Shown here: piece by piece, positions 1 to 64,000 of the stretch
Numbering within the stretch: the first letter of the stretch is position 1
Layout of the letters: the number at the start of each line of letters is the position of its first letter
Assembly: GCF_003627815.1 (NCBI RefSeq)
Contig: NZ_CP032698.1
Location: forward strand, 7,130,001-7,194,000
DNA from: Streptomyces hundungensis
GTDB lineage: Bacteria; Actinomycetota; Actinomycetes; Streptomycetales; Streptomycetaceae
Reading direction: 5' to 3'
Length of the DNA stretch: 64,000 nt
Notes under the pieces: generated by a model
Database searches by the model: none
The model's input: the letters and a program-made list of their open reading frames with translations, nothing else
What the model was told of the DNA's origin: nothing
Made by a program: the position numbers and the translations under genes

Positions 1-450
1 GGCCGCGGGGTGCTGATCGCCGCCGGGATCGGCAGCGCGGGGCTCGCCTTCTATCTGGTGGCGCGGGCAGTGGGCGGCAACTTGACGGTGGTTCCCGAGT
101 CGCTGCCCGGTGTGTGGTGGAAGTATCCGGTACTCGTCCTTTCGGCGTTGCAGAACGCGGTGCTCGAAGAAGTCATCGTCGTCGGGTATCTGCTGCGCAG
201 ACTCGGCCAGTTGGGGTGGACGCCCATGGCCGCGCTGGTGGCCGGTTCCGTACTGCGCGGCTCGTACCACCTCTACCAGGGCGTGGGCGGCTTCGTCGGC
301 AACATGGTGATGGGCGTGGTCTTCGTCCTGCTCTACCGGCGCTGGCAGCGGGTCGGGCCGCTCGTCGTGGCGCACGCACTGCTCGACATCGGGGCGTTCG
401 TCGGGTACGCGCTGCTCGCCGGGAAGGTGAGCTGGCTCCCGACGATGTGA
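1..450 (+). CDS. CPBP family intramembrane metalloprotease, 5' end outside window
   Basis: The reading frame is open from base 1, so the N-terminus lies upstream; at least 149 residues are present. The visible part holds the CPBP (CAAX protease/bacteriocin-processing) motifs: a Glu-Glu pair (EEVIVVGYLLRRL), an Arg..Tyr-His segment (RGSYHLYQG) and a final His-Ala-Leu-Leu-Asp motif, all within hydrophobic helices. Family members are membrane-embedded glutamate/histidine proteases. Their substrates are mostly unknown, and none is suggested by the neighbours. It ends 8 bases before the convergent PhzF gene. Confidence 0.85.
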   Translation, partial: GRGVLIAAGIGSAGLAFYLVARAVGGNLTVVPESLPGVWWKYPVLVLSALQNAVLEEVIVVGYLLRRLGQLGWTPMAALVAGSVLRGSYHLYQGVGGFVGNMVMGVVFVLLYRRWQRVGPLVVAHALLDIGAFVGYALLAGKVSWLPTM

Positions 451-457
451 GGCGGCT

Positions 458-1273
458 TCAGGGGGCGGTCAGCAGCTCGCCGTCGATCACGGTCACGGCC
501 CGGCCGGTGAGCAGGGTGCGCTCGCCGCGCAGCTCGGTGCGGACGATCCCGGAGCGGGCCGAGGCCTGGAGGCCGGTCAGTTCGGTACGGCCCAGGCGCG
601 CCGACCAGAACGGGGCGAGGGCGGTGTGGGCGCTGCCCGTCACCGGGTCCTCGTCGACGCCGACGTTGGGGAAGAAGCAGCGCGAGACGAAGTCGTAGCC
701 GCGGGCCGGGTCGGCGGCCGGGGCCGTCGCGATGATGCCGCGCTCGGAGTGCCGGCCCAGCGCCTTGATGTCGGGCGCGAGGGAACGCACGGCCGCCTCG
801 TCGGACAGCTCCACCAGGAGGTCACCGATGTGGGCGGAGGTGCCGTGGGCCGAGAGGACCGGGGCGCCGAGCGCCTCGGCGAGCCCCGCCGGGACCGGCT
901 CCTCCCGGAGGGCGGAGGTGGGGAAGTCCAGGGTGATCGTGCCGTCCTCGGCGGTGGTCGACGTCAGGATGCCGCAGCGCGCGGCGAACCGCACGGTCCC
1001 GGTCGCGGCCCCCGTGGAGTGCAGCACGTGCGCGGTGGCCAGGGTGGCGTGGCCGCACATGTCGACCTCGGTGCCGGGCGTGAACCAGCGCAGCGCCCAG
1101 TCCGCCTCACCGCCCGGTGGCAGGGGGTGGGCGAAGGCGGTCTCCGCGTGGTTGACCTCGCGGGCGACGTCCTGGAGCCAGGTGTCGGACGGGAAGGCGT
1201 CGAGCAGCAGGACGCCGGCCGGGTTGCCGGCGAAGGGGCGGTCGGTGAAGGCGTCGACGATTCGGATGCGCAT
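458..1273 (-). CDS. PhzF family isomerase-like protein
   Basis: 271 residues, full length for the PhzF/DAP-epimerase-like fold. The start MRIRIVDAFTDRPFAGNPAG is the canonical N-terminus of the family. The catalytic-type Glu lies in HAETAF near residue 45, and the second-domain motif GVDEDPVTGSAH is intact. PhzF enzymes isomerise the dihydro-hydroxyanthranilate precursor of phenazines. Most stand-alone copies, like this one, have no phenazine genes nearby and no known substrate. A TACGGT hexamer six bases before the ATG suggests a leaderless transcript. Confidence 0.9.
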   Translation of the reverse strand: MRIRIVDAFTDRPFAGNPAGVLLLDAFPSDTWLQDVAREVNHAETAFAHPLPPGGEADWALRWFTPGTEVDMCGHATLATAHVLHSTGAATGTVRFAARCGILTSTTAEDGTITLDFPTSALREEPVPAGLAEALGAPVLSAHGTSAHIGDLLVELSDEAAVRSLAPDIKALGRHSERGIIATAPAADPARGYDFVSRCFFPNVGVDEDPVTGSAHTALAPFWSARLGRTELTGLQASARSGIVRTELRGERTLLTGRAVTVIDGELLTAP

Positions 1274-1452
1274 GGCGGCACCGTACGGGACGCGCGATCC
1301 CCGGGACCAAGGCCAATGCGCGACCGCTGGACCGGTTGGGGGGCGGCGCCTTCGATGCGGCTGGGCGTGGTCGCCCAGGGGTACCCCGGTTCACGGCGGG
1401 ACGGCGAGGTGGGCGCCGTCCGCGCCGTGTCGGCGTCGGGGAACTCAGGCGG

Positions 1453-1701
1453 TCAGGCGGTCAGGGGGACGGGGTGGACCTCGTCGGCCCGGTGGCCGGC
1501 CCGCTCGTGGATGCGCTGCACGGCTTCGGCCGACGGCGCCTCGGAGAGGCAGTAGACCGTGCCCGACTTTGGGTCCGCCCAGGCCTTCTCGAAGTGGACG
1601 CCCTCCTCCTTCTCGATGGCGAGGTCCGCTTGGTGGGCCTGCTTCAGCTGGTCGGCGGTGATGCCCGCCATGCCGTGGTGGACGTCCATGAACTGGGACA
1701 T
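1453..1701 (-). CDS. DUF4242 small protein, SCO4226 nickel-binding type
   Basis: 82 residues. The start MSQFMDVHHGM is chosen because a GGAAGGGGG ribosome-binding site precedes it; an upstream in-frame ATG lacks one. The sequence is His-rich near the N-terminus (DVHHGM) and shows the LSEAPSAEAVQRIHERAGH segment typical of the DUF4242 ferredoxin-like fold. The S. coelicolor member SCO4226 is described as a nickel-binding protein; the family assignment here rests on recalled sequence resemblance. It points away from the PadR regulator gene, with a 241-base shared upstream region. Confidence 0.8.
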   Translation of the reverse strand: MSQFMDVHHGMAGITADQLKQAHQADLAIEKEEGVHFEKAWADPKSGTVYCLSEAPSAEAVQRIHERAGHRADEVHPVPLTA

Positions 1702-1873
1702 GGCGTCGCACCCCCTTCCGGCGATCGGTGCCGGGGCGTTCAGAACTGCCAAGTCCGTTTGCCAGTTCCAGCTCCGCTCCCTCCATCGTGCGCCCGAAGG
1801 GCTGCGCGGGCGAGCGAGCAGGGACCGGGGGCGGGCGGGTCGGCGCGTCGGCGGCGGACTTCCTGAGAGAGGC

Positions 1874-1927
1874 TTGCCAAGCGTAAGTCACCGATATATC
1901 GTTGACGCATCGCGACAGATCAACGAT
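1874..1927 (+). promoter_or_regulatory. padR promoter with overlapping palindromic operators
   Basis: TTGCCA (1874-1879), 17 bases, then TATCGT (1897-1902) gives a promoter-like pair. The -10 is overlapped by the perfect 10-bp palindrome CGATATATCG (1892-1901). A second perfect inverted repeat, ATCGTTGA (1898-1905) and TCAACGAT (1920-1927), follows with a 14-base spacer. AT-rich dyads of this kind are typical PadR sites, so autoregulation is inferred. Confidence 0.6.
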
Positions 1928-1942
1928 GGAAGGAAACGAATC

Positions 1943-2542
1943 ATGCGTTCCCATGGATATGGACAGCAAGGACCCGGCCATCGCGGTCGGGGCGACTTCG
2001 AGGGGCGGCGTGCCGCCTTCGGGCCCTTCGGTCCCGGCTTCGGCGGGGGCCCGTGGGGTGGTGGACCCGGCGGCCGTGGTGGCCGGGGCGGTCCCCGGGG
2101 CAGGGCGCGGCGCGGCGATGTCCGCGCGTCGATCCTGGCCCTCCTGAAGGACCGGCCGATGCACGGCTACGAGATGATCCAGGAGATCGCCGAGCGCAGT
2201 GGCGGGGCCTGGAAGCCCAGCCCGGGCTCGGTCTACCCCACCCTCCAGCTGCTGGAGGACGAGGGTCTGATCACCAGCGAGAGCGAGGGCGGCAAGAAGC
2301 TGTTCACGCTCACCGACGCCGGGCGCGCGGAGGCCGAATCGGGAGCCGACGCTCCTTGGGAGGACGCCGGGCGCGGGGTCGACTGGGAGGCCATGCACGA
2401 GATCCGACAGGCCGGCTCCGGTCTGATGGAGGCGTTCGGCCAGGTCTGGAAGACCGGCTCCGCCGAACAGCGCCAGAAGGCGATCGCCGTCATCAACGAC
2501 GCCCGTAAGAAGCTCTATCTGATCCTCGCCGACGAAGGCTGA
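1943..2542 (+). CDS. PadR family transcriptional regulator
   Basis: 199 residues. The start is the ATG after GGAAGG; a longer in-frame ORF upstream would run through the promoter and is rejected. Residues 1-55 are a Gly/Arg-rich flexible tail. The PadR winged helix follows: RASILALLKDRPMHGYEMI and PSPGSVYPTLQLLEDEGLI, with a wing containing GGKKLFTLTDAG. The helical C-terminal part would dimerise. PadR proteins repress efflux or stress genes in response to ligands. The gene stands alone, and palindromes at its own promoter suggest autorepression and possibly control of the divergent DUF4242 gene. Confidence 0.9.
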   Translation: MRSHGYGQQGPGHRGRGDFEGRRAAFGPFGPGFGGGPWGGGPGGRGGRGGPRGRARRGDVRASILALLKDRPMHGYEMIQEIAERSGGAWKPSPGSVYPTLQLLEDEGLITSESEGGKKLFTLTDAGRAEAESGADAPWEDAGRGVDWEAMHEIRQAGSGLMEAFGQVWKTGSAEQRQKAIAVINDARKKLYLILADEG

Positions 2543-2580
2543 GCCTCGTCAAAAGGCAAGCTGAACCCCGTCGGAAGTCG

Positions 2581-2607
2581 AGCCCCGCGGCCCCTGGCCG
2601 CGGGGCT
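2581..2607. terminator. bidirectional hairpin terminator
   Basis: A perfect 12-bp stem (AGCCCCGCGGCC, 2581-2592, with GGCCGCGGGGCT, 2596-2607) and a three-base loop lies between the convergent padR and SRPBCC genes. Confidence 0.8.
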
Positions 2608-2616
2608 TCGGCGCGC

Positions 2617-3045
2617 TCAGGCGCACAGGCCCCCGAGCTTGCGCAACGACTCGTTGAGCGCCGCCGTCGCCGAGTCCTTGAGCTTGCCCGCCATCAGCGA
2701 GACCGCGGCGCCGGTGAACTCGCCGTCGATGCGGACCGTGCTGGCCTCGCCCTCCGGAATGACCGTGTACCGGTTGGTGACGTTCACGCCCATCGGGCCC
2801 TTGCCCTTGACGCCGAAGACCCGGCCGGCCTCGAACTCGTCCACCGTCCAGGCCACTTCGGCGGGGAAGCCCATGAGCTTCATGTTCTCCGCGTAGGTCG
2901 CGCCCAGTTCCAGCTTGTCGGGCCCGCCCGCGGGGAAGCTGGTGTGCGTGGCGTTCCACTCGCCGTACGAGGAGAAGTCGGTGAGCTGCGCCCAGACCTT
3001 CTCGGCCGGAGCCTCGATGCGTGCCTCCGCGCTGACCTCGGCCAT
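2617..3045 (-). CDS. SRPBCC (START-like) domain protein
   Basis: 142 residues starting MAEVSAEARIEAPAEKVW behind a GAAGGAG ribosome-binding site; a longer in-frame ATG upstream has none. The N-terminal strand, the DFSSYGEWN segment and the C-terminal helix (GKLKDSATAALNESLRKL) fit the polyketide cyclase/coenzyme-Q-binding SRPBCC fold, which forms a hydrophobic ligand pocket. No ligand can be inferred. The gene is monocistronic between padR and a small hypothetical gene. Confidence 0.8.
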   Translation of the reverse strand: MAEVSAEARIEAPAEKVWAQLTDFSSYGEWNATHTSFPAGGPDKLELGATYAENMKLMGFPAEVAWTVDEFEAGRVFGVKGKGPMGVNVTNRYTVIPEGEASTVRIDGEFTGAAVSLMAGKLKDSATAALNESLRKLGGLCA

Positions 3046-3128
3046 GCGACCACTCCTTCGTGGGACGGTGACGGGGACGTGCGCGGAACGTAGCCGCAGC
3101 GGGGCGAACATTCAATACTGATGGACCG

Positions 3129-3320
3129 TCAGATCTGCTGGGTCGCCAGGGCCCAGATCTGGGCCGAGTCGAAGAGGTCGCAGGCGCGCGGCCGCGCGGA
3201 CTCGTCGTGGCAGTGGAACGCGGCCCAGAACAGATCGCCGGGCAGCGCGTCGAGCGGCGCGTACACCCGGTACACGTACTCCTGTCCGTCCTCGGCCAGG
3301 AGGGCGACCATCCAGCACAT
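3129..3320 (-). CDS. small hypothetical protein
   Basis: 63 residues starting MCWMVALLAEDGQEYVYRVY; GAGGGAG sits just upstream, which favours this ATG over one 13 codons earlier. It is acidic and rich in aromatics, with one Cys-His cluster (FHCHDE), and has no signal or membrane segment. I do not recognise the family. It lies 83 bases upstream of the SRPBCC gene on the same strand and may be co-transcribed with it. Confidence 0.55.
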   Translation of the reverse strand: MCWMVALLAEDGQEYVYRVYAPLDALPGDLFWAAFHCHDESARPRACDLFDSAQIWALATQQI

Positions 3321-3502
3321 CGGCGCTCCCTCGGCGGGCGGTGGGGACGGCTGTGGCATCGGGGAAGGTGTGTCATCGGGGAAGGACGAGCCCGCGCGGT
3401 GGAGCGGTTGCGCCGGGGGCGCGGGCGATGGCGGCTCGCGCCCTGGGGTTGCCCCCTGGGGGAGATTCCCGAGATCTCATCCGTAAGGAGGAGAAGCCGG
3501 TC

Positions 3503-3658
3503 ATGCGTGCCCACCTTGTGCGGGAGGGCGAATGCTCCCGCACGGGGATGTTCTCGGAGTCGGCGGCTGATGAGGTGGAGGGGTGCACAGTCCTCCCCCC
3601 GGAGCTCCCCGAACGACCGCTCCCGCAGACCTCGACGCCCGGCTCACCGCGGAGCTGA
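3503..3658 (+). promoter_or_regulatory. possible leader ORF with internal hairpin upstream of the Clp-N gene
   Basis: A strong AAGGAGGAG precedes an ATG at 3503 that opens a 51-codon frame overlapping the Clp-N gene by 76 bases in another frame. Inside it is a perfect 9-bp hairpin (GTGCGGGAG 3518-3526, CTCCCGCAC 3535-3543). The peptide has no recognisable domain. It could be a leader coupling translation to the Clp-N gene, or a chance frame. Confidence 0.3.
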
Positions 3659-4110
3659 GTTCGGTGGTCGCGGGCGCCCGCAGGCGCGCGCTGCGCGACG
3701 GCGACCGCCAGCTGGACACCGCGCACCTGCTGCACTCCCTGATGGAGAGCGACCCCGAGGTGCGCGCCGTCTTCGACGACGGCCCCCAAGTGGCGCGGGT
3801 GCTCGGGTATTTGGTGCAGCGCAGCATCGGGTACGGGCTGCGCTGGCAGGGGTCCGTCGAGGACTCGGGGCCCGTGCCCCTCATGAGCCGGTCCGGCTGG
3901 TCGCCCAGCACGTTGGCGGCGGTCGAGTACGCGCTGGGTCTCGCCGACGCCCGCGGCGAGCGGGTCACCGGACGGGACGTCCTGGCCGGGCTCACCGCCG
4001 ACCGCGCGTGCCGGGCCGTCCAGGTGCTGCGGCACGCGGGCGTCGAGGCGGCCACGCTGACCGAACGCCTGAGAGAGCCGGAGGAACAGCACGCCCTGCG
4101 GTCCCGGTAG
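3583..4110 (+). CDS. Clp N-terminal-domain protein
   Basis: 175 residues from a GTG start preceded by GAGGTGGAGG. It contains one pair of Clp N-domain helical repeats: ELSSVVAGARRRALRDGDRQLDTAHLLHSLMES (residues 22-54) and a second half around SPSTLAAVEYALGLADARGERVTGRDVLAGL. There is no AAA+ ATPase region. Stand-alone Clp N proteins in actinomycetes may act as adaptors or inhibitors of ClpC-type unfoldases, but that is inference. The gene is followed by a 70-base tandem repeat. Confidence 0.8.
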   Translation: MHSPPPGAPRTTAPADLDARLTAELSSVVAGARRRALRDGDRQLDTAHLLHSLMESDPEVRAVFDDGPQVARVLGYLVQRSIGYGLRWQGSVEDSGPVPLMSRSGWSPSTLAAVEYALGLADARGERVTGRDVLAGLTADRACRAVQVLRHAGVEAATLTERLREPEEQHALRSR

Positions 4111-4115
4111 CGCGC

Positions 4116-4390
4116 CCGGCCGTCGGTGACGCGGTGCGACGGGTCCGGGCCGAAGCCCCCGCCCTGCGGTGTGCACCAGACGCCTCCGGCCGTCCGCGAC
4201 GCGGTGCGACGGGCCCGTGCCGAAGCCCCGCCCTGCGGTGTGCACCAGACGCCTCCGGCCGTCCGCGACGCGGTGCGACGGGCCAAGGCCGAACCCCCCG
4301 CCCTGCCGTGCGCACCAGACGCGTCCGGCCGTCCGCGACGCGGTGCGACGGGCCCGTGCCGAAGCCCCCGGCCCGGCCGCGCGCACCAGG
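4116..4390. repeat. tandem repeat, about four copies of 69-70 bp
   Basis: The marker GACGCGGTGCGACGGG starts at 4128, 4198, 4267 and 4337, giving periods of 70, 69 and 70. Each copy also carries GTGTGCACCAGACGCCTCC or a close variant. The period is not a multiple of three and shifts frame, so the array is not coding. It fills most of the 338-base gap between the Clp-N and EamA genes. Confidence 0.85.
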
Positions 4391-4448
4391 TGTGTCCGAC
4401 AGGTGTTACGCGGATGACGGTCCTGACCCGTGCTGTCATGATGGGCCG

Positions 4449-5432
4449 ATGCACGCGTCTCGGGGAAGAAGCGTCGGCCTGGGACTCGCCCTGGCGTCGG
4501 CCTTCGCTTTCGGTGGTTCAGGAGTGGCGGCCAAGCCGCTGATCGAAGCGGGGCTCGACCCGCTGCACGTGGTGTGGCTGCGGGTGACCGGCGCCGCGCT
4601 CGTCATGCTGCCGGTGGCCTGGCGCCACCGCCGTCTCGTGCTGCGCAAGCCCGCGCTGCTCGCCGGGTTCGGGCTGCTGGCCGTCGCCGGCGTGCAGGCC
4701 TGCTACTTCGCCTCGATCTCGCGCATACCCGTCGGCGTCGCCCTGCTCGTGGAGTACCTGGCGCCCGCGCTCGTCCTCGGCTGGGTCCGGTTCGTTCAGC
4801 GCAGGACCGTGAGCCGCGCCGCCGCGGCCGGTGTGGTGCTCGCCGTCGGCGGGCTCGCCTGTGTGGTCGAGGTCTGGTCCGGGCTGAGCTTCGACGCGGT
4901 CGGACTGCTCCTCGCGCTCGGCGCCGCCTGCTGCCAGGTCGGCTACTTCGTCCTGTCCGACCAGGGCGGCGAGGGCGAGGACAGCGTGGACCCGCTCGGT
5001 GTCATCGCCTACGGACTGCTCATCGGCTCGCTCGTCCTGACCGTCATGGCCCGCCCCTGGGGCATGAGGTGGTCGGTGCTCGCCGGCAGCGCCGGCATGA
5101 ACGGCTCCCAGGTTCCCGCCGCGCTGCTGCTCTGCTGGATCGTGCTGATCGCGACCGTGATCGCCTACGTCACCGGCGTGGTCTCGGTGCGCAAGCTCTC
5201 GCCGCAGGTGGCCGGCGTGGTCGCCTGCCTGGAGGCGGTGCTCGCCACCGTGTTCGCCTGGATCCTGCTCGGTGAACATCTCTCCGCTCCGCAGATCGTC
5301 GGCGGCGCGGTCGTCCTGACCGGCGCGTTCATCGCCCAGTCCGCGGCGCCGAAGGCCCCCTCGGGACCGATCGCCTCCGGTGGACCCGTGGCCGCCGAAG
5401 GGGAGTTGTCGGCCGGGCACTCCGCCGCCTAG
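4449..5432 (+). CDS. EamA/DMT family exporter (1)
   Basis: 327 residues with ten hydrophobic helices in two EamA repeats. The first begins GLALASAFAFGGSGVAAKPL and the second covers FDAVGLLLALGAACCQVGYF; both end in GEHL-type motifs. DMT transporters export amino acids and other small metabolites, and the substrate is unknown. A CATGAT hexamer six bases before the ATG indicates leaderless transcription. A second EamA gene follows on the same strand after a 160-base leader region. Confidence 0.88.
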   Translation: MHASRGRSVGLGLALASAFAFGGSGVAAKPLIEAGLDPLHVVWLRVTGAALVMLPVAWRHRRLVLRKPALLAGFGLLAVAGVQACYFASISRIPVGVALLVEYLAPALVLGWVRFVQRRTVSRAAAAGVVLAVGGLACVVEVWSGLSFDAVGLLLALGAACCQVGYFVLSDQGGEGEDSVDPLGVIAYGLLIGSLVLTVMARPWGMRWSVLAGSAGMNGSQVPAALLLCWIVLIATVIAYVTGVVSVRKLSPQVAGVVACLEAVLATVFAWILLGEHLSAPQIVGGAVVLTGAFIAQSAAPKAPSGPIASGGPVAAEGELSAGHSAA

Positions 5433-5542
5433 GGTGGCGATCATGCATACGACCGTACTGCCGCCTCCCGCCGCGTAACGCGGGCGGCCGCCTCGGACGA
5501 GGAACCGGCTCGGGCAGTCCCCGAGCGGCTCGTCGCTGCCCG
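5430..5542 (+). promoter_or_regulatory. leader peptide and attenuator-like region upstream of EamA exporter (2)
   Basis: A TAGGGT hexamer (5430-5435) sits seven bases before an ATG at 5443 that encodes an 11-residue peptide, MHTTVLPPPAA (stop 5476-5478), containing a Pro-Pro-Pro run. Downstream, GCTCGGG (5508-5514) pairs with CCCGAGC (5520-5526). The overlapping CGGGCAG (5511-5517) can instead pair with CTGCCCG (5536-5542), so two hairpins are mutually exclusive. This resembles a ribosome-mediated attenuator. Confidence 0.5.
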
Positions 5543-5592
5543 CGTACTCCACGCCAGCGACCAGCCACCACCTTCCTCTTCGGAGTACGTAC

Positions 5593-6573
5593 GTGTCGAA
5601 CTCTTCGACGGGCCTCGCCATGGGCCCCTCCACCGCGCTGCCCCTGGGCCGCGGTCTGCTCTACCTCGCCGTCGCCGGAGTCGCCTGGGGCACCGCGGGC
5701 GGCGCCGCGGCCCTGGTCTTCGGGGCCAGCGACCTCGGACCGCTCGCCCTGTCGTTCTGGCGGTGCGCCGGCGGACTCGTGTTGCTGCTCGGCGCGATGG
5801 CGCTGCGCCGTCGGCCCGCCCCGGCCCCCGTCGCCGAACCGCGCCGCCGAAGGCTGCTCCGTATCCTCGGCAACGGCATCGGTCTGATGGTCTTCCAGAG
5901 CGCCTACTTCGCGGCCGTCGAGGCCACCGGACTCGCGGTCGCCACCGTGGTCACCCTGGGCGCCGGCCCGGTGCTCATCGCGCTCGGCGCCCGCCTCGCG
6001 CTCGGGGAGCGGATCGGCTGGGCCGGCACCGCCGCCGTCACCGGAGCGCTCGCCGGGCTCGCGGTCCTGTGCGTCGGCAACGGCGGGGGCACGGTCAGGC
6101 CCGCCGGGGTCGTCCTCGCGCTGGTGTCGGCCGCCGGATATGCCGCGATCACCCTGCTCACCCGGTGGCTCGGGCGCGACGGCCGGGCGGCGGACCCGTC
6201 GGCCACCACGGCCTGGGCCTTCGGCGTCGCGGCCGTGCTCCTGCTGCCGTTCGCGGGCGCCGAGGGACTGCTGCCGCACACCGTGGAACCGGCGCGGGTG
6301 GCCGTCCTGCTGGTGTACGTGGCGGCGGTCCCCACCGCCCTCGCCTATGCCCTCTACTTCGCGGGGGCCGCGGTCGTCCGGGCCGCGACCGTCTCCGTGA
6401 TCATGCTGCTCGAACCGGTCAGCGCGGCCGTCATCGCCGTGTCCGTGCTCGGCGAGCGGATCACCGCGGCCACCGCCGCAGGCACCTCGCTGCTGCTCCT
6501 CGCGGTGATCGGGCTGGCGGCCGCCGAGACGCGACAGGCGGCCAGGTCCCGCCGCGCGGCGGTGGCGCTGTAG
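5593..6573 (+). CDS. EamA/DMT family exporter (2)
   Basis: 326 residues from a GTG start with a weak CGGAG upstream; an ATG nine codons in is an alternative. Ten membrane helices form two EamA repeats, with the second-repeat signature [20 protein letters not shown]. It is a probable metabolite exporter. The unusual feature is upstream: a leader peptide with three consecutive prolines and alternative hairpins, suggesting translation-dependent control of this gene. It converges on the FMN-binding protein gene 31 bases away. Confidence 0.88.
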
Positions 6574-6604
6574 CGAGCGGGCGGGCGGGTCCGGCGGCGC
6601 CCGG

Positions 6605-7276
6605 TCAGCGTGCGGTGAGGTACTCCGGTACGGCGAGCGCCGGGTCGAGGTCGTCCGCGGGCACGGGCTCGCCGTAGCCCGGGGCGAGCGGCAGGACGCC
6701 GGCCCAGTGCGGCAGCCCGAGGTCTTCGGCGTCGTCGTTCGGGCCGCCGGAGCGGAGCTTGGCCGAGACCTCGTTCAGATCGAGGCTGATCACCGCGGTC
6801 GCGGCCAGTTCCTTCGCGGTCGCCGGGCGCGAATCCCGTGAGCGGCCGGGCACGACCTGGTCCACCAGCGCGTCGAGCGCCTCGCGCTTCTCGCGCGGGT
6901 CGGTCACCTCGTGCGCGGTTCCGTGCACCACCACCGAGCGGTAGTTGATCGAGTGGTGGAAGGCGGAACGGGCGAGCACGAGCCCGTCGACATGGGTGAC
7001 CGTCAGACAGACCGCGAGCCCCGGGTCCGCCTGGCCCGCCGCGCGCAGCGGACGCGCCCCGGTCGAGCCGTGTATGTACAGCCGCTCGCCGACCCGGGCG
7101 AAGAGCGTCGGCAGCACCACGGGCGCGCCGTCCCGGACGAAGCCCAGGTGGCAGAGGTACGCCGTGTCGAGGATGCCGTGCACCAGCTCGCGGTCGTACG
7201 AGGCCCGCTCGCGGTAGCGGGTCGGTACGGTGCGGTCGGTCGCCGGGTAGGGGGCCGCGGTCGAGGTGTCCGCCAT
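6605..7276 (-). CDS. pyridoxamine 5'-phosphate oxidase family (FMN-binding split barrel) protein
   Basis: 223 residues. The start MADTSTAAPYP is chosen for the TGGAG seven bases upstream; an earlier ATG has no such site. The split-barrel core is clear: LVHGILDTAYLCHLGFVRDGAPVVLPTLF, then RLYIHGSTGARPLRA, and VVVHGTAHEV. Family members bind FMN or F420. The gene is divergent from a MocR-type regulator with only 35 bases between start codons. That arrangement often links such proteins to vitamin B6 or amine metabolism. Confidence 0.85.
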   Translation of the reverse strand: MADTSTAAPYPATDRTVPTRYRERASYDRELVHGILDTAYLCHLGFVRDGAPVVLPTLFARVGERLYIHGSTGARPLRAAGQADPGLAVCLTVTHVDGLVLARSAFHHSINYRSVVVHGTAHEVTDPREKREALDALVDQVVPGRSRDSRPATAKELAATAVISLDLNEVSAKLRSGGPNDDAEDLGLPHWAGVLPLAPGYGEPVPADDLDPALAVPEYLTAR

Positions 7277-7304
7277 TGCGTTCTCCATTGCACTAGTGCA
7301 TAAT
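7276..7304 (+). promoter_or_regulatory. leaderless mocR promoter with palindrome
   Basis: TTGCGT (7276-7281), 17 bases, CATAAT (7299-7304), then seven bases to the GTG start at 7312 gives a leaderless promoter. Its -35 overlaps the start codon of the divergent gene. The perfect palindrome TGCACTAGTGCA (7289-7300) covers the spacer and -10 and is a likely MocR site. Confidence 0.6.
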
Positions 7305-7311
7305 CTTCTTT

Positions 7312-8652
7312 GTGCTAGGAGAATATCGGATCGAAGGCCGTCGCGCATCGGAGATTGCCGAGAGCGTGGAGCGCGCGGTGGGTTCCGGCGGGCTCGAACC
7401 GGGTCAACTGCTGCCCCCGCTCAGGGAGTTGGCCACCGAGCTCGGCGTGAACCCCAACACCGTCGCGGCCGCCTATCGGCTGCTTCGCGACCGAGGGGTC
7501 ATCGAGACGGCGGGCCGCCGCGGCAGCCGCGTGCGGCCGAGGCCCGCGAGCACCGCCCGCGACCTGATCCGCGCGGACGTGCCCGAGGGGGTACGGAACA
7601 TCGCCGACGGCAATCCGGACCCGCGGTTCCTGCCCCCGCTCGCGAAGGCCCTAGCGGCCGCCGCCCACGACAACGCGGCCCAGCCCGGCCGGTATCTGTA
7701 CGGGCAGGAGCCCGTGGACGCGGAGCTCGCCCGGCTCGCCCGCGCGGCCTTCGATAAGGGGGGTGTGCCGGACGGACCGGTCGGGGTGCTCTCCGGATCG
7801 CTCGACGCCATCGAGCGGGTGCTCAGCGCCCATCTGCGGCCGGGCGACGCCGTGGCCATCGAGGACCCGGGCTGGGGCGCGCTGCTCGACCTCGTACCGG
7901 CGCTCGGCCTGAAACCCGAACCCATGGAGCTCGACGAGGAAGGCCCGCTGCCCGAAGGGCTCGAACGGGCCCTCGCCGCGGGGGCCCGGGCCGTCGTCGT
8001 CACCTGCCGGGCGCAGAACCCGACCGGCGCGGCCGTGAGCGCGGCCCGCGCCCGGGCCCTGCGCGCCGTGCTCGCCGCGCACCCCGGGGTGCTGCTCATC
8101 GAGGACGACCACGGCCACGGCATGGTGGACCTGCCCCTGCACACCATCGCGCCGGCCACCCGGCACTGGGCGTTCGTACGGTCGGTGGCCAAGGCGTACG
8201 GGCCGGACCTGCGGCTCGCCGTCCTCACCGGGGACGCCGTCACGCTCGACCGGGTGCGCGGGCGCCAGCGGCTCGGCCCGGGATGGGTCAGCCGACTGCT
8301 CCAGCGGGCCGTGGTCGAGCTGTGGACCTCCGGCGCCGTCGACCCGGCGAAGGTCGCGCGCTCCTACCGCGAGCGGCGCGAAGGGCTGGTACGGGCGCTG
8401 CGGGAGCGCGGGGTCGAGGCCCAGGGGCGCAGCGGGTTCGTGGTGTGGGTGCCGGTTCCCGACGAGACGGGGGCGGTGTCCCGGCTGCTGCACGCGGGCT
8501 GGGCGGTCGCACCCGGCGCCCGCTTCCGGATGGCCTCGGCGCCCGGGGTGCGGATCACCGTGTCGAGCCTGACCCCGCGGGAGATCGGCCCGCTCGCGGA
8601 CGCCGTCGCCGCCGCGGTCGGCCCGGGCCCTGGCGCGCGCTTCGCCTACTGA
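7312..8652 (+). CDS. MocR-type GntR regulator with aminotransferase domain
   Basis: 446 residues from GTG. Residues 1-75 are a GntR winged helix (LREELATELGVNPNTVAAAYRLLRDRGVIE region). The rest is a fold-type I aminotransferase-like domain. It includes the PLP-contact motifs NPTGAAVS and IEDDHGHG, and the expected PLP lysine K294 in SVAKAYGPDLR. MocR proteins sense PLP or PLP-adducts and control B6 salvage, GABA or taurine genes. The divergent FMN-binding protein gene is the obvious target. Its 3' end overlaps the convergent EamA gene by seven bases. Confidence 0.92.
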   Translation: MLGEYRIEGRRASEIAESVERAVGSGGLEPGQLLPPLRELATELGVNPNTVAAAYRLLRDRGVIETAGRRGSRVRPRPASTARDLIRADVPEGVRNIADGNPDPRFLPPLAKALAAAAHDNAAQPGRYLYGQEPVDAELARLARAAFDKGGVPDGPVGVLSGSLDAIERVLSAHLRPGDAVAIEDPGWGALLDLVPALGLKPEPMELDEEGPLPEGLERALAAGARAVVVTCRAQNPTGAAVSAARARALRAVLAAHPGVLLIEDDHGHGMVDLPLHTIAPATRHWAFVRSVAKAYGPDLRLAVLTGDAVTLDRVRGRQRLGPGWVSRLLQRAVVELWTSGAVDPAKVARSYRERREGLVRALRERGVEAQGRSGFVVWVPVPDETGAVSRLLHAGWAVAPGARFRMASAPGVRITVSSLTPREIGPLADAVAAAVGPGPGARFAY

Positions 8653-9620
8653 CCCCGCTTGGCGCGCGGACGGCTCTGAGTGAGCGCCGCGCCCGCCAGC
8701 ACGACGGCCGCCCCCACCGGCGTGTTCCAGCTCAGGCTCTCGCCGAGGACCACGACGCCCGCGGCCGTGGCGATCACCGGAATGAAATAGGTGACCATCT
8801 GCGCGGTCGTCGGGCCCACCTCGTTCACGAGCCCGTACTGGACCAGCACCGCGAGACCCGTGCCGAGCGCCCCCAGCGCGGCCACGGCCAGCGACGGCAC
8901 GAGCGGGAAGGCATGCGGAAAACCGGCGAACAGCGGGGTTACCAGGGCGAGTTGAAGGCTCGCCACACCGAGCTGGGAGCCGATCAGGGAGAGATTGGAG
9001 TGGCCGCCGCCCGCCAGGGTGCGCCGGACGTAGATCCAGCCGATCGGGTAGCAGAGCGAGGCGAGCAGGGCCAGCGCGGTGCCCGTGACGTCCAGGCCGT
9101 GGAAGCCCTGCCACGCGCCGAGCACGGTCAGCACCCCGAGGAATCCGAGCCCGAGCCCCGCCACCCGGCGGCGGGTCGGCCGGTCCTCGGAGAGCGCCAC
9201 CATCGACAGGGCCATGCCCCACAGCGGCGAGGTCGCGTTGCAGATGCCGGCCAGCGTCGACGGAATGGTCAGTTCCGAGTAGGCGAACAGGGAGAACGGC
9301 GCGGCGTTGAGCAGCAGCGCCGCCACCGTGAGGTGCAGCCAGGTACGGCGCCCGCGCGGCAGCCGCTCCCGCTTGACGGCCATCGCCACCGCGAGCACCA
9401 GGGTGCCGAACATTAGCCGCCCGAGGGTGACCTGGAACGGGGCGTACCCATCGGTGCCCACCTTGATCAGCAGAAAGCTGAAGCCCCAGATCAGCGAGAG
9501 CCCCGCGAACCGCAGGCGCCAGTCCAGGGCCGGACGGCGGCGGACGGTCGGCGTCGGGGACGGCGGGAGCGAGGTGGAGGGCGTGGAGGGCGTGGGCCGG
9601 GGCGGGGTGGCGGTGCTCAT
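8646..9620 (-). CDS. EamA/DMT family exporter (3)
   Basis: 324 residues from MSTATPP; an ATG four codons earlier (9632) is also possible. The Pro/Thr-rich N-terminal tail of about 30 residues precedes ten membrane helices, with the first repeat FAGLSLIWGFSFLLIKVG and the C-terminal GESLSWNTPVGAAVVLAG. It is divergent from a LysR regulator gene 75 bases away, which probably controls it. Confidence 0.88.
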   Translation of the reverse strand: MSTATPPRPTPSTPSTSLPPSPTPTVRRRPALDWRLRFAGLSLIWGFSFLLIKVGTDGYAPFQVTLGRLMFGTLVLAVAMAVKRERLPRGRRTWLHLTVAALLLNAAPFSLFAYSELTIPSTLAGICNATSPLWGMALSMVALSEDRPTRRRVAGLGLGFLGVLTVLGAWQGFHGLDVTGTALALLASLCYPIGWIYVRRTLAGGGHSNLSLIGSQLGVASLQLALVTPLFAGFPHAFPLVPSLAVAALGALGTGLAVLVQYGLVNEVGPTTAQMVTYFIPVIATAAGVVVLGESLSWNTPVGAAVVLAGAALTQSRPRAKRGQ

Positions 9621-9682
9621 GACGACCACCATCGCGCCTCGGTACTACGTAGCACAAGCGAGACTTAGCGAGATGGTTCGGT

Positions 9683-9688
9683 TAGCAT
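9683..9688 (+). promoter_or_regulatory. leaderless -10 element of the lysR gene
   Basis: TAGCAT lies seven bases before the ATG at 9696, consistent with a leaderless transcript. The surrounding divergent region also has the dyad TTAGCGA (9665-9671) and TCGCTTA (9688-9694), nearly complementary, a candidate LysR box. Confidence 0.45.
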
Positions 9689-9695
9689 CGCTTAC

Positions 9696-10598
9696 ATGTT
9701 GAATCTGGAGCGTCTGCGCACCCTCGACGCGGTGGCCCGGCACGGCTCGGTGGGCGGCGCCGCCGACACCCTGCACGTGACCACCTCCGCCGTCTCCCAG
9801 CAGCTCGCCAAGCTGGAGCGCGAGGCCGGCCAGCCGCTGCTCGCCAAGAACGGGCGCGGGGTGCGGCTCACCGACGCGGGCCGCCTCCTCGCCGAGCACG
9901 CCGCGCGCATCCTCTCCCAAGTCCAGGTCGCGCAGGCCGAGTTGGAGGCCCAGCGGGACCGCGTCGTCGGCGAGCTCAGGATCGCGGGCTTCGCCACCGC
10001 CGCACGCGGCCTCTTCCCCGCCGCGCTGGCCTCGCTCCGCGCCGACCATCCGAAGCTGACGGTCCGCTCCGAGGAGCAGGAGGCCGACGAGTCGGTGCGG
10101 GGCGTGCTGCTCGGCGACCTCGACCTCGCGCTCGTCCTCGACTGGTACAACAAGCCGCTGCCGCTGCCCGACGGGCTCGCCAAGCGGGCCGTCCTCGACG
10201 ACGTGGCGGACGTGGCCCTGCCCGCGGGGCACCCGTTGGCCGCCCGCGAGGCGGTGGATTTGGAGGAGTTCGCCGAGGACGAGTGGATCACCTGGCCCTC
10301 GGGCGAGTTCTGCAACGAGTGGCTCCTCTTCACCCTGCGCGGCAAGGGCATCGAGCCGAGGATCGCCCATGTGGCCCGCGAACACGCCACGCAACTCGCC
10401 CTGGTCGAAGCCGGGTTGGGGGTCAGCATCGCCCCGCGCCTGGGCCGTGGCCCGGTGCCCGACGGGGTCAGGGTGGTCCCGGTGCGGGCCGCGATGAGCC
10501 GCCATGTGTACGCGGTGTGGCGCGCGGACGCCGACCGCAGACCCTCGATCCGGGCCGCGGTCGACGCGCTGGCGGCGGCGGGGCAGGGGCTGGAGTAG
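9696..10598 (+). CDS. LysR family transcriptional regulator
   Basis: 300 residues, standard length. The helix-turn-helix is at residues 1-60 (ERLRTLDAVARHGSVGGAAD, TSAVSQQLAKLE), followed by a periplasmic-binding-protein-like effector domain. It is divergent from EamA exporter (3). By the usual LysR logic it is expected to activate that exporter in response to a metabolite and to repress itself. Confidence 0.92.
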   Translation: MLNLERLRTLDAVARHGSVGGAADTLHVTTSAVSQQLAKLEREAGQPLLAKNGRGVRLTDAGRLLAEHAARILSQVQVAQAELEAQRDRVVGELRIAGFATAARGLFPAALASLRADHPKLTVRSEEQEADESVRGVLLGDLDLALVLDWYNKPLPLPDGLAKRAVLDDVADVALPAGHPLAAREAVDLEEFAEDEWITWPSGEFCNEWLLFTLRGKGIEPRIAHVAREHATQLALVEAGLGVSIAPRLGRGPVPDGVRVVPVRAAMSRHVYAVWRADADRRPSIRAAVDALAAAGQGLE

Positions 10599-10612
10599 GG
10601 GAGCGGGTGGTG

Positions 10613-10631
10613 GGCGGGCCCCGCGCCCGCC
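10613..10631 (+). terminator. hairpin after the lysR gene
   Basis: GGCGGGC (10613-10619) pairs with GCCCGCC (10625-10631) around a five-base loop, 15 bases past the lysR stop. The remaining 170 bases up to 10800 are GC-rich and degenerate, with no supported gene. Confidence 0.5.
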
Positions 10632-10800
10632 GCGGGTGGGTGCCTGAACCCGCCTCGGGTAGGCGCCCGCATCCGCAGCCGGCGGGCACGCGCACTCACA
10701 CCGGGCGCCCGCACCTACCGCCACCCGCGGTGGCCCACCCAAGGCCGCCACTCGCGGCAGGCACCCGCACCCAGGGCCGTCACAGATTCGGCCGTAGGCC

Positions 10801-11277
10801 TCAGCGCGCGAACGCGCCGCCCAGTTTGCGGAAGTCCCAGGACACCACGCGATCCGGGGTCAGCCGCAGCCACGCGTGCCGCCCGTCGTGGACCATCTCC
10901 TCCATGCCGAAGTTCTTGGCCGCGAACAGCGCCTCCACTTCGGCGAGTTCGGCGCACGGCTCACCGGTGCGCGGCGCCTCGCCGACCGGGACGACGCTGC
11001 CGCTGAGCTCCACCCCGCGCAGCTCCCCGTACTCCGTGCCGTCGTCCACCACCACCGCGACCCTCGGATCCTTGCCGAGCTGGGTCCAGCGCCGGCTACG
11101 GGTGATCGAGTACAGCCAGAGCGAGCCGCCGTGCCAGACGTACCAGAGGGGTGCGACATGTGGGCTACCGTCCGCCGAGACGGTGGCGACGCGGCAGGTG
11201 CGCCGGGCGCCGAGGAAGGCGTCGCGCTCCTCGTCACTCATCATGATCCGTCGGCCTCGGAGCTGTATGGCGGCCAT
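10801..11277 (-). CDS. pyridoxamine 5'-phosphate oxidase family protein, F420/FMN split barrel
   Basis: 158 residues from MAAIQLRGRRIMMSDEERDAFL behind GGAAGGG; the frame continues upstream without a ribosome site. The split-barrel motifs are RTCRVATVSADGSPHVAPLWYVW and DPRVAVVVDDGTEYGELRGVEL. This pattern is common in actinobacterial PPOX-class proteins that bind F420 or FMN. It is divergent from the isochorismatase-like gene and has no operon partners. Confidence 0.83.
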   Translation of the reverse strand: MAAIQLRGRRIMMSDEERDAFLGARRTCRVATVSADGSPHVAPLWYVWHGGSLWLYSITRSRRWTQLGKDPRVAVVVDDGTEYGELRGVELSGSVVPVGEAPRTGEPCAELAEVEALFAAKNFGMEEMVHDGRHAWLRLTPDRVVSWDFRKLGGAFAR

Positions 11278-11411
11278 GGCGCCTTCCCTTCCGTGCGTCG
11301 ACGGTTCCCTGACGTCCAACAACCATGCGTGCCGCCATGTGTTCTGACGGTACGTCAGGAATCATGGCGTGCTCTTCCCTCGTCGCGCAATGGCGGTTAG
11401 CCTCCGGCGCC

Positions 11412-12062
11412 ATGGCGACGAAGGAACTTCTCGCGCGGCAGCTCGATCCCGCTTCCACGGCCCTGATGACCGTCGAGTGCCAGCAAGGTGTGGTCGGGGC
11501 GGACAGTGCCCTGCCCGAACTCGCCAAACAGGCAAGGGAGTCGGGCGTACTGCACAACGTGGCGCGGCTGGTGGCCGGGGCGCACGAGGCGGGTGTCCAG
11601 GTGCTGCACGCGGTGGCCGAGCGGCGCCCTGACGGGCGCGGGGCCAACCAGAACGCGCGGCTCTTCAGGGCCGCCGAACGGCTGCCGGTGCAGCAGTACT
11701 CCGGCTCCCGGGCGGTGCGGATCGCCGAGCCGATCGAGGTGGCCGACGAGGACATCGTCGTACGCCGGCTGCACGGGCTTTCGCCCCTGTCCGGCACCGA
11801 CGTGGACCCGCTCCTGCGCAACCTGGGCTGCCGCACCCTGATCGTCACCGGGGTCTCGGCCAACGTGGCGATCCCCAACGCGGTCTTCGACGCGGTGAAC
11901 CTCGGCTACACCGCCGTGGTCGCCGCCGACGCGATCGCGGGGGTGCCGGCCGACTACACCCCCGCGATGATCCGGCACACCCTCGCCCTGGTCGCCACGG
12001 TGGCCACCACCGACGAGATCCTCGGCTGTCTGAGGGCGGGCCGCCGGGTCACGCGAGCTTGA
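11412..12062 (+). CDS. isochorismatase-like (cysteine hydrolase superfamily) protein with altered active site
   Basis: 216 residues from MATKELLARQ; a longer in-frame start exists but lies in the divergent promoter region. The fold is recognisable (TALMTVECQQGVVG, GTDVDPLLRNLG, LIVTGVSANVAIPNAVFDA). The three usual catalytic residues appear changed: the Asp of the D-x-Q motif is Glu22, the Lys position holds Arg118-Arg119, and the nucleophilic Cys position is Ala153. It may hydrolyse by a different mechanism or be non-catalytic. It overlaps the convergent Rieske gene by 14 bases. Confidence 0.82.
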   Translation: MATKELLARQLDPASTALMTVECQQGVVGADSALPELAKQARESGVLHNVARLVAGAHEAGVQVLHAVAERRPDGRGANQNARLFRAAERLPVQQYSGSRAVRIAEPIEVADEDIVVRRLHGLSPLSGTDVDPLLRNLGCRTLIVTGVSANVAIPNAVFDAVNLGYTAVVAADAIAGVPADYTPAMIRHTLALVATVATTDEILGCLRAGRRVTRA

Positions 12063-12510
12063 TCGAACCGCCCTCCACCGAGATCGCGGCGGCCGGCAGC
12101 GGGGCCGGCGCCGGGCCGGCCTTGACGCTGCCGTCCGTGACGTCGAACTTGCTGCCGTGACAAGGGCAGTTGATGGTCCCGTCCGTGACCGACGACACCG
12201 CGCAGCCCTGATGGGTGCACTTCGCGGAGAACGCCTTGAACTGGCCCGCGACGGGCTGGGTCACCACGACGCCCTCCTTGGCGAAGATCTTTCCGCCGCC
12301 CTGCGGGATGTCCGACGTCTTGCCGAGCACGCTCCCGGCGTCCTTGCCCCCGCCGTCCCCGGCGGGCGCCGCGTCCGGGGCCTTCGCCGCGCTGTCCGAG
12401 CCGCCCCCGCACGCGGTGAGCGCGGCCGCGAGCCCGGCCGCGCCCACACACGCGATGACGGTGCGGCGCGCCGGTACCTGGGCGGGTACGGGCTGCGATT
12501 CGGTGCTCAT
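12049..12510 (-). CDS. Rieske (2Fe-2S) protein, exported lipoprotein
   Basis: 153 residues. The N-terminus carries a twin-arginine start (ARRTVIACVGAAG) and a lipobox LTAC with Cys34, so a folded, Tat-exported, lipid-anchored protein is likely. The cluster ligands are present: CTHQGC (Cys98, His100) and CPCHGS (Cys115, His118). There is no adjacent cytochrome b or oxygenase gene, so its redox partner is unknown. Confidence 0.92.
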   Translation of the reverse strand: MSTESQPVPAQVPARRTVIACVGAAGLAAALTACGGGSDSAAKAPDAAPAGDGGGKDAGSVLGKTSDIPQGGGKIFAKEGVVVTQPVAGQFKAFSAKCTHQGCAVSSVTDGTINCPCHGSKFDVTDGSVKAGPAPAPLPAAAISVEGGSIKLA

Positions 12511-12665
12511 GCTGACTGTCCTCTCGACGTACGACGCGTAGCTGCGAGGGGGAGTACGGGCGCGGGAGGCGGGGCGTTCAGCGGCCGGGTGACCTGCCGG
12601 GGCCGGGCGCGGGGCGCGGAGGAAAGGAGTCGGGGGCCGCGGGGGCCGCGACGTAGCCTGTGCGC

Positions 12666-13520
12666 ATGCTCACCGAAGTCACCGCGACCCGCTACGTCAC
12701 GCCGTTGCGTGAGGGCGGGTCACTTCCGGGCATCGTCGAGGCCGACGATCTCGGAACCTATGTCATGAAGTTCACCGGGGCCGGCCAGGGCCGCAAGACG
12801 CTCGTCGCGGAGGTCATCTGCGGCGAACTCGGCCGCCGGCTCGGGCTGCGCGTCCCGGAACTGGTCACCATCCAACTCGACCCGGTCATCGGCCTGTCCG
12901 AGCCCGACCAGGAGGTGCAGGAGCTCCTGAAGGCGAGCGGCGGACTCAACCTCGGGATGGACTACCTGCCCGGTTCGCTCGGCTTCGACCCGCTCGCCTA
13001 CCAGGTGGACGCGGCCGAGGCGGGCCGGGTCGTCTGGTTCGACGCGCTGATCAACAACGTCGACCGGTCGTGGCGCAACCCGAACATGCTGGTGTGGCAC
13101 GGCGACCTGTGGCTCATCGACCACGGCGCCACGATGATCTGGCACCACAACTGGCCGGGCGCCGCCGCCTCCGCGGCCAAGCCGTACAACGCCTCCGACC
13201 ACGCGCTCGCGCCGTTCGGCCCCGATGTCGCGGCCGCGGCCGCGGCCCTCGCGCCGCTGGTGACCGAGGAGCTTCTGACCGAGGTCGCGGCCCTCGTGCC
13301 CGACGAGTGGCTGCTCGACGAGCCCGGCTTCGAGACCACCGACGCGCTGCGCCGCGCCTATGTCGAGCCGCTGCTCGCCCGCGCCGCGACGATCCACGAG
13401 CGGATCACCCTGGACGCCCCCGCCGTCACCAAGCCCTCAGGGGCCCCCGGCTGGCTGACCGATCAACTCAAGCCCTGGCCGCACCCCACCAAGAACAGCA
13501 CGAAGGACGACCACCGTTGA
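12666..13520 (+). CDS. HipA-like kinase family protein
   Basis: 284 residues. The ATG at 12666 has TAGCCT six bases upstream, a leaderless pattern; a GTG two codons earlier is possible. Kinase-like signatures are an N-terminal Lys in TYVMKFTGAGQGRKTL, a catalytic-loop-like NNVDRSWRNPNML (Asp133, Asn138/140) and a metal-binding IDHG (Asp152). HipA proteins are Ser/Thr kinases of toxin-antitoxin systems, but this short branch has no HipB-type antitoxin. It is paired with a DUF3037 gene whose TTG start overlaps the stop. Confidence 0.85.
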   Translation: MLTEVTATRYVTPLREGGSLPGIVEADDLGTYVMKFTGAGQGRKTLVAEVICGELGRRLGLRVPELVTIQLDPVIGLSEPDQEVQELLKASGGLNLGMDYLPGSLGFDPLAYQVDAAEAGRVVWFDALINNVDRSWRNPNMLVWHGDLWLIDHGATMIWHHNWPGAAASAAKPYNASDHALAPFGPDVAAAAAALAPLVTEELLTEVAALVPDEWLLDEPGFETTDALRRAYVEPLLARAATIHERITLDAPAVTKPSGAPGWLTDQLKPWPHPTKNSTKDDHR

Positions 13521-13900
13521 GCAAGCGCGATGTCTTCGAGTACGCGCTGCTGCGCGTGGTGCCACGCGTCGAGCGCGGCGAGTGTTTCAACGCGGGCGTG
13601 CTGGTCTACTGCCGCGCCCACTCCTATGTCGCGGCACGCACCCATCTGGACGAGGCGAAGCTGAGGGCGCTCGACCCGGGCGCGGACGTGCTGGGCGTAC
13701 GGGCCGCGCTGCGCGCCGTCGAGGGGGTCTGCGGCGGCGGCGAGGGCGCCGGGCAGGCGGCGGGTGACGACGCCGGGCGCCGGTTCCGCTGGCTGATCGC
13801 GCCGCGCTCCACGGTGGTCCAGCCGGGCCCGGTGCACACCGGCCTGACCGCCGACCCCGAGGCCGAGACCGAGCGGCTGCTCGACCTGCTGGTGCGCTGA
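13517..13900 (+). CDS. DUF3037 domain protein
   Basis: 127 residues. The TTG start (TTGA overlap with the upstream TGA) is chosen because MSKRDVFEYALLRVVPRVERGE is the canonical DUF3037 N-terminus and the overlap implies translational coupling. The function is unknown. The constant neighbour of this family in actinomycetes is the HipA-like kinase, so it may be a substrate or regulator of that kinase. No membrane segment or signal is visible. Confidence 0.85.
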   Translation: MSKRDVFEYALLRVVPRVERGECFNAGVLVYCRAHSYVAARTHLDEAKLRALDPGADVLGVRAALRAVEGVCGGGEGAGQAAGDDAGRRFRWLIAPRSTVVQPGPVHTGLTADPEAETERLLDLLVR

Positions 13901-13948
13901 ATCGGGCCGACCGAAGATGTGACATGCGCCGAGCGGATCCGTGGGCCG

Positions 13949-14011
13949 TTGACACCGGGTGCCAGGGCTTCTAGCGTCTCGTCTGCTGAAGCTACTAAGC
14001 GGTTGCTCAGT
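13949..14011 (+). promoter_or_regulatory. promoter and operator of the SDR operon
   Basis: TTGACA (13949-13954), 17 bases, TAGCGT (13972-13977) is a near-consensus vegetative promoter. Just past the expected start is the inverted repeat ACTAAGC (13994-14000) and GCTCAGT (14005-14011), one mismatch, four-base spacer, placed to act as a TetR-type repressor site. Confidence 0.7.
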
Positions 14012-14048
14012 CACTGAGGGCCGCGGATCCCAGGGCGAGGAGAACAGC

Positions 14049-14810
14049 ATGTCCACCACCGAGCAGCGCGTAGCCATCGTGACCGGGGCGGCGCGGGGCA
14101 TTGGCGCCGCGACCGCCGTCCGGCTTGCGGCCGAGGGCCGGGCCGTCGCCGTACTCGACCTCGACGAGGCGGCCTGCAAGGACACCGTCGACACGATCAC
14201 CGCGGCCGGCGGCCAGGCCATCGCCGTCGGCTGTGACGTGTCGGACGGCGCCCAGGTGGAGGCGGCCGTGGAGCGCGTCGCCTCCGAGCTCGGTGCGCCG
14301 ACCATCCTCGTCAACAACGCCGGCGTGCTCCGCGACAACCTCCTCTTCAAGATGAGCGAGTCGGACTGGGACCTGGTCATGAACGTGCACCTCAAGGGCG
14401 CGTTCCTGATGGCCAAGGCCTGTCAGAAGCACATGGTGGACGCCAAGTGGGGCCGCATCGTCTCGCTCTCCTCGTCCTCCGCGCTCGGCAACCGGGGCCA
14501 GGCCAACTACGCCGCCGTCAAGGCCGGCCTCCAGGGCTTCACCAAGACCCTCGCCAAGGAGCTCGGCAAGTTCGGCATCACCGCCAACGCGGTCGCGCCC
14601 GGCTTCATCGTCACCGAGATGACCGCGCAGACCGCCGCCCGGGTGGGCATGGACTTCGAGGACTTCCAGGCGGCGGCCGCGAGCCAGATCGCCGTCCAGC
14701 GCGTCGGCTTCCCCGAGGACGTCGCCCATGCCATCGCCTTCTTCACCGGCGACGCCGCGGGCTTCATCTCCGGCCAGGTCATGTACGTGGCCGGCGGACC
14801 GCTCAACTAA
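14049..14810 (+). CDS. FabG-like short-chain dehydrogenase/reductase
   Basis: 253 residues from MSTTEQRVAIVTGAARGIGAA behind GAGGAG. SDR motifs are the nucleotide-binding TGAARGIG, the structural NNAG, and the Ser-Tyr-Lys set (SLSSSSALGNRGQANYAAVKAGL). The C-terminal MYVAGGPLN is typical of 3-oxoacyl-ACP/CoA reductase-like enzymes. It is first in a two-gene operon (17-base gap) with another SDR under a near-consensus promoter carrying a TetR-like dyad, which suggests acyl-chain or lipid metabolism. Confidence 0.9.
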   Translation: MSTTEQRVAIVTGAARGIGAATAVRLAAEGRAVAVLDLDEAACKDTVDTITAAGGQAIAVGCDVSDGAQVEAAVERVASELGAPTILVNNAGVLRDNLLFKMSESDWDLVMNVHLKGAFLMAKACQKHMVDAKWGRIVSLSSSSALGNRGQANYAAVKAGLQGFTKTLAKELGKFGITANAVAPGFIVTEMTAQTAARVGMDFEDFQAAAASQIAVQRVGFPEDVAHAIAFFTGDAAGFISGQVMYVAGGPLN

Positions 14811-14827
14811 GGCGAGGGAGAAGCGAC

Positions 14828-15589
14828 ATGACTGAACTTCCCGAACTGTCCGGCAAGGTCGCCCTGATCACGGGGGCCAGCCGGGGCATCGGCTACGGCG
14901 TCGCCGAGGCGCTCGTCGCCCGCGGCGACCGGGTCTGCATCACCGGCCGCGGTGAGGACGCCCTCAAGGAGGCCGTCGAAAAGCTCGGCTCCGACCGCGT
15001 CATCGCGGTCGCGGGCAAGGCCGCCGACGAAGCCCACCAGGCCGCCGCCGTCGAGCGCACCATGGAGGCCTTCGGCCGGGTCGACTACCTGGTCAACAAC
15101 GCCGGTACCAACCCGGTGTTCGGCCCGATCGCGGAGCTCGACCTCGGCGTCGCGCGCAAGGTGTTCGAGACCAATGTGATCTCCGCGCTCGGCTTCGCCC
15201 AGCAGACCTGGAAGGCCTGGCAGCGGGAGAACGGCGGCGCGATCGTCAACATCGCCTCCATCGCCGGCGTCTCCGCCTCGCCCTTCATCGGCGCGTACGG
15301 CATGAGCAAGGCGGCCATGGTGAACCTGACGCTCCAGCTGGCGCACGAGTTCGCGCCGGTCGTCCGGGTCAACGCGATCGCCCCCGCCGTCGTCAAGACC
15401 AAGTTCGCCCAGGCGCTGTACGAGGGCCGCGAGGCAGAGGCCGCGGCGGCCTATCCGATGGGCCGGCTCGGCGTGCCGTCCGACATCGGCGGCGCCGCCG
15501 CGTTCCTCACCTCCGAGCAGTCGGCCTGGGTCACCGGACAGACCCTGGTCGTCGACGGCGGGCTCTTCCTGAACGTCGGAGTCCACTGA
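14828..15589 (+). CDS. SDR family oxidoreductase
   Basis: 253 residues from MTELPELSGKVALITGASRG; GAGGGAGAAG is the ribosome site. It has TGASRGIGYG for NAD(P) binding, NNAG, and the catalytic Ser...Tyr-x-x-x-Lys as ASIAGVSASPFIGAYGMSKAAM. The end VTGQTLVVDGGLFLNVGVH is typical of classical SDRs. It is the second gene of the SDR operon, so a shared oxidoreductive pathway acting on hydroxyacyl or keto substrates is inferred. Confidence 0.9.
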   Translation: MTELPELSGKVALITGASRGIGYGVAEALVARGDRVCITGRGEDALKEAVEKLGSDRVIAVAGKAADEAHQAAAVERTMEAFGRVDYLVNNAGTNPVFGPIAELDLGVARKVFETNVISALGFAQQTWKAWQRENGGAIVNIASIAGVSASPFIGAYGMSKAAMVNLTLQLAHEFAPVVRVNAIAPAVVKTKFAQALYEGREAEAAAAYPMGRLGVPSDIGGAAAFLTSEQSAWVTGQTLVVDGGLFLNVGVH

Positions 15590-15644
15590 GGAAGCCCCGG
15601 CGAAGGCGCTCGCCGCTCTGAGCGGATGTGCTCCCGAATGTGCC

Positions 15645-15695
15645 CAGTGCCCCGTTGAGACGGTCGGTTGACCCAGCGGGGCACTGCGGTATGGT
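15645..15695 (+). promoter_or_regulatory. promoter with overlapping inverted repeat, substrate-binding-protein gene
   Basis: TTGACC (15668-15673), 16 bases, TATGGT (15690-15695). The perfect 10-bp inverted repeat CAGTGCCCCG (15645-15654) and CGGGGCACTG (15677-15686) flanks the -35, and its right arm fills the spacer, as expected of a repressor site. It could instead terminate the SDR operon. Confidence 0.55.
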
Positions 15696-15726
15696 CTGCC
15701 GCCACGGCCGATCGAGGAGCGTGCAC

Positions 15727-17310
15727 GTGTTCAGACGGACCAGCCGCCGGCGCACCGGCGCGGCCCTTGCGTCCATAGCCGCGCTCGGTGGCTGCGGACT
15801 GCTCCCGGGCAGCGGTTCGGGGGCCCAGCAGGGCATCACGGTGGGGACGACGAGCGAACCGAGCACCCTCGACCCGGCCGCCTCCTGGGACGGATCGTGG
15901 GAGCTCTACCGCAATGTCTTCCAGACCCTGGTGGCCTTTCCGACCGGCAGCACCTCGCCCCAGCCGGACGCCGCGCAGTCCTGCCGCTTCCGGGACAGGA
16001 CCAGCCGCACCTTCACCTGCACCCTGCGCACGGGACTGACCTTCTCCGACGGGACGAAGCTCGACGCCCACGCCGTCAAGTACTCGATCGACCGCATCGT
16101 GAAGATCAATGTGAAGGCCGGACCCAAGGGCCTGCTCAGCAGCCTGGACACGGTCACCGCCGACGACGACCTCACCGTCACCTTCCACCTGAACAAGCCC
16201 GACGCGACCTTCCCCTATGTGCTCGGCGCGCCCGCCATGTCGATCGTCGACCCCGCGACCTACCCGGCCGACAGGCTCCGCGACGACGGCGGCCTGACCG
16301 GCTCGGGCCCGTACACGCTGGAGTCGTACAAGGCCGGCGACCGTGCCGTCCTGAAGAAGAACATCGGCTACCAGGGCTTCGCACAGCCCGAGAACGACGG
16401 CGTCACCATCCGCTACTTCCACGATTCCACCACCATGGTGGACGCCCTCAAGAGCAAGCGGATCGACGTCACCTACCGCGGCATCACCGCCGACGAGGTC
16501 GAGGACATCCGCCAGGAGAAGGCCGCGGGGAAGCCGCTCCAGCTCATCGAGAACAGCGGCACCGAGATCCGCTTCCTGGTGTTCAACCCCAAGGATCCGC
16601 AGGCCGCGAACCCGGCGGTGCGCCGCGCGATCGCCCAGGTCGTGGACCGCGACGCCCTGGTCGCCAAGGTCTACAAGGGCACCGCCGAACCGCTGTACTC
16701 GATGGTCCCCACCGGCGTGAACGGGCACACCACCAGCTTCTTCGACACCTTCGGCTCGCCCAGCGTCCCCAAGGCGAGGGACATCCTGCGCATGGCGGGC
16801 GTCAACGGCCCGGTGCCGCTGACGTTCTGGTACACCACCGACCGCTACGGCTCCTCCATGGCCGCGGAGTTCGCCGAACTCAAACGGCAGCTCGACGACT
16901 CGGGACTCTTCGACGTGACGCTGAAGAGCCGCCCCTGGAAGACCTACACCGAGGGCTTCCAGGCCGGCGACTTCCCCGTCTTCGGACGCGGCTGGTTCCC
17001 CGACTTCCCCGACCCGGACAACTTCATCGCCCCCTTCGTCGGCGAGGAGAACGCCGTCGGCACGCCGTACGAGCCCCGCGAGATCACCACCCGGCTGATC
17101 CCGCAGTCCCGCCAGATCTCCGACCGGGGGGCCGCGAGCAAGCAGTTCGAGCGGGCCCAGGACGTCCTCGTCGACGACGTGCGGCTGCTGCCGCTGTGGC
17201 AGGGCAGGCTCTGCATCGCGGCGAGCGACGACATCGCGGGCGGCGAGCGCGCCCTGGACCCGCAGACGGTGCTTCAGATGTGGGAGCTGCACCGCAAGAC
17301 CAGCTGGTAG
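15727..17310 (+). CDS. ABC transporter substrate-binding lipoprotein, family 5 (peptide type)
   Basis: 527 residues. The GTG at 15727 is chosen for GAGGAG seven bases upstream. There is a lipoprotein signal with Arg-rich n-region and lipobox LGGC. The mature part has the family-5 motifs (STLDPAASWDGSWELYRNVFQTL, KFSDG-like TFSDGTKLDAHAVKYSIDRI, and LVFNPKDP). Such proteins deliver oligopeptides or other solutes to ABC permeases, but no permease or ATPase gene is adjacent, so it is an orphan receptor here. Confidence 0.9.
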   Translation: MFRRTSRRRTGAALASIAALGGCGLLPGSGSGAQQGITVGTTSEPSTLDPAASWDGSWELYRNVFQTLVAFPTGSTSPQPDAAQSCRFRDRTSRTFTCTLRTGLTFSDGTKLDAHAVKYSIDRIVKINVKAGPKGLLSSLDTVTADDDLTVTFHLNKPDATFPYVLGAPAMSIVDPATYPADRLRDDGGLTGSGPYTLESYKAGDRAVLKKNIGYQGFAQPENDGVTIRYFHDSTTMVDALKSKRIDVTYRGITADEVEDIRQEKAAGKPLQLIENSGTEIRFLVFNPKDPQAANPAVRRAIAQVVDRDALVAKVYKGTAEPLYSMVPTGVNGHTTSFFDTFGSPSVPKARDILRMAGVNGPVPLTFWYTTDRYGSSMAAEFAELKRQLDDSGLFDVTLKSRPWKTYTEGFQAGDFPVFGRGWFPDFPDPDNFIAPFVGEENAVGTPYEPREITTRLIPQSRQISDRGAASKQFERAQDVLVDDVRLLPLWQGRLCIAASDDIAGGERALDPQTVLQMWELHRKTSW

Positions 17311-17328
17311 AGACGGGCGCGGACGGCG

Positions 17329-17351
17329 TTGTCAGTGGCGGCGGGTAGGTT
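17329..17351 (+). promoter_or_regulatory. PafBC-type DNA-damage promoter of ung
   Basis: TTGTCAGTG (17329-17337), exactly eight bases, TAGGTT (17346-17351). This matches the RecA-independent damage-inducible promoter pattern TTGTCRGTG-N8-TANNNT described in mycobacteria and controlled by PafBC. It lies 58 bases upstream of the ung start. Confidence 0.8.
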
Positions 17352-17408
17352 CGGAAATCCGCAGTGAGAGTGCGGAGTCGAACCGAATGTCCCACGGAGG
17401 TTGTTGAC

Positions 17409-18092
17409 GTGACCGATACCGCCATGCTGCCCGAGTCCTGGCAGGGCGTCCTCGGCGAGGAGCTCCAGAAGCCGTACTTCAAGGAGCTCACCGCGTTCGT
17501 CGAGGAGGAGCGGGCGAAGGGCCCCGTCTTCCCGCCCCGCGAGGAGGTGTTCGCGGCCCTTGACGCGACGCCGTACGACCAGGTCAAGGTCCTGGTCCTC
17601 GGTCAGGACCCGTACCACGGAGAGGGCCAGGGGCACGGGCTGTGCTTCTCGGTGCGCCCCGGCGTTCGGACGCCGCCCTCGCTGCGCAACATCTACAAGG
17701 AGATGCGCGACGAGCTGGGTCTGGACATCCCGGACAACGGCTACCTCATGCCGTGGGCCCAGCAGGGTGTGCTGCTGCTCAACGCGGTGCTCACGGTCCG
17801 CTCCGGCGAGGCCAACTCGCACAAGGGCAAGGGCTGGGAGAAGTTCACCGACGCGGTGATCCGCGCCGTCGCCTCGCGGCCCGACCCGGCGGTGTTCGTG
17901 CTGTGGGGCAACTACGCGCAGAAGAAGCTGCCGTTGATCGACGAAGAGCGCCACGTCGTGGTCAAGGGAGCGCACCCCTCGCCACTGTCCGCCAAGAAGT
18001 TCTTCGGTTCGCACCCCTTCACGCAGATCAACGAGGCGGTCGCGGCGCAGGGGCACGCCCCCATCGACTGGCGCATCCCCGACCTGGGCTGA
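17409..18092 (+). CDS. ung: uracil-DNA glycosylase
   Basis: 227 residues from GTG behind GGAGG. Family-1 UDG motifs are complete: the water-activating loop GQDPYHGEGQGHGLCFSV (Asp67), the uracil-stacking and recognition segment LLLNAVLTV, and the DNA-intercalation loop GAHPSPLS. It removes uracil from DNA to start base-excision repair. A PafBC-type promoter upstream predicts induction by DNA damage independently of LexA/RecA. Confidence 0.96.
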   Translation: MTDTAMLPESWQGVLGEELQKPYFKELTAFVEEERAKGPVFPPREEVFAALDATPYDQVKVLVLGQDPYHGEGQGHGLCFSVRPGVRTPPSLRNIYKEMRDELGLDIPDNGYLMPWAQQGVLLLNAVLTVRSGEANSHKGKGWEKFTDAVIRAVASRPDPAVFVLWGNYAQKKLPLIDEERHVVVKGAHPSPLSAKKFFGSHPFTQINEAVAAQGHAPIDWRIPDLG

Positions 18093-18189
18093 GGCGGGTG
18101 GCCGGGGGAGTGACGGTGCGCGGTGCGTCGGCGGGGGTGTGACGGCGTCCGGCTGACAGCGCGGGGCGGCCGACCGAGCCTGAGGCCGA

Positions 18190-18212
18190 TTGTCAGTGGG
18201 GGCCGCTAGCGT
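18190..18212 (+). promoter_or_regulatory. second PafBC-type DNA-damage promoter
   Basis: TTGTCAGTG (18190-18198), eight bases, TAGCGT (18207-18212): the same arrangement as upstream of ung, here 42 bases before the start of the helical-repeat protein gene. Confidence 0.78.
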
Positions 18213-18253
18213 CGACGACGTTCGAGTTTCGCGACGACTGGTGGAGTACAGCG

Positions 18254-18727
18254 GTGACGGACATGCAGGAAGCTTCCGGGGACCTCGTGATGACCCGCAT
18301 CGGGCAGGCGATGATGCTGCTGCACGGCGGGGACCGAGAGGAGGCCCGCAACCGTTTCGGCGCCCTGTGGACCCAGATCGGCGAGGACGGGGACGCCCTC
18401 CACCGCTGCACCCTGGCCCACTACATGGCGGACGCCCAGGACGATCCCGGGGACGAACTGGCGTGGGACCTGCGGGCGTTGGCCGCCGCCGACGGGCTGA
18501 GCCAGGACCGCCTCGCCGAGCACCACGCCTCGCTCGCGGTCCGCGCCTTCTACCCCTCGCTCCACCTCAACCTCGCCGCCGACTACATCAAGCTGTACCG
18601 CCCCGACGACGCGAGGCTCCACATCGAGCGGGCGCACGACGCCCTGGACACGCTGTCCGACGACGCGTACGGAAACGGCATCCGCGAGGCGGTGCGGCGC
18701 CTGGAGCGCCGACTGGACGCCGTGTAG
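18254..18727 (+). CDS. TPR-like helical protein, putative DNA-damage-induced
   Basis: 157 residues from GTG (GGAG upstream). The sequence is all-helical with tetratricopeptide-like spacing: GQAMMLLHGGDREEARNRFGALWTQIGEDGDALHRCTLAHYMADAQ, then HLNLAADYIKLYRPDDARLHIERAHDAL. There is no catalytic motif. It is probably a protein-interaction module. Its position after ung and its own PafBC-type promoter suggest a role in the DNA-damage response, which is inference. Confidence 0.8.
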   Translation: MTDMQEASGDLVMTRIGQAMMLLHGGDREEARNRFGALWTQIGEDGDALHRCTLAHYMADAQDDPGDELAWDLRALAAADGLSQDRLAEHHASLAVRAFYPSLHLNLAADYIKLYRPDDARLHIERAHDALDTLSDDAYGNGIREAVRRLERRLDAV

Positions 18728-18871
18728 GGGCTGACTTTGCGCTGACGCTCTGTCAATTACCGTACGTAGCACGGCAGATGCGGGCGCGGGCGGTGAGGAA
18801 GAGGGGATGAGGCGGAGGGGTGAGGAGGAGGGGCGCGCCCAGGGGGTGGCCTCCGGGCGGGCCGGTCCGGA

Positions 18872-19408
18872 TCAGGCTCCGGTCGTGCCGTCGATCGCCT
18901 CGCGAAGGAGATCGGCGTGGCCGTTGTGGCGGGCGTACTCCTCGATCATGTGGGTGTAGATCCAGCGCAGGTTGAAGTGCCGGCCGTGCCGGGCGGTGCC
19001 CACGCTGAGGTCGTCGAGATCGTGTCCGGCCGCGGCGTCCCGTGCGGCGGCGACCTCGCTCCGCCAGGTGGAGAGCGCTTCGGCATGGGTGTCGTCGGGG
19101 CCGAAGTGGAAGTCGCCGTCGGGGTCCTCGTCGGTGCCGTAGACGCCCTCGTCCGTCCCTCCCTCGAACACCGAGACGAACCACCAGCGTTCGACCTCGG
19201 CGAGATGGCGCAGCAGCCCGAGCAGGGTCAGCTCGGAGCTCGGGACGGCGGCGTGCTTGAGCTGCTCGTCCGTGAGCCCGGAACACTTCCATACCAGCGT
19301 CTCGCGGTGATAGTCCAGCCAGCCGTCGAGCATGGCCCGCTCACCGGCGTCCAGGGCGGGTTCGTTGCGCTCCGTGGTCTCGGCCGTGGGTACCTCGGGG
19401 GTCGTCAT
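18872..19408 (-). CDS. DinB/DUF664 family protein
   Basis: 178 residues from MTTPEVPTAE; two earlier in-frame ATGs exist with weaker support. It has the DinB-like four-helix pattern with metal-ligand-type histidines: LGLLRHLAEVERWWF and the C-terminal YTHMIEEYARHNGHADLLREAIDG. Members of this superfamily include mycothiol-dependent enzymes and damage-inducible proteins of unknown activity. It is downstream of, and on the same strand as, a TetR gene. Confidence 0.85.
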   Translation of the reverse strand: MTTPEVPTAETTERNEPALDAGERAMLDGWLDYHRETLVWKCSGLTDEQLKHAAVPSSELTLLGLLRHLAEVERWWFVSVFEGGTDEGVYGTDEDPDGDFHFGPDDTHAEALSTWRSEVAAARDAAAGHDLDDLSVGTARHGRHFNLRWIYTHMIEEYARHNGHADLLREAIDGTTGA

Positions 19409-19447
19409 GGCGTCATCTTGACTCCTGGCCATGGCCTTGGCCAACGG

Positions 19448-20050
19448 TTATCGGTGCGCGGGCCCGGTCAGCATGCCGCTCAGCACCTCGGTGAAGCTGC
19501 GGCGGATCTCCGCCTCGGACGGCACCTCGGCGTGGTAGGAGCCGGCCGCGCAGGAGAACATCAGGCCCTCGCTGAACGAGATGAGGGACAGGGCGTGCCG
19601 CTCGGGCGCACTCGATCCGGCCGACCGCATCAGATCCACCAGCGGAGCCCTGAACTGTCGCCCGGCCGTGTCGTAGTACGCGCGCAGCTCGGGCCGCCGC
19701 GTGGCCTCAAGGGCCAACTCGTAACGGGATACGAGTAGTTCGCGGTGGCCGGTGAGGTAGCGGTGCAGGGCGAGGGCCAGCGCCCCGGCGAGCTCGTCGA
19801 GGCCGCCGCCCGCTACCGGCATCTTGGCCGGGACGAGCACCTTGGCCTCGCGCTCGGCCTGGCGCCGTACCGCGGTTTCGAGCAGCGCCTGCCGGGTGCG
19901 CGCCTGGTTGGAGGTCGAGCCTTGCGGCAGTCCGGCCCGCTCGTCGACGGCGCGGTGGGTCAGCCCCCGCATGCCGCGCTCGGTGAGCAGGGCGAGCGCG
20001 GTGTCGGCGATGAGTTCGGCACGTGAGGTGCCGGGGGTGCGTGCGGCCAT
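19448..20050 (-). CDS. TetR family transcriptional regulator
   Basis: 200 residues. The N-terminal HTH is at residues 10-55 (AELIADTALALLTERGMRGLTHRAVDERAGLPQGSTSNQ), and the C-terminal ligand domain includes a Cys in LMFSCAAGSYH. It is divergent from a flavin monooxygenase gene. Two copies of ACTACRGGTGTAGT in the 77-base intergenic region are its likely operators. It probably represses the monooxygenase-oxidoreductase operon and itself. Confidence 0.9.
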   Translation of the reverse strand: MAARTPGTSRAELIADTALALLTERGMRGLTHRAVDERAGLPQGSTSNQARTRQALLETAVRRQAEREAKVLVPAKMPVAGGGLDELAGALALALHRYLTGHRELLVSRYELALEATRRPELRAYYDTAGRQFRAPLVDLMRSAGSSAPERHALSLISFSEGLMFSCAAGSYHAEVPSEAEIRRSFTEVLSGMLTGPAHR

Positions 20051-20070
20051 GGTCGCAATCTATCGCCTTC

Positions 20071-20113
20071 ACTACGGGTGTAGTAACGTGGCTGGCGGTA
20101 CTACAGGTGTAGT
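20071..20113. promoter_or_regulatory. two TetR operators
   Basis: ACTACGGGTGTAGT (20071-20084) and ACTACAGGTGTAGT (20100-20113) are near-identical inverted repeats (arms ACTAC/GTAGT, four-base centre) spaced 29 bases start to start, between the divergent tetR and monooxygenase genes. Confidence 0.8.
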
Positions 20114-20127
20114 CGACAGGGGGCGTC

Positions 20128-21366
20128 ATGAGGAAGTACAGCGACACCGAGGGACCGCGCGCGGTGGTCGTCGGCGGCGGCATCGGCGGTCTCACCGCCG
20201 CCGCGACCCTGACCCGGCGCGGCTGGCGGGTCACCGTCCTGGAGCGGGCCGAGGAGCTGAAGCCGGTCGGCGCCGGCATCGCGCTCGCCCCCAACGGCCT
20301 GCGGGCCCTCGACGTCATCGGCCTCGGAGACCCGATCAGGGCGCTCGCCGCCTGGCAGGGCGAGGGCGGTCTGCGCACCCCGAGCGGCCGCTGGCTCTCC
20401 CGCACCGACCCCCAGGCCGCCATCGACGCCTTCGGCGACCCGGTCGTCCTGCTGCACCGGGCGACCCTGACCGCGACGCTGGCCGGCGCGCTCGCGGAGG
20501 GCACCCTGCGGACCGGCTCCGCGGCCGAACTGATCGACCCGGGGGCCGCCGACCGCCCCGCCGTGGTCCGCACCGCCGACGGGGACATCGAGGCGGAGCT
20601 CGTCGTCGGCGCCGACGGCATCCACTCCGCGCTGCGCACGGCGCTCTTCCCCGCCCACCCGGGCACCACGTACTCCGGGTTCACCACCTGGCGCCTCGTC
20701 GTGCCCGACCCGGGTCGGCCCTTCGCGCCGCACGAGACCTGGGGGCCGGGCCGCATCTGGGGCACCCAGCCCATGAAGGACGGCCGGATCTACGCGTACG
20801 CGGCGGCCAGGACGCCGCAGGGCGGACACGCCTCCGATGGTGAACCGGCCGAACTGCGCAGGCTGTTCGCCACCTGGCACGAGCCGATCCCCGCGATCCT
20901 CGAAGCGGCGGGTGAAGGGCCGGTGCTCCGCAACGACGTGCACCACATCGCCGAGGCGCTGCCCGCCTACCACCGCGGCCGGGTCGCCCTCATCGGCGAC
21001 GCCGCGCACGCCATGGCCCCCACCCTCGGCCAGGGCGGCAACCAGGCCATCGAGGACGCCATCGTCCTGGCCCACCACGCCGACCCGGGTGGCGGCCTCG
21101 CCGGCGGCCTCGCCCGCTACAGCGCCGACAGGCTGCCCCGCACCATGGGCCTCGTGCGCACGGCGGACCGTACCGCGCGTCTGAACATGCTCCGCAACCC
21201 GCTCGGCATCGCGGTGCGCGACACCCTGATCAGCGGCCTCTCGACGCTGGCGCCCGGACTACTGCTGCGCTCCTTCGCCTCGACGGCCACCTGGCAGCCC
21301 CCCGCCGCACGTATGCTGACCAGGCAAGAAAGCTCACCATCGCTCGGCGACAGGAGAACCCCGTGA
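20128..21366 (+). CDS. FAD-dependent monooxygenase, PHBH/aromatic hydroxylase family
   Basis: 412 residues. FAD motifs are all present: GXGXXG as VVVGGGIGGLTAAATLTRRG, the DG motif VVGADGIHSALR, and the GD motif GRVALIGDAAHAMAPTLGQGG. Family enzymes hydroxylate aromatic or quinone substrates using NAD(P)H. The stop overlaps the start of the following oxidoreductase gene (GTGA), so the two are translationally coupled. TetR operators overlap the upstream region, suggesting induction by the substrate or a drug-like compound. Confidence 0.93.
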   Translation: MRKYSDTEGPRAVVVGGGIGGLTAAATLTRRGWRVTVLERAEELKPVGAGIALAPNGLRALDVIGLGDPIRALAAWQGEGGLRTPSGRWLSRTDPQAAIDAFGDPVVLLHRATLTATLAGALAEGTLRTGSAAELIDPGAADRPAVVRTADGDIEAELVVGADGIHSALRTALFPAHPGTTYSGFTTWRLVVPDPGRPFAPHETWGPGRIWGTQPMKDGRIYAYAAARTPQGGHASDGEPAELRRLFATWHEPIPAILEAAGEGPVLRNDVHHIAEALPAYHRGRVALIGDAAHAMAPTLGQGGNQAIEDAIVLAHHADPGGGLAGGLARYSADRLPRTMGLVRTADRTARLNMLRNPLGIAVRDTLISGLSTLAPGLLLRSFASTATWQPPAARMLTRQESSPSLGDRRTP

Positions 21367-22268
21367 AGGTCGGATGCATCGGGCTCGGGGACATCGCGCA
21401 GAAGGCCTATCTGCCGGTTCTGACCACGCTCGCGGGCACGGAACTGCATCTACAGACCCGCACCCCGGCCACCCTCGACGCGGTGGCCGCCGCCCACCGC
21501 ATACCGGCCCGGCAGTGCCACACCGACCTCGACGCGCTGCTCGCCCAGGGGCTCGACGCGGCGTTCGTCCACGCGCCGACCGCGGTGCACCCGGAGATCG
21601 TGACCCGGCTGCTCGAAGCGGGCGTCCCGACCTATGTCGACAAGCCGCTGGCGTACGAACTCGCCGAGTCCGAGCGGCTGGTGGCGCTCGCCGAGGAGCG
21701 CGGCGTCAGCCTCGCCGTCGGCTTCAACCGGCGCCTCGCCCCCGGCTACGCCCAGTGCGCCGACCATCCGCGCGAGCTCATCCTGATGCAGAAGAACCGC
21801 GTCGGACTGCCCGAGGACCCGCGCACCCTGGTCCTCGACGACTTCATCCACGTCGTGGACACCCTGCGCTTCCTCGCGCCCGGCCCGATCGAGCACACCG
21901 TCGTACGCGCCCGGGTCCGCGAGGGCCTGATGGAGCATGTGGTCCTTCAGCTCTCCGGCGACGGTTTCACCGCGATCGGCACCATGAACCGGCTGAACGG
22001 GTCCACCGAGGAGATCCTGGAGGTCTCGGGCCAGGACACCAAGCGCCAGGTCCTGAACCTCGCGGAGGTCGTCGACCACAAGGGCCAGCCGTCCGTGCGC
22101 CGCCGCGGTGACTGGGTGCCCGTCGCCCGCCAGCGCGGGATCGAACAGTCCGTCCACTCCTTCCTCGACGCGGTACGAGCCGGAAAGACGCTCAGCGCCC
22201 AGGACGCGCTGGCGACTCACGAGCTGTGCGAGAGGGTGGTGCGGGAGGCCCTGGAACAGGCTTCCTGA
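21363..22268 (+). CDS. Gfo/Idh/MocA family oxidoreductase
   Basis: 301 residues from GTG, overlapping the monooxygenase stop by four bases. The Rossmann start is MKVGCIGLGDIAQKAYLPVL, and the family-typical YVDKPLAYELAE carries the conserved Glu-Lys-Pro-like triad as DKP. The C-terminal alpha/beta domain includes DDFIHVVDTLRF with the catalytic-type His/Asp. It is a probable NAD(P)-dependent dehydrogenase of a sugar or related polyol. Its last 77 bases overlap the convergent lnt-like gene. Confidence 0.9.
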   Translation: MKVGCIGLGDIAQKAYLPVLTTLAGTELHLQTRTPATLDAVAAAHRIPARQCHTDLDALLAQGLDAAFVHAPTAVHPEIVTRLLEAGVPTYVDKPLAYELAESERLVALAEERGVSLAVGFNRRLAPGYAQCADHPRELILMQKNRVGLPEDPRTLVLDDFIHVVDTLRFLAPGPIEHTVVRARVREGLMEHVVLQLSGDGFTAIGTMNRLNGSTEEILEVSGQDTKRQVLNLAEVVDHKGQPSVRRRGDWVPVARQRGIEQSVHSFLDAVRAGKTLSAQDALATHELCERVVREALEQAS

Positions 22269-23763
22269 ACGCCCGCGCGCCTTCGGCCGCGCAGTAGCCG
22301 GCAAGCGCGACAAGGGCCGCGTACACCGCCCAGTCGCCCAGGCGCACATAGGGCGTGGTGCCGGTCGCCAGCGGGACGTCGTACACCGCGGAGGTACTGG
22401 CGGAGGTGGGCAGCCATGCCCCGATCCGGGCGCCGTCGGGACCGTGGACGGCGCTGATGCCGGTCAAGGTGGCGTGCACCATCGAGCGGCCCGTCTCGGC
22501 GGCGCGCAGCGCGGCCAGCGAGGCGTGCTGGGCGGGTGCCCAGGTGTCCTGGAACGACGAGGTCGAGGACTGCGCGATGAGCAACTGGGCGCCGCCGCGC
22601 ACCAGATGACGGCTCATGTCGGGGAACGCGGACTCGAAGCACACCAAGGGACCCACCCGCACCGCGTCCGGCAGCGTCATCACCACCGGAGTGGTGCCGC
22701 GCCGGCGGTCCTCGTCGGCCGCCTTGCCGACCGAGGTCGCCCAGCCGAGCAGCGAACGCGCGGGGATGTACTCGCCGAACGGCACGAGCCGCATCTTGTC
22801 GTAGCGCTGCCCGGTGGGCCCGTGGGGCCCCACGAGGACCGAGCTCTTGAAGATGCCGGGCTTGTCGGAGCGGCGCGCGTCCACGTTCACCAGGATGTCG
22901 GCGCCGACCTCCGTGGACAGCTTCGCGATCCGCGCCGCCAGATCGGGCCGGGCCGCCAGGTCCTGCCCGACACTGCTCTCGCCCCACACCACGAGGTCGA
23001 CGTGCCGTCCCGCGAGGGCCCGGGTCAGCGCCTCACCGCGAGCGAACCGCGCGTCACCGTTCTCGATCACGCCCGGCTGCACCACGGCGATCCTGATCCG
23101 GCCCTCCTCCCGCATGTGCGGAGCCCACATCCACACGGCCCCCGTCAGCAGGGCGCACACCATGAGCGCGGACACCATGGCGATACGGGCAGGGCGGAGC
23201 ACCACCAGGAGGGCGACGGCGGTGTTCACCGCCACCACGAGCAGGCTCACCAGCCAGACCCCGCCCACCGACGCCAGACGCAGCGCGAACGGCACCTGCC
23301 ACTGACTGGCGCCGAGCAGCCCCCACGGCCCGCCGAGCCCCTGCCACGACCGGCAGAGCTCCACCACCAGCCAGCCCGACGGCACCACCACGACCGCGGT
23401 CAGCGCGCGCGGCACGGAGGGGCGGCCCCCCATGGCCGAGCGCACCAGCACCCCCCACGGCGCCCACAACAGCCCGAGAAGCCCGGCCAGGACCACGATG
23501 AAGACGCTCAGGCTCGGCAGCAGCCAGTGGTGCACCGCGAGCATGAACCCCGTGCCCCCGAGCCAGCCGTCGAGCGCGGCCCGCCGGACGCTGCCCGCGG
23601 AGCGCACGAGCAACAGCAACGGCACCAGCGCCCCATAGGCCGACCACCACAGCGCGGGCGCCGGAAAGGCGAGCGCGGGCAGCGCCCCGGCGAGCAGCGC
23701 GGCCGCGCCTCGCCACCAGGCCGAGCTCAGGCGTGGACCGTGACGGCCGACCGGGATCCGCAT
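22192..23763 (-). CDS. lnt: apolipoprotein N-acyltransferase
   Basis: 523 residues. Six to seven membrane helices occupy residues 15-215. They are followed by a periplasmic nitrilase-like domain with the Glu-Lys-Cys triad: VVWGESSVG, DKMRLVPFGEY and LVCFESAFPD. It N-acylates the N-terminal cysteine of lipoproteins after Lsp cleavage. Streptomycetes usually carry two lnt-type genes; this is one, not linked to a ppm1-type synthase. The Pro/Arg-rich C-terminal tail is encoded over the end of the convergent oxidoreductase gene. Confidence 0.92.
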   Translation of the reverse strand: MRIPVGRHGPRLSSAWWRGAAALLAGALPALAFPAPALWWSAYGALVPLLLLVRSAGSVRRAALDGWLGGTGFMLAVHHWLLPSLSVFIVVLAGLLGLLWAPWGVLVRSAMGGRPSVPRALTAVVVVPSGWLVVELCRSWQGLGGPWGLLGASQWQVPFALRLASVGGVWLVSLLVVAVNTAVALLVVLRPARIAMVSALMVCALLTGAVWMWAPHMREEGRIRIAVVQPGVIENGDARFARGEALTRALAGRHVDLVVWGESSVGQDLAARPDLAARIAKLSTEVGADILVNVDARRSDKPGIFKSSVLVGPHGPTGQRYDKMRLVPFGEYIPARSLLGWATSVGKAADEDRRRGTTPVVMTLPDAVRVGPLVCFESAFPDMSRHLVRGGAQLLIAQSSTSSFQDTWAPAQHASLAALRAAETGRSMVHATLTGISAVHGPDGARIGAWLPTSASTSAVYDVPLATGTTPYVRLGDWAVYAALVALAGYCAAEGARAFRKPVPGPPAPPSRTARESPARPGR

Positions 23764-23874
23764 ACCGCGCCTCCTTGCCCACCCCCGTGATCAGTTGGCT
23801 TCCGCACTGCCAGTGTGCGGGAGAGGCGGCGTCGCGCACAGACGGCCCCGCGCCCGGCGCGTCCCGTCCGCCCC

Positions 23875-24354
23875 TCAACCCCCGGCGAGCGCCCCCGACA
23901 TCCGCCGCCACTTCTCGTGCACGGTCACCGAGCTGAGCCGCCACCCCGCTTCGGTGCGCAGCAGCGAGAACGCGTAGCGGCCGCCGGATTCGAAGTCGGG
24001 GGCTGACGGGGCGCCGTCACCGTCGCCGCCGAAGCACATCGGGTTGAGGTAGTCGGCGCGCAACTCGGCGCGGTCGCCCGGGTAGCCGCCGAGGTCCTGG
24101 AGGGTGAGCAGCCGGTTGGTGATCAGGTGCTGGCGGACCGGGAAGAGCCGCAGGGTCTCCGCGAGCCACCGGGCCACCTCCTCGACGGAACCCGCGATGC
24201 CGCCCGCGGCGCCGTAGTCCGCGCGGCCGTCGGGCGCGAACAGGGCGCGGTAGGCGGCCCAGTCCCCGTCGTCGACGGCCGCCGCGTATCCGGTGATGAG
24301 TTCGTCGATGGCCAGGCGGTCGAGGAGGGTCCCGAGATCCACGCGCTGTGTCAT
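23875..24354 (-). CDS. NTF2-like (SnoaL-type) protein
   Basis: 159 residues with a SnoaL/limonene-epoxide-hydrolase-like cone fold: LLDRLAIDELITGYAAAVDDGDWAAYRALFAPDGRADYG, then RLFPVRQHLITNRLL, and C-terminal GRYAFSLLRTEAGWRLSSVTVHEKW. Members are small cyclases, isomerases or ligand-binding proteins. It is divergent from an enoyl-CoA hydratase-like gene with 82 bases between. Confidence 0.85.
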   Translation of the reverse strand: MTQRVDLGTLLDRLAIDELITGYAAAVDDGDWAAYRALFAPDGRADYGAAGGIAGSVEEVARWLAETLRLFPVRQHLITNRLLTLQDLGGYPGDRAELRADYLNPMCFGGDGDGAPSAPDFESGGRYAFSLLRTEAGWRLSSVTVHEKWRRMSGALAGG

Positions 24355-24436
24355 CGGCTCAGTCTCCGCCAGGGTGACCCGAACGCCAAGAGCCCGGCGC
24401 TTGTGGCTGGTTGACGCTTCGTGCTACCGCTGGCGC

Positions 24437-25222
24437 ATGACGGACGAGACGACCCCGGCGGTACGCAGCGAACGCAACGGCCCGGTCACCACGGTGATCC
24501 TCTCGCGTCCCCGGGCGCGCAACGCGGTGGACGGCCCCACCGCCCGGGCGCTCGCCGAAGCCTTCCGCGCCTTCGAGGCGGACGAACGGGCGGCGGTCGC
24601 GGTGCTCTGGGGCGAGGGCGGCACGTTCTGTGCGGGCGCCGACCTCAAGGCGATCGGCACCGAACGCGGCAACACGGTGACCGAGGACAGCGACGGGCCG
24701 ATGGGCCCCACCCGGCTGCGGCTCTCCAAACCGGTGATCGCGGCCGTGGCCGGGCACGCGGTGGCGGGCGGCCTCGAACTCGCCCTCTGGTGCGATCTGC
24801 GCGTGATGGAGGAGGACGCCGTGTTCGGGGTGTTCTGCCGCCGCTGGGGCGTCCCCCTGATCGACGGCGGGACGGTACGCCTCCCACGGCTGATCGGAGC
24901 CGGCCGCGCCATGGACCTCGTCCTCACGGGGCGGCCGGTGGACGCGGCCGAGGCGCACGCCATCGGCCTCGCCGACCGGGTCGTGCCGCCCACGACCGCG
25001 CGCGCCCGGGCCGAACGGCTGGCCGCGGAGATCGCCGCGTTCCCCCAGACATGTCTGCGTCACGATCGGATGTCGCTGCTCGAACAGGAGGGCCTCGGCG
25101 AAACCGAGGCGCTGCTGGGCGAGGTGCGGCACGGCGTCCACGCACTGGCCGAGGCGGCCGAGGGCGCCGCGCGGTTCGCGGCGGGGGCCGGTCGGCACGG
25201 AACCTTCGACAACACCGCCTGA
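24437..25222 (+). CDS. enoyl-CoA hydratase/isomerase (crotonase) family protein
   Basis: 261 residues from MTDETTPAVRSERNG. Crotonase features: the first oxyanion-hole segment GGTFCAGADLKAIG, the second IAAVAGHAVAGGLELALWCDLRVMEEDA, then FCRRWGVPLIDGGTVRLPRLIG, the position of the usual second catalytic acid. It probably acts on an acyl-CoA. No other beta-oxidation gene is adjacent, so the substrate is unknown. It converges on a GNAT gene 24 bases away. Confidence 0.93.
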   Translation: MTDETTPAVRSERNGPVTTVILSRPRARNAVDGPTARALAEAFRAFEADERAAVAVLWGEGGTFCAGADLKAIGTERGNTVTEDSDGPMGPTRLRLSKPVIAAVAGHAVAGGLELALWCDLRVMEEDAVFGVFCRRWGVPLIDGGTVRLPRLIGAGRAMDLVLTGRPVDAAEAHAIGLADRVVPPTTARARAERLAAEIAAFPQTCLRHDRMSLLEQEGLGETEALLGEVRHGVHALAEAAEGAARFAAGAGRHGTFDNTA

Positions 25223-25246
25223 ATCAGGGCCTGTTGGGGCCGTGAG

Positions 25247-26047
25247 CTACGCCCGGCGGATGTACGGCGTCGTCAGCGTGAGCGGGACGAAGCCGAGGCG
25301 GCGCAGGATGGGGCGGCTCCGGTCCGAGGCGTCGACCTGGAGATAGCGGCAGCCCCGCTCGGCGGCGACCCGGGTGCGATACGCGATCAGGGCACGGTAG
25401 ATGCCCCGGCCGCGCCACTCGGGCAGGGTGCCGCCGCCCCACAGACTGGCGAACTCCGTACCGGGATGGACCTCCATGCGCGCCGCGCTCACCGGCACCT
25501 CCCCGGCCATCGCGACGACCGCCGTGACGGTCTCGGGGGCCTGGATGAACTGGGCGAGCAGGCGCTCCCCGACGCGGGCCGAGCCCGGGCCGAAGGCGCC
25601 GTCGTGGACACGGGTCATCAGGGCCACCCCGGCCTCGTCGACGACCGGGCGCAGGGTGATACCGGCCGGGGGCTCGACATCGAGGGGGAGGTCAGCGACC
25701 CGCGCGACCATCACGGTCTCCTCGGGCTCGGCCTCGAACCCGGCTGCCGCCAGCCGCAGGCCGAGGTCGCTCGGGCGGTCGTGGGCGTACAGCTTCCACT
25801 CGAACTCGTTGCCCAGCGCGGCGAAGTGGCGTACCTGCGCCGCGATTTCGGCGTCCGCGCTCGACGCGGTCAGGTCGGACCAGAGGATGCCGTTCCACAC
25901 GGGGGCGGGACCCACCTGCCGTAGGACGTCGCCGGACCGCTCGACCGTGGCGCCCGGTCCGTCCGGCAGGGCGTGCTGCCGCATCTGCCGGTCGAAGACC
26001 GCGAGCAGTTCGTCATCGGGGGCGCCGGCCGGCGCGTCGGTGTGCAT
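25247..26047 (-). CDS. GNAT family N-acetyltransferase
   Basis: 266 residues. The acetyl-CoA-binding motif A is GGGTLPEWRGRGIYRALIAYRTRVAAERGCRYLQVDA in the last third, ending LRRLGFVPL. The first 130 residues form a degenerate N-terminal half, as in double-GNAT proteins. The substrate is unknown. Upstream of its start is a 33-bp degenerate tandem repeat. Confidence 0.88.
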   Translation of the reverse strand: MHTDAPAGAPDDELLAVFDRQMRQHALPDGPGATVERSGDVLRQVGPAPVWNGILWSDLTASSADAEIAAQVRHFAALGNEFEWKLYAHDRPSDLGLRLAAAGFEAEPEETVMVARVADLPLDVEPPAGITLRPVVDEAGVALMTRVHDGAFGPGSARVGERLLAQFIQAPETVTAVVAMAGEVPVSAARMEVHPGTEFASLWGGGTLPEWRGRGIYRALIAYRTRVAAERGCRYLQVDASDRSRPILRRLGFVPLTLTTPYIRRA

Positions 26048-26072
26048 CCGGCCACTCCACCAGCGGGCGCGG

Positions 26073-26202
26073 GACGCGGCAACCGAATAGACGCGGCGAG
26101 GAAGAGACCCGGCGACCGAATGGACACGGCGAGGACGAGACGCGGCTACCGAAGACGCGGCGAGGAAGAGGCGCGGCGACCGCGTAGACGCGGCGACCGA
26201 AG
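26073..26202. repeat. degenerate tandem repeat, about four copies of 31-33 bp
   Basis: Copies begin near 26073, 26106, 26139 and 26170, each a variant of GACGCGGCNACCGAATAGAC followed by GCGGCGAGGAAGA. It occupies the gap upstream of the GNAT gene. No coding capacity is supported. Confidence 0.75.
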
Positions 26203-26211
26203 GGGGTCGGC

Positions 26212-26409
26212 TCAGGTCCGCGGCTTCGAGACGGCTCCCGCGGCGAGCGGGGTCGTCTCACCCACCGCGGCGGCCCAGTCGGCGAGCAGCCGCTCGTACT
26301 CCTCGGCGGGCCACTGCCCGTCCGCGCCGTCGACGAGCGCACGGATGGCGTCGTTGGCGGCATCCGCGTCGGACGGCGTGGGGCCGGGACGCTCGGAGGA
26401 GGAAGACAT
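26212..26409 (-). CDS. small protein, paralogue of the next gene
   Basis: 65 residues. The second half, GADGQWPAEEYERLLADWAAAVGETT, is closely similar to the neighbouring 58-residue protein (SDGRLSPDEEERYHGLLVEWAAAVRDNT). TAGCCT six bases before the ATG indicates a leaderless transcript. There is no membrane segment or cysteine. I do not recognise the family; a short acidic helical protein is all that can be said. Confidence 0.72.
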   Translation of the reverse strand: MSSSSERPGPTPSDADAANDAIRALVDGADGQWPAEEYERLLADWAAAVGETTPLAAGAVSKPRT

Positions 26410-26525
26410 GTGACCAGGCTACGGGTCCGGTCGGACATTCGGCCCGTCCGAACCGTCGAAGCCCAGGTGGGAGCGGTGCGAGGTGGTCAAGGTCACAGCC
26501 GGGGGGATGTTTGGAGCGGCGTACG

Positions 26526-26702
26526 TCACGCTGCCTGGGCGGTGTTGTCGCGTACGGCGGCGGCCCATTCGACCAGGAGCCCGTGGTAGCGCTCCTCCTC
26601 ATCGGGCGAGAGGCGGCCGTCGGACTGCTCCCACAGCGAGCGGATCTCCGCGTTCACCACGTCGGCAGGGCGAAGGGAACGGCAGTCGTAAGTCGGGGGC
26701 AT
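26526..26702 (-). CDS. small protein, paralogue of the preceding gene
   Basis: 58 residues, MPPTYDCRSLRPADVVNAEI at the start, then a helix-rich half resembling its 65-residue neighbour on the same strand (shared pattern: Asp-Gly, two to four residues, Glu-Glu, about six residues, Trp-Ala-Ala-Ala-Val). TAGGCT six bases before the ATG is again leaderless. Both genes have their own promoter, so this is a local duplication rather than an operon. Function unknown. Confidence 0.72.
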   Translation of the reverse strand: MPPTYDCRSLRPADVVNAEIRSLWEQSDGRLSPDEEERYHGLLVEWAAAVRDNTAQAA

Positions 26703-26922
26703 GGGACAAGCCTACGGCCATGAGGTGACCCACCGCCACGGAGTAGGAACTCTCAGCCAACATGAGGCAGTTGACGGGCGCGGAGCGGCGGTTGCGCAGG
26801 GGGCCGGGAACGGGAACCGGACGGCGAGAACCGGACACGCGGCGCGTCGCCCACGACAACTGACCGGCGCCACCGAGGCGTTGTCCCCCACGGGGACGGG
26901 CGCCGCCGCCTATCCTCGCGCA

Positions 26923-27300
26923 ATGGAGCAGAGCGAGGTTCTCAAGCGAGTGATCGGCATTCTCACCGAGGCCGGGGACTACCGCCGCCGCATCGAACAG
27001 GACGAGGAACGGGGATCCCGCAACACGGAGATCGGCATCGTGACCGCCCTGCTGAACGAGACGATGCCGCACATCGAGATCCCGGCCGACGCGACGCCGC
27101 AGGAGATGGCGACCCTGGTGGCGCGCGAGGTCGGCGGGGCCATCCAGCAGCTCGTGGCCGCCTTCAGCCTTGCGTTCGTGGCCCTCGCCCAGGTCCATGA
27201 CTCCGGCGAGCAGGACGTGTCGTCGGCCGATGTGTTGCAGGACCTGGCGCTGCGCGCCGAGGAGGCCAAGGGGGACGGACCGCAGACGTCGCGGGAGTGA
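26923..27300 (+). CDS. conserved-looking hypothetical helical protein
   Basis: 125 residues from MEQSEVLKRVIGILTEAGDYRRRIEQDEERG. TATCCT six bases before this ATG supports it over the much longer frame that runs into the upstream divergent promoter. It is acidic and predicted mostly helical; there is no signal peptide, membrane segment or known motif. It is divergent from the small-protein pair and converges on uppP. Confidence 0.7.
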   Translation: MEQSEVLKRVIGILTEAGDYRRRIEQDEERGSRNTEIGIVTALLNETMPHIEIPADATPQEMATLVAREVGGAIQQLVAAFSLAFVALAQVHDSGEQDVSSADVLQDLALRAEEAKGDGPQTSRE

Positions 27301-27330
27301 GCGCCTCGACCGCCGCCCCGCCGGGCCGGG

Positions 27331-28203
27331 TCAGAGCCCGCCGCCCGCGTCCGGGGCGAGGGTGCCGACGGCGATGAGGACGAACAGGGCGATGCCCAGC
27401 ACGATGCGGTAGACGACGAACGGCATGAAGCTCTTGGTCGAGATGAACGTCATGAACCAGGCGATGACCGCGTAGCCCACCGCGAAGGCGATGACCGCGG
27501 CGACCAGGGTGGGCAGCAGGGGGGCCTGCCCGGGGCCGCCCGCGTCCTTCAACTCGAAGACCCCGGACGCCAGGACGGCCGGGACGGCGAGCAGGAACGA
27601 GTAACGGGCCGCCGCCTCGCAGGTGTAGCCCATCAGCAGGCCGCCACTGATGGTGGCACCCGAGCGCGAGACGCCCGGGATGAGCGCCATGGCCTGGCAG
27701 ATGCCGTAGATCAGACCGTCCCGGGTGCCGAGTTCGCGCAGCGACTTGCGTTCCCTGGCGGCGCGGTGGCGGCCGCCCGACTCGTCACGGGCCGCCAGGC
27801 GGTCGGCGATGCCGAGCACGACGCCCATCGCGACCAGGGTGGTGGCGATCACCCGCAGATCGCGGAACGAGGTGTCGATCTGGTGCTTGAGGACGATGCC
27901 GAGCACCCCGATCGGGATCGAGCCGACGATGACCAGCCAGCCCATCCGCGCATCGGGGTCGGCGCGCAGGGAGCGGTCGGTGAGCGAGCGGAACCAGGCC
28001 GAGACGATCCGCGCGATGTCGGAGCGGAAGTAGATGAGCACGGCCGTCTCGGTGCCGATCTGAGTGATCGCGGTGAACGCCGGCCCCGGATCCTGCCACC
28101 CCGCGAAGGCGGCGGTCAGCCGCAGATGAGCGCTGGAGGAGATCGGCAGGAACTCCGTAAGACCCTGGACGAGCCCGAGTATGAACGATTCGAACCAAGA
28201 CAT
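27331..28203 (-). CDS. uppP: undecaprenyl-diphosphatase (BacA/UppP)
   Basis: 290 residues from MSWFESFILGLVQGLTEFLP; in-frame ATGs 5 and 39 codons earlier are less typical. Signature regions: QGLTEFLPISSSAHL near the N-terminus (Glu and Ser active-site motif) and GVSRSGATISGGLLMGY in the middle. About eight membrane helices. It recycles undecaprenyl diphosphate to the monophosphate carrier for cell-wall synthesis and confers bacitracin tolerance. A perfect AT-rich inverted repeat lies 117 bases upstream. Confidence 0.93.
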   Translation of the reverse strand: MSWFESFILGLVQGLTEFLPISSSAHLRLTAAFAGWQDPGPAFTAITQIGTETAVLIYFRSDIARIVSAWFRSLTDRSLRADPDARMGWLVIVGSIPIGVLGIVLKHQIDTSFRDLRVIATTLVAMGVVLGIADRLAARDESGGRHRAARERKSLRELGTRDGLIYGICQAMALIPGVSRSGATISGGLLMGYTCEAAARYSFLLAVPAVLASGVFELKDAGGPGQAPLLPTLVAAVIAFAVGYAVIAWFMTFISTKSFMPFVVYRIVLGIALFVLIAVGTLAPDAGGGL

Positions 28204-28319
28204 GGGGTGCTGCGCCATCCAAGGGGGGTCGGGGTCACGGCCGTTGGGCACGCCGAGGACCCGCCGGAACCCCGGGGCGGCCGTCGGCCCCCCGGTGATC
28301 TCGCGCGGATCGAGGGGCA

Positions 28320-28341
28320 CGTTAACGAGCCCGGGTTAACG
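28320..28341. promoter_or_regulatory. inverted repeat upstream of uppP
   Basis: CGTTAAC (28320-28326) and GTTAACG (28335-28341), perfect, eight-base centre, unusually AT-rich for this genome. It lies between uppP and the upstream membrane-protein gene. It may be an operator or the end of a transcript; neither can be decided. Confidence 0.35.
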
Positions 28342-28444
28342 GAGGGTTGATGCCGTGCGGCCTGTGGGCATCCCGCCCGGCGCATCCCGCCCAGCCGCCC
28401 CTCCGGCTGAGGCACGACCCGTCCCCGACGGGCCCGCCCCGCCC

Positions 28445-29149
28445 CTACCGCTTGCGCAACGCCTGTCGCTTGCGCCAGGCGACCGTCGCGGCCGCGGCGC
28501 CGCTCAGGACGATGAAGCCCATCGCGATCAGAAAGGCGGGCGAGGTCGGTGACGAGGCGCTGCCACCGGCGACGACGTAGGCGAGGGTGTTGGGCACCGA
28601 GCCGAGCCCCGTCGCCAGGAGGAAGGGCGCCCAGCCCATGCGCGAGACCGCCGCACAGTAGTTGGCGGCGGCGAACGGCACGCCGGGGAAGAGCCGGATC
28701 GCCATCATCGAGCGGAACCCGTGCCGGGACAATTGGCCGTCCGCGGCCTTCAGCCAGCGCCCGCGTACCAGCGGCCGCAGCGCGTCCTGGCCCAGCACCC
28801 GGCCGAGACCGAACGCGATGCCCGCGCCCAGGACCGTGCCCACCAGCGACGACACGAACCCGGCCGAGGTGGCGAAGAGGGCACCGGCCGCCAGGTTGAG
28901 GATCGGGCGCGGTACGAACGCCGCGGCGCACAGCCCGTACGCCAGCGCGAACAGGGCCACCGCTCCGGCACCGCCCAGCTGGGGCGGCCAGCCGTCGGCG
29001 AGCAGCCGCTGCGGCTGGAGCACCAGCACGGCGCTCCCCGCGGCCGCGAGCACCACCACGAGCAGCGTCAGTCTCGACCACGGCGAGAGCAGTGCTCTCC
29101 CGCAGCGTGCGGCGAGACCGGACGTGGACCGGGCGGCGGGCTGGAACAT
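28445..29149 (-). CDS. TVP38/TMEM64 family membrane protein
   Basis: 234 residues from MFQPAARSTSG; TACTCT six bases upstream makes this a leaderless start. Five to six hydrophobic helices surround the family core FALAYGLCAAAFVPRPILNLAAGALFG-like segment and RLFPGVPFAAANYCAAVSRM, the SNARE-associated/DedA-like fold. Bacterial relatives are implicated in membrane lipid (for example undecaprenyl phosphate) translocation. The neighbouring uppP on the same strand fits such a role, by inference. Confidence 0.87.
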   Translation of the reverse strand: MFQPAARSTSGLAARCGRALLSPWSRLTLLVVVLAAAGSAVLVLQPQRLLADGWPPQLGGAGAVALFALAYGLCAAAFVPRPILNLAAGALFATSAGFVSSLVGTVLGAGIAFGLGRVLGQDALRPLVRGRWLKAADGQLSRHGFRSMMAIRLFPGVPFAAANYCAAVSRMGWAPFLLATGLGSVPNTLAYVVAGGSASSPTSPAFLIAMGFIVLSGAAAATVAWRKRQALRKR

Positions 29150-29206
29150 CCGGGGAGAGTAACCGACAAAGGCCCTCGCGCGCCGTAAGCGACGTCCCGG
29201 ACGACC

Positions 29207-29289
29207 TCCCGCACAGCGTCCCGCACGACGCCCGCACGGCACCCCGCACGACGCCCGCACGGCATCCCGCACCAAGTCCCGCACCCCGT
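29207..29289. repeat. short direct repeats of about 12/24 bp
   Basis: CCCGCACGACGCCCGCACGG occurs twice in tandem (24-base period) within a run of CCCGCAC-based 12-mers between the divergent TVP38-like and AlkD-like genes. Confidence 0.6.
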
Positions 29290-29315
29290 CCGCGTACCGT
29301 GCGTACGGTGACTCC

Positions 29316-30014
29316 ATGACCCCTCGCGCACCCCACAGCCCGCTCGCCGACGACGTCCTCGCGCGCCTGGTGCGGGTGTATCCCGAGGGCGGGGACCCCC
29401 ACCGGGCCGGCGAGATGGTCGCGTACATGAAGGGCGTCGCGCCCTTCCTCGGCATCCGCAGCCCCGAGCGCCGCGCGCTGTCGCGAACCGTGCTGGACGG
29501 CCTGGCGAAGCCCGCCGAGGCGGACTGCGCGGCCGTGGCGCTGCGGTGCTGGGCGCTTGAGGAGCGTGAGTACCACTACTTCGCGGTGGACTATCTGCGC
29601 CGGTACGTCCGGGTCTGTTCGTCCGCGTTCCTGCCGGTCGCCCGGCACCTCGTCGTCACCACCTCGTGGTGGGACACCGTCGACCACCTCGCGGCCCATG
29701 TCGTCGGCCCGCTCGTCGCCGCCGACGCCGAGCTGGCCGGCGTGATGGACCGGTGGATCGACGACGACGACCTCTGGCTCGCCCGCACCGCCCTGCTCCA
29801 CCAGCTCACCTACAAGGAACGCACCGACGCCAACCGCCTCTTCGACTACTGCCTGCGCCGCGCGGCGCACCCCGACTTCTTCATCCGCAAGGCCATCGGC
29901 TGGAGCCTGCGCGAGTACGCCAAGAGCGACCCCGGCGCGGTCCGCGCCTTCGTGGCGGCGGAGGGCGAACGGCTGTCCCCGCTGTCCGTGCGCGAGGCGC
30001 TCAAGAACCTGTGA
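29316..30014 (+). CDS. AlkD-like DNA alkylation repair protein
   Basis: 232 residues of HEAT-like helical repeats. It has the AlkD-type motifs GIRSPERRALSR, EEREYHYFAVDYLRRY, SWWDTVDHLAAHVVG and FIRKAIGWSLREYAKSDPGAVRAFV. The last two contain the Trp and Asp residues that line the DNA-binding face in the AlkD family. It removes bulky or cationic alkylated bases without base flipping. TACGGT six bases before the ATG suggests a leaderless transcript. Confidence 0.92.
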   Translation: MTPRAPHSPLADDVLARLVRVYPEGGDPHRAGEMVAYMKGVAPFLGIRSPERRALSRTVLDGLAKPAEADCAAVALRCWALEEREYHYFAVDYLRRYVRVCSSAFLPVARHLVVTTSWWDTVDHLAAHVVGPLVAADAELAGVMDRWIDDDDLWLARTALLHQLTYKERTDANRLFDYCLRRAAHPDFFIRKAIGWSLREYAKSDPGAVRAFVAAEGERLSPLSVREALKNL

Positions 30015-30053
30015 CGGGCGTCGGCCGCGCCAACTCCCGCCCTGAGAAAACCA

Positions 30054-30250
30054 TTCGACGCCCCCGCACCCGCCAGGGATGATCGGCGACATGTCCAGGT
30101 ACGCCTTCCTCACAGCGCCGTCCGCAGTCGCGGGCAGGCCGGAGGCTGCCGTCTGCACAGCGGTCGACGTCCTCGTGGCCGTGGCGCCCCTCGGCGGCGC
30201 CCGAAGCTGACCCTTCCCGGACATTCCGGCGGACCCCGCACGGGGAGGGT
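30054..30250 (+). promoter_or_regulatory. EF-Tu leader: possible 39-codon ORF and hairpins
   Basis: TTCGAC (30054-30059), 18 bases, GATGAT (30078-30083) lies seven bases before an ATG at 30091. That ATG opens a 39-codon ORF ending at 30210. Its stop codon abuts a structured segment: CCGGA (30217-30221) pairs with TCCGG (30225-30229). An outer pairing of ACCCTTCCC (30210-30218) with GGGGAGGGT (30242-30250) has one mismatch. EF-Tu starts 98 bases past the stop. Confidence 0.4.
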
Positions 30251-30307
30251 CGGCCGGATCCAGGGGTCCCAGCTCAGTTCCGCGACCACGCGAGGGACAA
30301 CTCAGCC

Positions 30308-31498
30308 ATGCCCAAGACGGCATACGTACGCACCAAGCCCCACCTCAACATCGGCACCATGGGCCATGTCGACCACGGCAAGACCACCCTGACCGCCGCC
30401 ATCACCAAAGTGCTCGCCGAGCGCGAGGGCGGCACCACCACCCGGTACGTCTCCTTCGACCGGATCGACCGGGCCCCGGAGGAGGCCGCCCGCGGCATCA
30501 CCATCAACATCGCGCACGTCGAGTACGAGACCGACACCCGCCACTACGCGCACGTCGACATGCCGGGCCACGCCGACTACGTCAAGAACATGGTCACCGG
30601 CGCCGCCCAACTGGACGGGGCGATCCTCGTGGTCTCCGCGCTCGACGGGATCATGCCGCAGACCGCGGAGCACGTCCTGCTCGCCCGCCAGGTGGGTGTG
30701 GACCACATCGTGGTCGCGCTCAACAAGGCGGACGCCGTCGACGACGGCGAGGACGCGGTGCTCACCGACCTGGTCGAGCTGGAGGTGCGCGAGCTGCTCT
30801 CCGCGCACGGCTACGGAGGCGACGGCGTGCCCGTGGTGCGGGTCTCGGGGCTCAAGGCCCTTGAGGGCGAGCCGCGTTGGACCGAGGCGATCGGCGCGCT
30901 GCTCGACGCGGTGGACACCTATGTGCCGCTGCCCGAGCGGTATGTGGACGCGCCGTTCCTGCTGCCGGTGGAGAACGTGCTCACCATCACGGGCCGCGGC
31001 ACCGTCGTCACCGGAGCCGTCGAGCGCGGCACGGTACGCGTCGGCGACCGGGTGCGGGTCCTGGGCGCGGAGGTCGAGTCCGTGGTCATCGGCCTTGAGA
31101 CGTTCGGCAAGCCCATGGACTCGGCGCAGGCCGGCGACAACGTCGCGCTGCTCCTGCGCGGGGTGGCGCGCGACGCGGTCCGCCGTGGTCACGTGGTCGC
31201 CGAGCCCGGCAGCGTCACGCCCAGCCGGAGGTTCACCGCGCAGGTGTACGTCCTGTCGACGCGCGAGGGGGGTCGTGCCACGCCCATCGCCACGGGCTAC
31301 CGTCCGCAGTTCTACATCCGTACCGCGGACGTGGTCGGGGACGTGGACCTCGGGGAGCTCGCGGTGGCCCGGCCCGGCGACACGGTCACCATGACGGTGG
31401 AGCTCGGCCGTGACATGGCCCTGGAGCCGGGCCTCGGCTTCGCCATCCGGGAGGGGGGCCGCACGGTGGGCGCCGGAACCATCGCCACCCTCCTGTAA
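30308..31498 (+). CDS. tuf3: elongation factor Tu, second-copy (tuf3-like) type
   Basis: 396 residues with all three EF-Tu domains. GTPase motifs: GHVDHGKT (residues 19-26), [13 protein letters not shown] and NKAD. Canonical EF-Tu has Cys where this protein has Met in DxPGH and Cys in NKCD, so it is a divergent paralogue. No rpsL-rpsG-fusA context surrounds it; the gene stands alone. Streptomyces tuf3-type genes are reported to be starvation-responsive. The symbol is by analogy. A structured leader with a possible short ORF precedes it. Confidence 0.9.
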
Positions 31499-31502
31499 CA
31501 AC

Positions 31503-31606
31503 CCCCTGGGGCTCCGCCCCAGACCCCAGGCGCGCTTGCCCACCCACCCGCCCGTGACGGGGGTTGGACAGCCCCGGGCCCCTGGGGCTCCGCCCCAGAC
31601 CCCGTA
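31503..31606 (+). terminator. repeated GC-hairpins after tuf3
   Basis: CTGGGGC-TCC-GCCCCAG hairpins occur twice, directly after the tuf3 stop and again near 31580-31596. This is a widespread Streptomyces intergenic element, placed to terminate tuf3. Confidence 0.7.
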
Positions 31607-31675
31607 TCGCGCCTTAAGGGCGCTCGTCCTCAATCGCCGGACAGGCTGAAGGTGCTGGCCAGCACCGAGCAGTTA

Positions 31676-31880
31676 AGGGGCGCGGGGAACTGCGCGCCCA
31701 GCCCCGCACGGCCCGCAGCCAAAAACGGGTTTCCAGGGGCGCGAGGAACTGCGCGAGAAGCGAGCACGGCCCGCACGGTGGAGGGGGTGCAGGGGCGCGG
31801 GAAACTGCGCGAGAAGCGAGCACGACCCGCACGGTGGAGGGGGTTTAGGGGCGCGGGGAACTGCGCGAAGCTTGGAGCCG
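31676..31880. repeat. four copies of a 56-59 bp Streptomyces intergenic repeat
   Basis: Copies start at 31676, 31735, 31791 and 31847, each beginning AGGGGCGCGGGGAACTGCGC or a close variant and, in the inner copies, continuing with GCACGGCCCGCACGGTGGAG. The CTCGTCCTCAATCGCCGGAC stretch before it is another common Streptomyces repeat. Together with the preceding hairpins it fills the 417-base gap after tuf3; no gene is supported there. Confidence 0.85.
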
Positions 31881-31915
31881 GGCAAGCTGCCGGCGGCCGG
31901 GCGCACAATGGGAGC

Positions 31916-32776
31916 GTGAACGACGACCACCGCTCCGCACCCATACCCGTAACCCGGGACGTCGACCAGGGCACAGCCAAACTGCTGCCCGACATCGACC
32001 GCGAGCGCGCCTGGCTGCTGACCGTGAACGGCGCCCCGCAGTCCTACGTCGACCTGGACGACCCCACCTACATCGAGTTCGAGTACGTACGCCGCCTCGC
32101 CCACGTCGTGGACTGCGCGGCAGAGGAGGGCGCCCCCCTGGACGTGCTGCACCTCGGCGGCGGCGCCCTCACCCTGCCCCGCTATGTCGCGGCGACGCGC
32201 CCCGGGTCGCGGCAGGACGTCGTGGAGGCCGACCGCGCGCTGCTCCAACTCGTCCGCGAGAAGCTGCCGTTGGCCCCGGGCATCGGGGTGACCCCGCACG
32301 CTGCGGACGCCCGGGCCTGGGCGCAGGCCGCCCCCGCCGCCTCCGTGGACCTGCTGATCGCGGACGTCTTCGGCGGCTCACGGGTGCCCGCGCACCTCAC
32401 CTCGGTCGAGTACGCCCGGGTCGCCGAGCGGGTCCTCAAGCCCGAAGGGATCTACGCGGCCAACCTCGCGGACGGCGCGCCGTTCACCTTCCTGCGCTCC
32501 CAACTCGCCACGTTCCAGGCCGTGTTCGCGGAGGTCGCACTCATCGCCGAGCCGTCGGTGCTGCGCGGGCGGCGGTTCGGGAACGCGGTACTGCTCGCCT
32601 CCCGGCATCCGCTGGACGTCGCGGCGCTGGCCCGGCGCACCGCGGGGGACGCCTTTCCCGCCCGGGTCGAGCACGGCGACGCGCTGCGCCGGTTCATCGC
32701 ACAGGCGCCGATGGTGGACGACACGGCCGCACGGCCCTCACCCGAGCCGCCCGAGGGCGCCTTCGGCATCGGCTGA
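31916..32776 (+). CDS. spermidine synthase-like methyltransferase-fold protein
   Basis: 286 residues from GTG. CACAAT lies six bases upstream and GGGAG overlaps the same interval. The frame continues far upstream through non-coding repeats and is not used. It has the Rossmann core of spermidine synthases: VLHLGGGALTLPRYVAATRPGS, VVEADRALLQLVRE and VDLLIADVFGG. No membrane domain is attached. True polyamine synthesis is doubtful, since many actinomycete members have unknown substrates. Its end overlaps the MFS gene by 39 bases. Confidence 0.85.
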   Translation: MNDDHRSAPIPVTRDVDQGTAKLLPDIDRERAWLLTVNGAPQSYVDLDDPTYIEFEYVRRLAHVVDCAAEEGAPLDVLHLGGGALTLPRYVAATRPGSRQDVVEADRALLQLVREKLPLAPGIGVTPHAADARAWAQAAPAASVDLLIADVFGGSRVPAHLTSVEYARVAERVLKPEGIYAANLADGAPFTFLRSQLATFQAVFAEVALIAEPSVLRGRRFGNAVLLASRHPLDVAALARRTAGDAFPARVEHGDALRRFIAQAPMVDDTAARPSPEPPEGAFGIG

Positions 32777-34054
32777 CGCCGCCGGCCCGGCCAGGGCCAC
32801 CGGCTCCCCGCGCCGAGTGAGACGACGCACGTCGGGCACGCACAGGACCGCGGCGGTGAGCAGCACGATCAGCGCCGAGCAGCCCCACAGCGCGCTGGTG
32901 CGCCCGACCGCGTTCTGCGCGGGCCCGGCGAGCGCGGTGGCCACCGGGACCATGGCGATCGAGCCGAGCCAGTCGTAGGCGGAGACCCGTGAGAGCTTCT
33001 CCTCCGGAATCTCCTGATTGAGCGCGGTCATCCAGGAGACGCCGAAGACCTCGATGGAGACGCCCGTCAGGAGCATGACCGCGGCGAGGCCGGCCACCGG
33101 CAGCGGCACCGCGAGCGCGGCCGACGGCAGCGCCAGCGGAAAGACGCACAGGCTGCCCGCGAGCAGCAGCCGCCGCGGCTTCCAGCGCATCATCAAGAAG
33201 GCACCGGCGACCGTGCCGGCGCCGAACGCGGCGAGCGCGAGCCCCCACGGGCCCGGGCCGCCCAGCTCGTCACGGGCCACCAACGGCCCGTACACCGCTT
33301 CGGCGGCCGCGACCACGGCGTTGACCACCGCGAACTGCACCACGATCGCCCACAGCCAGGGCCGTGTGACGAACTCGCGCCAGCCCTCGCGGAGATCGGA
33401 GACCATGCCGCCGCCCGCCGAGCGCGCCGGTATGTGGCTCACGTCGAGGAAGGCGCGCAGCGCGCCCGCCACCGCGAACGCCGCCGCGTCGATCGCCAGC
33501 ACCCAGCCCGGCCCGAAGGCGGCGATCAGCGCGCCGCCCAGCGCGGCCCCGCCGATGCCCGCGCCGTGCATCGCCATCCGGTAGAAGGCGAAGGCGCGCC
33601 CCGCCTCCACGCCGCTGACGCTGGACATCAGCATGCCTTCGGAGGCGGGCCCGAAGAACGCCTGGCCCACCCCGCCGAGCGCGGTGAGCACCATCATCTG
33701 CCAGAGGCGGGGGTCGCCGGTCAGGACGAGGAGCGCGAAGGCACCCTGGGAAAGGAAGTTGAGGGTGTTGGCGGCCACCATCACCCGGTGCCGGGGCAGC
33801 CGGTCGGCCAGCGCGCCGCCGACCAGGAGGAAGAGCACCAGCGGTACGGTGCGCGCCGCCGCGACCAGACCCACGTCCCCGGCGTCGCCGCCGGAGCTCA
33901 GCACCGCGAACGCCGCCGCGATCAGCGCGCCCTGGCTGCCCAGGTTCGTGACGATCGCGGCGGCGGTCAGCAGGGTGTAGTTGCGGCCCGCCCAGGACGG
34001 ACGGCGCGCGGGCGGCGAGGTGCGCGCGGGCGGGGGGATGGCGGCGGAAGTCAC
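32738..34054 (-). CDS. MFS transporter
   Basis: 438 residues from a GTG start (VTSAAIPPPARTSPP). Twelve hydrophobic helices; the MFS loop motif is GGALADRLPRHRVMV between helices 2 and 3, and FFGPASEGMLMSSV is typical of the MFS_3/enterobactin-exporter-like branch. It is probably a drug or metabolite efflux pump. It converges with the spermidine-synthase-like gene, overlapping by 39 bases. Confidence 0.88.
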   Translation of the reverse strand: MTSAAIPPPARTSPPARRPSWAGRNYTLLTAAAIVTNLGSQGALIAAAFAVLSSGGDAGDVGLVAAARTVPLVLFLLVGGALADRLPRHRVMVAANTLNFLSQGAFALLVLTGDPRLWQMMVLTALGGVGQAFFGPASEGMLMSSVSGVEAGRAFAFYRMAMHGAGIGGAALGGALIAAFGPGWVLAIDAAAFAVAGALRAFLDVSHIPARSAGGGMVSDLREGWREFVTRPWLWAIVVQFAVVNAVVAAAEAVYGPLVARDELGGPGPWGLALAAFGAGTVAGAFLMMRWKPRRLLLAGSLCVFPLALPSAALAVPLPVAGLAAVMLLTGVSIEVFGVSWMTALNQEIPEEKLSRVSAYDWLGSIAMVPVATALAGPAQNAVGRTSALWGCSALIVLLTAAVLCVPDVRRLTRRGEPVALAGPAASADAEGALGRLG

Positions 34055-34111
34055 CCTGGGACTATCGCCGCCGCCACCCCGCGGCGGCAAACGCGGTGCC
34101 GCCCGGGGCCG

Positions 34112-35143
34112 TCAGGAGGTGGCGGGCACCAGCCGGATGGTGCTGAGGATCTTCTGGATGGTGTCCTCGGACACCGCGTCCGGGACACCGGTGTTGGCGA
34201 TGAGACTCCAGGCGGCGAGATCGCCCTTGGCGGTCTTGAAGCCGAACAGCACGGACTGGCCCTCGGTGGAGCACTTGTCCGTCTTCTTCACGCCGGTCGT
34301 CTTGGCGCGCGCCACGCTGCCCTGAAGGCCGGACTTGGTGGTGTAGGGGACCGGCTTCTCTCCGGTTATGTGGTCCTTGTCCGGCTGCGTGTAGGCGAAG
34401 TACAGCCAGTCGTCGGCCTGCTCGGCCGCCTCGCCCGTGTCCTTCGCGCCGTTGGCGCCCTTGGTGCCGACGGTGACGAGCCGGGTGCTCACGTCGCGGC
34501 CGCTGCTGCTCTTGGTGGTGCACCACTTGGACTTGTAGTAGGCGGGGGCGGACATCGTCATGCCGCCGAACCCGTTGGGGTCGGCGTCGTCGGACCAGCC
34601 CGTGCTCATGGTGGGGCTGTCGACCTCCCAGTCCGGCGGCACGTCGAAGGCATCGCCCTTGGCCGGGTTCACCACGACCTTCCAGCCCGCGATCACCGGC
34701 TGGACGGCGGCGCCGGCGCCGCGCGGGTTGGGCGCGGGGGAGGACGGCGCCGCCGAGTCGGAGGCCGGGGCCGAGGGCGACTTGGTGTTCTTGCCGTCCG
34801 CCTGCGGGGTGCCCTTGTCGTCGTCCTTGAGGACCACGACACCGGTCACCGCGGCGGCCACGACCACGGCGGTGGCGGCCACGATGGCGATGATCGTGGT
34901 CTTCTTCTTGTCGTTGTTCTGCGGCGGCTGCGGCGGCCCGGGCGGACCGGCCACCGGGTACTGCGGAACCGTCGGCTGCTGGTACGGGTTGGGCGTCTGG
35001 TATCCCTGCGGCGGGTATCCGGGCGGCTGCTGCCCCGGCTGCTGATAGGGATTGGGCTGCTGGTACCCCGGCTGCTGGTACGGGTTCTGATTCGGATCCT
35101 GCGGGTTCTGCTCGCCCCCGGGCGGCTGCTGTCCTGGCCACAT
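34112..35143 (-). CDS. Pro/Gln-rich single-pass membrane protein of unknown function
   Basis: 343 residues from MWPGQQPPGGEQ. Residues 1-78 are low-complexity with repeated NPYQQPGYQQP-type units. One membrane helix follows at about residues 82-105 (KKKTTIIAIVAATAVVVAAAVTG), then a Ser/Pro linker, then an extracellular globular domain of about 190 residues with three cysteines (SKWCTTKSS, KTDKCSTEG). This N-in architecture is common in Streptomyces surface proteins. The domain is not assigned a function. Confidence 0.8.
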   Translation of the reverse strand: MWPGQQPPGGEQNPQDPNQNPYQQPGYQQPNPYQQPGQQPPGYPPQGYQTPNPYQQPTVPQYPVAGPPGPPQPPQNNDKKKTTIIAIVAATAVVVAAAVTGVVVLKDDDKGTPQADGKNTKSPSAPASDSAAPSSPAPNPRGAGAAVQPVIAGWKVVVNPAKGDAFDVPPDWEVDSPTMSTGWSDDADPNGFGGMTMSAPAYYKSKWCTTKSSSGRDVSTRLVTVGTKGANGAKDTGEAAEQADDWLYFAYTQPDKDHITGEKPVPYTTKSGLQGSVARAKTTGVKKTDKCSTEGQSVLFGFKTAKGDLAAWSLIANTGVPDAVSEDTIQKILSTIRLVPATS

Positions 35144-35237
35144 GGCCAGTAACCATAGAGGTGCGCACCCGCTGCTGCTACGGCCGCCCCCGGCGGGGAT
35201 GGCCAAGAGCGGCTACCCATGGGTAACATCGGGCTCC

Positions 35238-35690
35238 ATGAGCGCTGATCAGATGTCCGTGGGCGAGATGCTCACCGCGACCGTTCCCATGGCCCGCACC
35301 CTCGAGCTGGAATTCCTGGAGACCACTCCCGAGCGCGCCGTGGTGCGGCTGCCGGACCGGGCCGAGTACCACAACCACCTGGGCGGCCCGCACGCCGGAG
35401 CGATGTTCACGCTCGCCGAGTCCGCCAGCGGCGCCATCGTCATCGCCGCCTTCGGCGACCAGATGCACCGCGCCGTGCCCCTCGCAGTCAAGGCGGAGAT
35501 CGGCTACAAGAAGCTGGCCAAGGGCGTCGTCACGGCGACCGCCACGCTGGGCCGCCCCATCGCCGACGTGGTGGCCGACCTGGACGCCGGACAGCGCCCC
35601 GAGTTCCCCGTCGTCATCGAGATCCAGCGCGCGGACGGCGCCGTGACCGGCGAGATGACCGTCGTCTGGACCCTGCGCCCCAACTCCTGA
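35238..35690 (+). CDS. DUF4442 / hotdog-fold thioesterase-like protein
   Basis: 150 residues from MSADQMSVGEML. Hotdog features: YHNHLGGPHAGAMFTLAESASGAIVIAAFG (central helix with the His-Asn-His-Leu-Gly segment) and AEIGYKKLAKGVVTATATLG. DUF4442 proteins resemble PaaI/YiiD thioesterases acting on acyl-CoA or acyl-ACP. It is divergent from the Pro/Gln-rich membrane protein gene. Confidence 0.87.
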   Translation: MSADQMSVGEMLTATVPMARTLELEFLETTPERAVVRLPDRAEYHNHLGGPHAGAMFTLAESASGAIVIAAFGDQMHRAVPLAVKAEIGYKKLAKGVVTATATLGRPIADVVADLDAGQRPEFPVVIEIQRADGAVTGEMTVVWTLRPNS

Positions 35691-35716
35691 CCGGAGCGCG
35701 GACAACGGACCCCCAG

Positions 35717-35742
35717 GGCGCCCCGGCCACGGCCGGGGCGCC
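35717..35742 (+). terminator. hairpin terminator after the DUF4442 gene
   Basis: A perfect 12-bp stem, GGCGCCCCGGCC (35717-35728) with GGCCGGGGCGCC (35731-35742), and a two-base apex (AC) followed by TTCGTC. Confidence 0.8.
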
Positions 35743-35778
35743 TTCGTCATGTCCCGGCCGCGGCCCCGTTCGCCCGCC

Positions 35779-35807
35779 TTGACTCTTCTATCGGACGGTC
35801 CTACGTT
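35779..35807 (+). promoter_or_regulatory. promoter of the GH3 gene
   Basis: TTGACT (35779-35784), 17 bases, TACGTT (35802-35807), giving a 5' leader of about 130 bases before the start at 35943. The leader contains no clear ORF. Confidence 0.65.
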
Positions 35808-35942
35808 TCCGGCGCCTCGTGGCGCCTGACGGGTTGTCAACTCGGTGGTGGCGCATAGTGCGTTCACAGGTCGATCGGCCGCCCGCCGCCTGCTGTGCCG
35901 CGGTCCACCACGACGTGCCCGCACACAAAGGAGTGACGGCCC

Positions 35943-38420
35943 ATGTCCGACACCGTTTCCCGAAGGGCGGCGCTGCGCCTGCTGGCCGGCGCCGCCACGG
36001 TCGCGGCCGCCGCGACCGGCGACTTCACGGCGTCCGCCCGCCCCCGCACCGACGCCCCCGGGTCCCGCCGCACCGAGGCGCTGCTCGGCCGCCTCACCCT
36101 CGACGAGAAGATCGGCCTGCTGCACGGGTCCGAGGACCCCCATGGCCTCGGCCAGGCCGGCTACCTGCCCGGCGTGCCCCGGCTCAGGATCCCCCCGCTC
36201 AGGCTGGCCGACGGGCCCGCCGGCGTCCGGGTCACCGCGCACGCCACCGCCCTGCCCGCCCCCGTGATGCTCGCCGCCACCTTCGACCCCGCGCTCGCCC
36301 GCGAGTACGGCGAGGTCATCGGCCGCGAAGGGCGTGCGCTGGGCCAGGACGTGCTCCTTTCGCCCATGGTCAACCTGATCAGGACCCCGTACGCCGGACG
36401 CAACTTCGAGACCTTCTCCGAGGACCCGCTGCTCAGCGCCGACCTGGTCGCCGAGGAGATCCACGGCATCCAGAGCCAGGGGCTCATCGCCACCGTCAAG
36501 CACTTCGCCCTCAACAACCAGGAGAAGGACCGCCTCACCCTCGACGCGAGGATCGCCGAGCAGCCCCTGCGCGAGCTCGAACTCCGCGGCTTCGAAGCCG
36601 CGGTCGCCGCCGGGGTGGGCGCGGTCATGGGGGCGTACAACAAGGTCAACGGAGCCTTCGCCTGCGAGAACAAGCCAATTCTCACCGATGTCCTGCGCAC
36701 CGACTGGGGCTTCGAGGGCTGGGTGATGACCGACTGGTTCGCCACCCACGGCCTCGCCGCCCTCGCCGCAGGCCTCGACATGGAGATGCCCGCCGGCGTG
36801 CACTTCGCGGACACCCTCAAGGCGGCCGTGCTCGACGGAAGCGTCCCCGAGGCGCTCGTCGACCGTGCCGTGCGCCGCGTCCTGTCCGTCATGGAACGCT
36901 TCGGGCTGCTCGACGGGAGCGCTCCCGCCAGACCCGCCCGCGACGCCCGCCGCGGAGCGCGCACCGCGCTCACCGTCGCCCGGGCCGGCGCCACCCTGCT
37001 CCACAACCGGCACGCCACCCTGCCCCTAGCCGGGGCCGCCGCCCGCCACATCGCGGTGATCGGACCCACCGCGGTCATCCCGTTCGTCAGCGGCGGCGGC
37101 AGCGCCCATGTCGTCCCCGACCACGCCCGGCGCCCCCTCGACGCCCTGCGCGACCGGGCCGGCGACGGCGCCCGCGTCTGCCACACGCTCGGCGAGGACC
37201 TGTACGGAAAGCCGCTGCCCGGCACCTCCCCGGGCGCCGACTTCGAAGGCCAGCACGTCGACCCCGGCGCCACCTGGACGTACGACGGCACGCTCACCGT
37301 CACCGAGGACGACGAGTGGACCTTCTGCATCCACTACTCCGGCGACCGCCCCAAGGTGGTGCTCGACGGCACCGAGCTCTTCCCGCCCGCCCCCGGCCTC
37401 GGCGAACTCTTCGGCGGCGGCCTCGTCGGCACCGCGCCCGACGGGCTCGCCGTCCGGCGCGCCACCCTCACTCTCGCCGCCGGAGCACACCGGCTCGTCA
37501 TCACCGCCAAGGGCCGCGAAGCAGGGCAGCTCTTCCGGCTGCGCCGCGTCACCGGAGCCACCCGCGCCGCCGATGTCGCCGCGGCGGTCCGGGCCGCCCG
37601 GGCGGCGAGCAGCGTGGTGCTCTTCGCGTACGAGGACGCGACCGAAGGCGCCGACCGCACGCACCTGGCCCTGCCGGGCCACCAGAACGAGCTGATCGAA
37701 GCGGTCGCCGCCGTCAACTCCCGCACCACGGTGGTGCTCAACACCTCGTCGTGCACCACCATGCCGTGGCTGGGGCGCGTCGGCGCCGTCCTCCAGATGT
37801 ACTACCCGGGCCAGGAAGGCGCCGACGCGACGGCCGCCGTCCTGTTCGGGGAGTGCGACCCCGGCGGCCGGCTCACCCAGACCTTCCCCGTCTCCGAGGA
37901 CCGTCACCCGATGGCCGGCGACCCCCGCCGCTACCCCGGAGTCGACGGCACCGAGGAGTACTCCGAGGGCCTGCGCCCGGGCTACCGCTGGTACGACGCC
38001 GAGGGCGTGAGTCCGCTCTTCCCCTTCGGCCACGGCCTGTCCTACACGACGTTCGCCTATACGGATCTGAGCGTGCGGCCCGACGGCGACGGACTCGCGG
38101 TCGCCTTCACCGTCCGCAACACCGGCCACCGCACCGGCGTCACGGTCGCCCAGGTCTACCTCGGCCCCTCGCCCGACCTCGGCCTCGACCAGGTCCGCCG
38201 GGCCCTGGCCGGCTACCGCCGCCTGGAACTGGAGCCCGGCCACGACCGGCGGGTGACCGTACGCGTCGGCGCCCGCTCACTGTCCTCCTGGGACCCCGAG
38301 CGGCACGCGTGGGTCCTCGGCACCGGACGGCGCGAGGTGAGCGTGGGCGTCTCGGCGGGCGAGACCCTCCTGGTCGGCCATGGCTCGGTCGCAGCACGGC
38401 CGCCGGCCGGCCGACCGTGA
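35943..38420 (+). CDS. glycoside hydrolase family 3, Tat-exported beta-glucosidase-like
   Basis: 825 residues. A twin-arginine signal (SRRAALRLLAGAAT) precedes the GH3 TIM-barrel; the nucleophile Asp lies in GWVMTDWFATHG. The second alpha/beta domain (around residues 330-620) is interrupted by a PA14-like insert of about 130 residues (TWTYDGTLTVTEDDEWTFCIHYSG), as in KmBglI-type enzymes. A C-terminal fibronectin-III-like domain ends the protein (TVRNTGHRTGVTVAQVYLG). It probably cleaves extracellular glycosides or glycosylated metabolites. It has its own promoter and a strong hairpin after it. Confidence 0.93.
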   Translation: MSDTVSRRAALRLLAGAATVAAAATGDFTASARPRTDAPGSRRTEALLGRLTLDEKIGLLHGSEDPHGLGQAGYLPGVPRLRIPPLRLADGPAGVRVTAHATALPAPVMLAATFDPALAREYGEVIGREGRALGQDVLLSPMVNLIRTPYAGRNFETFSEDPLLSADLVAEEIHGIQSQGLIATVKHFALNNQEKDRLTLDARIAEQPLRELELRGFEAAVAAGVGAVMGAYNKVNGAFACENKPILTDVLRTDWGFEGWVMTDWFATHGLAALAAGLDMEMPAGVHFADTLKAAVLDGSVPEALVDRAVRRVLSVMERFGLLDGSAPARPARDARRGARTALTVARAGATLLHNRHATLPLAGAAARHIAVIGPTAVIPFVSGGGSAHVVPDHARRPLDALRDRAGDGARVCHTLGEDLYGKPLPGTSPGADFEGQHVDPGATWTYDGTLTVTEDDEWTFCIHYSGDRPKVVLDGTELFPPAPGLGELFGGGLVGTAPDGLAVRRATLTLAAGAHRLVITAKGREAGQLFRLRRVTGATRAADVAAAVRAARAASSVVLFAYEDATEGADRTHLALPGHQNELIEAVAAVNSRTTVVLNTSSCTTMPWLGRVGAVLQMYYPGQEGADATAAVLFGECDPGGRLTQTFPVSEDRHPMAGDPRRYPGVDGTEEYSEGLRPGYRWYDAEGVSPLFPFGHGLSYTTFAYTDLSVRPDGDGLAVAFTVRNTGHRTGVTVAQVYLGPSPDLGLDQVRRALAGYRRLELEPGHDRRVTVRVGARSLSSWDPERHAWVLGTGRREVSVGVSAGETLLVGHGSVAARPPAGRP

Positions 38421-38432
38421 CCGGGTAGGCTT

Positions 38433-38464
38433 CCCGGAGTGCGCCAAGGGGGGCGCACTCCGGG
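38433..38464 (+). terminator. hairpin terminator after the GH3 gene
   Basis: A perfect 13-bp stem (CCCGGAGTGCGCC 38433-38445 with GGCGCACTCCGGG 38452-38464) and a six-base loop. It argues against any start of the next gene within it. Confidence 0.8.
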
Positions 38465-38495
38465 CTCGGGCCCGTGGCGAGGGAGGGAAGCGGCG

Positions 38496-39152
38496 TTGCA
38501 CATCCAGGAGTGGCTGGAGCACATCCCCGCCGTCAGTGTCTATCTTCTGGTGGCGCTGGTCATCGGGGTCGAAAGCCTCGGGATCCCGCTTCCCGGCGAG
38601 ATCGTCCTGGTCAGCTCGGCCCTGCTCGCCTCCCAACAGGGCCACATCAACCCGGTCGTCCTGGGTGCCTGCGCCACGGCCGGCGCGGTCATCGGCGACT
38701 CGATCGGTTACGCGATCGGCCGCAAGGGCGGCAGGCCCCTGTTGGCCTGGCTCGGCCGCAAGTTCCCCAAGCACTTCAGCGAGGGCCATGTCGCCATGGC
38801 GGAGCGGTCCTTCCAGAAGTGGGGCATGTGGGCCGTCTTCTTCGGCCGCTTCATCGCGCTGCTCCGCATCTTCGCCGGCCCCCTCGCGGGCGTCCTGCAC
38901 ATGCCGTACTGGAAGTTCCTCATCGCCAACGTGCTCGGCGGCATCTGCTGGGCGGGCGGGACGACGGCCGTCATCTACTACCTCGGGATCGTCGCCGAGT
39001 CCTGGCTGAAGAACTTCTCCTATCTCGGCCTGGTGGCGGCGCTGTTGATCGGTGTCGCCTCAATGCTGGTCGTCAAGAACCGGGCGAAGAAGTCCATGGC
39101 CGAGGCGGAGGCCGCGCAGTCGACCCCCGAGAACGTCCCGGCCGGGGACTGA
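38496..39152 (+). CDS. DedA family membrane protein
   Basis: 218 residues from a TTG start (LHIQEWLEHIPAVSVYLL) behind GGGAGGG; an earlier in-frame GTG falls inside the upstream terminator. DedA motifs: ESLGIPLPGEIVLVSSALLAS, GDSIGYAIGRKGG and the cytoplasmic-loop FFGRFIALLRIFAGPLAGVLHM. DedA proteins flip phospholipid or undecaprenyl carriers and support proton-motive-force homeostasis. A short acidic tail follows the last helix. Confidence 0.92.
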   Translation: MHIQEWLEHIPAVSVYLLVALVIGVESLGIPLPGEIVLVSSALLASQQGHINPVVLGACATAGAVIGDSIGYAIGRKGGRPLLAWLGRKFPKHFSEGHVAMAERSFQKWGMWAVFFGRFIALLRIFAGPLAGVLHMPYWKFLIANVLGGICWAGGTTAVIYYLGIVAESWLKNFSYLGLVAALLIGVASMLVVKNRAKKSMAEAEAAQSTPENVPAGD

Positions 39153-39199
39153 AACCACCGCACGGCCCGGGCACCTTGAAGGGCTCCGCCACGGCGCCC

Positions 39200-39643
39200 T
39201 CAGGGAGTGCGGTCCCGCAGCAGTACGGTCAGGGCCCGGCCGAACACGAGACGGCCGGCCGCGGCCGTCAACGGGTCCAGGGCGCGCGGCAGTCCACGGA
39301 CGCGCAGCTCCTCCCGCCAGACCACCAGCGCCCCCGCCCCGGACGCGGCCACCTCGATCTCGGCCCAGCCCGTGATGACCCGCCCGCGCTTCTCCAGGCG
39401 GCACACGCCCGGGCGGCCCTCGGACGGCGGCCTCCAGCGGGTGATCTCCATCGGGTCGGCGAAGGCGAGACGACCGAGCCCGGTGCGCGCCACGAAGACC
39501 GTGCCCGGCCCGGTCGGCGGCGGGGTGCGCACGGTGATCCGGGTGAACGGGACGCCCTCGCCGTGCCGTTCCCAGTCGGTGAGCCGGTGCCACGCCTCGG
39601 CGGGGGTGAGCTCGGTTCGGCGGTCGATCCGGAAGAGTGCCAT
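39200..39643 (-). CDS. SRPBCC family protein
   Basis: 147 residues from MALFRIDRRTELTPAEAWHRLTDWERHG; TACGAT six bases before this ATG supports a leaderless start, and the longer upstream frame is rejected. It has the START-like fold with helix ends at GLPRALDPLTAAAGRLVFGRALTVLL. Ligand unknown. It is divergent from the carbonic anhydrase-like gene. Confidence 0.82.
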   Translation of the reverse strand: MALFRIDRRTELTPAEAWHRLTDWERHGEGVPFTRITVRTPPPTGPGTVFVARTGLGRLAFADPMEITRWRPPSEGRPGVCRLEKRGRVITGWAEIEVAASGAGALVVWREELRVRGLPRALDPLTAAAGRLVFGRALTVLLRDRTP

Positions 39644-39738
39644 CGCGTGATCGTAAGCGGGCCCCCCGCCCGCACGGGCCGGAACACGGTCGCTTAGCGT
39701 GACACCCGGCGCGATGGAACCCGTACGAGGAGTGGCGC

Positions 39739-40269
39739 ATGGCAGAGCAGGCGTTGGTCGTGGCAGTGGGCGGCAAGGCGCCCGAGATCGCCCCGACCGC
39801 ATTCACCGCACCCACCTCGGTGGTGCTGGGAGAGGTGACCCTGGGCGCGGGGGCGAGCGTCTGGTACCACGCGGTCCTGCGCGCCGACTGCGGGCCGATC
39901 GTCATCGGCGCCGAGAGCAACATCCAGGACAACTGCACCGTCCATGTGGACCCGGGCTTCCCGGTCATCCTCGGCGAGCGGGTCACCGTCGGGCACAACG
40001 CGGTGCTGCACGGCTGCACCGTCGAGGACGACGTCCTGGTGGGCATGGGCGCCACCATCCTCAACGGCGCCCGGATCGGCGCGGGTTCGCTGATCGCGGC
40101 GCACGCCCTGGTTCCGCAGGGCATGGTCGTGCCGCCGGGCTCCCTGGTCGCGGGCGTACCGGCCAAGGTGCGGCGCGAGCTGAGCGAGGAGGAGCGCGAG
40201 GGCATCAAGGTGAACGCCCTGATGTACCTCGGTCTGGCCGAGGACCACCGCGCCGCGCACGCCGGCTGA
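39739..40269 (+). CDS. gamma carbonic anhydrase family protein
   Basis: 176 residues of left-handed beta-helix hexapeptides. The family's metal-site histidines are visible: CTVHVDPGFP, and VGHNAVLHGCTV with two His. The usual catalytic Arg-Asp pair is in LRADCGPIVIG. It is likely a CaiE/YrdA-type gamma-CA or a close relative, often binding zinc or iron with uncertain physiological activity. It is followed 71 bases later by another hexapeptide protein. Confidence 0.9.
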   Translation: MAEQALVVAVGGKAPEIAPTAFTAPTSVVLGEVTLGAGASVWYHAVLRADCGPIVIGAESNIQDNCTVHVDPGFPVILGERVTVGHNAVLHGCTVEDDVLVGMGATILNGARIGAGSLIAAHALVPQGMVVPPGSLVAGVPAKVRRELSEEEREGIKVNALMYLGLAEDHRAAHAG

Positions 40270-40340
40270 GCCCCGCGCTGAGCGGAAGATCACAGGCGTC
40301 GGCCCTGATCGGCCGGGTCGGCGGTGAGTACCGTGAGCGG

Positions 40341-41084
40341 GTGCCCAAGAACAGAAACACGTTCTCGTCCCTGACCGCCTGGCGGCGTGAAATCGCCTCC
40401 CGCGCGGTCCATGGGGGCTGGGACTGGATCAAGCGGACGGGCGCGGTCACCGCCGAGCACCCGGGGCGGCTGCGCTTTCGCCGGATCGGCGCCGGCACCC
40501 GCCTCGCCTTTCCGCAGGGCACCGTCTTCGGCGAGCCCTGGATCGAGCTGGGCGACCACTGCATCATCGGCGAACAGGTCACCCTGACGGCCGGGATGAT
40601 GCCGGGCCTCGACCTCGGCACCGAGCCGATCCTGACCCTGGGCAACGGGGTCGTGCTCGGGCGGGGCAGCCATGTCATCGCCGACACGACCATCACTATC
40701 GGCTCGGACACATACTGCGGCCCGAACGTCTACATCACCTCGACCAATCACAGCTACGACGATCCCCGGCAGCCGGTCGGCAAGCAGTGGCCGCGCATGG
40801 AGCCGGTGGAGATCGGGCCGGGCTGCTGGCTCGGCACGGGCGCGGTGGTGCTGCCCGGCGCACGGCTCGGGCGCAACGTGGTCGTGGCGGCGGGCGCGGT
40901 GGTACGGGGCGAGGTGCCCGACCACGCCGTGGTGGCCGGGGCGCCCGCGAAGATCGTGCGCACCTGGGACGAGCGGGACGGCTGGCAGCCGCCGCTGCGC
41001 ACCCCCGCGCCGGTGCCCATCCCGGACGGCGTCACACCCGAACAGCTCCTCGCCATCGCGGAGTTGAGCCCCGAAGAGGCCTGA
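40341..41084 (+). CDS. hexapeptide-repeat acyltransferase (maltose/chloramphenicol acetyltransferase-like)
   Basis: 247 residues from GTG at 40341, with TACCGT six bases upstream. The hexapeptide core has the acetyltransferase-specific motif ITSTNHSYDDP carrying the catalytic His, then EIGPGCWLGTGAVVLPGARLGRNVVVAAGAVV. An N-terminal helical segment and a Pro-rich tail flank the core. The acceptor is unknown. Its stop codon lies inside the first unit of a 16-bp repeat array. Confidence 0.88.
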   Translation: MPKNRNTFSSLTAWRREIASRAVHGGWDWIKRTGAVTAEHPGRLRFRRIGAGTRLAFPQGTVFGEPWIELGDHCIIGEQVTLTAGMMPGLDLGTEPILTLGNGVVLGRGSHVIADTTITIGSDTYCGPNVYITSTNHSYDDPRQPVGKQWPRMEPVEIGPGCWLGTGAVVLPGARLGRNVVVAAGAVVRGEVPDHAVVAGAPAKIVRTWDERDGWQPPLRTPAPVPIPDGVTPEQLLAIAELSPEEA

Positions 41085-41173
41085 GCGGCCAGTCGCCTGA
41101 GCGGCCGATGGCTTGATCAGTCGGTTGCCCGACCAGCCGGTGGCTTGATCGGCCGGTTGCCTGATCAGCCGGT
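41078..41173. repeat. tandem array, six 16-bp units
   Basis: Six contiguous 16-base units (consensus KGCYTGAKCRGCCGGT) span exactly 96 bases. The array contains both stop codons of the convergent acyltransferase (41082-41084) and EamA (41165-41167) genes. Several units hold the palindrome TGATCA. Confidence 0.85.
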
Positions 41174-42031
41174 CGCGAGCAGTACGGTGCCGACCAGCGC
41201 GAGCCCCGCGCCCGCCGCCTGCACCGTACGCAGCCGCTCCTTGAGAACGCCGCGGGCGGCGAGCGCGGTGACCACCGGGTAGAGCGAGGCGAGCACCGCC
41301 GCGACGGTGACCGGGCCCCGCTGGGCGGCGATCGCGTAGGTGCCGTTGGCGGCCACGTCGGCGAGGCCCACGAAGGCGAGGGCGGGCAGCGCGAGCCAGA
41401 CCGCGCGCGAGCCGCCGTCCGCGGGCAGGGCGGCGCCACCGCGCCGCACCGAGACCAGCAGGGCCGTGCCGCCGACGGCGACATTGGTGACGCGCTGCAC
41501 GAAGAGGGCGAGGAAGAGACCGGTGACGGTGGTGGACGCCTCGGAGATCAGGGCCATCACGGCGCCGAAGCCGAAGGCGGCGAGCAAGGTGAGGAGGACG
41601 GCCTGGCGTTGCACCGCGGCGCCCCGGAACTCGGGGCCGCCCGCGAGCAGGACGCCGGCCACGGCCACCGCGATCCCGGCGAACTGGAGCAGGCCGGGCC
41701 TCTCGCCCAGCGCGAGGCCGACCCCGACCGGCACCGCGACACCGAGCGAGCCGAGGGGTGAGACGACTCCCATGGGGCCGAGCGCCAGGGCCTTGTAGAA
41801 GCTGAGCATGGCGACCGGGCCCACGGCGCCCGCCGCGACCGCGAACCAGAGCTGCGGGGCCGCCTCGCGCAGCCCCCCGGTGGCGAGCACGACCGAGCCG
41901 AGCACCACCACGGCCACCGTCTGCGAGGCGACCACGACGGTCAGCGCGGGCATGCGCCGGGTCAGCAGTCCGCCCCCGAAGTCGGCCAGCCCCCACAGGA
42001 GGCTGGTGGCCAGGGCGAACAGTGCTGTCAT
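41165..42031 (-). CDS. EamA/DMT family exporter (4)
   Basis: 288 residues from MTALFALATSLLWGLADFGGGLL; an ATG ten codons upstream has less support. Ten membrane helices in two EamA repeats, with ASLYPVVTALAARGVLKERL in the second. It is divergent from an XRE-cupin regulator with a 7+7 bp inverted repeat between, so that regulator probably controls it in response to the exported compound. Confidence 0.88.
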   Translation of the reverse strand: MTALFALATSLLWGLADFGGGLLTRRMPALTVVVASQTVAVVVLGSVVLATGGLREAAPQLWFAVAAGAVGPVAMLSFYKALALGPMGVVSPLGSLGVAVPVGVGLALGERPGLLQFAGIAVAVAGVLLAGGPEFRGAAVQRQAVLLTLLAAFGFGAVMALISEASTTVTGLFLALFVQRVTNVAVGGTALLVSVRRGGAALPADGGSRAVWLALPALAFVGLADVAANGTYAIAAQRGPVTVAAVLASLYPVVTALAARGVLKERLRTVQAAGAGLALVGTVLLATG

Positions 42032-42075
42032 GAGGGGCCTCGCAGTACAGTGCGGTGACACGGGAGATCAGTGGG

Positions 42076-42096
42076 GTGCACTCCACGGTAGTGCAC
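42076..42096. promoter_or_regulatory. operator between the EamA and XRE-cupin genes
   Basis: A perfect inverted repeat, GTGCACT (42076-42082) and AGTGCAC (42090-42096), seven-base spacer, lies in the divergent 134-base region; likely the XRE-cupin site. Confidence 0.6.
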
Positions 42097-42165
42097 TTGA
42101 CTGGACTGTGTCATCAAAAATATTGGACGCCCCCGTCGAGAGGGGGCCCGCCTCATGGACGGAAT

Positions 42166-42738
42166 GTGTCGGACCTAGAACTGCTGACCCAGTCGCTGGC
42201 CCGCAACGTCAAGCGCTGGCGCACCGAGCGGGGCTTCACCCTCGAAGCGCTCGCGACGCGCGCCGGGGTCAGTCGCGGGATGCTCATCCAGATCGAGCAG
42301 GCCCGGACCAATCCCAGCGTGGGCACCGTGGTGAAGATCGGGGACGCGCTCGGCGTCAGCATCACCACGCTGCTCGACTACGAGAGCGGCCCCAAGGTGC
42401 GCATCGTCCCGCCCGATCAGGCCGTCCGGCTGTGGTCCACCGAGCGGGGGAGCTCCAGCACGCTGCTCGCCGGCACCGAGGCACCCGGCCCGCTGGAGAT
42501 GTGGCGTTGGCACCTGATGCCGGGCGACGGCAGTTCCTCGGACCCGCATCCCGCGGGGACCGTCGAGCTGATCCACGTCACCGAAGGCACCCTCACCCTC
42601 GCCGTGGACGGCGTCGACCATCCGGTTCCGGCGGGGCATTCGGCGGCCTTCGAGGCCAACGCCCCGCACGCCTACCGCAACGAGGGCTCCGAGCCGGTCG
42701 TGATGACGATGGCGATCTCCGTCCCGTTCGAACGCTGA
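42166..42738 (+). CDS. XRE family regulator with cupin sensor domain
   Basis: 190 residues from a GTG (VSDLELLTQSLARNVKRWRTERG). The helix-turn-helix is at residues 10-65 (FTLEALATRAGVSRGMLIQIEQARTNPSVGTVVKIGDALG). The C-terminal cupin is at residues 100-185 (MWRWHLMPGDGSSSDPHPAGTVELIHVTEGTLTLAVDG). The cupin usually binds the inducing metabolite. It is divergent from EamA exporter (4). The fxs cassette starts 517 bases downstream and need not be under its control. Confidence 0.92.
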   Translation: MSDLELLTQSLARNVKRWRTERGFTLEALATRAGVSRGMLIQIEQARTNPSVGTVVKIGDALGVSITTLLDYESGPKVRIVPPDQAVRLWSTERGSSSTLLAGTEAPGPLEMWRWHLMPGDGSSSDPHPAGTVELIHVTEGTLTLAVDGVDHPVPAGHSAAFEANAPHAYRNEGSEPVVMTMAISVPFER

Positions 42739-42780
42739 GACGCCAACGGCCTTGCGTACGGCGCCTGTTAGCGTGGAACG

Positions 42781-42798
42781 CGCACGCCCGCGCGTGCG
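42781..42798 (+). terminator. hairpin after the XRE-cupin gene
   Basis: CGCACGC (42781-42787) and GCGTGCG (42792-42798) with a four-base loop, 42 bases past the stop. Confidence 0.5.
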
Positions 42799-43255
42799 GG
42801 GGAGCGGTGGTGCGGAAGCGGCGGACAGCGTCGCGCCCACAGATGAGCCGGTGTGTACCTCTGGGCGCACACTCCGACCGGTTTCTCTACACGTTCTGGA
42901 CGATTTTGGCCTTGTATCTGGTATCGGGGGCCGCCTCGGGTGGAGGCTGACTATCGTCACTCTCGCGCCCGCGGGAGCGACAGAAGCGCGGTTCATCGCG
43001 AACGAAACCACTCGTGCGGGTGATTTCTACGCCGTCGCCGAACCTGGGCACCGGCCAAGGCCGTTGTGGTGTCCCGGGGAGGCGGCAGTGGTCGGACCGG
43101 TCGCTCATGGCGCCGAAGCGCCCAGGGGCACGGCGTGCGGCCGAACGGCACGACGCACCAAACAGCCCAAGCAGTGTTCTACCCAGCCGTGTTCCGCACA
43201 GCGATCCCACCAGACCCTGCTGCGAAGACGGCGCTTCGATCCGAAAGGCGCTCAC
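42799..43255 (+). other. noncoding or poorly defined region upstream of fxsA
   Basis: No long gene is supported. A 35-codon ORF at 42843-42950 encodes a peptide with a hydrophobic stretch (FLYTFWTILALYLVSG) but has no ribosome site. The stretch 42880-43030 is visibly richer in A and T than its surroundings and probably holds the fxs promoter; I cannot place it precisely. Confidence 0.4.
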
Positions 43256-43447
43256 GTGGAAGCTCTCGTCTCGGCGGCCGTACGGCCCGGCCCCGCCACC
43301 CACCGGTCGGCCGACCGGGGACCGTCGCTGGCGCGGCGGGCCGCGGCGCAGAACGCCGGGAAGGCTCCGGCGAACCTGACCCGGGCGATGGCGGCCTGCG
43401 GCGACCCGCACGTTCCCGCCGCCTCCGCGTTCCAGTCGGCGCTCTGA
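43256..43447 (+). CDS. fxsA: FxsA-type RiPP precursor (FxSxx-COOH protein)
   Basis: 63 residues from GTG (AAAGG upstream). The peptide begins MEALVSAAVRPG and ends ...VPAASAFQSAL, so the last five residues Phe59-Gln60-Ser61-Ala62-Leu63 fit the FxSxx-COOH pattern that defines FxsA. The preceding region is Ala/Arg-rich with one Cys (AMAACGDPHVP). Its stop is 20 bases before the radical SAM maturase gene, the standard position for the substrate of FxsB. The modified site is expected at the C-terminal Phe/Ser core. The product's function is unknown. Confidence 0.85.
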   Translation: MEALVSAAVRPGPATHRSADRGPSLARRAAAQNAGKAPANLTRAMAACGDPHVPAASAFQSAL

Positions 43448-43467
43448 CGGGCGGAACGACTCCCCCC

Positions 43468-45894
43468 ATGGACCGCGCGATTGTGCCCGCCCTGTCGCAG
43501 TTCGTGCTGAAGGTACACAGCCGCTGTGATCTCGCGTGCGACCACTGTTACGTCTACGAGCACGCGGACACGAGCTGGCGGGGAAGGCCCCGGGCCGTCT
43601 CGCCGGAGATCCTCGCCCAGGTGGCGAACCGTATCGCCGAGCACGCCCGCCGCCATCGACTCCCCACCGTCCACGTCGTCCTGCACGGCGGAGAGCCCCT
43701 GCTCGCCGGCCCCGACCGGCTGCGCACCGCCGCCGACGAACTGCGCCGGGCCCTGCACGGAGTGAGCGCCCTCGATCTGCGCATGCACACCAACGGCGTG
43801 CTGCTCGACGAGGAGTTCTGCGAGCTCTTCCTCGAACTCGGCATCAAGGTCGGGGTGTCCCTCGACGGCGACAAGGTCTCCAACGACCGCCACCGGCGCT
43901 ACGCCGACGGCCGCAGCAGCCACGCCAAGGTCATCCGGGCGATCGAGCTCCTCAACCGCCCCCGCTACCGGCCCCTCTTCGCCGGCCTGCTCTGCACCAC
44001 CGACGTCGAGAACGACCCGGTCGCGGTGTACGACGCCCTCCTTGAACTCACGCCCCCGCGCATCGACTTCCTCCTCCCGCACGCCACCTGGGACACCCCG
44101 CCCCCGCGCCCCGGCGGCGCTCCCACGCCGTACGCGGACTGGCTCGACGCGATCTACCGGCGCTGGGACGCGGCGGGCCGGCCCGTGCCGGTCCGCATCT
44201 TCGACTCCGTACTGCGCACCCTGCGGGGCGAGAGCAGTCTGACCGAGTCGCTGGGGCTCGCGCCCGCCGACCTCGTCGTGATCGAGACCGACGGCACCTT
44301 CGAGCAGGCCGACAGCCTCAAGACCTCCTACGACGGGGCTCCGGCCACCGGCATGGACGTCTTCCGGCACTCGCTCGACGACGTCCTCCAGCACCCCGGC
44401 ATGCTCGCCCGCCAACAGGGCGCCGAGCAGCTCTGCGCCCAGTGCAGGGCCTGCCCGGTCGTCGAGTCCTGCGGCGGCGGCCTCTACGCCCACCGCTACC
44501 GGACCGGCAACGCCTTCGACAATCCCTCGGTGTTCTGCCCCGATCTGTTGGCCCTGGTCACCACCATCCGCGACAGGGAGGCCGCCGTGCCCGCACCGAC
44601 CCCGCAGTCCGCCCAACTGCCCCTGGACGAGCGGGACTTCGAGGAGCTGGCGGCCGGCTTCGGCGGGGCGGACACCGTCGGGCGCCTCGCGGCCGCCCAG
44701 CTCGACCTCAACCAGGAACTCCTCGCCGCCGTCAGCGCGCAGCGCATCGCGCTCTCGGACCGCGAGGCCGCCGAGGCCTGGGAGGTCCTGACGGACCTGG
44801 ACGCCGAGGTCCCCGACGAACTCGCCGGCGTCCTCGCCCACCCCTACACCAGGCCCTGGGCGCTCGATGTGCTCGGGGGCCGGGCGGCGCCCGCGGGCGG
44901 CCTCGCCGAGATCGCCGCCACCACGGCCCTGCGCGCCCGGCTGGAGCGGACCGTCACGGTGCCGCTGCGCGACACGACCCTGCGCCTGCCGGGCTTCGGC
45001 ACCGTGCGGCTCGACGTCGCCGCCACCCACGCCGAAGTGACGGCGGGCGCCGACGGGTTCACCGTGCGCGCCGGTGGCCGCCGGCTCGACATCGGCTGGC
45101 ACGAGGGCGTGGACGGGCTCACCCCGCACTGGCGGCCCGTACGCCTCTTCCAGGGCGAGGGCTGGAACGTGGCGATCGAGGACACCGACCCGCTGCGGGA
45201 CTGCCACGAGTGGCCCGTGGCCGAGCGGCTCCCGGTCGGCGAGGCCAAACTCTGGTCCGAGGACCTCACCGGCGCCTGGTCCCTGATCCGGCGCGAACTG
45301 CCCGCCTACGCCGACGGCGTGGCGGCGGGGCTGCGTCTGATCACCCCCCTGCATGCGCCGGACGGCAGCGATGTCAGCGCCGCCTGCAAGGACGCCTGGG
45401 GGGCGATCGGGGTGGCCAGGCCCGCCTCCCCCGAACAGCTCGCCCTCTTGATCGTCCACGAGTTCCAGCATGTGAAGCTCGCCGCCGTCCTCGACGCCGT
45501 CGACCTGTACGACAAGGCCGATCGCGGCCGCTACTACGCCCCCTGGCGCGAGGATCCCCGCCCGATCGGCGGCCTGCTCCAGGGAACGTATGCCCACATC
45601 GCGGTGACCGACTTCTGGCGGGTGCGCCGCGAGACGGCTCCGCTCGCCGCCGAACGCGGCGCCGCCGAGGCCGAGTTCGCCCGCTGGCGGCAGCAGACGG
45701 CACGGGCCGTGGAGGTGCTGCTCGGCTCGGGATCCCTCACGGACCTGGGGGAACGCTTCGTCGGGCGCATGGGCGAGACCGTGGCCGATTGGCGGGACGA
45801 GCCGGTCTCACCCGCCGCGTTCTCCGCCGCGGAAGAGTCCGCACGTCGTCACCGGGTCGCCTGGGAGGCCCGTGCCGAAGGCCGAACCGCCTGA
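43468..45894 (+). CDS. fxsB: FxsB-type radical SAM/SPASM maturase with HExxH domain
   Basis: 808 residues. The radical SAM cluster motif CxxxCxxC is Cys20, Cys24, Cys27 (SRCDLACDHCYVYEH). A SPASM-type cysteine set near residues 323-357 (CAQCRACP, SCGGG, FCPDL) binds auxiliary clusters. The C-terminal half carries His664-Glu-Phe-Gln-His668 (LLIVHEFQHVKLAAVLD), the HExxH domain characteristic of FxsB. The N-terminal part is expected to crosslink a Phe side chain of FxsA. The HExxH part may be a metalloprotease that trims or releases the product, though this is inference. Confidence 0.92.
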   Translation: MDRAIVPALSQFVLKVHSRCDLACDHCYVYEHADTSWRGRPRAVSPEILAQVANRIAEHARRHRLPTVHVVLHGGEPLLAGPDRLRTAADELRRALHGVSALDLRMHTNGVLLDEEFCELFLELGIKVGVSLDGDKVSNDRHRRYADGRSSHAKVIRAIELLNRPRYRPLFAGLLCTTDVENDPVAVYDALLELTPPRIDFLLPHATWDTPPPRPGGAPTPYADWLDAIYRRWDAAGRPVPVRIFDSVLRTLRGESSLTESLGLAPADLVVIETDGTFEQADSLKTSYDGAPATGMDVFRHSLDDVLQHPGMLARQQGAEQLCAQCRACPVVESCGGGLYAHRYRTGNAFDNPSVFCPDLLALVTTIRDREAAVPAPTPQSAQLPLDERDFEELAAGFGGADTVGRLAAAQLDLNQELLAAVSAQRIALSDREAAEAWEVLTDLDAEVPDELAGVLAHPYTRPWALDVLGGRAAPAGGLAEIAATTALRARLERTVTVPLRDTTLRLPGFGTVRLDVAATHAEVTAGADGFTVRAGGRRLDIGWHEGVDGLTPHWRPVRLFQGEGWNVAIEDTDPLRDCHEWPVAERLPVGEAKLWSEDLTGAWSLIRRELPAYADGVAAGLRLITPLHAPDGSDVSAACKDAWGAIGVARPASPEQLALLIVHEFQHVKLAAVLDAVDLYDKADRGRYYAPWREDPRPIGGLLQGTYAHIAVTDFWRVRRETAPLAAERGAAEAEFARWRQQTARAVEVLLGSGSLTDLGERFVGRMGETVADWRDEPVSPAAFSAAEESARRHRVAWEARAEGRTA

Positions 45895-45932
45895 ATTTAC
45901 CAGCGAATTGAGCGAATTCTCCCCTCATTTGA

Positions 45933-45982
45933 TTGATCCACTCCCGGAGCGCCGCATGATTTCGGTCATGATCTGATCGAAA
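45933..45982 (+). promoter_or_regulatory. promoter and inverted repeat between fxsB and fxsC
   Basis: TTGATC (45933-45938), 16 bases, CATGAT (45955-45960). Immediately downstream is the inverted repeat TTTCGGTCA (45960-45968) and TGATCGAAA (45974-45982), one mismatch, five-base spacer. It suggests fxsC-fxsT has its own regulated promoter within the 189-base gap. Confidence 0.5.
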
Positions 45983-46083
45983 CTCCCTGAGTGGATCTCC
46001 CCCGGGTTTGTTCGTTCTGTTCCGCCGGAGAATCCTCCGTTCCTACACTGAGGTCCCATCCACTTGGACCGGGGGAGACAGTG

Positions 46084-47430
46084 GTGCAGGGATCAGTGGG
46101 GGCCGGGGGAGACGAGCAACATCCCTATTTCTTTCTCAGCTACGCGCACACGCCGAAGAGCGACCCCAAGGACAAGGACCCGAACCTCTGGGTCCAGCGG
46201 TTCTTCCGGGACCTCTGCGCCCATGTGATGCAGTTGACGCCCCTCCCGGCCGGCAGCGCCGGCTTCATGGACGTGCAGATGCAGCCCGGGGAGGGGTGGC
46301 AGGAACGGCTCTCGGAGGCGCTCGCCTTCTGCAAGGTGTTCGTACCGCTCTATTCGCCGCGCTATTTCCTCAGCGAACAGTGCGGCCGGGAGTGGTTCGC
46401 CTTCTCCAGCCGGGCCGCCGCGCAAAACACCCGTAACAGCAGCAACAACAGCAACCCCGTCACCGGAATAGTGCCCGCGCTGTGGGTGCCCGTGCCCACC
46501 CGACAGCTCCCGCAGCCCGCGGAACGCCTTCAGTTCAACCACGCCACGTTCGGCGACGAATACGCCGACGAGGGCTTCTATGGACTCATCAAACTCAACT
46601 ACCTGCGGGACCAGTACGAACGTGCCGTCTACCGGCTGGCCAAACGCATCGTCAACGTGGCCCAGCAGACCCAACTGGAGCCCGGCGACCCCCACCAGGA
46701 CTACGCCAAGGTGCCGCCCGCCTTCGGCCCGGCCGGTGGGCCCGCCCGGGAAATGGAGGTCGCCGTCCTCGCCTGCTCGCGCTCCAGCCTCCCCACCGGA
46801 CGCAGCCCGGACTGCTACGGAACCGAGGCCCTGGACTGGAACCCGTACCACCCGACGTCCTCCAGACCGCTCGCCGACCACACCGTCGACGTCGTACGCA
46901 ATCTGAACTACACCGTGCACCTCAGCGACTTCGAGGCCGAACCCCACCGGCTCCTCGCCTCCGGCCCACCCGGACCCGGTCTGCTGCTGCTCGACCGCTG
47001 GGCGCTGGACGCCCGGCGCCGCCGCGAACTGCTCGACCAGCTCGGCGCCAGCCGACGGCCGTGGATCAGCGTCATGGTCCCGGGCAACGTGGCGGACCCC
47101 CAATCCCGCGCCCGCGACGAGGAGTTGTCGTCGCAGACCGACGCCGCGCTCTCCACCCGGGTCAACGAGAGCGACGGACACCGCACACCCAGCGGCGGAC
47201 TGCCCACCCTCGAAGCCTTCAGCAAGGCGATCCCGGGCGCCGTTAAGGCGGCGGTACGCCACTACGAGGCCCATGCGCCGACCTATCCACCGCCCGGCAG
47301 CGGCGGGCGGATGCCCCGGGTGCTTCCGGGCGGCATCGGCTACGGCGCACCGGGCCCCACTGGCCGCGGTCGCAGCACGGACCAGGAGAAGAACCACGGT
47401 GATAAGGCGGAGGGCTCATCAGATGACTGA
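46084..47430 (+). CDS. fxsC: FxsC-type protein with TIR-like N-terminal domain
   Basis: 448 residues from the second of two adjacent GTG codons, placed seven bases after GGGGGAGA. Residues 12-110 look TIR-like: HPYFFLSYAHTPKSDPKDKD, GFMDVQMQPGEGWQERLSEALAFCKVFVPLYSPRYFLSEQCGREWFAF; the Cys-Gly-Arg-Glu-Trp segment matches the TIR position of the NADase Glu. The remainder matches what I recall of the FxsC C-terminal domain. An Asn-rich loop (NTRNSSNNSN) follows the TIR. Its stop overlaps the FxsT start by eight bases, so the two are coupled. Confidence 0.85.
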   Translation: MQGSVGAGGDEQHPYFFLSYAHTPKSDPKDKDPNLWVQRFFRDLCAHVMQLTPLPAGSAGFMDVQMQPGEGWQERLSEALAFCKVFVPLYSPRYFLSEQCGREWFAFSSRAAAQNTRNSSNNSNPVTGIVPALWVPVPTRQLPQPAERLQFNHATFGDEYADEGFYGLIKLNYLRDQYERAVYRLAKRIVNVAQQTQLEPGDPHQDYAKVPPAFGPAGGPAREMEVAVLACSRSSLPTGRSPDCYGTEALDWNPYHPTSSRPLADHTVDVVRNLNYTVHLSDFEAEPHRLLASGPPGPGLLLLDRWALDARRRRELLDQLGASRRPWISVMVPGNVADPQSRARDEELSSQTDAALSTRVNESDGHRTPSGGLPTLEAFSKAIPGAVKAAVRHYEAHAPTYPPPGSGGRMPRVLPGGIGYGAPGPTGRGRSTDQEKNHGDKAEGSSDD

Positions 47431-50400
47431 GAACCGCAACGGGACCGTCGTCACGTTCTACTCGTACAAGGGCGGCACCGGACGGACCATGGCGCTGGCC
47501 AACTGCGCCTGGATCCTGGCGGCCAACGGGTACCGGGTGCTGGCGGTCGACTGGGACCTGGAGGCGCCAGGTCTGCACCGGTTCTTCCACCCGTTCCTCG
47601 ACCTCGCCGACCTGGAGGCGACCCCGGGCCTGATCAACCTGATCACCGACTACCAGGACGAGGCGCGCCGGCCCGCCGACCGCGACCCCGACTGGCACCG
47701 CGACTACGCCCGGGTCCGCCCCCACGCCACCTCCCTCAACTGGAACTTCCCCCAGGGCGGCAGCCTCGACTTCCTCTCCGCCGGACGGCGCAACCGCGAC
47801 TATCCGTCCATCGTCGGCAAGATGGACTGGGACGACTTCCACGAGCGGTTCGGCGGCGGCCAGTTCTTCGACGCCATGCGCGACGACATGCAGCGCCACT
47901 ACGACTACACCCTGATCGACAGCCGCACCGGCCTGAGCGACATCGCCGACATCTGCACCGTGCAGATGCCCGAAGTCCTCGTCGTCTGCTTCACCTTGAG
48001 CGACCAGAGCATCGACGGCGCCTCGGCGGTGGCCCGCGACATCGAGGAGCGCTACCACGAGCGGCGCATCCGCATCCTGCCCGTCCCGATGCGCATCGAC
48101 GACGGCGAGAAGGAGAAGGCCGACGCCGGCCGGGCCCTGGCCCGCGAGAGCTTCCCCGGCTTCCCCAGCGGCCTGAGCCCCGAGGAACTGGGCAACTACT
48201 GGGGCACCGTGGAGGTCCCCTACCGCCCCTTCTACGCGTACGAGGAGATCCTCGCCACCTTCGGCGACGCGCCCAACGTCTCCAGCTCCATGCTCAGCGC
48301 CTGCGAACGGCTCACCTCGGTCCTCACCGGCGGCCTGGTGAACTCGCTGCCGCCCATCGACGAGGCCGACCGGCTCACCCATGTCGCCGCCTACACCCGG
48401 CGCCGGCCCATGCCGCCGTCCAACCTGGTGCTTACCCATGTCGCCGAGGACCAGATGTGGGCCGACTGGCTGGTGTACGTCCTCACCGCGGCCGGTTTCC
48501 ACGTCGTGCCTGTCGATGTCCGCGCCCCCCGATCGAGCGCCACGGAGGCCGAGTTCACCTCCGGCGCCGGCTATCGCGTGATACCGGTCGTCTCCCAGGC
48601 CTACCTCAACTCCGAGCGGGCCAGGAGCTCCTGGGAGTCCGGGACCGGCCTCGACATCTCCGGCGGGCGGCGCCACATCCTGCCGGTGCGCGTCGGCGAC
48701 GTACGGCTCGGCCCGCCGCTGAGCAGCCGGGGCGTCATCGACCTCGTACGGCTCGACGAGGCCGACGCCGGTGCCGCCGTGCTCAACGCCCTCGACCGCT
48801 CCGAGGCGGTCGCCGCCCTGGCCTCCGGGCCTCCCGGGCCGCGCTACCCCGGCAGCGTCCCCAAGGTCTGGAACGTACGGCCCCGGCACGCCTGGTTCAC
48901 CGGCCGCACCTCCGTCCTGGAGCGGCTGCGTGACCAACTGCGCGGTGACAGCCGCTCCGCCCAGCGCTTCCCGCAGGTCCTCTACGGCCTCGGCGGCGTC
49001 GGCAAGACCCAGGTCGCGCGGGAGTACGCCCACCGGTTCCGCGCCGACTACGACCTGGTGTGGTGGATCGAGGCCGAGCAGCCCGACCGGGTGGTGTCCT
49101 CGCTCGCCGAGCTGGCCGCCGAGATGGACCTCAGGGCCGGTGACGTGGTGGCCGAGGCCGCGACCGCCGCCCTCCAGGCGCTGCGGCGCGGCGCGCCCTA
49201 CTCCCGCTGGCTGCTGATCTTCGACAACGTCGAAGACCTCGACCGGGCGCTGAAACTGCTCCCCGAGGACATCGAGCCCATCCCCGGCGAGACCTATGGT
49301 CACATCCTGGCGACCTGCCGCAACAAGCCCGCCTCCACCAAGGTGGAGGCCATCGAGGTAGAGGTCTTCACCCGGGCCGAGAGCATCGAGCACCTGTGCC
49401 GGCGGGTCACCAAACTCCCGACCGCCGACGCCGACCGGGTCGCCGACGCCGTCGGTGACCTGCCGCTCGCGGTCGAGGTCGCCGCCGCCTGGCTCGCCGA
49501 GACGGCGACCCCCGTCGACGCCTATGTGGAACAGCTCAGGGAGCAGAGCACCAAGGTCCTCTCGCTCGGCAAGCCCGAGGACTACTCGGAGCAGATCGGC
49601 GCGACCTGGAACATCTCCATCAGTCGGCTGCGCGATGAATCCAAGGCGGCGGTACGCCTGTTGGAGCTCTGCTCGTTCTTCTCCGCCGAGCCGATCTCGA
49701 TGCGGCTCATCGGCAGCGACTCGATGTTCGAGTCGCTCCTGCCGTACGACCCGGACCTGCGCGAGCGGTACATGCTGGGCAAGGTCATCCAGACCCTGAA
49801 CCGTTTCGCGCTCGCCAAGGTCGACCCCGCCGACAGCAGCATCCAGGTGCACCGGCTCGTCCAGGCGGCCGTAAGGGCAGGCCTCAGTGACGACGAGGTC
49901 GACACAGCCAAGCACGAGGTGCACCGCATCCTCGCCGAGGCCCGGCCCGTCGAGGGCGTCGACCGCGACAACCCCGTCAACGACCCCAAGAGCTGGCCCA
50001 GTTTCGAACTGATCTGGCCGCACCTGAGCGCCTCCGGCATCGCCGACTGCGACGAGGAGAAGGTCCGCCAGCTCATGGTCGACCGCATCCGCTATCTCCT
50101 CAAGCGCGGCGAGCTGGAGAGCGCCCGGGTGCTCGGCACCCAGCTCAACAAGGTCTGGACCCGCGAACTCGGCGAGAACGACCTCCAGACCCTCAACATC
50201 CGCTTCGAGCTGGCCAACGCGCTGCGCGCCCAGGGCAAGTACCAGGAGGCCCGGGCGATGGACGAGGACACCCTCGCCCGTCAGATCAGCGTCCTGCGCA
50301 AGGACCACCCGGGCGACGACCACCCCAGCATCCTCATCACCACCGGCAGCCTCGCCGCCGACCTGCGCGCCCTCGGCCGGTTCGACGAGGCCCTCACCCG

Positions 50401-51397
50401 GGACCTCACGATCTACCACGGCCTTCGCCAGATCTTCGGCGAGAACCACCCGCGCACCCTCATCGCGGCCAACAACCTCGCCATCGACTACCGGCTCAGC
50501 GGCGACAGCGAGGCTGCGCGCAGGCTCGACGAGGAGACGGTGGAACGCCGCAGCGCCCTCCTCGGCGAGGACCACCCCTTCACCCTCACCACCAAGGGCC
50601 ACCTGGGGCGGGACCTGCGCGAGAGCGGGGAGTACGCCGCCTCGGTACAGGTGCTGCGCGAGGTGGTCTCCGCGTTCGAGCGGGTGCTGAACGCGGATGT
50701 GCCCGAGGCGCTGCGCACCGCCAAGAGCCTCGCCGTGTCCCTGCGCAAGGCGGGCCATCCGCACGAGGCGAAGCGGCTGACCGAGGAGACGTACAACCGC
50801 TACCGGGGCCGGTACGGGACCAAGGCGCCGGACGCGCTCGCCTGCTGTCTGAACCTGGCGGCGGACTTCTCGGCGACCGGCGACAAGCAGGCCGCCTACG
50901 ACCTCTCCCTCCAGGCGCTCGAGGGCTACCAGGGCACCCTGGGCGAGGAGCACCCCTTCACCCTGGCCTGCCGCAACAACGTCTACATCTATCAGCGGGG
51001 CCTGGGGGCAGCCGAGGAGGCGGCGCGCGGCGGCGAGGACGTGCGGGCGGCCCTGGAGGAAGTCCTGGGCTCACGCCACCCGTTCACCCTCTCCGCGGCG
51101 ATCAACCTGGCCAACGCCTACGGCGACATGGGCCGGCCCGACCTGGCCGAACGCTGGGAACGGACCGCGCTCAAGGGCCTGTTGGAGCGCTTCGGGCCCA
51201 CCCACCCCGATGTGCTGGCCTGCCGCTCCAACCTGGCGATCACGCTGCGGGCCGCCGGGCGCGAGGACGAGGCGCAGCGGCTGCGGACCTCCATCCTGGA
51301 ACCCGCCGCGAAACAGCTGGGCGTGGACCATCCGATCGCGGAGGCGGCCCGGGCCTGGCGCCGCATCAACCGCGACCTGGAGCCGCAGCCGGTGTGA
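47423..51397 (+). CDS. fxsT: FxsT: ATPase, TIR-like, NB-ARC-like and TPR multidomain protein
   Basis: 1324 residues, ATG overlapping fxsC. Domains in order: ParA/MinD-type ATPase (deviant Walker A YKGGTGRT, residues 15-22; VDWDLEAPG; LIDSRTG) to about residue 300; TIR-like domain, about 333-460 (NLVLTHVAEDQMWADWLVYVL, VVPVDVRAP, YRVIPVVSQAYLNS); NB-ARC-like NTPase, about 495-780 (GLGGVGKT; LLIFDNVED; GDLPLAVEVAA); then about ten TPRs to the C-terminus with repeated LG-DHP-TL units. This STAND-like architecture suggests a switch or signalling scaffold for the Fxs peptide system. It is followed by a strong terminator. Confidence 0.93.
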   Translation: MTENRNGTVVTFYSYKGGTGRTMALANCAWILAANGYRVLAVDWDLEAPGLHRFFHPFLDLADLEATPGLINLITDYQDEARRPADRDPDWHRDYARVRPHATSLNWNFPQGGSLDFLSAGRRNRDYPSIVGKMDWDDFHERFGGGQFFDAMRDDMQRHYDYTLIDSRTGLSDIADICTVQMPEVLVVCFTLSDQSIDGASAVARDIEERYHERRIRILPVPMRIDDGEKEKADAGRALARESFPGFPSGLSPEELGNYWGTVEVPYRPFYAYEEILATFGDAPNVSSSMLSACERLTSVLTGGLVNSLPPIDEADRLTHVAAYTRRRPMPPSNLVLTHVAEDQMWADWLVYVLTAAGFHVVPVDVRAPRSSATEAEFTSGAGYRVIPVVSQAYLNSERARSSWESGTGLDISGGRRHILPVRVGDVRLGPPLSSRGVIDLVRLDEADAGAAVLNALDRSEAVAALASGPPGPRYPGSVPKVWNVRPRHAWFTGRTSVLERLRDQLRGDSRSAQRFPQVLYGLGGVGKTQVAREYAHRFRADYDLVWWIEAEQPDRVVSSLAELAAEMDLRAGDVVAEAATAALQALRRGAPYSRWLLIFDNVEDLDRALKLLPEDIEPIPGETYGHILATCRNKPASTKVEAIEVEVFTRAESIEHLCRRVTKLPTADADRVADAVGDLPLAVEVAAAWLAETATPVDAYVEQLREQSTKVLSLGKPEDYSEQIGATWNISISRLRDESKAAVRLLELCSFFSAEPISMRLIGSDSMFESLLPYDPDLRERYMLGKVIQTLNRFALAKVDPADSSIQVHRLVQAAVRAGLSDDEVDTAKHEVHRILAEARPVEGVDRDNPVNDPKSWPSFELIWPHLSASGIADCDEEKVRQLMVDRIRYLLKRGELESARVLGTQLNKVWTRELGENDLQTLNIRFELANALRAQGKYQEARAMDEDTLARQISVLRKDHPGDDHPSILITTGSLAADLRALGRFDEALTRDLTIYHGLRQIFGENHPRTLIAANNLAIDYRLSGDSEAARRLDEETVERRSALLGEDHPFTLTTKGHLGRDLRESGEYAASVQVLREVVSAFERVLNADVPEALRTAKSLAVSLRKAGHPHEAKRLTEETYNRYRGRYGTKAPDALACCLNLAADFSATGDKQAAYDLSLQALEGYQGTLGEEHPFTLACRNNVYIYQRGLGAAEEAARGGEDVRAALEEVLGSRHPFTLSAAINLANAYGDMGRPDLAERWERTALKGLLERFGPTHPDVLACRSNLAITLRAAGREDEAQRLRTSILEPAAKQLGVDHPIAEAARAWRRINRDLEPQPV

Positions 51398-51403
51398 CGT
51401 TCT

Positions 51404-51443
51404 CCGGGGAGCGCCCGGGCCGCGACGGCCCGCCGCTCCCCGG
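51404..51443 (+). terminator. terminator of the fxs cassette
   Basis: CCGGGGAGCG (51404-51413) and CGCTCCCCGG (51434-51443) form a perfect 10-bp stem enclosing a second hairpin (GGGCC/GGCCC), seven bases past the fxsT stop. Confidence 0.85.
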
Positions 51444-51499
51444 CCCGCCCGTACGGGGCCGGCGCCCCGGCGCCTCCTGACTCGCGCGCCTTCAGCCGC

Positions 51500-52363
51500 T
51501 CACCAGGTGGCCCAGCTCAGGACCCTGGTGAGCACCCGCAGCGCCCCGAAGTGGGCGGCGCCCCGCTCGACGATCAACTGGGCGCCCGGGATCCGCTCGG
51601 CCAGCCAGCGGGTGTGCTGCACGGGCGCGAACACGTCCTGTTCGCCGTGCCACAGCAGGACGGGAGCGGTGATGTCCTCGGGGCGGAACTCCCAGTCGGT
51701 GCTGAACGCCATCACGTCGTCCACCCAGCCGTCCGCCGAACTGCGCAGCGCCTCCTCGAAGTTGCGCTCCAGCATCGCCCGGATGCCGGCGTCCGCGACG
51801 ATGCCCCGGTCCGGCTTGGGCAGGTCGTGCCGCATGTCGGCGACGGAGCGGCGCGGATCGGAGCGGATGGTGATCGAGCGCATCTCCAGCGCGGTGGTCA
51901 ACTGCCCTTGCCCAGCAGCCGCGTTGATGTACTCGCGGACATTGGCCTCGGTCATCCCGTCGAACCAGTCGAGCCCCTGGGCGTCGCGCGGCGCGAGCCC
52001 CACCAGGGCCGCGGCCCTGGCCGTGCGGTCCGGGAGCAGCGCCGCACAGGCGAGCGCGTGCGGGGCGCCACCGGAGCGGCCCACGACGGCGAACTCGTCG
52101 ATGTCCAGCGCGTCGGCGATGGCCTCCACATCGGCCGCCGCGTGGGCCACCCGGCGCCCCGGCAGCCGGTCCGAATCTCCGTATCCCGGCCGGTCGAACG
52201 TGATGAGGCGGACGCCGAGCCGGTAGAGCACCGCACTGCGCGGGGCCGGGCCGAGCCGGCTCCCCGGGGTGCCGTGCAGCAGGAACACCGGTCTGCCCTT
52301 CGGGTTCCCATAATTCTCGACCGCTAAGTCCCGCCCGTCCCTGGTACGAATCAGCTCCCCCAA
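51500..52363 (-). CDS. alpha/beta-fold hydrolase
   Basis: 287 residues from a TTG (LGELIRTRDGRDLAVENYG) with GGGGGAGG six bases upstream. Alpha/beta hydrolase motifs: oxyanion HGTPGSRLG, nucleophile elbow VVGRSGGAPHA (Ser in G-x-S-x-G-like GRSGG), acid LLWHGEQDVF and His in ERGAAHFG. The substrate is unknown. It converges on the fxs cassette, with the fxs terminator between. Confidence 0.87.
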   Translation of the reverse strand: MGELIRTRDGRDLAVENYGNPKGRPVFLLHGTPGSRLGPAPRSAVLYRLGVRLITFDRPGYGDSDRLPGRRVAHAAADVEAIADALDIDEFAVVGRSGGAPHALACAALLPDRTARAAALVGLAPRDAQGLDWFDGMTEANVREYINAAAGQGQLTTALEMRSITIRSDPRRSVADMRHDLPKPDRGIVADAGIRAMLERNFEEALRSSADGWVDDVMAFSTDWEFRPEDITAPVLLWHGEQDVFAPVQHTRWLAERIPGAQLIVERGAAHFGALRVLTRVLSWATW

Positions 52364-52473
52364 CTGGTGCCTCCCCCTAGGTCTGGTTGGCGCCAGTATG
52401 AGCGTGTGCGATTCAGTGGTACATACCCACACTCGCCGAATGCGCGACCGTGGCCCGCTCCGCTCGGCCCCGC

Positions 52474-52908
52474 TCAGCCGAGGCGGGGGATCTCGATCGC
52501 CGGGCACCGGTCCATGACCATGTCGAGCCCGGCGGCGCGCGTGCGGTCGTACGCGTCCTGGTCGACGACCCCGAGCTGGAACCAGACGGCCTTCGCCCCG
52601 GCGGCGACGGCCTGATCGGCCACCTCACCGGCGAGCTCGCTGTTGACGAACACGTCGACGACGTCGACGGGGAAGGGAATGGCGTCGAGCGAGGCGTACC
52701 CCTGCTCCCCGTGCACGGTCTCCGCCTTGGGATGCACGGGCACGACCCGCTTCCCGAACCGCTGAAGCACCTTGGCCACCCCGTAGGCGGCCCGCCCCTG
52801 ATTGGAGGAGAGCCCCACGACGGCCCAGGTGTCACCGCTCTCGGTGAGGATCTTGCGGATGGTGTCCTGCTCGGACTGCTCGGGCTGCTCGGACTGCTCG
52901 GGGTGCAC
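52474..52908 (-). CDS. CoA-binding protein (YccU family)
   Basis: 144 residues from a GTG with AGGAG five bases upstream; an ATG ten codons earlier lacks a site. The N-terminus has a Glu-Gln repeat (PEQSEQPEQSEQ). The CoA-binding Rossmann domain follows: TWAVVGLSSNQGRAAYGVAKVLQRFG, RVVPVHP and KAVWFQLGVVDQDA, ending with the Cys of MDRCPAIE. These small proteins resemble the CoA domain of acyl-CoA synthetases; the role is unknown. Confidence 0.9.
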   Translation of the reverse strand: MHPEQSEQPEQSEQDTIRKILTESGDTWAVVGLSSNQGRAAYGVAKVLQRFGKRVVPVHPKAETVHGEQGYASLDAIPFPVDVVDVFVNSELAGEVADQAVAAGAKAVWFQLGVVDQDAYDRTRAAGLDMVMDRCPAIEIPRLG

Positions 52909-52979
52909 GGTGGCTCCTGGGGGTCGGGGGTGGCCCATGGTCACTGGGGCAACGTCCGCACCGCCCGGCCGCATTCCGT

Positions 52980-53933
52980 TCAGGGCCCCGCGGTGACGTC
53001 CGCGTGCCGTCCGGCGCCTGTTCCCCGCCCCACCCGCCGCGCCGCCCCGTACTCCCGCACCAGCACCCCCACGGCCCCCCGCACCGACGGGCGGGCGGGG
53101 GATTTCAGGAGGGCGGGGCCCTTGTGGGTGGCCGCGGTCAGGGTGAGGGTGTCGAAGGCGATCAGGGCGCGGACCAGGGGGCGGCCCGGCTCCGGGACGA
53201 GGTGGGTCAGGGGGCTGCTCGCGGCGAGGGTGGTGCGGGCCCGGTCGAGCGCGGCGGCGATCAACGCACGGGTGCCGGGCAGATCGCGGGCCTGCTCCAG
53301 GTCCTCGCGGGTGACCCCACAGCGCTCCAACTCCTCGCGGGGCAGGGTGAGTCGACCGTCGGCGAGGTCCTCCGCGAGGTCGTTGACGAAGTCGATCCGC
53401 TGGGCGGCGTCGATATAGGTGCGGCATGCCGCGCGGAACTCCGTCGCGTCGCCGTCCGGGCCCAGCAGACAGGCCACGAGCATGAACGCGGGCAGCGAGT
53501 AGGCGTCGATGTAGGCCTGGTAATCCGCCTCCGTGGCGAAGCCCGTGAAGTCCAGGTCGGTGCGGGCGGTGCGCAGGTAGTCCTCGACGTGGTCGCGCAG
53601 GCGGGGGTGGGCCGTGATGGTGTTCAGGAGCGGACGGATCACCGGGTGGCCGCTGTCACCGTCGGCCAGGCCGTCGCGAACCTCGCGCTCCCATGCTCCG
53701 TAGGCCTCGGCCCGGGCGTCGAGGGGACCGCTGTCCAGCAGGTTGTCGCTGTGGTGCATGAACGCGGTCGCCGCGACCACGTGCGGGAACAGCGGTCGCG
53801 GCAGCAGCAGCCGGGCGGCCAGATAGGCGCTGCGCTTGAAGCGTGCGGCCAGTTCGCGCTGGCGGGTGTAGTCGTCGCGCAGCCCTGGGGCGCGGATGCC
53901 CGCGGCGTCGAGGGCCTGGTTCCACGCGCTCAT
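52980..53933 (-). CDS. phytoene/squalene synthase family protein
   Basis: 317 residues from MSAWNQALDAAG behind GGGAGAGG. It has a trans-isoprenyl diphosphate synthase head-to-head fold, with Asp-rich motifs reduced to HHSDNLLD (first) and DFVNDLAEDL (second). The substrate-pocket segment LPAFMLVACLLG is present. No carotenoid or hopanoid genes adjoin it, so squalene, phytoene or another prenyl product cannot be chosen. It lies in tandem with the CoA-binding protein and PL8 genes but is probably independent. Confidence 0.88.
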   Translation of the reverse strand: MSAWNQALDAAGIRAPGLRDDYTRQRELAARFKRSAYLAARLLLPRPLFPHVVAATAFMHHSDNLLDSGPLDARAEAYGAWEREVRDGLADGDSGHPVIRPLLNTITAHPRLRDHVEDYLRTARTDLDFTGFATEADYQAYIDAYSLPAFMLVACLLGPDGDATEFRAACRTYIDAAQRIDFVNDLAEDLADGRLTLPREELERCGVTREDLEQARDLPGTRALIAAALDRARTTLAASSPLTHLVPEPGRPLVRALIAFDTLTLTAATHKGPALLKSPARPSVRGAVGVLVREYGAARRVGRGTGAGRHADVTAGP

Positions 53934-53999
53934 CGATGACCTCTCCCGGGATGTGGATGCCGGGTTCCAGTGGATCACGGCCGCGCGAGAGGCCACCGC

Positions 54000-56420
54000 T
54001 CAGGCCGTGGTGAACGTGTGGGTGGCTCCGAACGACCCGGCGACCGCGATGTCCACCACCAGCCTCGGGTGGGTGGCGACCACGGTGACGGAGGGATCGG
54101 CGTGCCGGAGCCGGTGGCCCGCCCCCTCGACGGTCACCCGCACGGTGTCCTGCGTCTGCGTGGGGTCGGACAGGGCGAACGTCCACCCGATGGCGGTACG
54201 CCCCCACATCATCGCGGCGGCCCCCGACACCCGGACCCGTTCGACGGTGCCCGCCGTGAAGAACGACGCTGCCGTCAACTGCCCGTCCAGGCACACCGAT
54301 TGGGCCCGTCCCGTGTTGGCCAGTACGCTCCACCGCCCGCACGCCCGGCGGGTGTGGTCCACGGAGGCGCCCGGCAGCACCGCGTAGGCGTAGCTCGCGT
54401 CGGTCGGGTGGACGCCGTGGTCGAGGACGATCTTCTGGTAGCGGCGGGTGTAACGGGTCGCCGTGCCATGGGTGTTGGCGCCGGTGTCGATGCCTAGCCA
54501 GCTGCCGGCGCGGTCCTCGCGCAGGAGGGTGAGGGGCCCTCGGCCCGGCCCGTCGAGAAGTACGTATCCGGCCGTGCCCTCCAGGTGCAGCCACCGCGCG
54601 TCGGCTACGGCGCTGGGCGTGCCGGGCAGGGAGCGGTCCGGGCGGCCGTTGACGAGCAGCCGGGCGGAGCCCTCCTCGCCGAGGTTGCGGTTCTCGATGG
54701 CCGTGCGCACCGGGGCGCCCGAGGCGTCCGCGATGGCGGCGCCGAGGCAGATCACCGCGTCCGGGGTGAAGAACCAGGACTTCCTGGCCGACAGGGTGCC
54801 GTCCTGCGAGACGAAGTCCAGGCCGTGGGCGCCGTGGGCGTCGTCGAAGCGCACCCCGCCGGCGTACGAGGTGGCGGTGCGCGGCGGGTCGGCGAGCAGC
54901 GGGGGCGGTGGGGCGTCCTTCTCGGTGGTGCCCGGGAGCAGGGTGGCGTCCACGGTCGGCCAGTAGGCGTCGCTGTAGTGGCCCTGTCGGCCCGGCAGGA
55001 AGGTGTAGAGCACGCCGTCGCCCGTGTACCAGCCGTGCAGGTTCATGCCGTTGATGGACTCGTACCGGCAGATGCGCCGCGACCCCGTTCCGAGCGAGGC
55101 GGACCACCCGGGGGTGCTGTGCACCATCCGGTCCATCTGCGGGAACACCCGGTGCTCCCGGACCGCCGTGGTGGCGGCACGCGACCTGGACGTGAGCTGT
55201 TCGGCGAACTCGACCTCGGGTACGCCCACGGGTTGCAGCCCGCCCGAGTACCTGCCGACGTCGGCGACGTCGAGGTACGGCGCCCAGGTGCCCTCCGCGA
55301 TCCAGCGCGCGGCCAGAGACGTGAGGCGGGAGCGGGCGGGTTCGGCGGCGGTCCTGGCGAGAAGGACCACGGCCGCGATGAACTGGTGCCCGGCGTCGTG
55401 CCCCGTCTCGCCCTGCCGAGAGAGCATCCGGCCGCGCACCGGCTCCATCATCGACCCGGCGAACAGGAACGGCGCGTACACCTGGGTGACGGTCGACTCG
55501 AACATCTCCCTCACGGCGGACGGGAGTTGGGTGGAGGTGGCGTCGGTGACATGGGTCAGGGCGGCGATCGCGCTCAGGAGCACCAGACCGTAGTGACCCG
55601 GGTAGGGCACCACCTCGTGCTGGATGAAGGACCCGTCGGTGCGGTAGCCGTCGCCGTGGGTGGAGCGGCGGGTGAGGTCCGCGGCCCCCTGCCCCGCGAC
55701 GTCGGTCACCGCCGCGAGGCCGGCGGCCACCCGGGCTGAGTCTCCCGCGAGCGCCCCGGACACCACGGTGATGAGCGCCTTGTCCGCACGGTTGGCGCCG
55801 GTCTCCACCAACTCGGGTGTGTTGGTCCGGCGGTTGGGGTCGGCGACGAAGCGCAGCACGGGACGCAGCACGCGTTCGAGGTCGGCGGCCGGCAGACGGT
55901 CGCCGAGCGCCACGACGGTCTGGAGCAGCCAGTACGGCACCCCGATCTCGTAGGAGTACCAGTTGCCGATCTCCGCGGTGTTCTCGTTGTACTGCGTACG
56001 GTAGAGGGTGGTGAGCGCGGTCATGATGCGCTCGGGCTGATCGGGGCGGGCGGACAGCGCTGAGCCGGGCGTCGCCCAGGCCACGGCGATGGTCCTCAAC
56101 CGGTAGTACATGGTGGGGAAGTAGGTGCTGCCGGGCCCGGTCGGCAGGTCCGCCCAGAGCTGGTCGCGGGTCACATCCATGGCCGCGTCATGGGCGAGAG
56201 CCACCTGATCCAGGGCGGCCAGGGCCCGGTCGCGCCGGAGCGACGGGCGGTTCACACCGATTTGGAGCTCGCGGTACGCGGCCACGATCCGGGCATGGTC
56301 CCCGGCGTCCGAGGGCCCGAGCGGTGCGGCCGACGCGGGCTCACCGAGCCCGAGGGGGACCGCGGCGGCCACCGCCGCGGTTGCTCCGAAGCGCAGCACG
56401 TCTCTGCGGTCAAGCGACAT
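54000..56420 (-). CDS. polysaccharide lyase family 8, Tat-exported
   Basis: 806 residues. The Tat signal LDRRDVLRFGATAAVAAAVPLG is cleaved near ASA-AP. The N-terminal alpha/alpha toroid carries the PL8 catalytic residues: Asn210 in TGANRADKA, His268 and Tyr277 in DGSFIQHEVVPYPGHYG. The beta-sandwich domains follow. PL8 lyases split hyaluronate, chondroitin or xanthan by beta-elimination; the substrate cannot be told from sequence. Secreted polymer degradation is expected. Confidence 0.93.
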   Translation of the reverse strand: MSLDRRDVLRFGATAAVAAAVPLGLGEPASAAPLGPSDAGDHARIVAAYRELQIGVNRPSLRRDRALAALDQVALAHDAAMDVTRDQLWADLPTGPGSTYFPTMYYRLRTIAVAWATPGSALSARPDQPERIMTALTTLYRTQYNENTAEIGNWYSYEIGVPYWLLQTVVALGDRLPAADLERVLRPVLRFVADPNRRTNTPELVETGANRADKALITVVSGALAGDSARVAAGLAAVTDVAGQGAADLTRRSTHGDGYRTDGSFIQHEVVPYPGHYGLVLLSAIAALTHVTDATSTQLPSAVREMFESTVTQVYAPFLFAGSMMEPVRGRMLSRQGETGHDAGHQFIAAVVLLARTAAEPARSRLTSLAARWIAEGTWAPYLDVADVGRYSGGLQPVGVPEVEFAEQLTSRSRAATTAVREHRVFPQMDRMVHSTPGWSASLGTGSRRICRYESINGMNLHGWYTGDGVLYTFLPGRQGHYSDAYWPTVDATLLPGTTEKDAPPPPLLADPPRTATSYAGGVRFDDAHGAHGLDFVSQDGTLSARKSWFFTPDAVICLGAAIADASGAPVRTAIENRNLGEEGSARLLVNGRPDRSLPGTPSAVADARWLHLEGTAGYVLLDGPGRGPLTLLREDRAGSWLGIDTGANTHGTATRYTRRYQKIVLDHGVHPTDASYAYAVLPGASVDHTRRACGRWSVLANTGRAQSVCLDGQLTAASFFTAGTVERVRVSGAAAMMWGRTAIGWTFALSDPTQTQDTVRVTVEGAGHRLRHADPSVTVVATHPRLVVDIAVAGSFGATHTFTTA

Positions 56421-57018
56421 CGCTCGTCCTCACATCGGATTCGGGAGGGCGAGGAATCAGCGCCCCATTGTTCAACTACGTGAACGACGCCCATGTACGA
56501 GAACCTCCTGGGCGCGGCCAAGGTAGCCTTGACGCCGCGCGGGAGTCAACGCCCTTGCCGGGTCGGCTTGTTGGGCGGCGGGCGCGCCGGGGCCCACCCA
56601 TGGCATGAACCGGCGGCAAACCTCCGCTCCGGAAAACCCCGTGCCCTGCCCCCGCTCCGCTGCCTACACTCGCCAGGCGCGCCGCCGAGCAGCGGCGGGC
56701 AACACGCCGCACTCGAGTGACGAGTGACGAGACCGAGTGAAGAGAAAGGGGGCCGGGTCATGCGTACGCAGTACACCGCGGCCCTCGCCCCCTCGTGCCG
56801 GTTCGACGTGATTTTGGTGTCTCGCGTCGGTCGGTGACGGCCGCGCGGCCCTCACCGCAGGTAAGTGACGCAGCGTCAAACCCCTTGCCCACACGCCCCG
56901 TTGTCGCACGATGACGGCTCCGTGGGGCAGGGCCGGTGACGCCGTCCGCAAATCGCGCCGTCCGCTTCCGCGGTCTCCTGAGTCATCTCAGCGACAGCAC
57001 TCGAAAGGGCCTCAGGCC
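56421..57018 (+). other. 598-base gap between PL8 and EF-G genes, with leader
   Basis: No full gene is supported. It holds the PL8 upstream region, a TACACT hexamer at 56665-56670 (possible -10), short GAGTGACGAGTGACGAG direct repeats near 56714-56731, then the leader ORF and hairpin described separately, and about 160 bases of untranslated leader before the EF-G start. Confidence 0.5.
56760..56857 (+). promoter_or_regulatory. 25-codon leader ORF and hairpin upstream of the EF-G paralogue
   Basis: AAAGGGGG precedes an ATG at 56760 encoding 25 residues (MRTQYTAALAPSCRFDVILV, then five more) with stop at 56835-56837. The stop lies in the left arm CGGTGA (56832-56837) of a hairpin whose right arm is TCACCG (56852-56857), enclosing GGCCGCGCGGCC (56839-56850). 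Translation of the leader would disrupt the hairpin. Confidence 0.55.
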
Positions 57019-59085
57019 ATGCGTACTCCCATCCGACCCCTCACCGCGACACCCCTGCGCGCCCTGCGCAACCTCGGCATCCTCGCCCACGTCGACGCCG
57101 GCAAGACGACCCTCACCGAGCGGATCCTGTTCGCGACCGGCGCCGTCCACAAGCGGGGCGAGGTCCACGACGGGACGACCGTCACCGACTTCGACGCCCA
57201 GGAACGCGATCGTGGCATCACCATCTTCGCCGCCGCCGTGAGCTGCGACTGGGACGGGCACCACATCAACCTCATCGACACCCCGGGCCACGTCGACTTC
57301 GCCGACGAGGTCGAACGGTCCCTGCGGGTCCTGGACGGCGCGGTCGCCGTGTTCGACGCCGTCGCCGGTGTGGAACCCCAGAGCGAGTCGGTCTGGCGCC
57401 AGGCCGACCGGCACGGCGTGCCGCGGATCGCGTTCGTGAACAAAATGGACCGGGCGGGAGCCGACCTCGACACCGCGGTCGCCTCCATCAAGGACCGGCT
57501 CGGCGCCGTGCCGTTGGTGGTCCAGCTTCCCGTGGGGCGCGAGGACGGCTTCACCGGCGTCATCGACCTGGTGCGGATGCGCACCCTGCTGTGGGACGGC
57601 GACACCCGTACCGAAGGACCCGTCCTCGAGGAGTGGTCCGACGACGCCGCCGGTCGGCGCCGACTCCTGGAGGAGACGGTGGCGGAGCTGCATCCGGACG
57701 CGCTCGAAGAGTTCTGCGGCGCTTCGGAGCTGAGCGAGGAGACCCTGGTGCGCGCCCTGCGCGAGCTGACCCTCGGCGGCGACGCGGTGGTCGTGCTGTG
57801 CGGCTCGGCCTACCGCAACCGCGGGATCGAACCCCTCCTCGACGCCGTGCTGGCCTATCTGCCCTCGCCCCTCGACATGCCGCCGGTACGCGGCACCGCC
57901 GACGGTCGTGAACAGGAGCGGGCGCCCGACCCGGCGGCGCCCTTCGCGGCGCTCGCCTTCAAGGTGAACTCCACGGCGCGCGGCCGCCTTACCCATCTGC
58001 GGATCTACTCGGGCACCCTGCGCAAGGGCGCCTGGGTACGCGACGCGGCGAGCGGCCGCACCGAACGCGTCGGCAGGATCCTGCGCGTGCAGGCCGACCG
58101 GCACGAGGAGAAGGAGGAAGCGATGGCGGGGGACATCGTCGCGGTGGTCGGCCTCAAGACCGCCCGGCCCGGCGCGACGCTGTGCGCGCCGGACGCGCCC
58201 GTGCTCCTGGAGCCGCCCTCGGTCGCCGATCCGGTGGTGTCGGTCGCGGTCGAGGCCAGGCTGGCCGGCGACACGGGCCGGCTCGCGGCGGCCCTGGCCC
58301 GCCTGGCCGAGGAGGATCCGTCCCTGGTGGTGCGGTCCGATCCGGAGACCGGTCAGACGGTGCTCTCGGGCCTGGGCGAGCTCCATCTGGAGGTCGCGGT
58401 GGAGAAGATCCGCCGCGATCTGGACGTGGAGGTCAACGTCGGCCGGCCGCAGGTCTCCTACCGCGAAACCGTCCTGCGCGGCGTGAGCGGCGTGGTGTAC
58501 CGGCACGTCAAACAGGACGGCGGCGCCGGGCAGTTCGCACACATCGTCCTGGACGTCGAGCCCATGGAGGAGGGGGGATTCGCATTCCGCTCGACGGTGG
58601 TCGGCGGCCGGGTGCCGCAGGAGTACGCGCGGGCCGTGGAGGCGGGCTGCCGCGACGCCCTGGCCGAGGGTCCGCTCGGCGGCCATCCGGTCACCGGGCT
58701 GCGGGTCACGCTCACCGACGGGGCGATCCACTCCAAGGACTCCTCGGAGATGGCGTTCCGCACGGCGGGCAGGTTCGGGCTGCGCGAGGCGTTGCGCGCG
58801 AGTGAGATGGGACTCCTCGAACCGGTCGCGGAGATCACGGTGACCGTTCCCGAGGACGGCGTCGGCGGCGTCCTCGGTGATCTCGCCGCCCGCCGAGGCC
58901 AGGTGACGGCGTCCACCGCCGGCGCCGGATCCGCGGTGATCACCGCCACGGTTCCGCTGGCCGAGCTGTTCGGGTACGCCTCCCGGCTGCGCGGGCGGAC
59001 CCAGGGCCGGGGCACCTTCACCACCCGGCCCGCACCGCTCGCGCCGGTACCGACCGCGGTGGCGCAGGCCCTTTTGGCGCGGTAG
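57019..59085 (+). CDS. elongation factor G paralogue (ribosome-protection/EF-G-like GTPase)
   Basis: 688 residues from [20 protein letters not shown] (AAAGGG upstream). G motifs: [23 protein letters not shown] and NKMD. Domains II-V follow ([17 protein letters not shown]-terminal [16 protein letters not shown] as in EF-G). It is shorter than FusA and not in the str operon, so it is a second EF-G or a TetM-like protection factor. The leader ORF and hairpin suggest induction when translation is disturbed, perhaps by an antibiotic. Confidence 0.9.
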
Positions 59086-59092
59086 CCGCCGT

Positions 59093-59124
59093 CCGCCCCG
59101 CCCCGGTCCGCCGGGGCGGGGCGG
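59093..59124 (+). terminator. hairpin terminator after the EF-G paralogue
   Basis: A perfect 14-bp stem (CCGCCCCGCCCCGG 59093-59106 with CCGGGGCGGGGCGG 59111-59124), loop TCCG, eight bases past the stop. A (GGCTCC)n-type run follows at about 59147-59172. Confidence 0.85.
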
Positions 59125-59206
59125 GTGGGACGGCGCCGCCTCGAAGGCTCCGGCTCCGGCTCCGGCTCCGGCGGAGCTCGCGGCCGGTGCCGCATAGGGT
59201 GGACGG

Positions 59207-59833
59207 ATGCAGGAGCAGTACCGCACCGTCGCCCGAGCGGGCGTGCACGAGAGCGAGATCAACCGGTCGCGCTTCATCTGCGCGCTCGCGCCCGCCGCCA
59301 CCGAACAGGAAGCCCAGGACTTCATCGCCCGCGTCCGCAAGGAGCACCCGACGGCCGGGCACCACTGCTTCGCGTACGTCATCGGAGCCGACGCCTCCGT
59401 ACAGAAGGCGAGCGACGACGGCGAACCCGGCGGCACCGCCGGAGTCCCCATGCTCCAGATGCTGACCCGGCGCGAGGTGCGCTACGCCGTGGCCGTGGTC
59501 ACCCGTTACTTCGGCGGGGTCAAGCTGGGCGCGGGCGGTCTGATCAGGGCGTACGGAGGCGTCGTCGGCGAGGCCCTGGACGAGCTCGGCACCATCGTGC
59601 GCCGCAGGTTCCGCCTGGCCACCGTCACCGTCGACCACCAGCGCGCCGGGAAACTGGAGAACGACCTCAGGGCGACCGGCCGCGCGGTGCGCGAGGTGGC
59701 CTACGCCGAAGCCGTCACCATCGAGATCGGTCTCCCCGAGGCCGACATCGAGGCCTTCCGCGGCTGGCTCGCCGACGCCACGGCCGGCACGGCCACGCTG
59801 GAGCTGGGCGGAGAGGCGTACGGGGACGCCTGA
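59207..59833 (+). CDS. YigZ/IMPACT family protein
   Basis: 208 residues. Signature KASDDGEPGGTAGVPMLQML with VTRYFGGVKLGAGGLIRAYGG places it in the UPF0029/YigZ family; the C-terminal domain resembles EF-G domain V. Proposed roles involve translation or proline-peptide metabolism, but they are unproven. TAGGGT six bases before the ATG indicates a leaderless transcript. It follows the EF-G paralogue, separated by a terminator. Confidence 0.92.
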   Translation: MQEQYRTVARAGVHESEINRSRFICALAPAATEQEAQDFIARVRKEHPTAGHHCFAYVIGADASVQKASDDGEPGGTAGVPMLQMLTRREVRYAVAVVTRYFGGVKLGAGGLIRAYGGVVGEALDELGTIVRRRFRLATVTVDHQRAGKLENDLRATGRAVREVAYAEAVTIEIGLPEADIEAFRGWLADATAGTATLELGGEAYGDA

Positions 59834-59940
59834 GCAGTACGACACCCGACAGCCGCCCCGTGCCGTCCGAGCCGCCGGGGGCGGGTGGATGTTTCCGTTA
59901 CCGCCCGTGATGTCAGACCCCACCGTTACCCTCGAGGATC

Positions 59941-61095
59941 ATGAGATTCCTGCACACCTCGGACTGGCACCTGGGCCGGTCCTTCCACCGGGTCGATCTG
60001 CTCGGTGCCCAGGCCGCGTTCGTCGACCACGTGGTGGCGACGGTTCGCGACCGAGGTGTGGACGCGGTCCTGGTCGCGGGTGACGTGTACGACCGAGCGG
60101 TGCCGCCGCTGGCCGCCGTCGACCTCTTCGACCGGGCGCTGCACCGCCTCGCCGACCTCGGCGTGCCGACCGTGATGATCTCCGGCAACCACGACTCGGC
60201 GCGCAGGCTCGGAGTGGGGGCGGGCCTGATCCAGCGGGCCGGAATCCATCTGCGGACCGACCCGGCGGGGTGCGGCACCCCGGTCATGATCGGGGACGTG
60301 GCCTGCTACGGGCTGCCCTATCTGGAACCCGCGCTGGTCCGCGACGAACTGGGCGCGCCCAAGGGCGGCCACGAAGCGGTGCTCGCCGCGGCCATGGACC
60401 GGGTCCGGGCCGACCTCGCGGAGCGCCCCCACGGCACCCGCTCCATCGTCCTCGCGCACGCCTTCGTGGCCGGCGGCGAGCCGAGCGACAGCGAACGCGA
60501 CATCACCGTCGGGGGAGTGGCCGCCGTGCCCGCCGGAGTCTTCGACGGCGTGGACTATGTGGCCCTCGGGCACCTCCACGGCAGCCAGGTGATCACCGAA
60601 CGGGTCCGCTACTCGGGCTCCCCGCTCGCCTACTCCTTCTCGGAGGCCGACCACCGCAAGTCCATGTGGCTGGTGGACCTCGCGGCCGACGGAACCGTCG
60701 AGGCCGAGCGGATCGACTGCCCGGTGCCGCGCCCCCTGGCCCGCATCCGGGGCCGGCTCGACGCGCTCCTCGACGACCCGGCCCTGGCCCGGCACGAACA
60801 GGCCTGGGTGGAGGCCACGTTGACCGACGCCGCCCGCCCGGCCGACGCGATGGCGAGGATCAGCGCCCGCTTCCCCGGCACCCTGAGCCTGGCCTTCGAC
60901 CCCGAAGGGGCCGACGGCGAGCCGCACACCTCGTACGCGCAGCGCCTCAGCGGACGCAGCGACCAGCAGATCGCGGAGGACTTCGTGGCGCACGTACGCG
61001 GCGGCAGCGGCCCCGACGACCACGAACGGACGGTCCTGCGAGGGGCGTTCGACGCCGTGCGGGTCGACGACGGGGTGCGCGAGGTGGCCCGATGA
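59941..61095 (+). CDS. sbcD: exonuclease SbcCD subunit D
   Basis: 384 residues of Mre11-type metallophosphoesterase: Asp8 and His10 in TSDWHLG, AGDVYDR, SGNHDS, LAHAF and LGHLHGS carry the two-metal site. Residues after 280 form the capping domain. It works with SbcC to cut hairpins and protein-blocked DNA ends. The ATG follows GAGGATC. The stop overlaps the sbcC start (ATGA). Confidence 0.96.
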   Translation: MRFLHTSDWHLGRSFHRVDLLGAQAAFVDHVVATVRDRGVDAVLVAGDVYDRAVPPLAAVDLFDRALHRLADLGVPTVMISGNHDSARRLGVGAGLIQRAGIHLRTDPAGCGTPVMIGDVACYGLPYLEPALVRDELGAPKGGHEAVLAAAMDRVRADLAERPHGTRSIVLAHAFVAGGEPSDSERDITVGGVAAVPAGVFDGVDYVALGHLHGSQVITERVRYSGSPLAYSFSEADHRKSMWLVDLAADGTVEAERIDCPVPRPLARIRGRLDALLDDPALARHEQAWVEATLTDAARPADAMARISARFPGTLSLAFDPEGADGEPHTSYAQRLSGRSDQQIAEDFVAHVRGGSGPDDHERTVLRGAFDAVRVDDGVREVAR

Positions 61096-64000
61096 GGCTG
61101 CACCGCATGCGGGTCACCGCCTTCGGCCCGTTCGCGGACAGCCAGGAGATCGACTTCGACGCGCTGTCCGCCGCGGGCCTGTTCCTGCTGCACGGTCCCA
61201 CCGGCGCCGGCAAGACCTCGGTCCTCGACGCGGTCTGTTTCGCCCTGTACGCGGCGGTCCCCGGCGCCCGGCAGAGCCCCGCCACCCCCCTGCGCAGCGA
61301 CCACGCCGCACCGGACGTCTTCACCGAGGTGCTGCTCGAACTGACCGTCGGCGGAAGGCGGTTGGAGATCACCCGCCGCCCGCAGCAGGAGCGCCCCAAG
61401 AAGCGGGGCAGCGGATTCACCACCGAGAAGGCGCAGACCTGGCTGCGGGAGTACGACCCGGCGGCCGGAGCCTGGCGGGCCCTGAGCCGTTCGCACCAGG
61501 AGATCGGCGAGGAGCTCGGACAGCTCATCGGGATGAGCCGGGAACAGTTCTGCCAGGTGGTGCTGTTGCCGCAGGGGGAGTTCGCCAAGTTCCTGCGGTC
61601 CGACGCCGAAGCGCGCGGAAAGCTGCTCGGCAGGCTCTTCGACACCCGCCGGTTCGCGGCCGTCGAGGACCGGCTCGCCGAGTTGCGCAAGACCGCCGAG
61701 CGTCAGGTCAAGGACGGCGACGAACGACTGCTCGCCCTCGCCCAGCGGATGGCGCAGGCCGCCGGCGACACCACGGACGCCCGCGCCTGGCCGCTGCCCG
61801 ACGCGCGGCCCGGCGACCCGGGCCTTGCCTCGGCCGTCCTCCAGTGGGCGGCCGTCGCGCGCTGCGGCGCACAGGAACGCCTCGACATCGCCGAGGCCGC
61901 CGTGGCCACCGCCGAGAGCCGCCAGGCCGCCGCCCGCCGCGTCGCCGAAGAGACCCGGCAGCTGGCCGCACTCCAGGAGCGGTACGCCCAAGCCCGCTCC
62001 AGGGCCGATGAGTTGGCGGCCGGCCGCCCCGAGCAGGACGAGCTGAAGGCCCGCCTGGAGACGGCCCGCAAGGCCGAACGGGTCGCGCCCGCCCTCGAAT
62101 GGCAGGAACAGGCCCAGCGCGCCCACGGCGCGGCGACCGCCGAACGGGACCGCTCCCGCGCCCGGCTGCCCCCGGACCTCGCCGACGCCGGAGCGGAACA
62201 ACTCGCCGCCCTGGAAAGGCGGATGCGCCAGGACCTCGGAGCCCTGGAGTCCGCCCGCCGGGCCGAGCGCCGCAGCGCCGAGATCGACGAGGAGCGGGCC
62301 CGCCTCGACCGGCAGGCCCGCGCCGACGAGGACGTCCTCACCGACACCACGGCATGGCTCGCGGGCTGGGAGACCGTCCGGCTCGACCATCAGGCCAGGA
62401 TCGACACCGCCCATGAAGCGGCGGCCCGCGCGGAACAGCTCGCCGGACAGCTCGAACCGGCCAGGAACCGCCTCGCCGCCGCCCGTGAACGCGACGCGCT
62501 CCAGGCCCGCTCGGCCGAGGCGACCCGAGCGCACGAGACCTCCCGCGAAGCCGCCAACGCCGCCCACGAGCACTGGCTGACCCTGCGCGAGGAGCGGCTG
62601 CGCGGCATCGCGGCCGAGCTGGCCGCGCGGCTCCAGGAAGGCGAGCCCTGCCCGGTGTGCGGCGCGGCCGAGCACCCGGCGCCGGCGCGCCCCGGCGCCG
62701 GTCAGGTCGACCGCGCCGCCGAGGACGCAGCCCACCAGGCATACCGCCGAGCGGACCGCACGCGCGCCGAGGCGGAGGCCGCCCTGTCCCTGGTACGGGA
62801 GGAGCTCGCGGGCGCCCGGGCCGCCGCGGGCCACGCGGACGTCGCCCAACTGGCCGACGAGGCGGAGCGGTTGCAGCGGGCGCACCGCGAGGCGCGGGAC
62901 GCGGCGGCCGGGCTGCACGAGGCCCGGCTGGCCCTCGCCTCGGCGGAGCGGGAGCGCGAGCGCCGCCTCGCCGCCCAGCGCACGGCCCAGGAGAACGCCG
63001 CGGCCCGCACCGCGAGCCGTGAGGCCCTGGAGCGTGAACAGGGCGCGCTGGAAAGGGAGTTGAGCGAGGCGCGGGGCGGGGCGTCCAGCGTCGCCGAACA
63101 GGCCGCACTGCTCGAACGCCGCGCCGCGATCCTCGCCGAGGCGGTGGAGGCGGTCCGTGCCGTCGAGGACAGCGCCGAGCGGCTCAAGGAGGCCGACGGG
63201 CGGCTATCGGAGGCGGCGTTCCGGGCCGGCTTCGACACCCCGGCCGCGGCGGCGGCAGCCCTGGTCGACGAGCGCGGCCAGCGCGACATCCAGCACCGGC
63301 TCGACGCCTGGCAGCACGAGCGGGCCACCGTCACCGCGTGCCTCGCGGAGCCGGAGACGGCCGCGGCCGGCCGTGCCGCCCCGGCCCGCACCGCGCAGGC
63401 GGACGCCGAGTCCGCCGCCGCCGAACGCGCCCTGCGCGACGCCGCGTCGGCCCTCGCCGCCGCCCGGGCCCGCCGCGCGGAACTGGGCACCCTGAGCGCG
63501 GCGGCCGTCGAGGAGACCCGCGCGATCGGCCCGCTGCGCGAGGAGTACGAACGGGTCGCCCGCCTGGCCGGGCTCACCGCGGGGACCTCCGCCGACAACG
63601 AGCGCAAGATGCGCCTGGAGTCCTACGTCCTGGCCGCCCGCCTCGAACAGGTCGCCGCCGCGGCCACGGCCCGCCTGAGGCGCATGTCGGGCGGGCGGTA
63701 CACGCTGGTCCACTCCGACGCCAGGGGAGGCCGCGGACGTTCGGGCCTGGGGCTGCACGTGGTGGACGCCTGGACGGGCCGCGAGAGGGACACCGCGACG
63801 CTGTCCGGGGGAGAGACCTTCTTCGCCTCCCTCGCGCTGGCGCTGGGGCTCGCCGACGTCGTCACCGACGAGGTGGGCGGGGCGCGCCTGGACACCCTGT
63901 TCATCGACGAGGGCTTCGGCAGCCTCGACGACCAGACCCTGGACGAGGTCCTGGACGTCCTGGACTCCCTGCGCGAACGCGACCGCAGCGTGGGAATCGT
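61092..64000 (+). CDS. sbcC: exonuclease SbcCD subunit C, 3' end outside window
   Basis: 969 codons are visible and the frame is open at the window end, so only the last stretch is missing. Walker A HGPTGAGKTS (residues 35-44), two long Ala/Arg/Glu-rich coiled-coil arms flanking the zinc hook Cys520-Pro-Val-Cys523, then signature LSGGETF and Walker B LDTLFIDEGFGSLD. It is an SMC-like ATPase that gates the SbcD nuclease. ATG overlaps the sbcD stop, so the two are translationally coupled. Confidence 0.96.
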   Translation, partial: MRLHRMRVTAFGPFADSQEIDFDALSAAGLFLLHGPTGAGKTSVLDAVCFALYAAVPGARQSPATPLRSDHAAPDVFTEVLLELTVGGRRLEITRRPQQERPKKRGSGFTTEKAQTWLREYDPAAGAWRALSRSHQEIGEELGQLIGMSREQFCQVVLLPQGEFAKFLRSDAEARGKLLGRLFDTRRFAAVEDRLAELRKTAERQVKDGDERLLALAQRMAQAAGDTTDARAWPLPDARPGDPGLASAVLQWAAVARCGAQERLDIAEAAVATAESRQAAARRVAEETRQLAALQERYAQARSRADELAAGRPEQDELKARLETARKAERVAPALEWQEQAQRAHGAATAERDRSRARLPPDLADAGAEQLAALERRMRQDLGALESARRAERRSAEIDEERARLDRQARADEDVLTDTTAWLAGWETVRLDHQARIDTAHEAAARAEQLAGQLEPARNRLAAARERDALQARSAEATRAHETSREAANAAHEHWLTLREERLRGIAAELAARLQEGEPCPVCGAAEHPAPARPGAGQVDRAAEDAAHQAYRRADRTRAEAEAALSLVREELAGARAAAGHADVAQLADEAERLQRAHREARDAAAGLHEARLALASAERERERRLAAQRTAQENAAARTASREALEREQGALERELSEARGGASSVAEQAALLERRAAILAEAVEAVRAVEDSAERLKEADGRLSEAAFRAGFDTPAAAAAALVDERGQRDIQHRLDAWQHERATVTACLAEPETAAAGRAAPARTAQADAESAAAERALRDAASALAAARARRAELGTLSAAAVEETRAIGPLREEYERVARLAGLTAGTSADNERKMRLESYVLAARLEQVAAAATARLRRMSGGRYTLVHSDARGGRGRSGLGLHVVDAWTGRERDTATLSGGETFFASLALALGLADVVTDEVGGARLDTLFIDEGFGSLDDQTLDEVLDVLDSLRERDRSVGI

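Follow-up and report, generated by a model that had tools for sequence, protein, structure and literature searches.

A Convergent Alpha/Beta-Hydrolase Gene Extends an FxSxx Peptide Cassette with TIR and STAND Proteins in Streptomyces hundungensis

The main questions raised by Fxs gene sets are the route by which their peptide is released and the role that this peptide plays. We considered both for the set carried in a 64,000-nucleotide stretch of Streptomyces hundungensis (the window); the host of the cassette is a soil bacterium. A preliminary description had reported a complete cassette of four genes, fxsA, fxsB, fxsC and fxsT. These were found on one strand, with the order and coordinates as first read (Table 1), but the cassette was not complete, as the next gene, encoding a convergent alpha/beta-hydrolase, is a fifth member and lies beyond position 51397.

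Gene sets of this kind are already known. Kaur et al. 2020 (PMC7159879) described a standalone system of actinobacteria with which the window shares, in the passages of that paper used here, the FxSxx precursor, the radical SAM/SPASM maturase, the HExxH domain, and an AP-ATPase that carries TPRs and also a MinD/ParA-like domain. It differs in that the HExxH domain was called a peptidase and in that those passages name no hydrolase partner for the standalone set, the alpha/beta-hydrolase named there being a partner of caspases. The additions made here are the linked hydrolase, the widespread loss of HExxH, and a TIR glutamate that is kept in FxsC but lacking in FxsT.

Table 1. Coordinates of the cassette features, given as positions in the window.
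Feature	Position	Strand	Description
fxsA	43256..43447	+	63-aa precursor, GTG start, C-terminus ...PAASAFQSAL; place, start and end kept in relatives
Core A-F-Q-S-A-L	43427..43444	+	Cyclophane expected between Phe and Ser
fxsB	43468..45894	+	Radical SAM/SPASM maturase (res 9-368) fused to aKG-HExxH domain
HEFQH metal motif	45457..45471	+	Intact (res 664-668); lost in most sampled relatives
Promoter-like TTCCGC-N18-TACACT	46020..46049	+	5' of fxsC; 12-locus alignment by eye, consensus only
fxsC	46084..47430	+	TIR domain (res 12-195) and flavodoxin-like domain (res 218-396); 448-aa start
fxsT	47423..51397	+	MinD/ParA-like KGGTGRT domain, TIR (res 337-448), NB-ARC/STAND (about res 492-711), TPR repeats
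Stable hairpin	51404..51443		Between convergent fxsT and hydrolase gene; bidirectional terminator candidate
Alpha/beta (serine) hydrolase gene	51500..52363	-	Length of 287 aa taken from relatives; reading frame stays open as far as 52507

The precursor and its maturase

Two checks had been named beforehand, recognition by the NCBIfam Fxs models and conservation of the precursor frame in relatives. FxsB, FxsC and FxsT scored over the curated cut-offs (TIGR04269, TIGR04267, NF040588, TIGR04276 and NF040586), which assigned three of the four proteins by HMM. FxsA failed this check, as it matched neither TIGR04268 nor the SjiA model NF040585 at a limit of E 10 (HMMER filters drop most weak matches), and among the 150 of 615 candidates scored in the genome none matched TIGR04268 over its cut-off. 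The precursor was thus assigned by place and motif only. Its frame does have the FxSxx C-terminus first ascribed to it, and conservation of the frame was confirmed: an FxSxx-ending ORF was present just 5' of fxsB in 77 of 85 FxsB-fusion loci, and in two control windows this ending occurred in none of 277 antisense ORF ends and none of 153 ORF ends within fxsB. The GTG start was found in six near relatives and aligned with an ATG in 7 of 8 loci of this clade that are less closely related (the exception was L045). Because position, start and FxSxx end are conserved, FxsA is the cognate FxSxx precursor in the general sense, despite falling outside both models.

The identification of FxsB as a radical SAM/SPASM maturase with an HExxH tail was supported by scores of 581 bits for TIGR04269 (cut-off 370) and 182 bits for TIGR04267, the aKG-HExxH model (cut-off 40), together with an intact HEFQH and the cluster motif CxxxCxxC (CDLACDHC at residue 20). 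In addition, 9gm3 (the ChlB radical SAM domain) matched residues 7-370 with 249 bits, and 22nu matched residues 381-780, which cover the HExxH domain, with 295 bits. The TIGR04267 family is now modelled as peptide beta-hydroxylase and, judged by HMM and motif, the window FxsB is a member of it. We take IPR026335 to be the FxsB family. The peptide product had been regarded as unestablished; the cross-link chemistry of this maturase type is however known, as MscB (IPR026335) forms a three-residue Phe-X-Ser cyclophane through a bond between Phe C4 and Ser C-beta (PMC11002830, in the passages cited). The fused radical SAM/aKG-HExxH enzymes of triceptides, with ChlB/ChlH, are alike in this cyclophane, and their beta-hydroxylation is described as cyclophane-dependent in the relevant passages of PMC12636437; the precursor of the window differs in lying outside the two models above. 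The PflC and PosC enzymes described in the same passages belong to the same aKG-HEXXH domain class and act on Gln (Asn in a variant) by beta-hydroxylation and on Ala by oxidative cleavage of the backbone. They differ in belonging to Pseudomonas RiPP clusters, for which those passages mention no STAND or TIR partners.

Of 85 fused FxsB genes, 52 have lost the HExxH motif, as have 49 of 55 Streptomyces fusions sampled in an even draw; the window FxsB retains it. The NCBI model of the inactivated form (NF040587, cut-off 225) gave 197 bits for the window FxsB and 339 bits for L049. Left out of the fusion table were L104 (radical SAM domain broken by a stop, 290 aa) and L117 (contig end); L047 had no FxsB, and L127, L129 and L131 were standalone HExxH proteins. 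These losses bear on the published proposal that the domain cleaves FxsA as a metallopeptidase, which is stated in the cited part of PMC7159879 and is in keeping with the proteolysis reported for the relative PflC when the leader is absent (PMC12636437, in part). As precursors and hydrolase persist where the motif is dead, and as the current family model is that of a hydroxylase, we consider this proposal very improbable. The prevalence of the loss in the even draw indicates that the HExxH domain can hardly be a general leader peptidase.

The precursor core appeared to vary with the state of the HExxH domain. All 32 precursors found next to an intact motif had the core [A/R/K]-F-[Q/N]-S, and in lost-HExxH loci the residue before Phe was A, R or K in 1 of 50 and the middle residue Q or N in 31 of 50 (counts that include no FxsA from L105, L106 or L148). 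These raw counts look strong; however, the tree held only four state changes, with three independent pairs on starred branches, so that a sign test cannot reach significance, and we did not accept the covariation as proof. The old core was kept despite a lost HExxH in L083 and L105 (AAFNS in L105, read by eye), and L085 and L095 had variant cores without Ser.

The convergent hydrolase and the limits of the cassette

The product of the fifth gene was assigned to the alpha/beta-hydrolase fold based on its match to Pfam PF00561 (72 bits, cut-off 25.8), a catalytic triad conserved in relatives and a predicted structure with a pLDDT of 92. It scored below the model for S33-type prolyl aminopeptidase (TIGR01249; 49.8 bits versus 259.75). 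Across 150 Streptomyces genomes the hydrolase gene was near 49 of 56 high-scoring FxsB genes versus 1 of 84 lower-scoring ones, the former being matches above 540 bits, taken by score and with the HExxH extension confirmed for part of them, and the latter matches of 380-495 bits. Two matches below 300 bits and the truncated G028:C1149 were excluded from this count, and in one survey at most 15 hydrolase candidates per genome were scored, which makes the matches there a lower bound. It is this linkage to FxsB genes of the high-scoring, HExxH-extended type that places the end of the cassette beyond fxsT. The hydrolase was also present in 46 of 47 lost-HExxH loci with FxsT. When the trees of FxsB, FxsC, FxsT and the hydrolase were compared over 65 loci, their distances correlated (Pearson 0.82-0.94); shared descent alone could produce the same values, and we did not take them as proof of coupling.

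As the HExxH domain is dead in most sampled relatives and the hydrolase is retained, comparison of the sequences suggests that the hydrolase is the likelier enzyme to free, trim or later destroy the peptide. A precedent of sorts is the crocagin protease CgnD, a hydrolase that is annotated as a Ser esterase and cleaves off a RiPP leader (PMC10885120, in part), although CgnD belongs to the SGNH/GDSL superfamily and not to the alpha/beta-hydrolase family. The excerpted literature searched does not name the hydrolase as a partner of the Fxs set; Morishita 2024, Phan and Morinaka 2022 and Haft and Basu 2011 might mention it. With a serine hydrolase so tightly linked, peptide release or turnover becomes directly testable.

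The promoter-like stretch upstream of fxsC was conserved while the rest of the gap had diverged (L082 has TAGACT). Because fxsC has this stretch of its own, fxsA to fxsT are probably expressed as more than one transcript. The strong terminator first reported after fxsT is indeed a very stable hairpin; it has no U tract, however, and sits between two convergent genes.

The TIR and STAND proteins

FxsC, scanned in a longer frame starting at 45991, passed both its N-terminal (NF040588, 229 bits, cut-off 130) and C-terminal (TIGR04276, 170 bits, cut-off 55) models. Its predicted structure and alignment showed a TIR fold with a conserved Glu in an S..C..E motif (E103, corresponding to E134 of the 479-aa frame), which was present in 89 of 92 sequences. 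From the motif, we take this Glu to be the catalytic residue of NADase-type TIR domains, and FxsC is accordingly described here as a putative NADase-type TIR protein. The best structural match of the domain was the TIR of the SPARTA defence system.

FxsT scored 1031 bits for NF040586 (cut-off 300) and 138 bits for NF047398 (cut-off 90), with an NB-ARC match of 30.9 bits versus 23.5. The P-loop GLGGVGKT conformed to GxGGxGK[ST], with K528 in 95 of 95 sequences, and H810, which we take to be the MHD-like His of STAND NTPases, was found in 94 of 95. By these sequence features FxsT is a STAND NTPase. At position 403 of its TIR, the site of the catalytic-type Glu, Glu occurred in 1 of 95 sequences (V in 37, L in 23 and A in 14), the window having Ser. 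Position 405, two residues further on, was Glu in 39 of 95, the window included, and was rejected as the site after a check of the alignment register. As aligned, the FxsT TIR lacks the catalytic-type Glu that the FxsC TIR keeps, which identifies the TIR in which NAD+ cleavage should be sought.

A possible peptide-gated switch and its rivals

Our main reading, to which we give a probability of roughly 0.4, is that the matured peptide of the five-gene cassette feeds a STAND/TIR switch and that the hydrolase releases or degrades this peptide. It joins the gene content, linkage, motif conservation and the predicted FxsC and hydrolase folds obtained in this analysis to the published cyclophane and HExxH chemistry of relatives. 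fxsA and fxsB would make and modify the peptide and fxsC and fxsT would sense and act, with the convergent serine hydrolase on the peptide side. Within the C-terminal F-Q-S, FxsB would link Phe to Ser in a three-residue cyclophane, and the intact HExxH domain would oxidise the core, most likely by hydroxylation of the Gln C-beta. After the hydrolase had freed or trimmed the peptide, or as it later destroyed it, FxsT would read the peptide or its loss. The FxsT TIR probably only docks to FxsC, whose own TIR would cleave NAD+ or produce a nucleotide signal, such that the cell is halted or killed. If this is true, the cassette is an immune-type switch of bacteria gated by a ribosomal cyclophane peptide. 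The hint of signalling or self-recognition in the preliminary description fits the invariant P-loop Lys and the pairing of one TIR with Glu and one without, although a closely similar idea had appeared in print in 2020 (PMC7159879, in part).

A more detailed version, which we regard as doubtful, adds that the peptide erased or released by the hydrolase is oxidised and that the state of HExxH defines two signal "dialects". In HExxH-active branches the [A/R/K]-F-[Q/N]-S core would be hydroxylated or, alternatively, cut oxidatively at the conserved Ala to give a keto-capped cyclophane. HExxH-dead branches, mostly with a T/I-F-x-S core, would make a chemically different form of the one signal.

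The STAND, TIR and TPR architecture and the SPARTA match would also suit an anti-phage defence, in which the system would monitor, or be triggered by, peptide maturation, with FxsT and FxsC as the executioner, and a role of peptide-processing sets in amplifying conflict systems has been proposed (PMC7159879, in part). PADLOC, whose library has no cut-offs, gave FxsB only viperin-like radical SAM matches (31 bits) and FxsT PDC-M28B matches (72 bits, the best at residues 6-54 in the MinD-like part); neither FxsC nor the hydrolase was matched. Moreover, the fused cassettes share few chromosomal flanks (groups of 41, 13, 11, 5 and 4 loci), unlike typical mobile defence islands, and we judge this explanation unlikely. 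The shared flanks are in better accord with a vertically kept switch of mycelial development or stress that reads the state of the peptide and limits NAD+ or growth. Among the matches listed for the 150 Streptomyces genomes, the FxsT-type family was matched in 147 (139 over cut-off), and FxsC was over cut-off in 54 and not in the other 96, a distribution that speaks partly for and partly against such a switch. No regulator partner is shown for it, and the adjoining XRE-cupin gene (42172-42735), rejected as a cassette member, was found in 32 of 61 relatives versus FxsC in 10. Overall, a developmental role appears quite unlikely.

A secreted RiPP antibiotic or bacteriocin, with FxsC and FxsT as regulators or immunity proteins, would be in line with the place of FxsB among cyclophane-forming maturases, near the enzymes that make dynobactin- and darobactin-type antibiotics (PMC11002830, in part), and with an EamA-family transporter gene at 41165-42061. 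That gene, however, accompanied just 12 of the 85 fused loci, each from the flank group of the window, and was rejected as a member; none of the neighbour genes scanned was recognised as a dedicated peptide exporter. We consider an antibiotic improbable. Of 13 FxsC loci left without an FxsB, a set defined against part of the lower-scoring FxsB list, six were examined. The two halves of the cassette also occur apart, FxsA/FxsB without adjoining FxsC/FxsT in L049 and L102 and FxsC/FxsT without FxsB in L151-L153, and this speaks against toxin and immunity being obligately paired.

Cassette genes and the precursor

All four Fxs genes reported in the preliminary description were found, on the plus strand between 43256 and 51397 of the window (G000:C1:7130001-7194000 of the 8.39-Mb genome). 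That description had recognized a known kind of system and named it correctly, but it had missed the convergent alpha/beta-hydrolase gene, and the precursor that it proposed fails the precursor HMMs. FxsB was found to be a radical SAM/SPASM enzyme with a fused HExxH domain; the closest solved chains were ChlB (9gm3, 249 bits) for the radical SAM part and 22nu (295 bits) for the HExxH part. The domain order of FxsT is a MinD/ParA-like KGGTGRT domain, TIR, NB-ARC and TPR.

Features of the Fxs cassette and its surroundings (window positions)
Feature	Position	Strand	Characteristics
FxsA precursor	43256-43447	+	63-aa frame, C-terminal AFQSAL
FxsB	43468-45894	+	over NCBIfam cut-off by 211 bits
Inverted repeats, fxsB-fxsC gap	within 45895-46019		GATCCACTC...GAGTGGATC, enclosing CATGA...TCATG
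FxsC	46084-47430	+	448 aa, start chosen from relatives; over NCBIfam cut-offs by 99 and 115 bits
FxsT	47423-51397	+	over NCBIfam cut-off by 731 bits
Alpha/beta-hydrolase	51500-52363	-	convergent to fxsT
Squalene/phytoene synthase-family gene adjoining polysaccharide lyase family 8 gene	52983-56420	-	families from Pfam

The window FxsA matched neither of the NCBIfam precursor models against which it was scored, TIGR04268 and NF040585. The same profile comparison showed that TIGR04268 was passed by one of seven other fused-type precursors versus both of two unfused-type precursors. We nevertheless judge, from sequence comparison, that the window precursor is genuine despite failing both HMMs, because an ORF of at least 55 aa ending in FxSxx was present no more than 500 nt upstream of fxsB in 77 of 85 FxsB-fusion loci, versus no such ORF ends in either control, the antisense strand of the same upstream stretch (0/277) and a stretch inside fxsB (0/153). 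The start codon is GTG in the window and in six close relatives; of eight more remote loci, seven have an ATG aligned with it. The leader changes fast, with 8 to 20 of the 63 residues differing from these six relatives, in all of which the final six residues are identical.

Variant precursors were observed at several of the numbered Fxs-type loci fetched for comparison. Upstream of fxsB in L085 and L095 the precursor ends T-F-D-A-A-[L/I], with Ala in place of the FxS Ser, and the cross-link partner in these two would be the Ala C-beta. The FxsA frame of L105 seems to run beyond the FxSxx core and to overlap the fxsB start; its core is still AAFNS although the HExxH motif is lost.

HExxH domain state and candidate release steps

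The HExxH domain was assigned in the relevant passage of Kaur et al. (2020; PMC7159879) as a metallopeptidase that cuts FxsA; in current models the family is a peptide beta-hydroxylase. The motif is intact in the window FxsB (HEFQH) and was lost from 49 of 55 fused FxsB genes in an even draw, a loss for which an NCBI model, NF040587, already exists. All 32 precursors adjoining an intact HExxH had the core [A/R/K]-F-[Q/N]-S, and the residue before the Phe was T or I in 41 of 50 precursors adjoining a lost one. The portions of PMC12636437 that concern the relatives PflC and PosC describe hydroxylation of Gln (Asn in a variant) and cutting at Ala, and either hydroxylation or cleavage would therefore fit the A-F-Q core. 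Just four changes of HExxH state occurred along the rSAM-domain tree, and a link between HExxH state and core residues therefore remains no more than a hypothesis.

Most cassettes have lost the HExxH motif, which makes it very unlikely that this domain carries out release in general. The hydrolase gene was present in 46 of the 47 lost-type loci that have FxsT, and we suggest that its product could be the general release step. In one clade of five loci (L068, L119, L122, L124 and L128) HExxH is intact and no hydrolase gene adjoins the cassette; hydrolase homologues are kept elsewhere in the genome and may supply the function in trans.

Our additions are the hydrolase linkage, the decay of HExxH as an argument about release, and the TIR split, all of them comparative; they make the questions of release and signalling testable. 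The novelty is modest because the chemistry is already published and the 2020 proposal exists.

Partial Fxs sets and chromosomal setting

A second FxsA/FxsB pair, L049 (G000:C1:6689006-6690085; locus positions 8986-11175, plus strand), lies in the window's genome but outside the window. Its core is ...SLFSSAL, its HExxH is dead, and FxsC, FxsT and the hydrolase were not found within the 19 kb examined. By its upstream flank it belongs to a group of 41 loci, the other 40 of which have also lost HExxH, and it is probably a remnant of a paralogous cassette. The persistence of this pair without FxsC and FxsT argues against the Fxs set being an obligate toxin-immunity pair. Separately, L152 and L153 have FxsC-FxsT pairs without FxsAB, plus an extra TIR protein and a divergent MinD-TIR protein; as a sensor/effector pair, FxsC-FxsT may take other inputs.

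Among 150 Streptomyces genomes, proteins over the cut-offs were found in 54 for FxsC, 94 for FxsB and at least 139 for the FxsT family. In a draw of 394 genomes from the class, 36 had an FxsC over the cut-off, and the ten FxsC relatives found with names were all Streptomyces. The cassettes lie in a small number of shared upstream flanks (groups of 41, 13, 11, 5 and 4 loci), which points to long residence by vertical descent.

Other features of the window

The synthase-lyase gene pair was not tied to the cassette by any test of this analysis. The inverted repeats in the fxsB-fxsC gap, a possible operator or RNA structure, are preserved in six close relatives, with the exception of one inner-arm base in L044.
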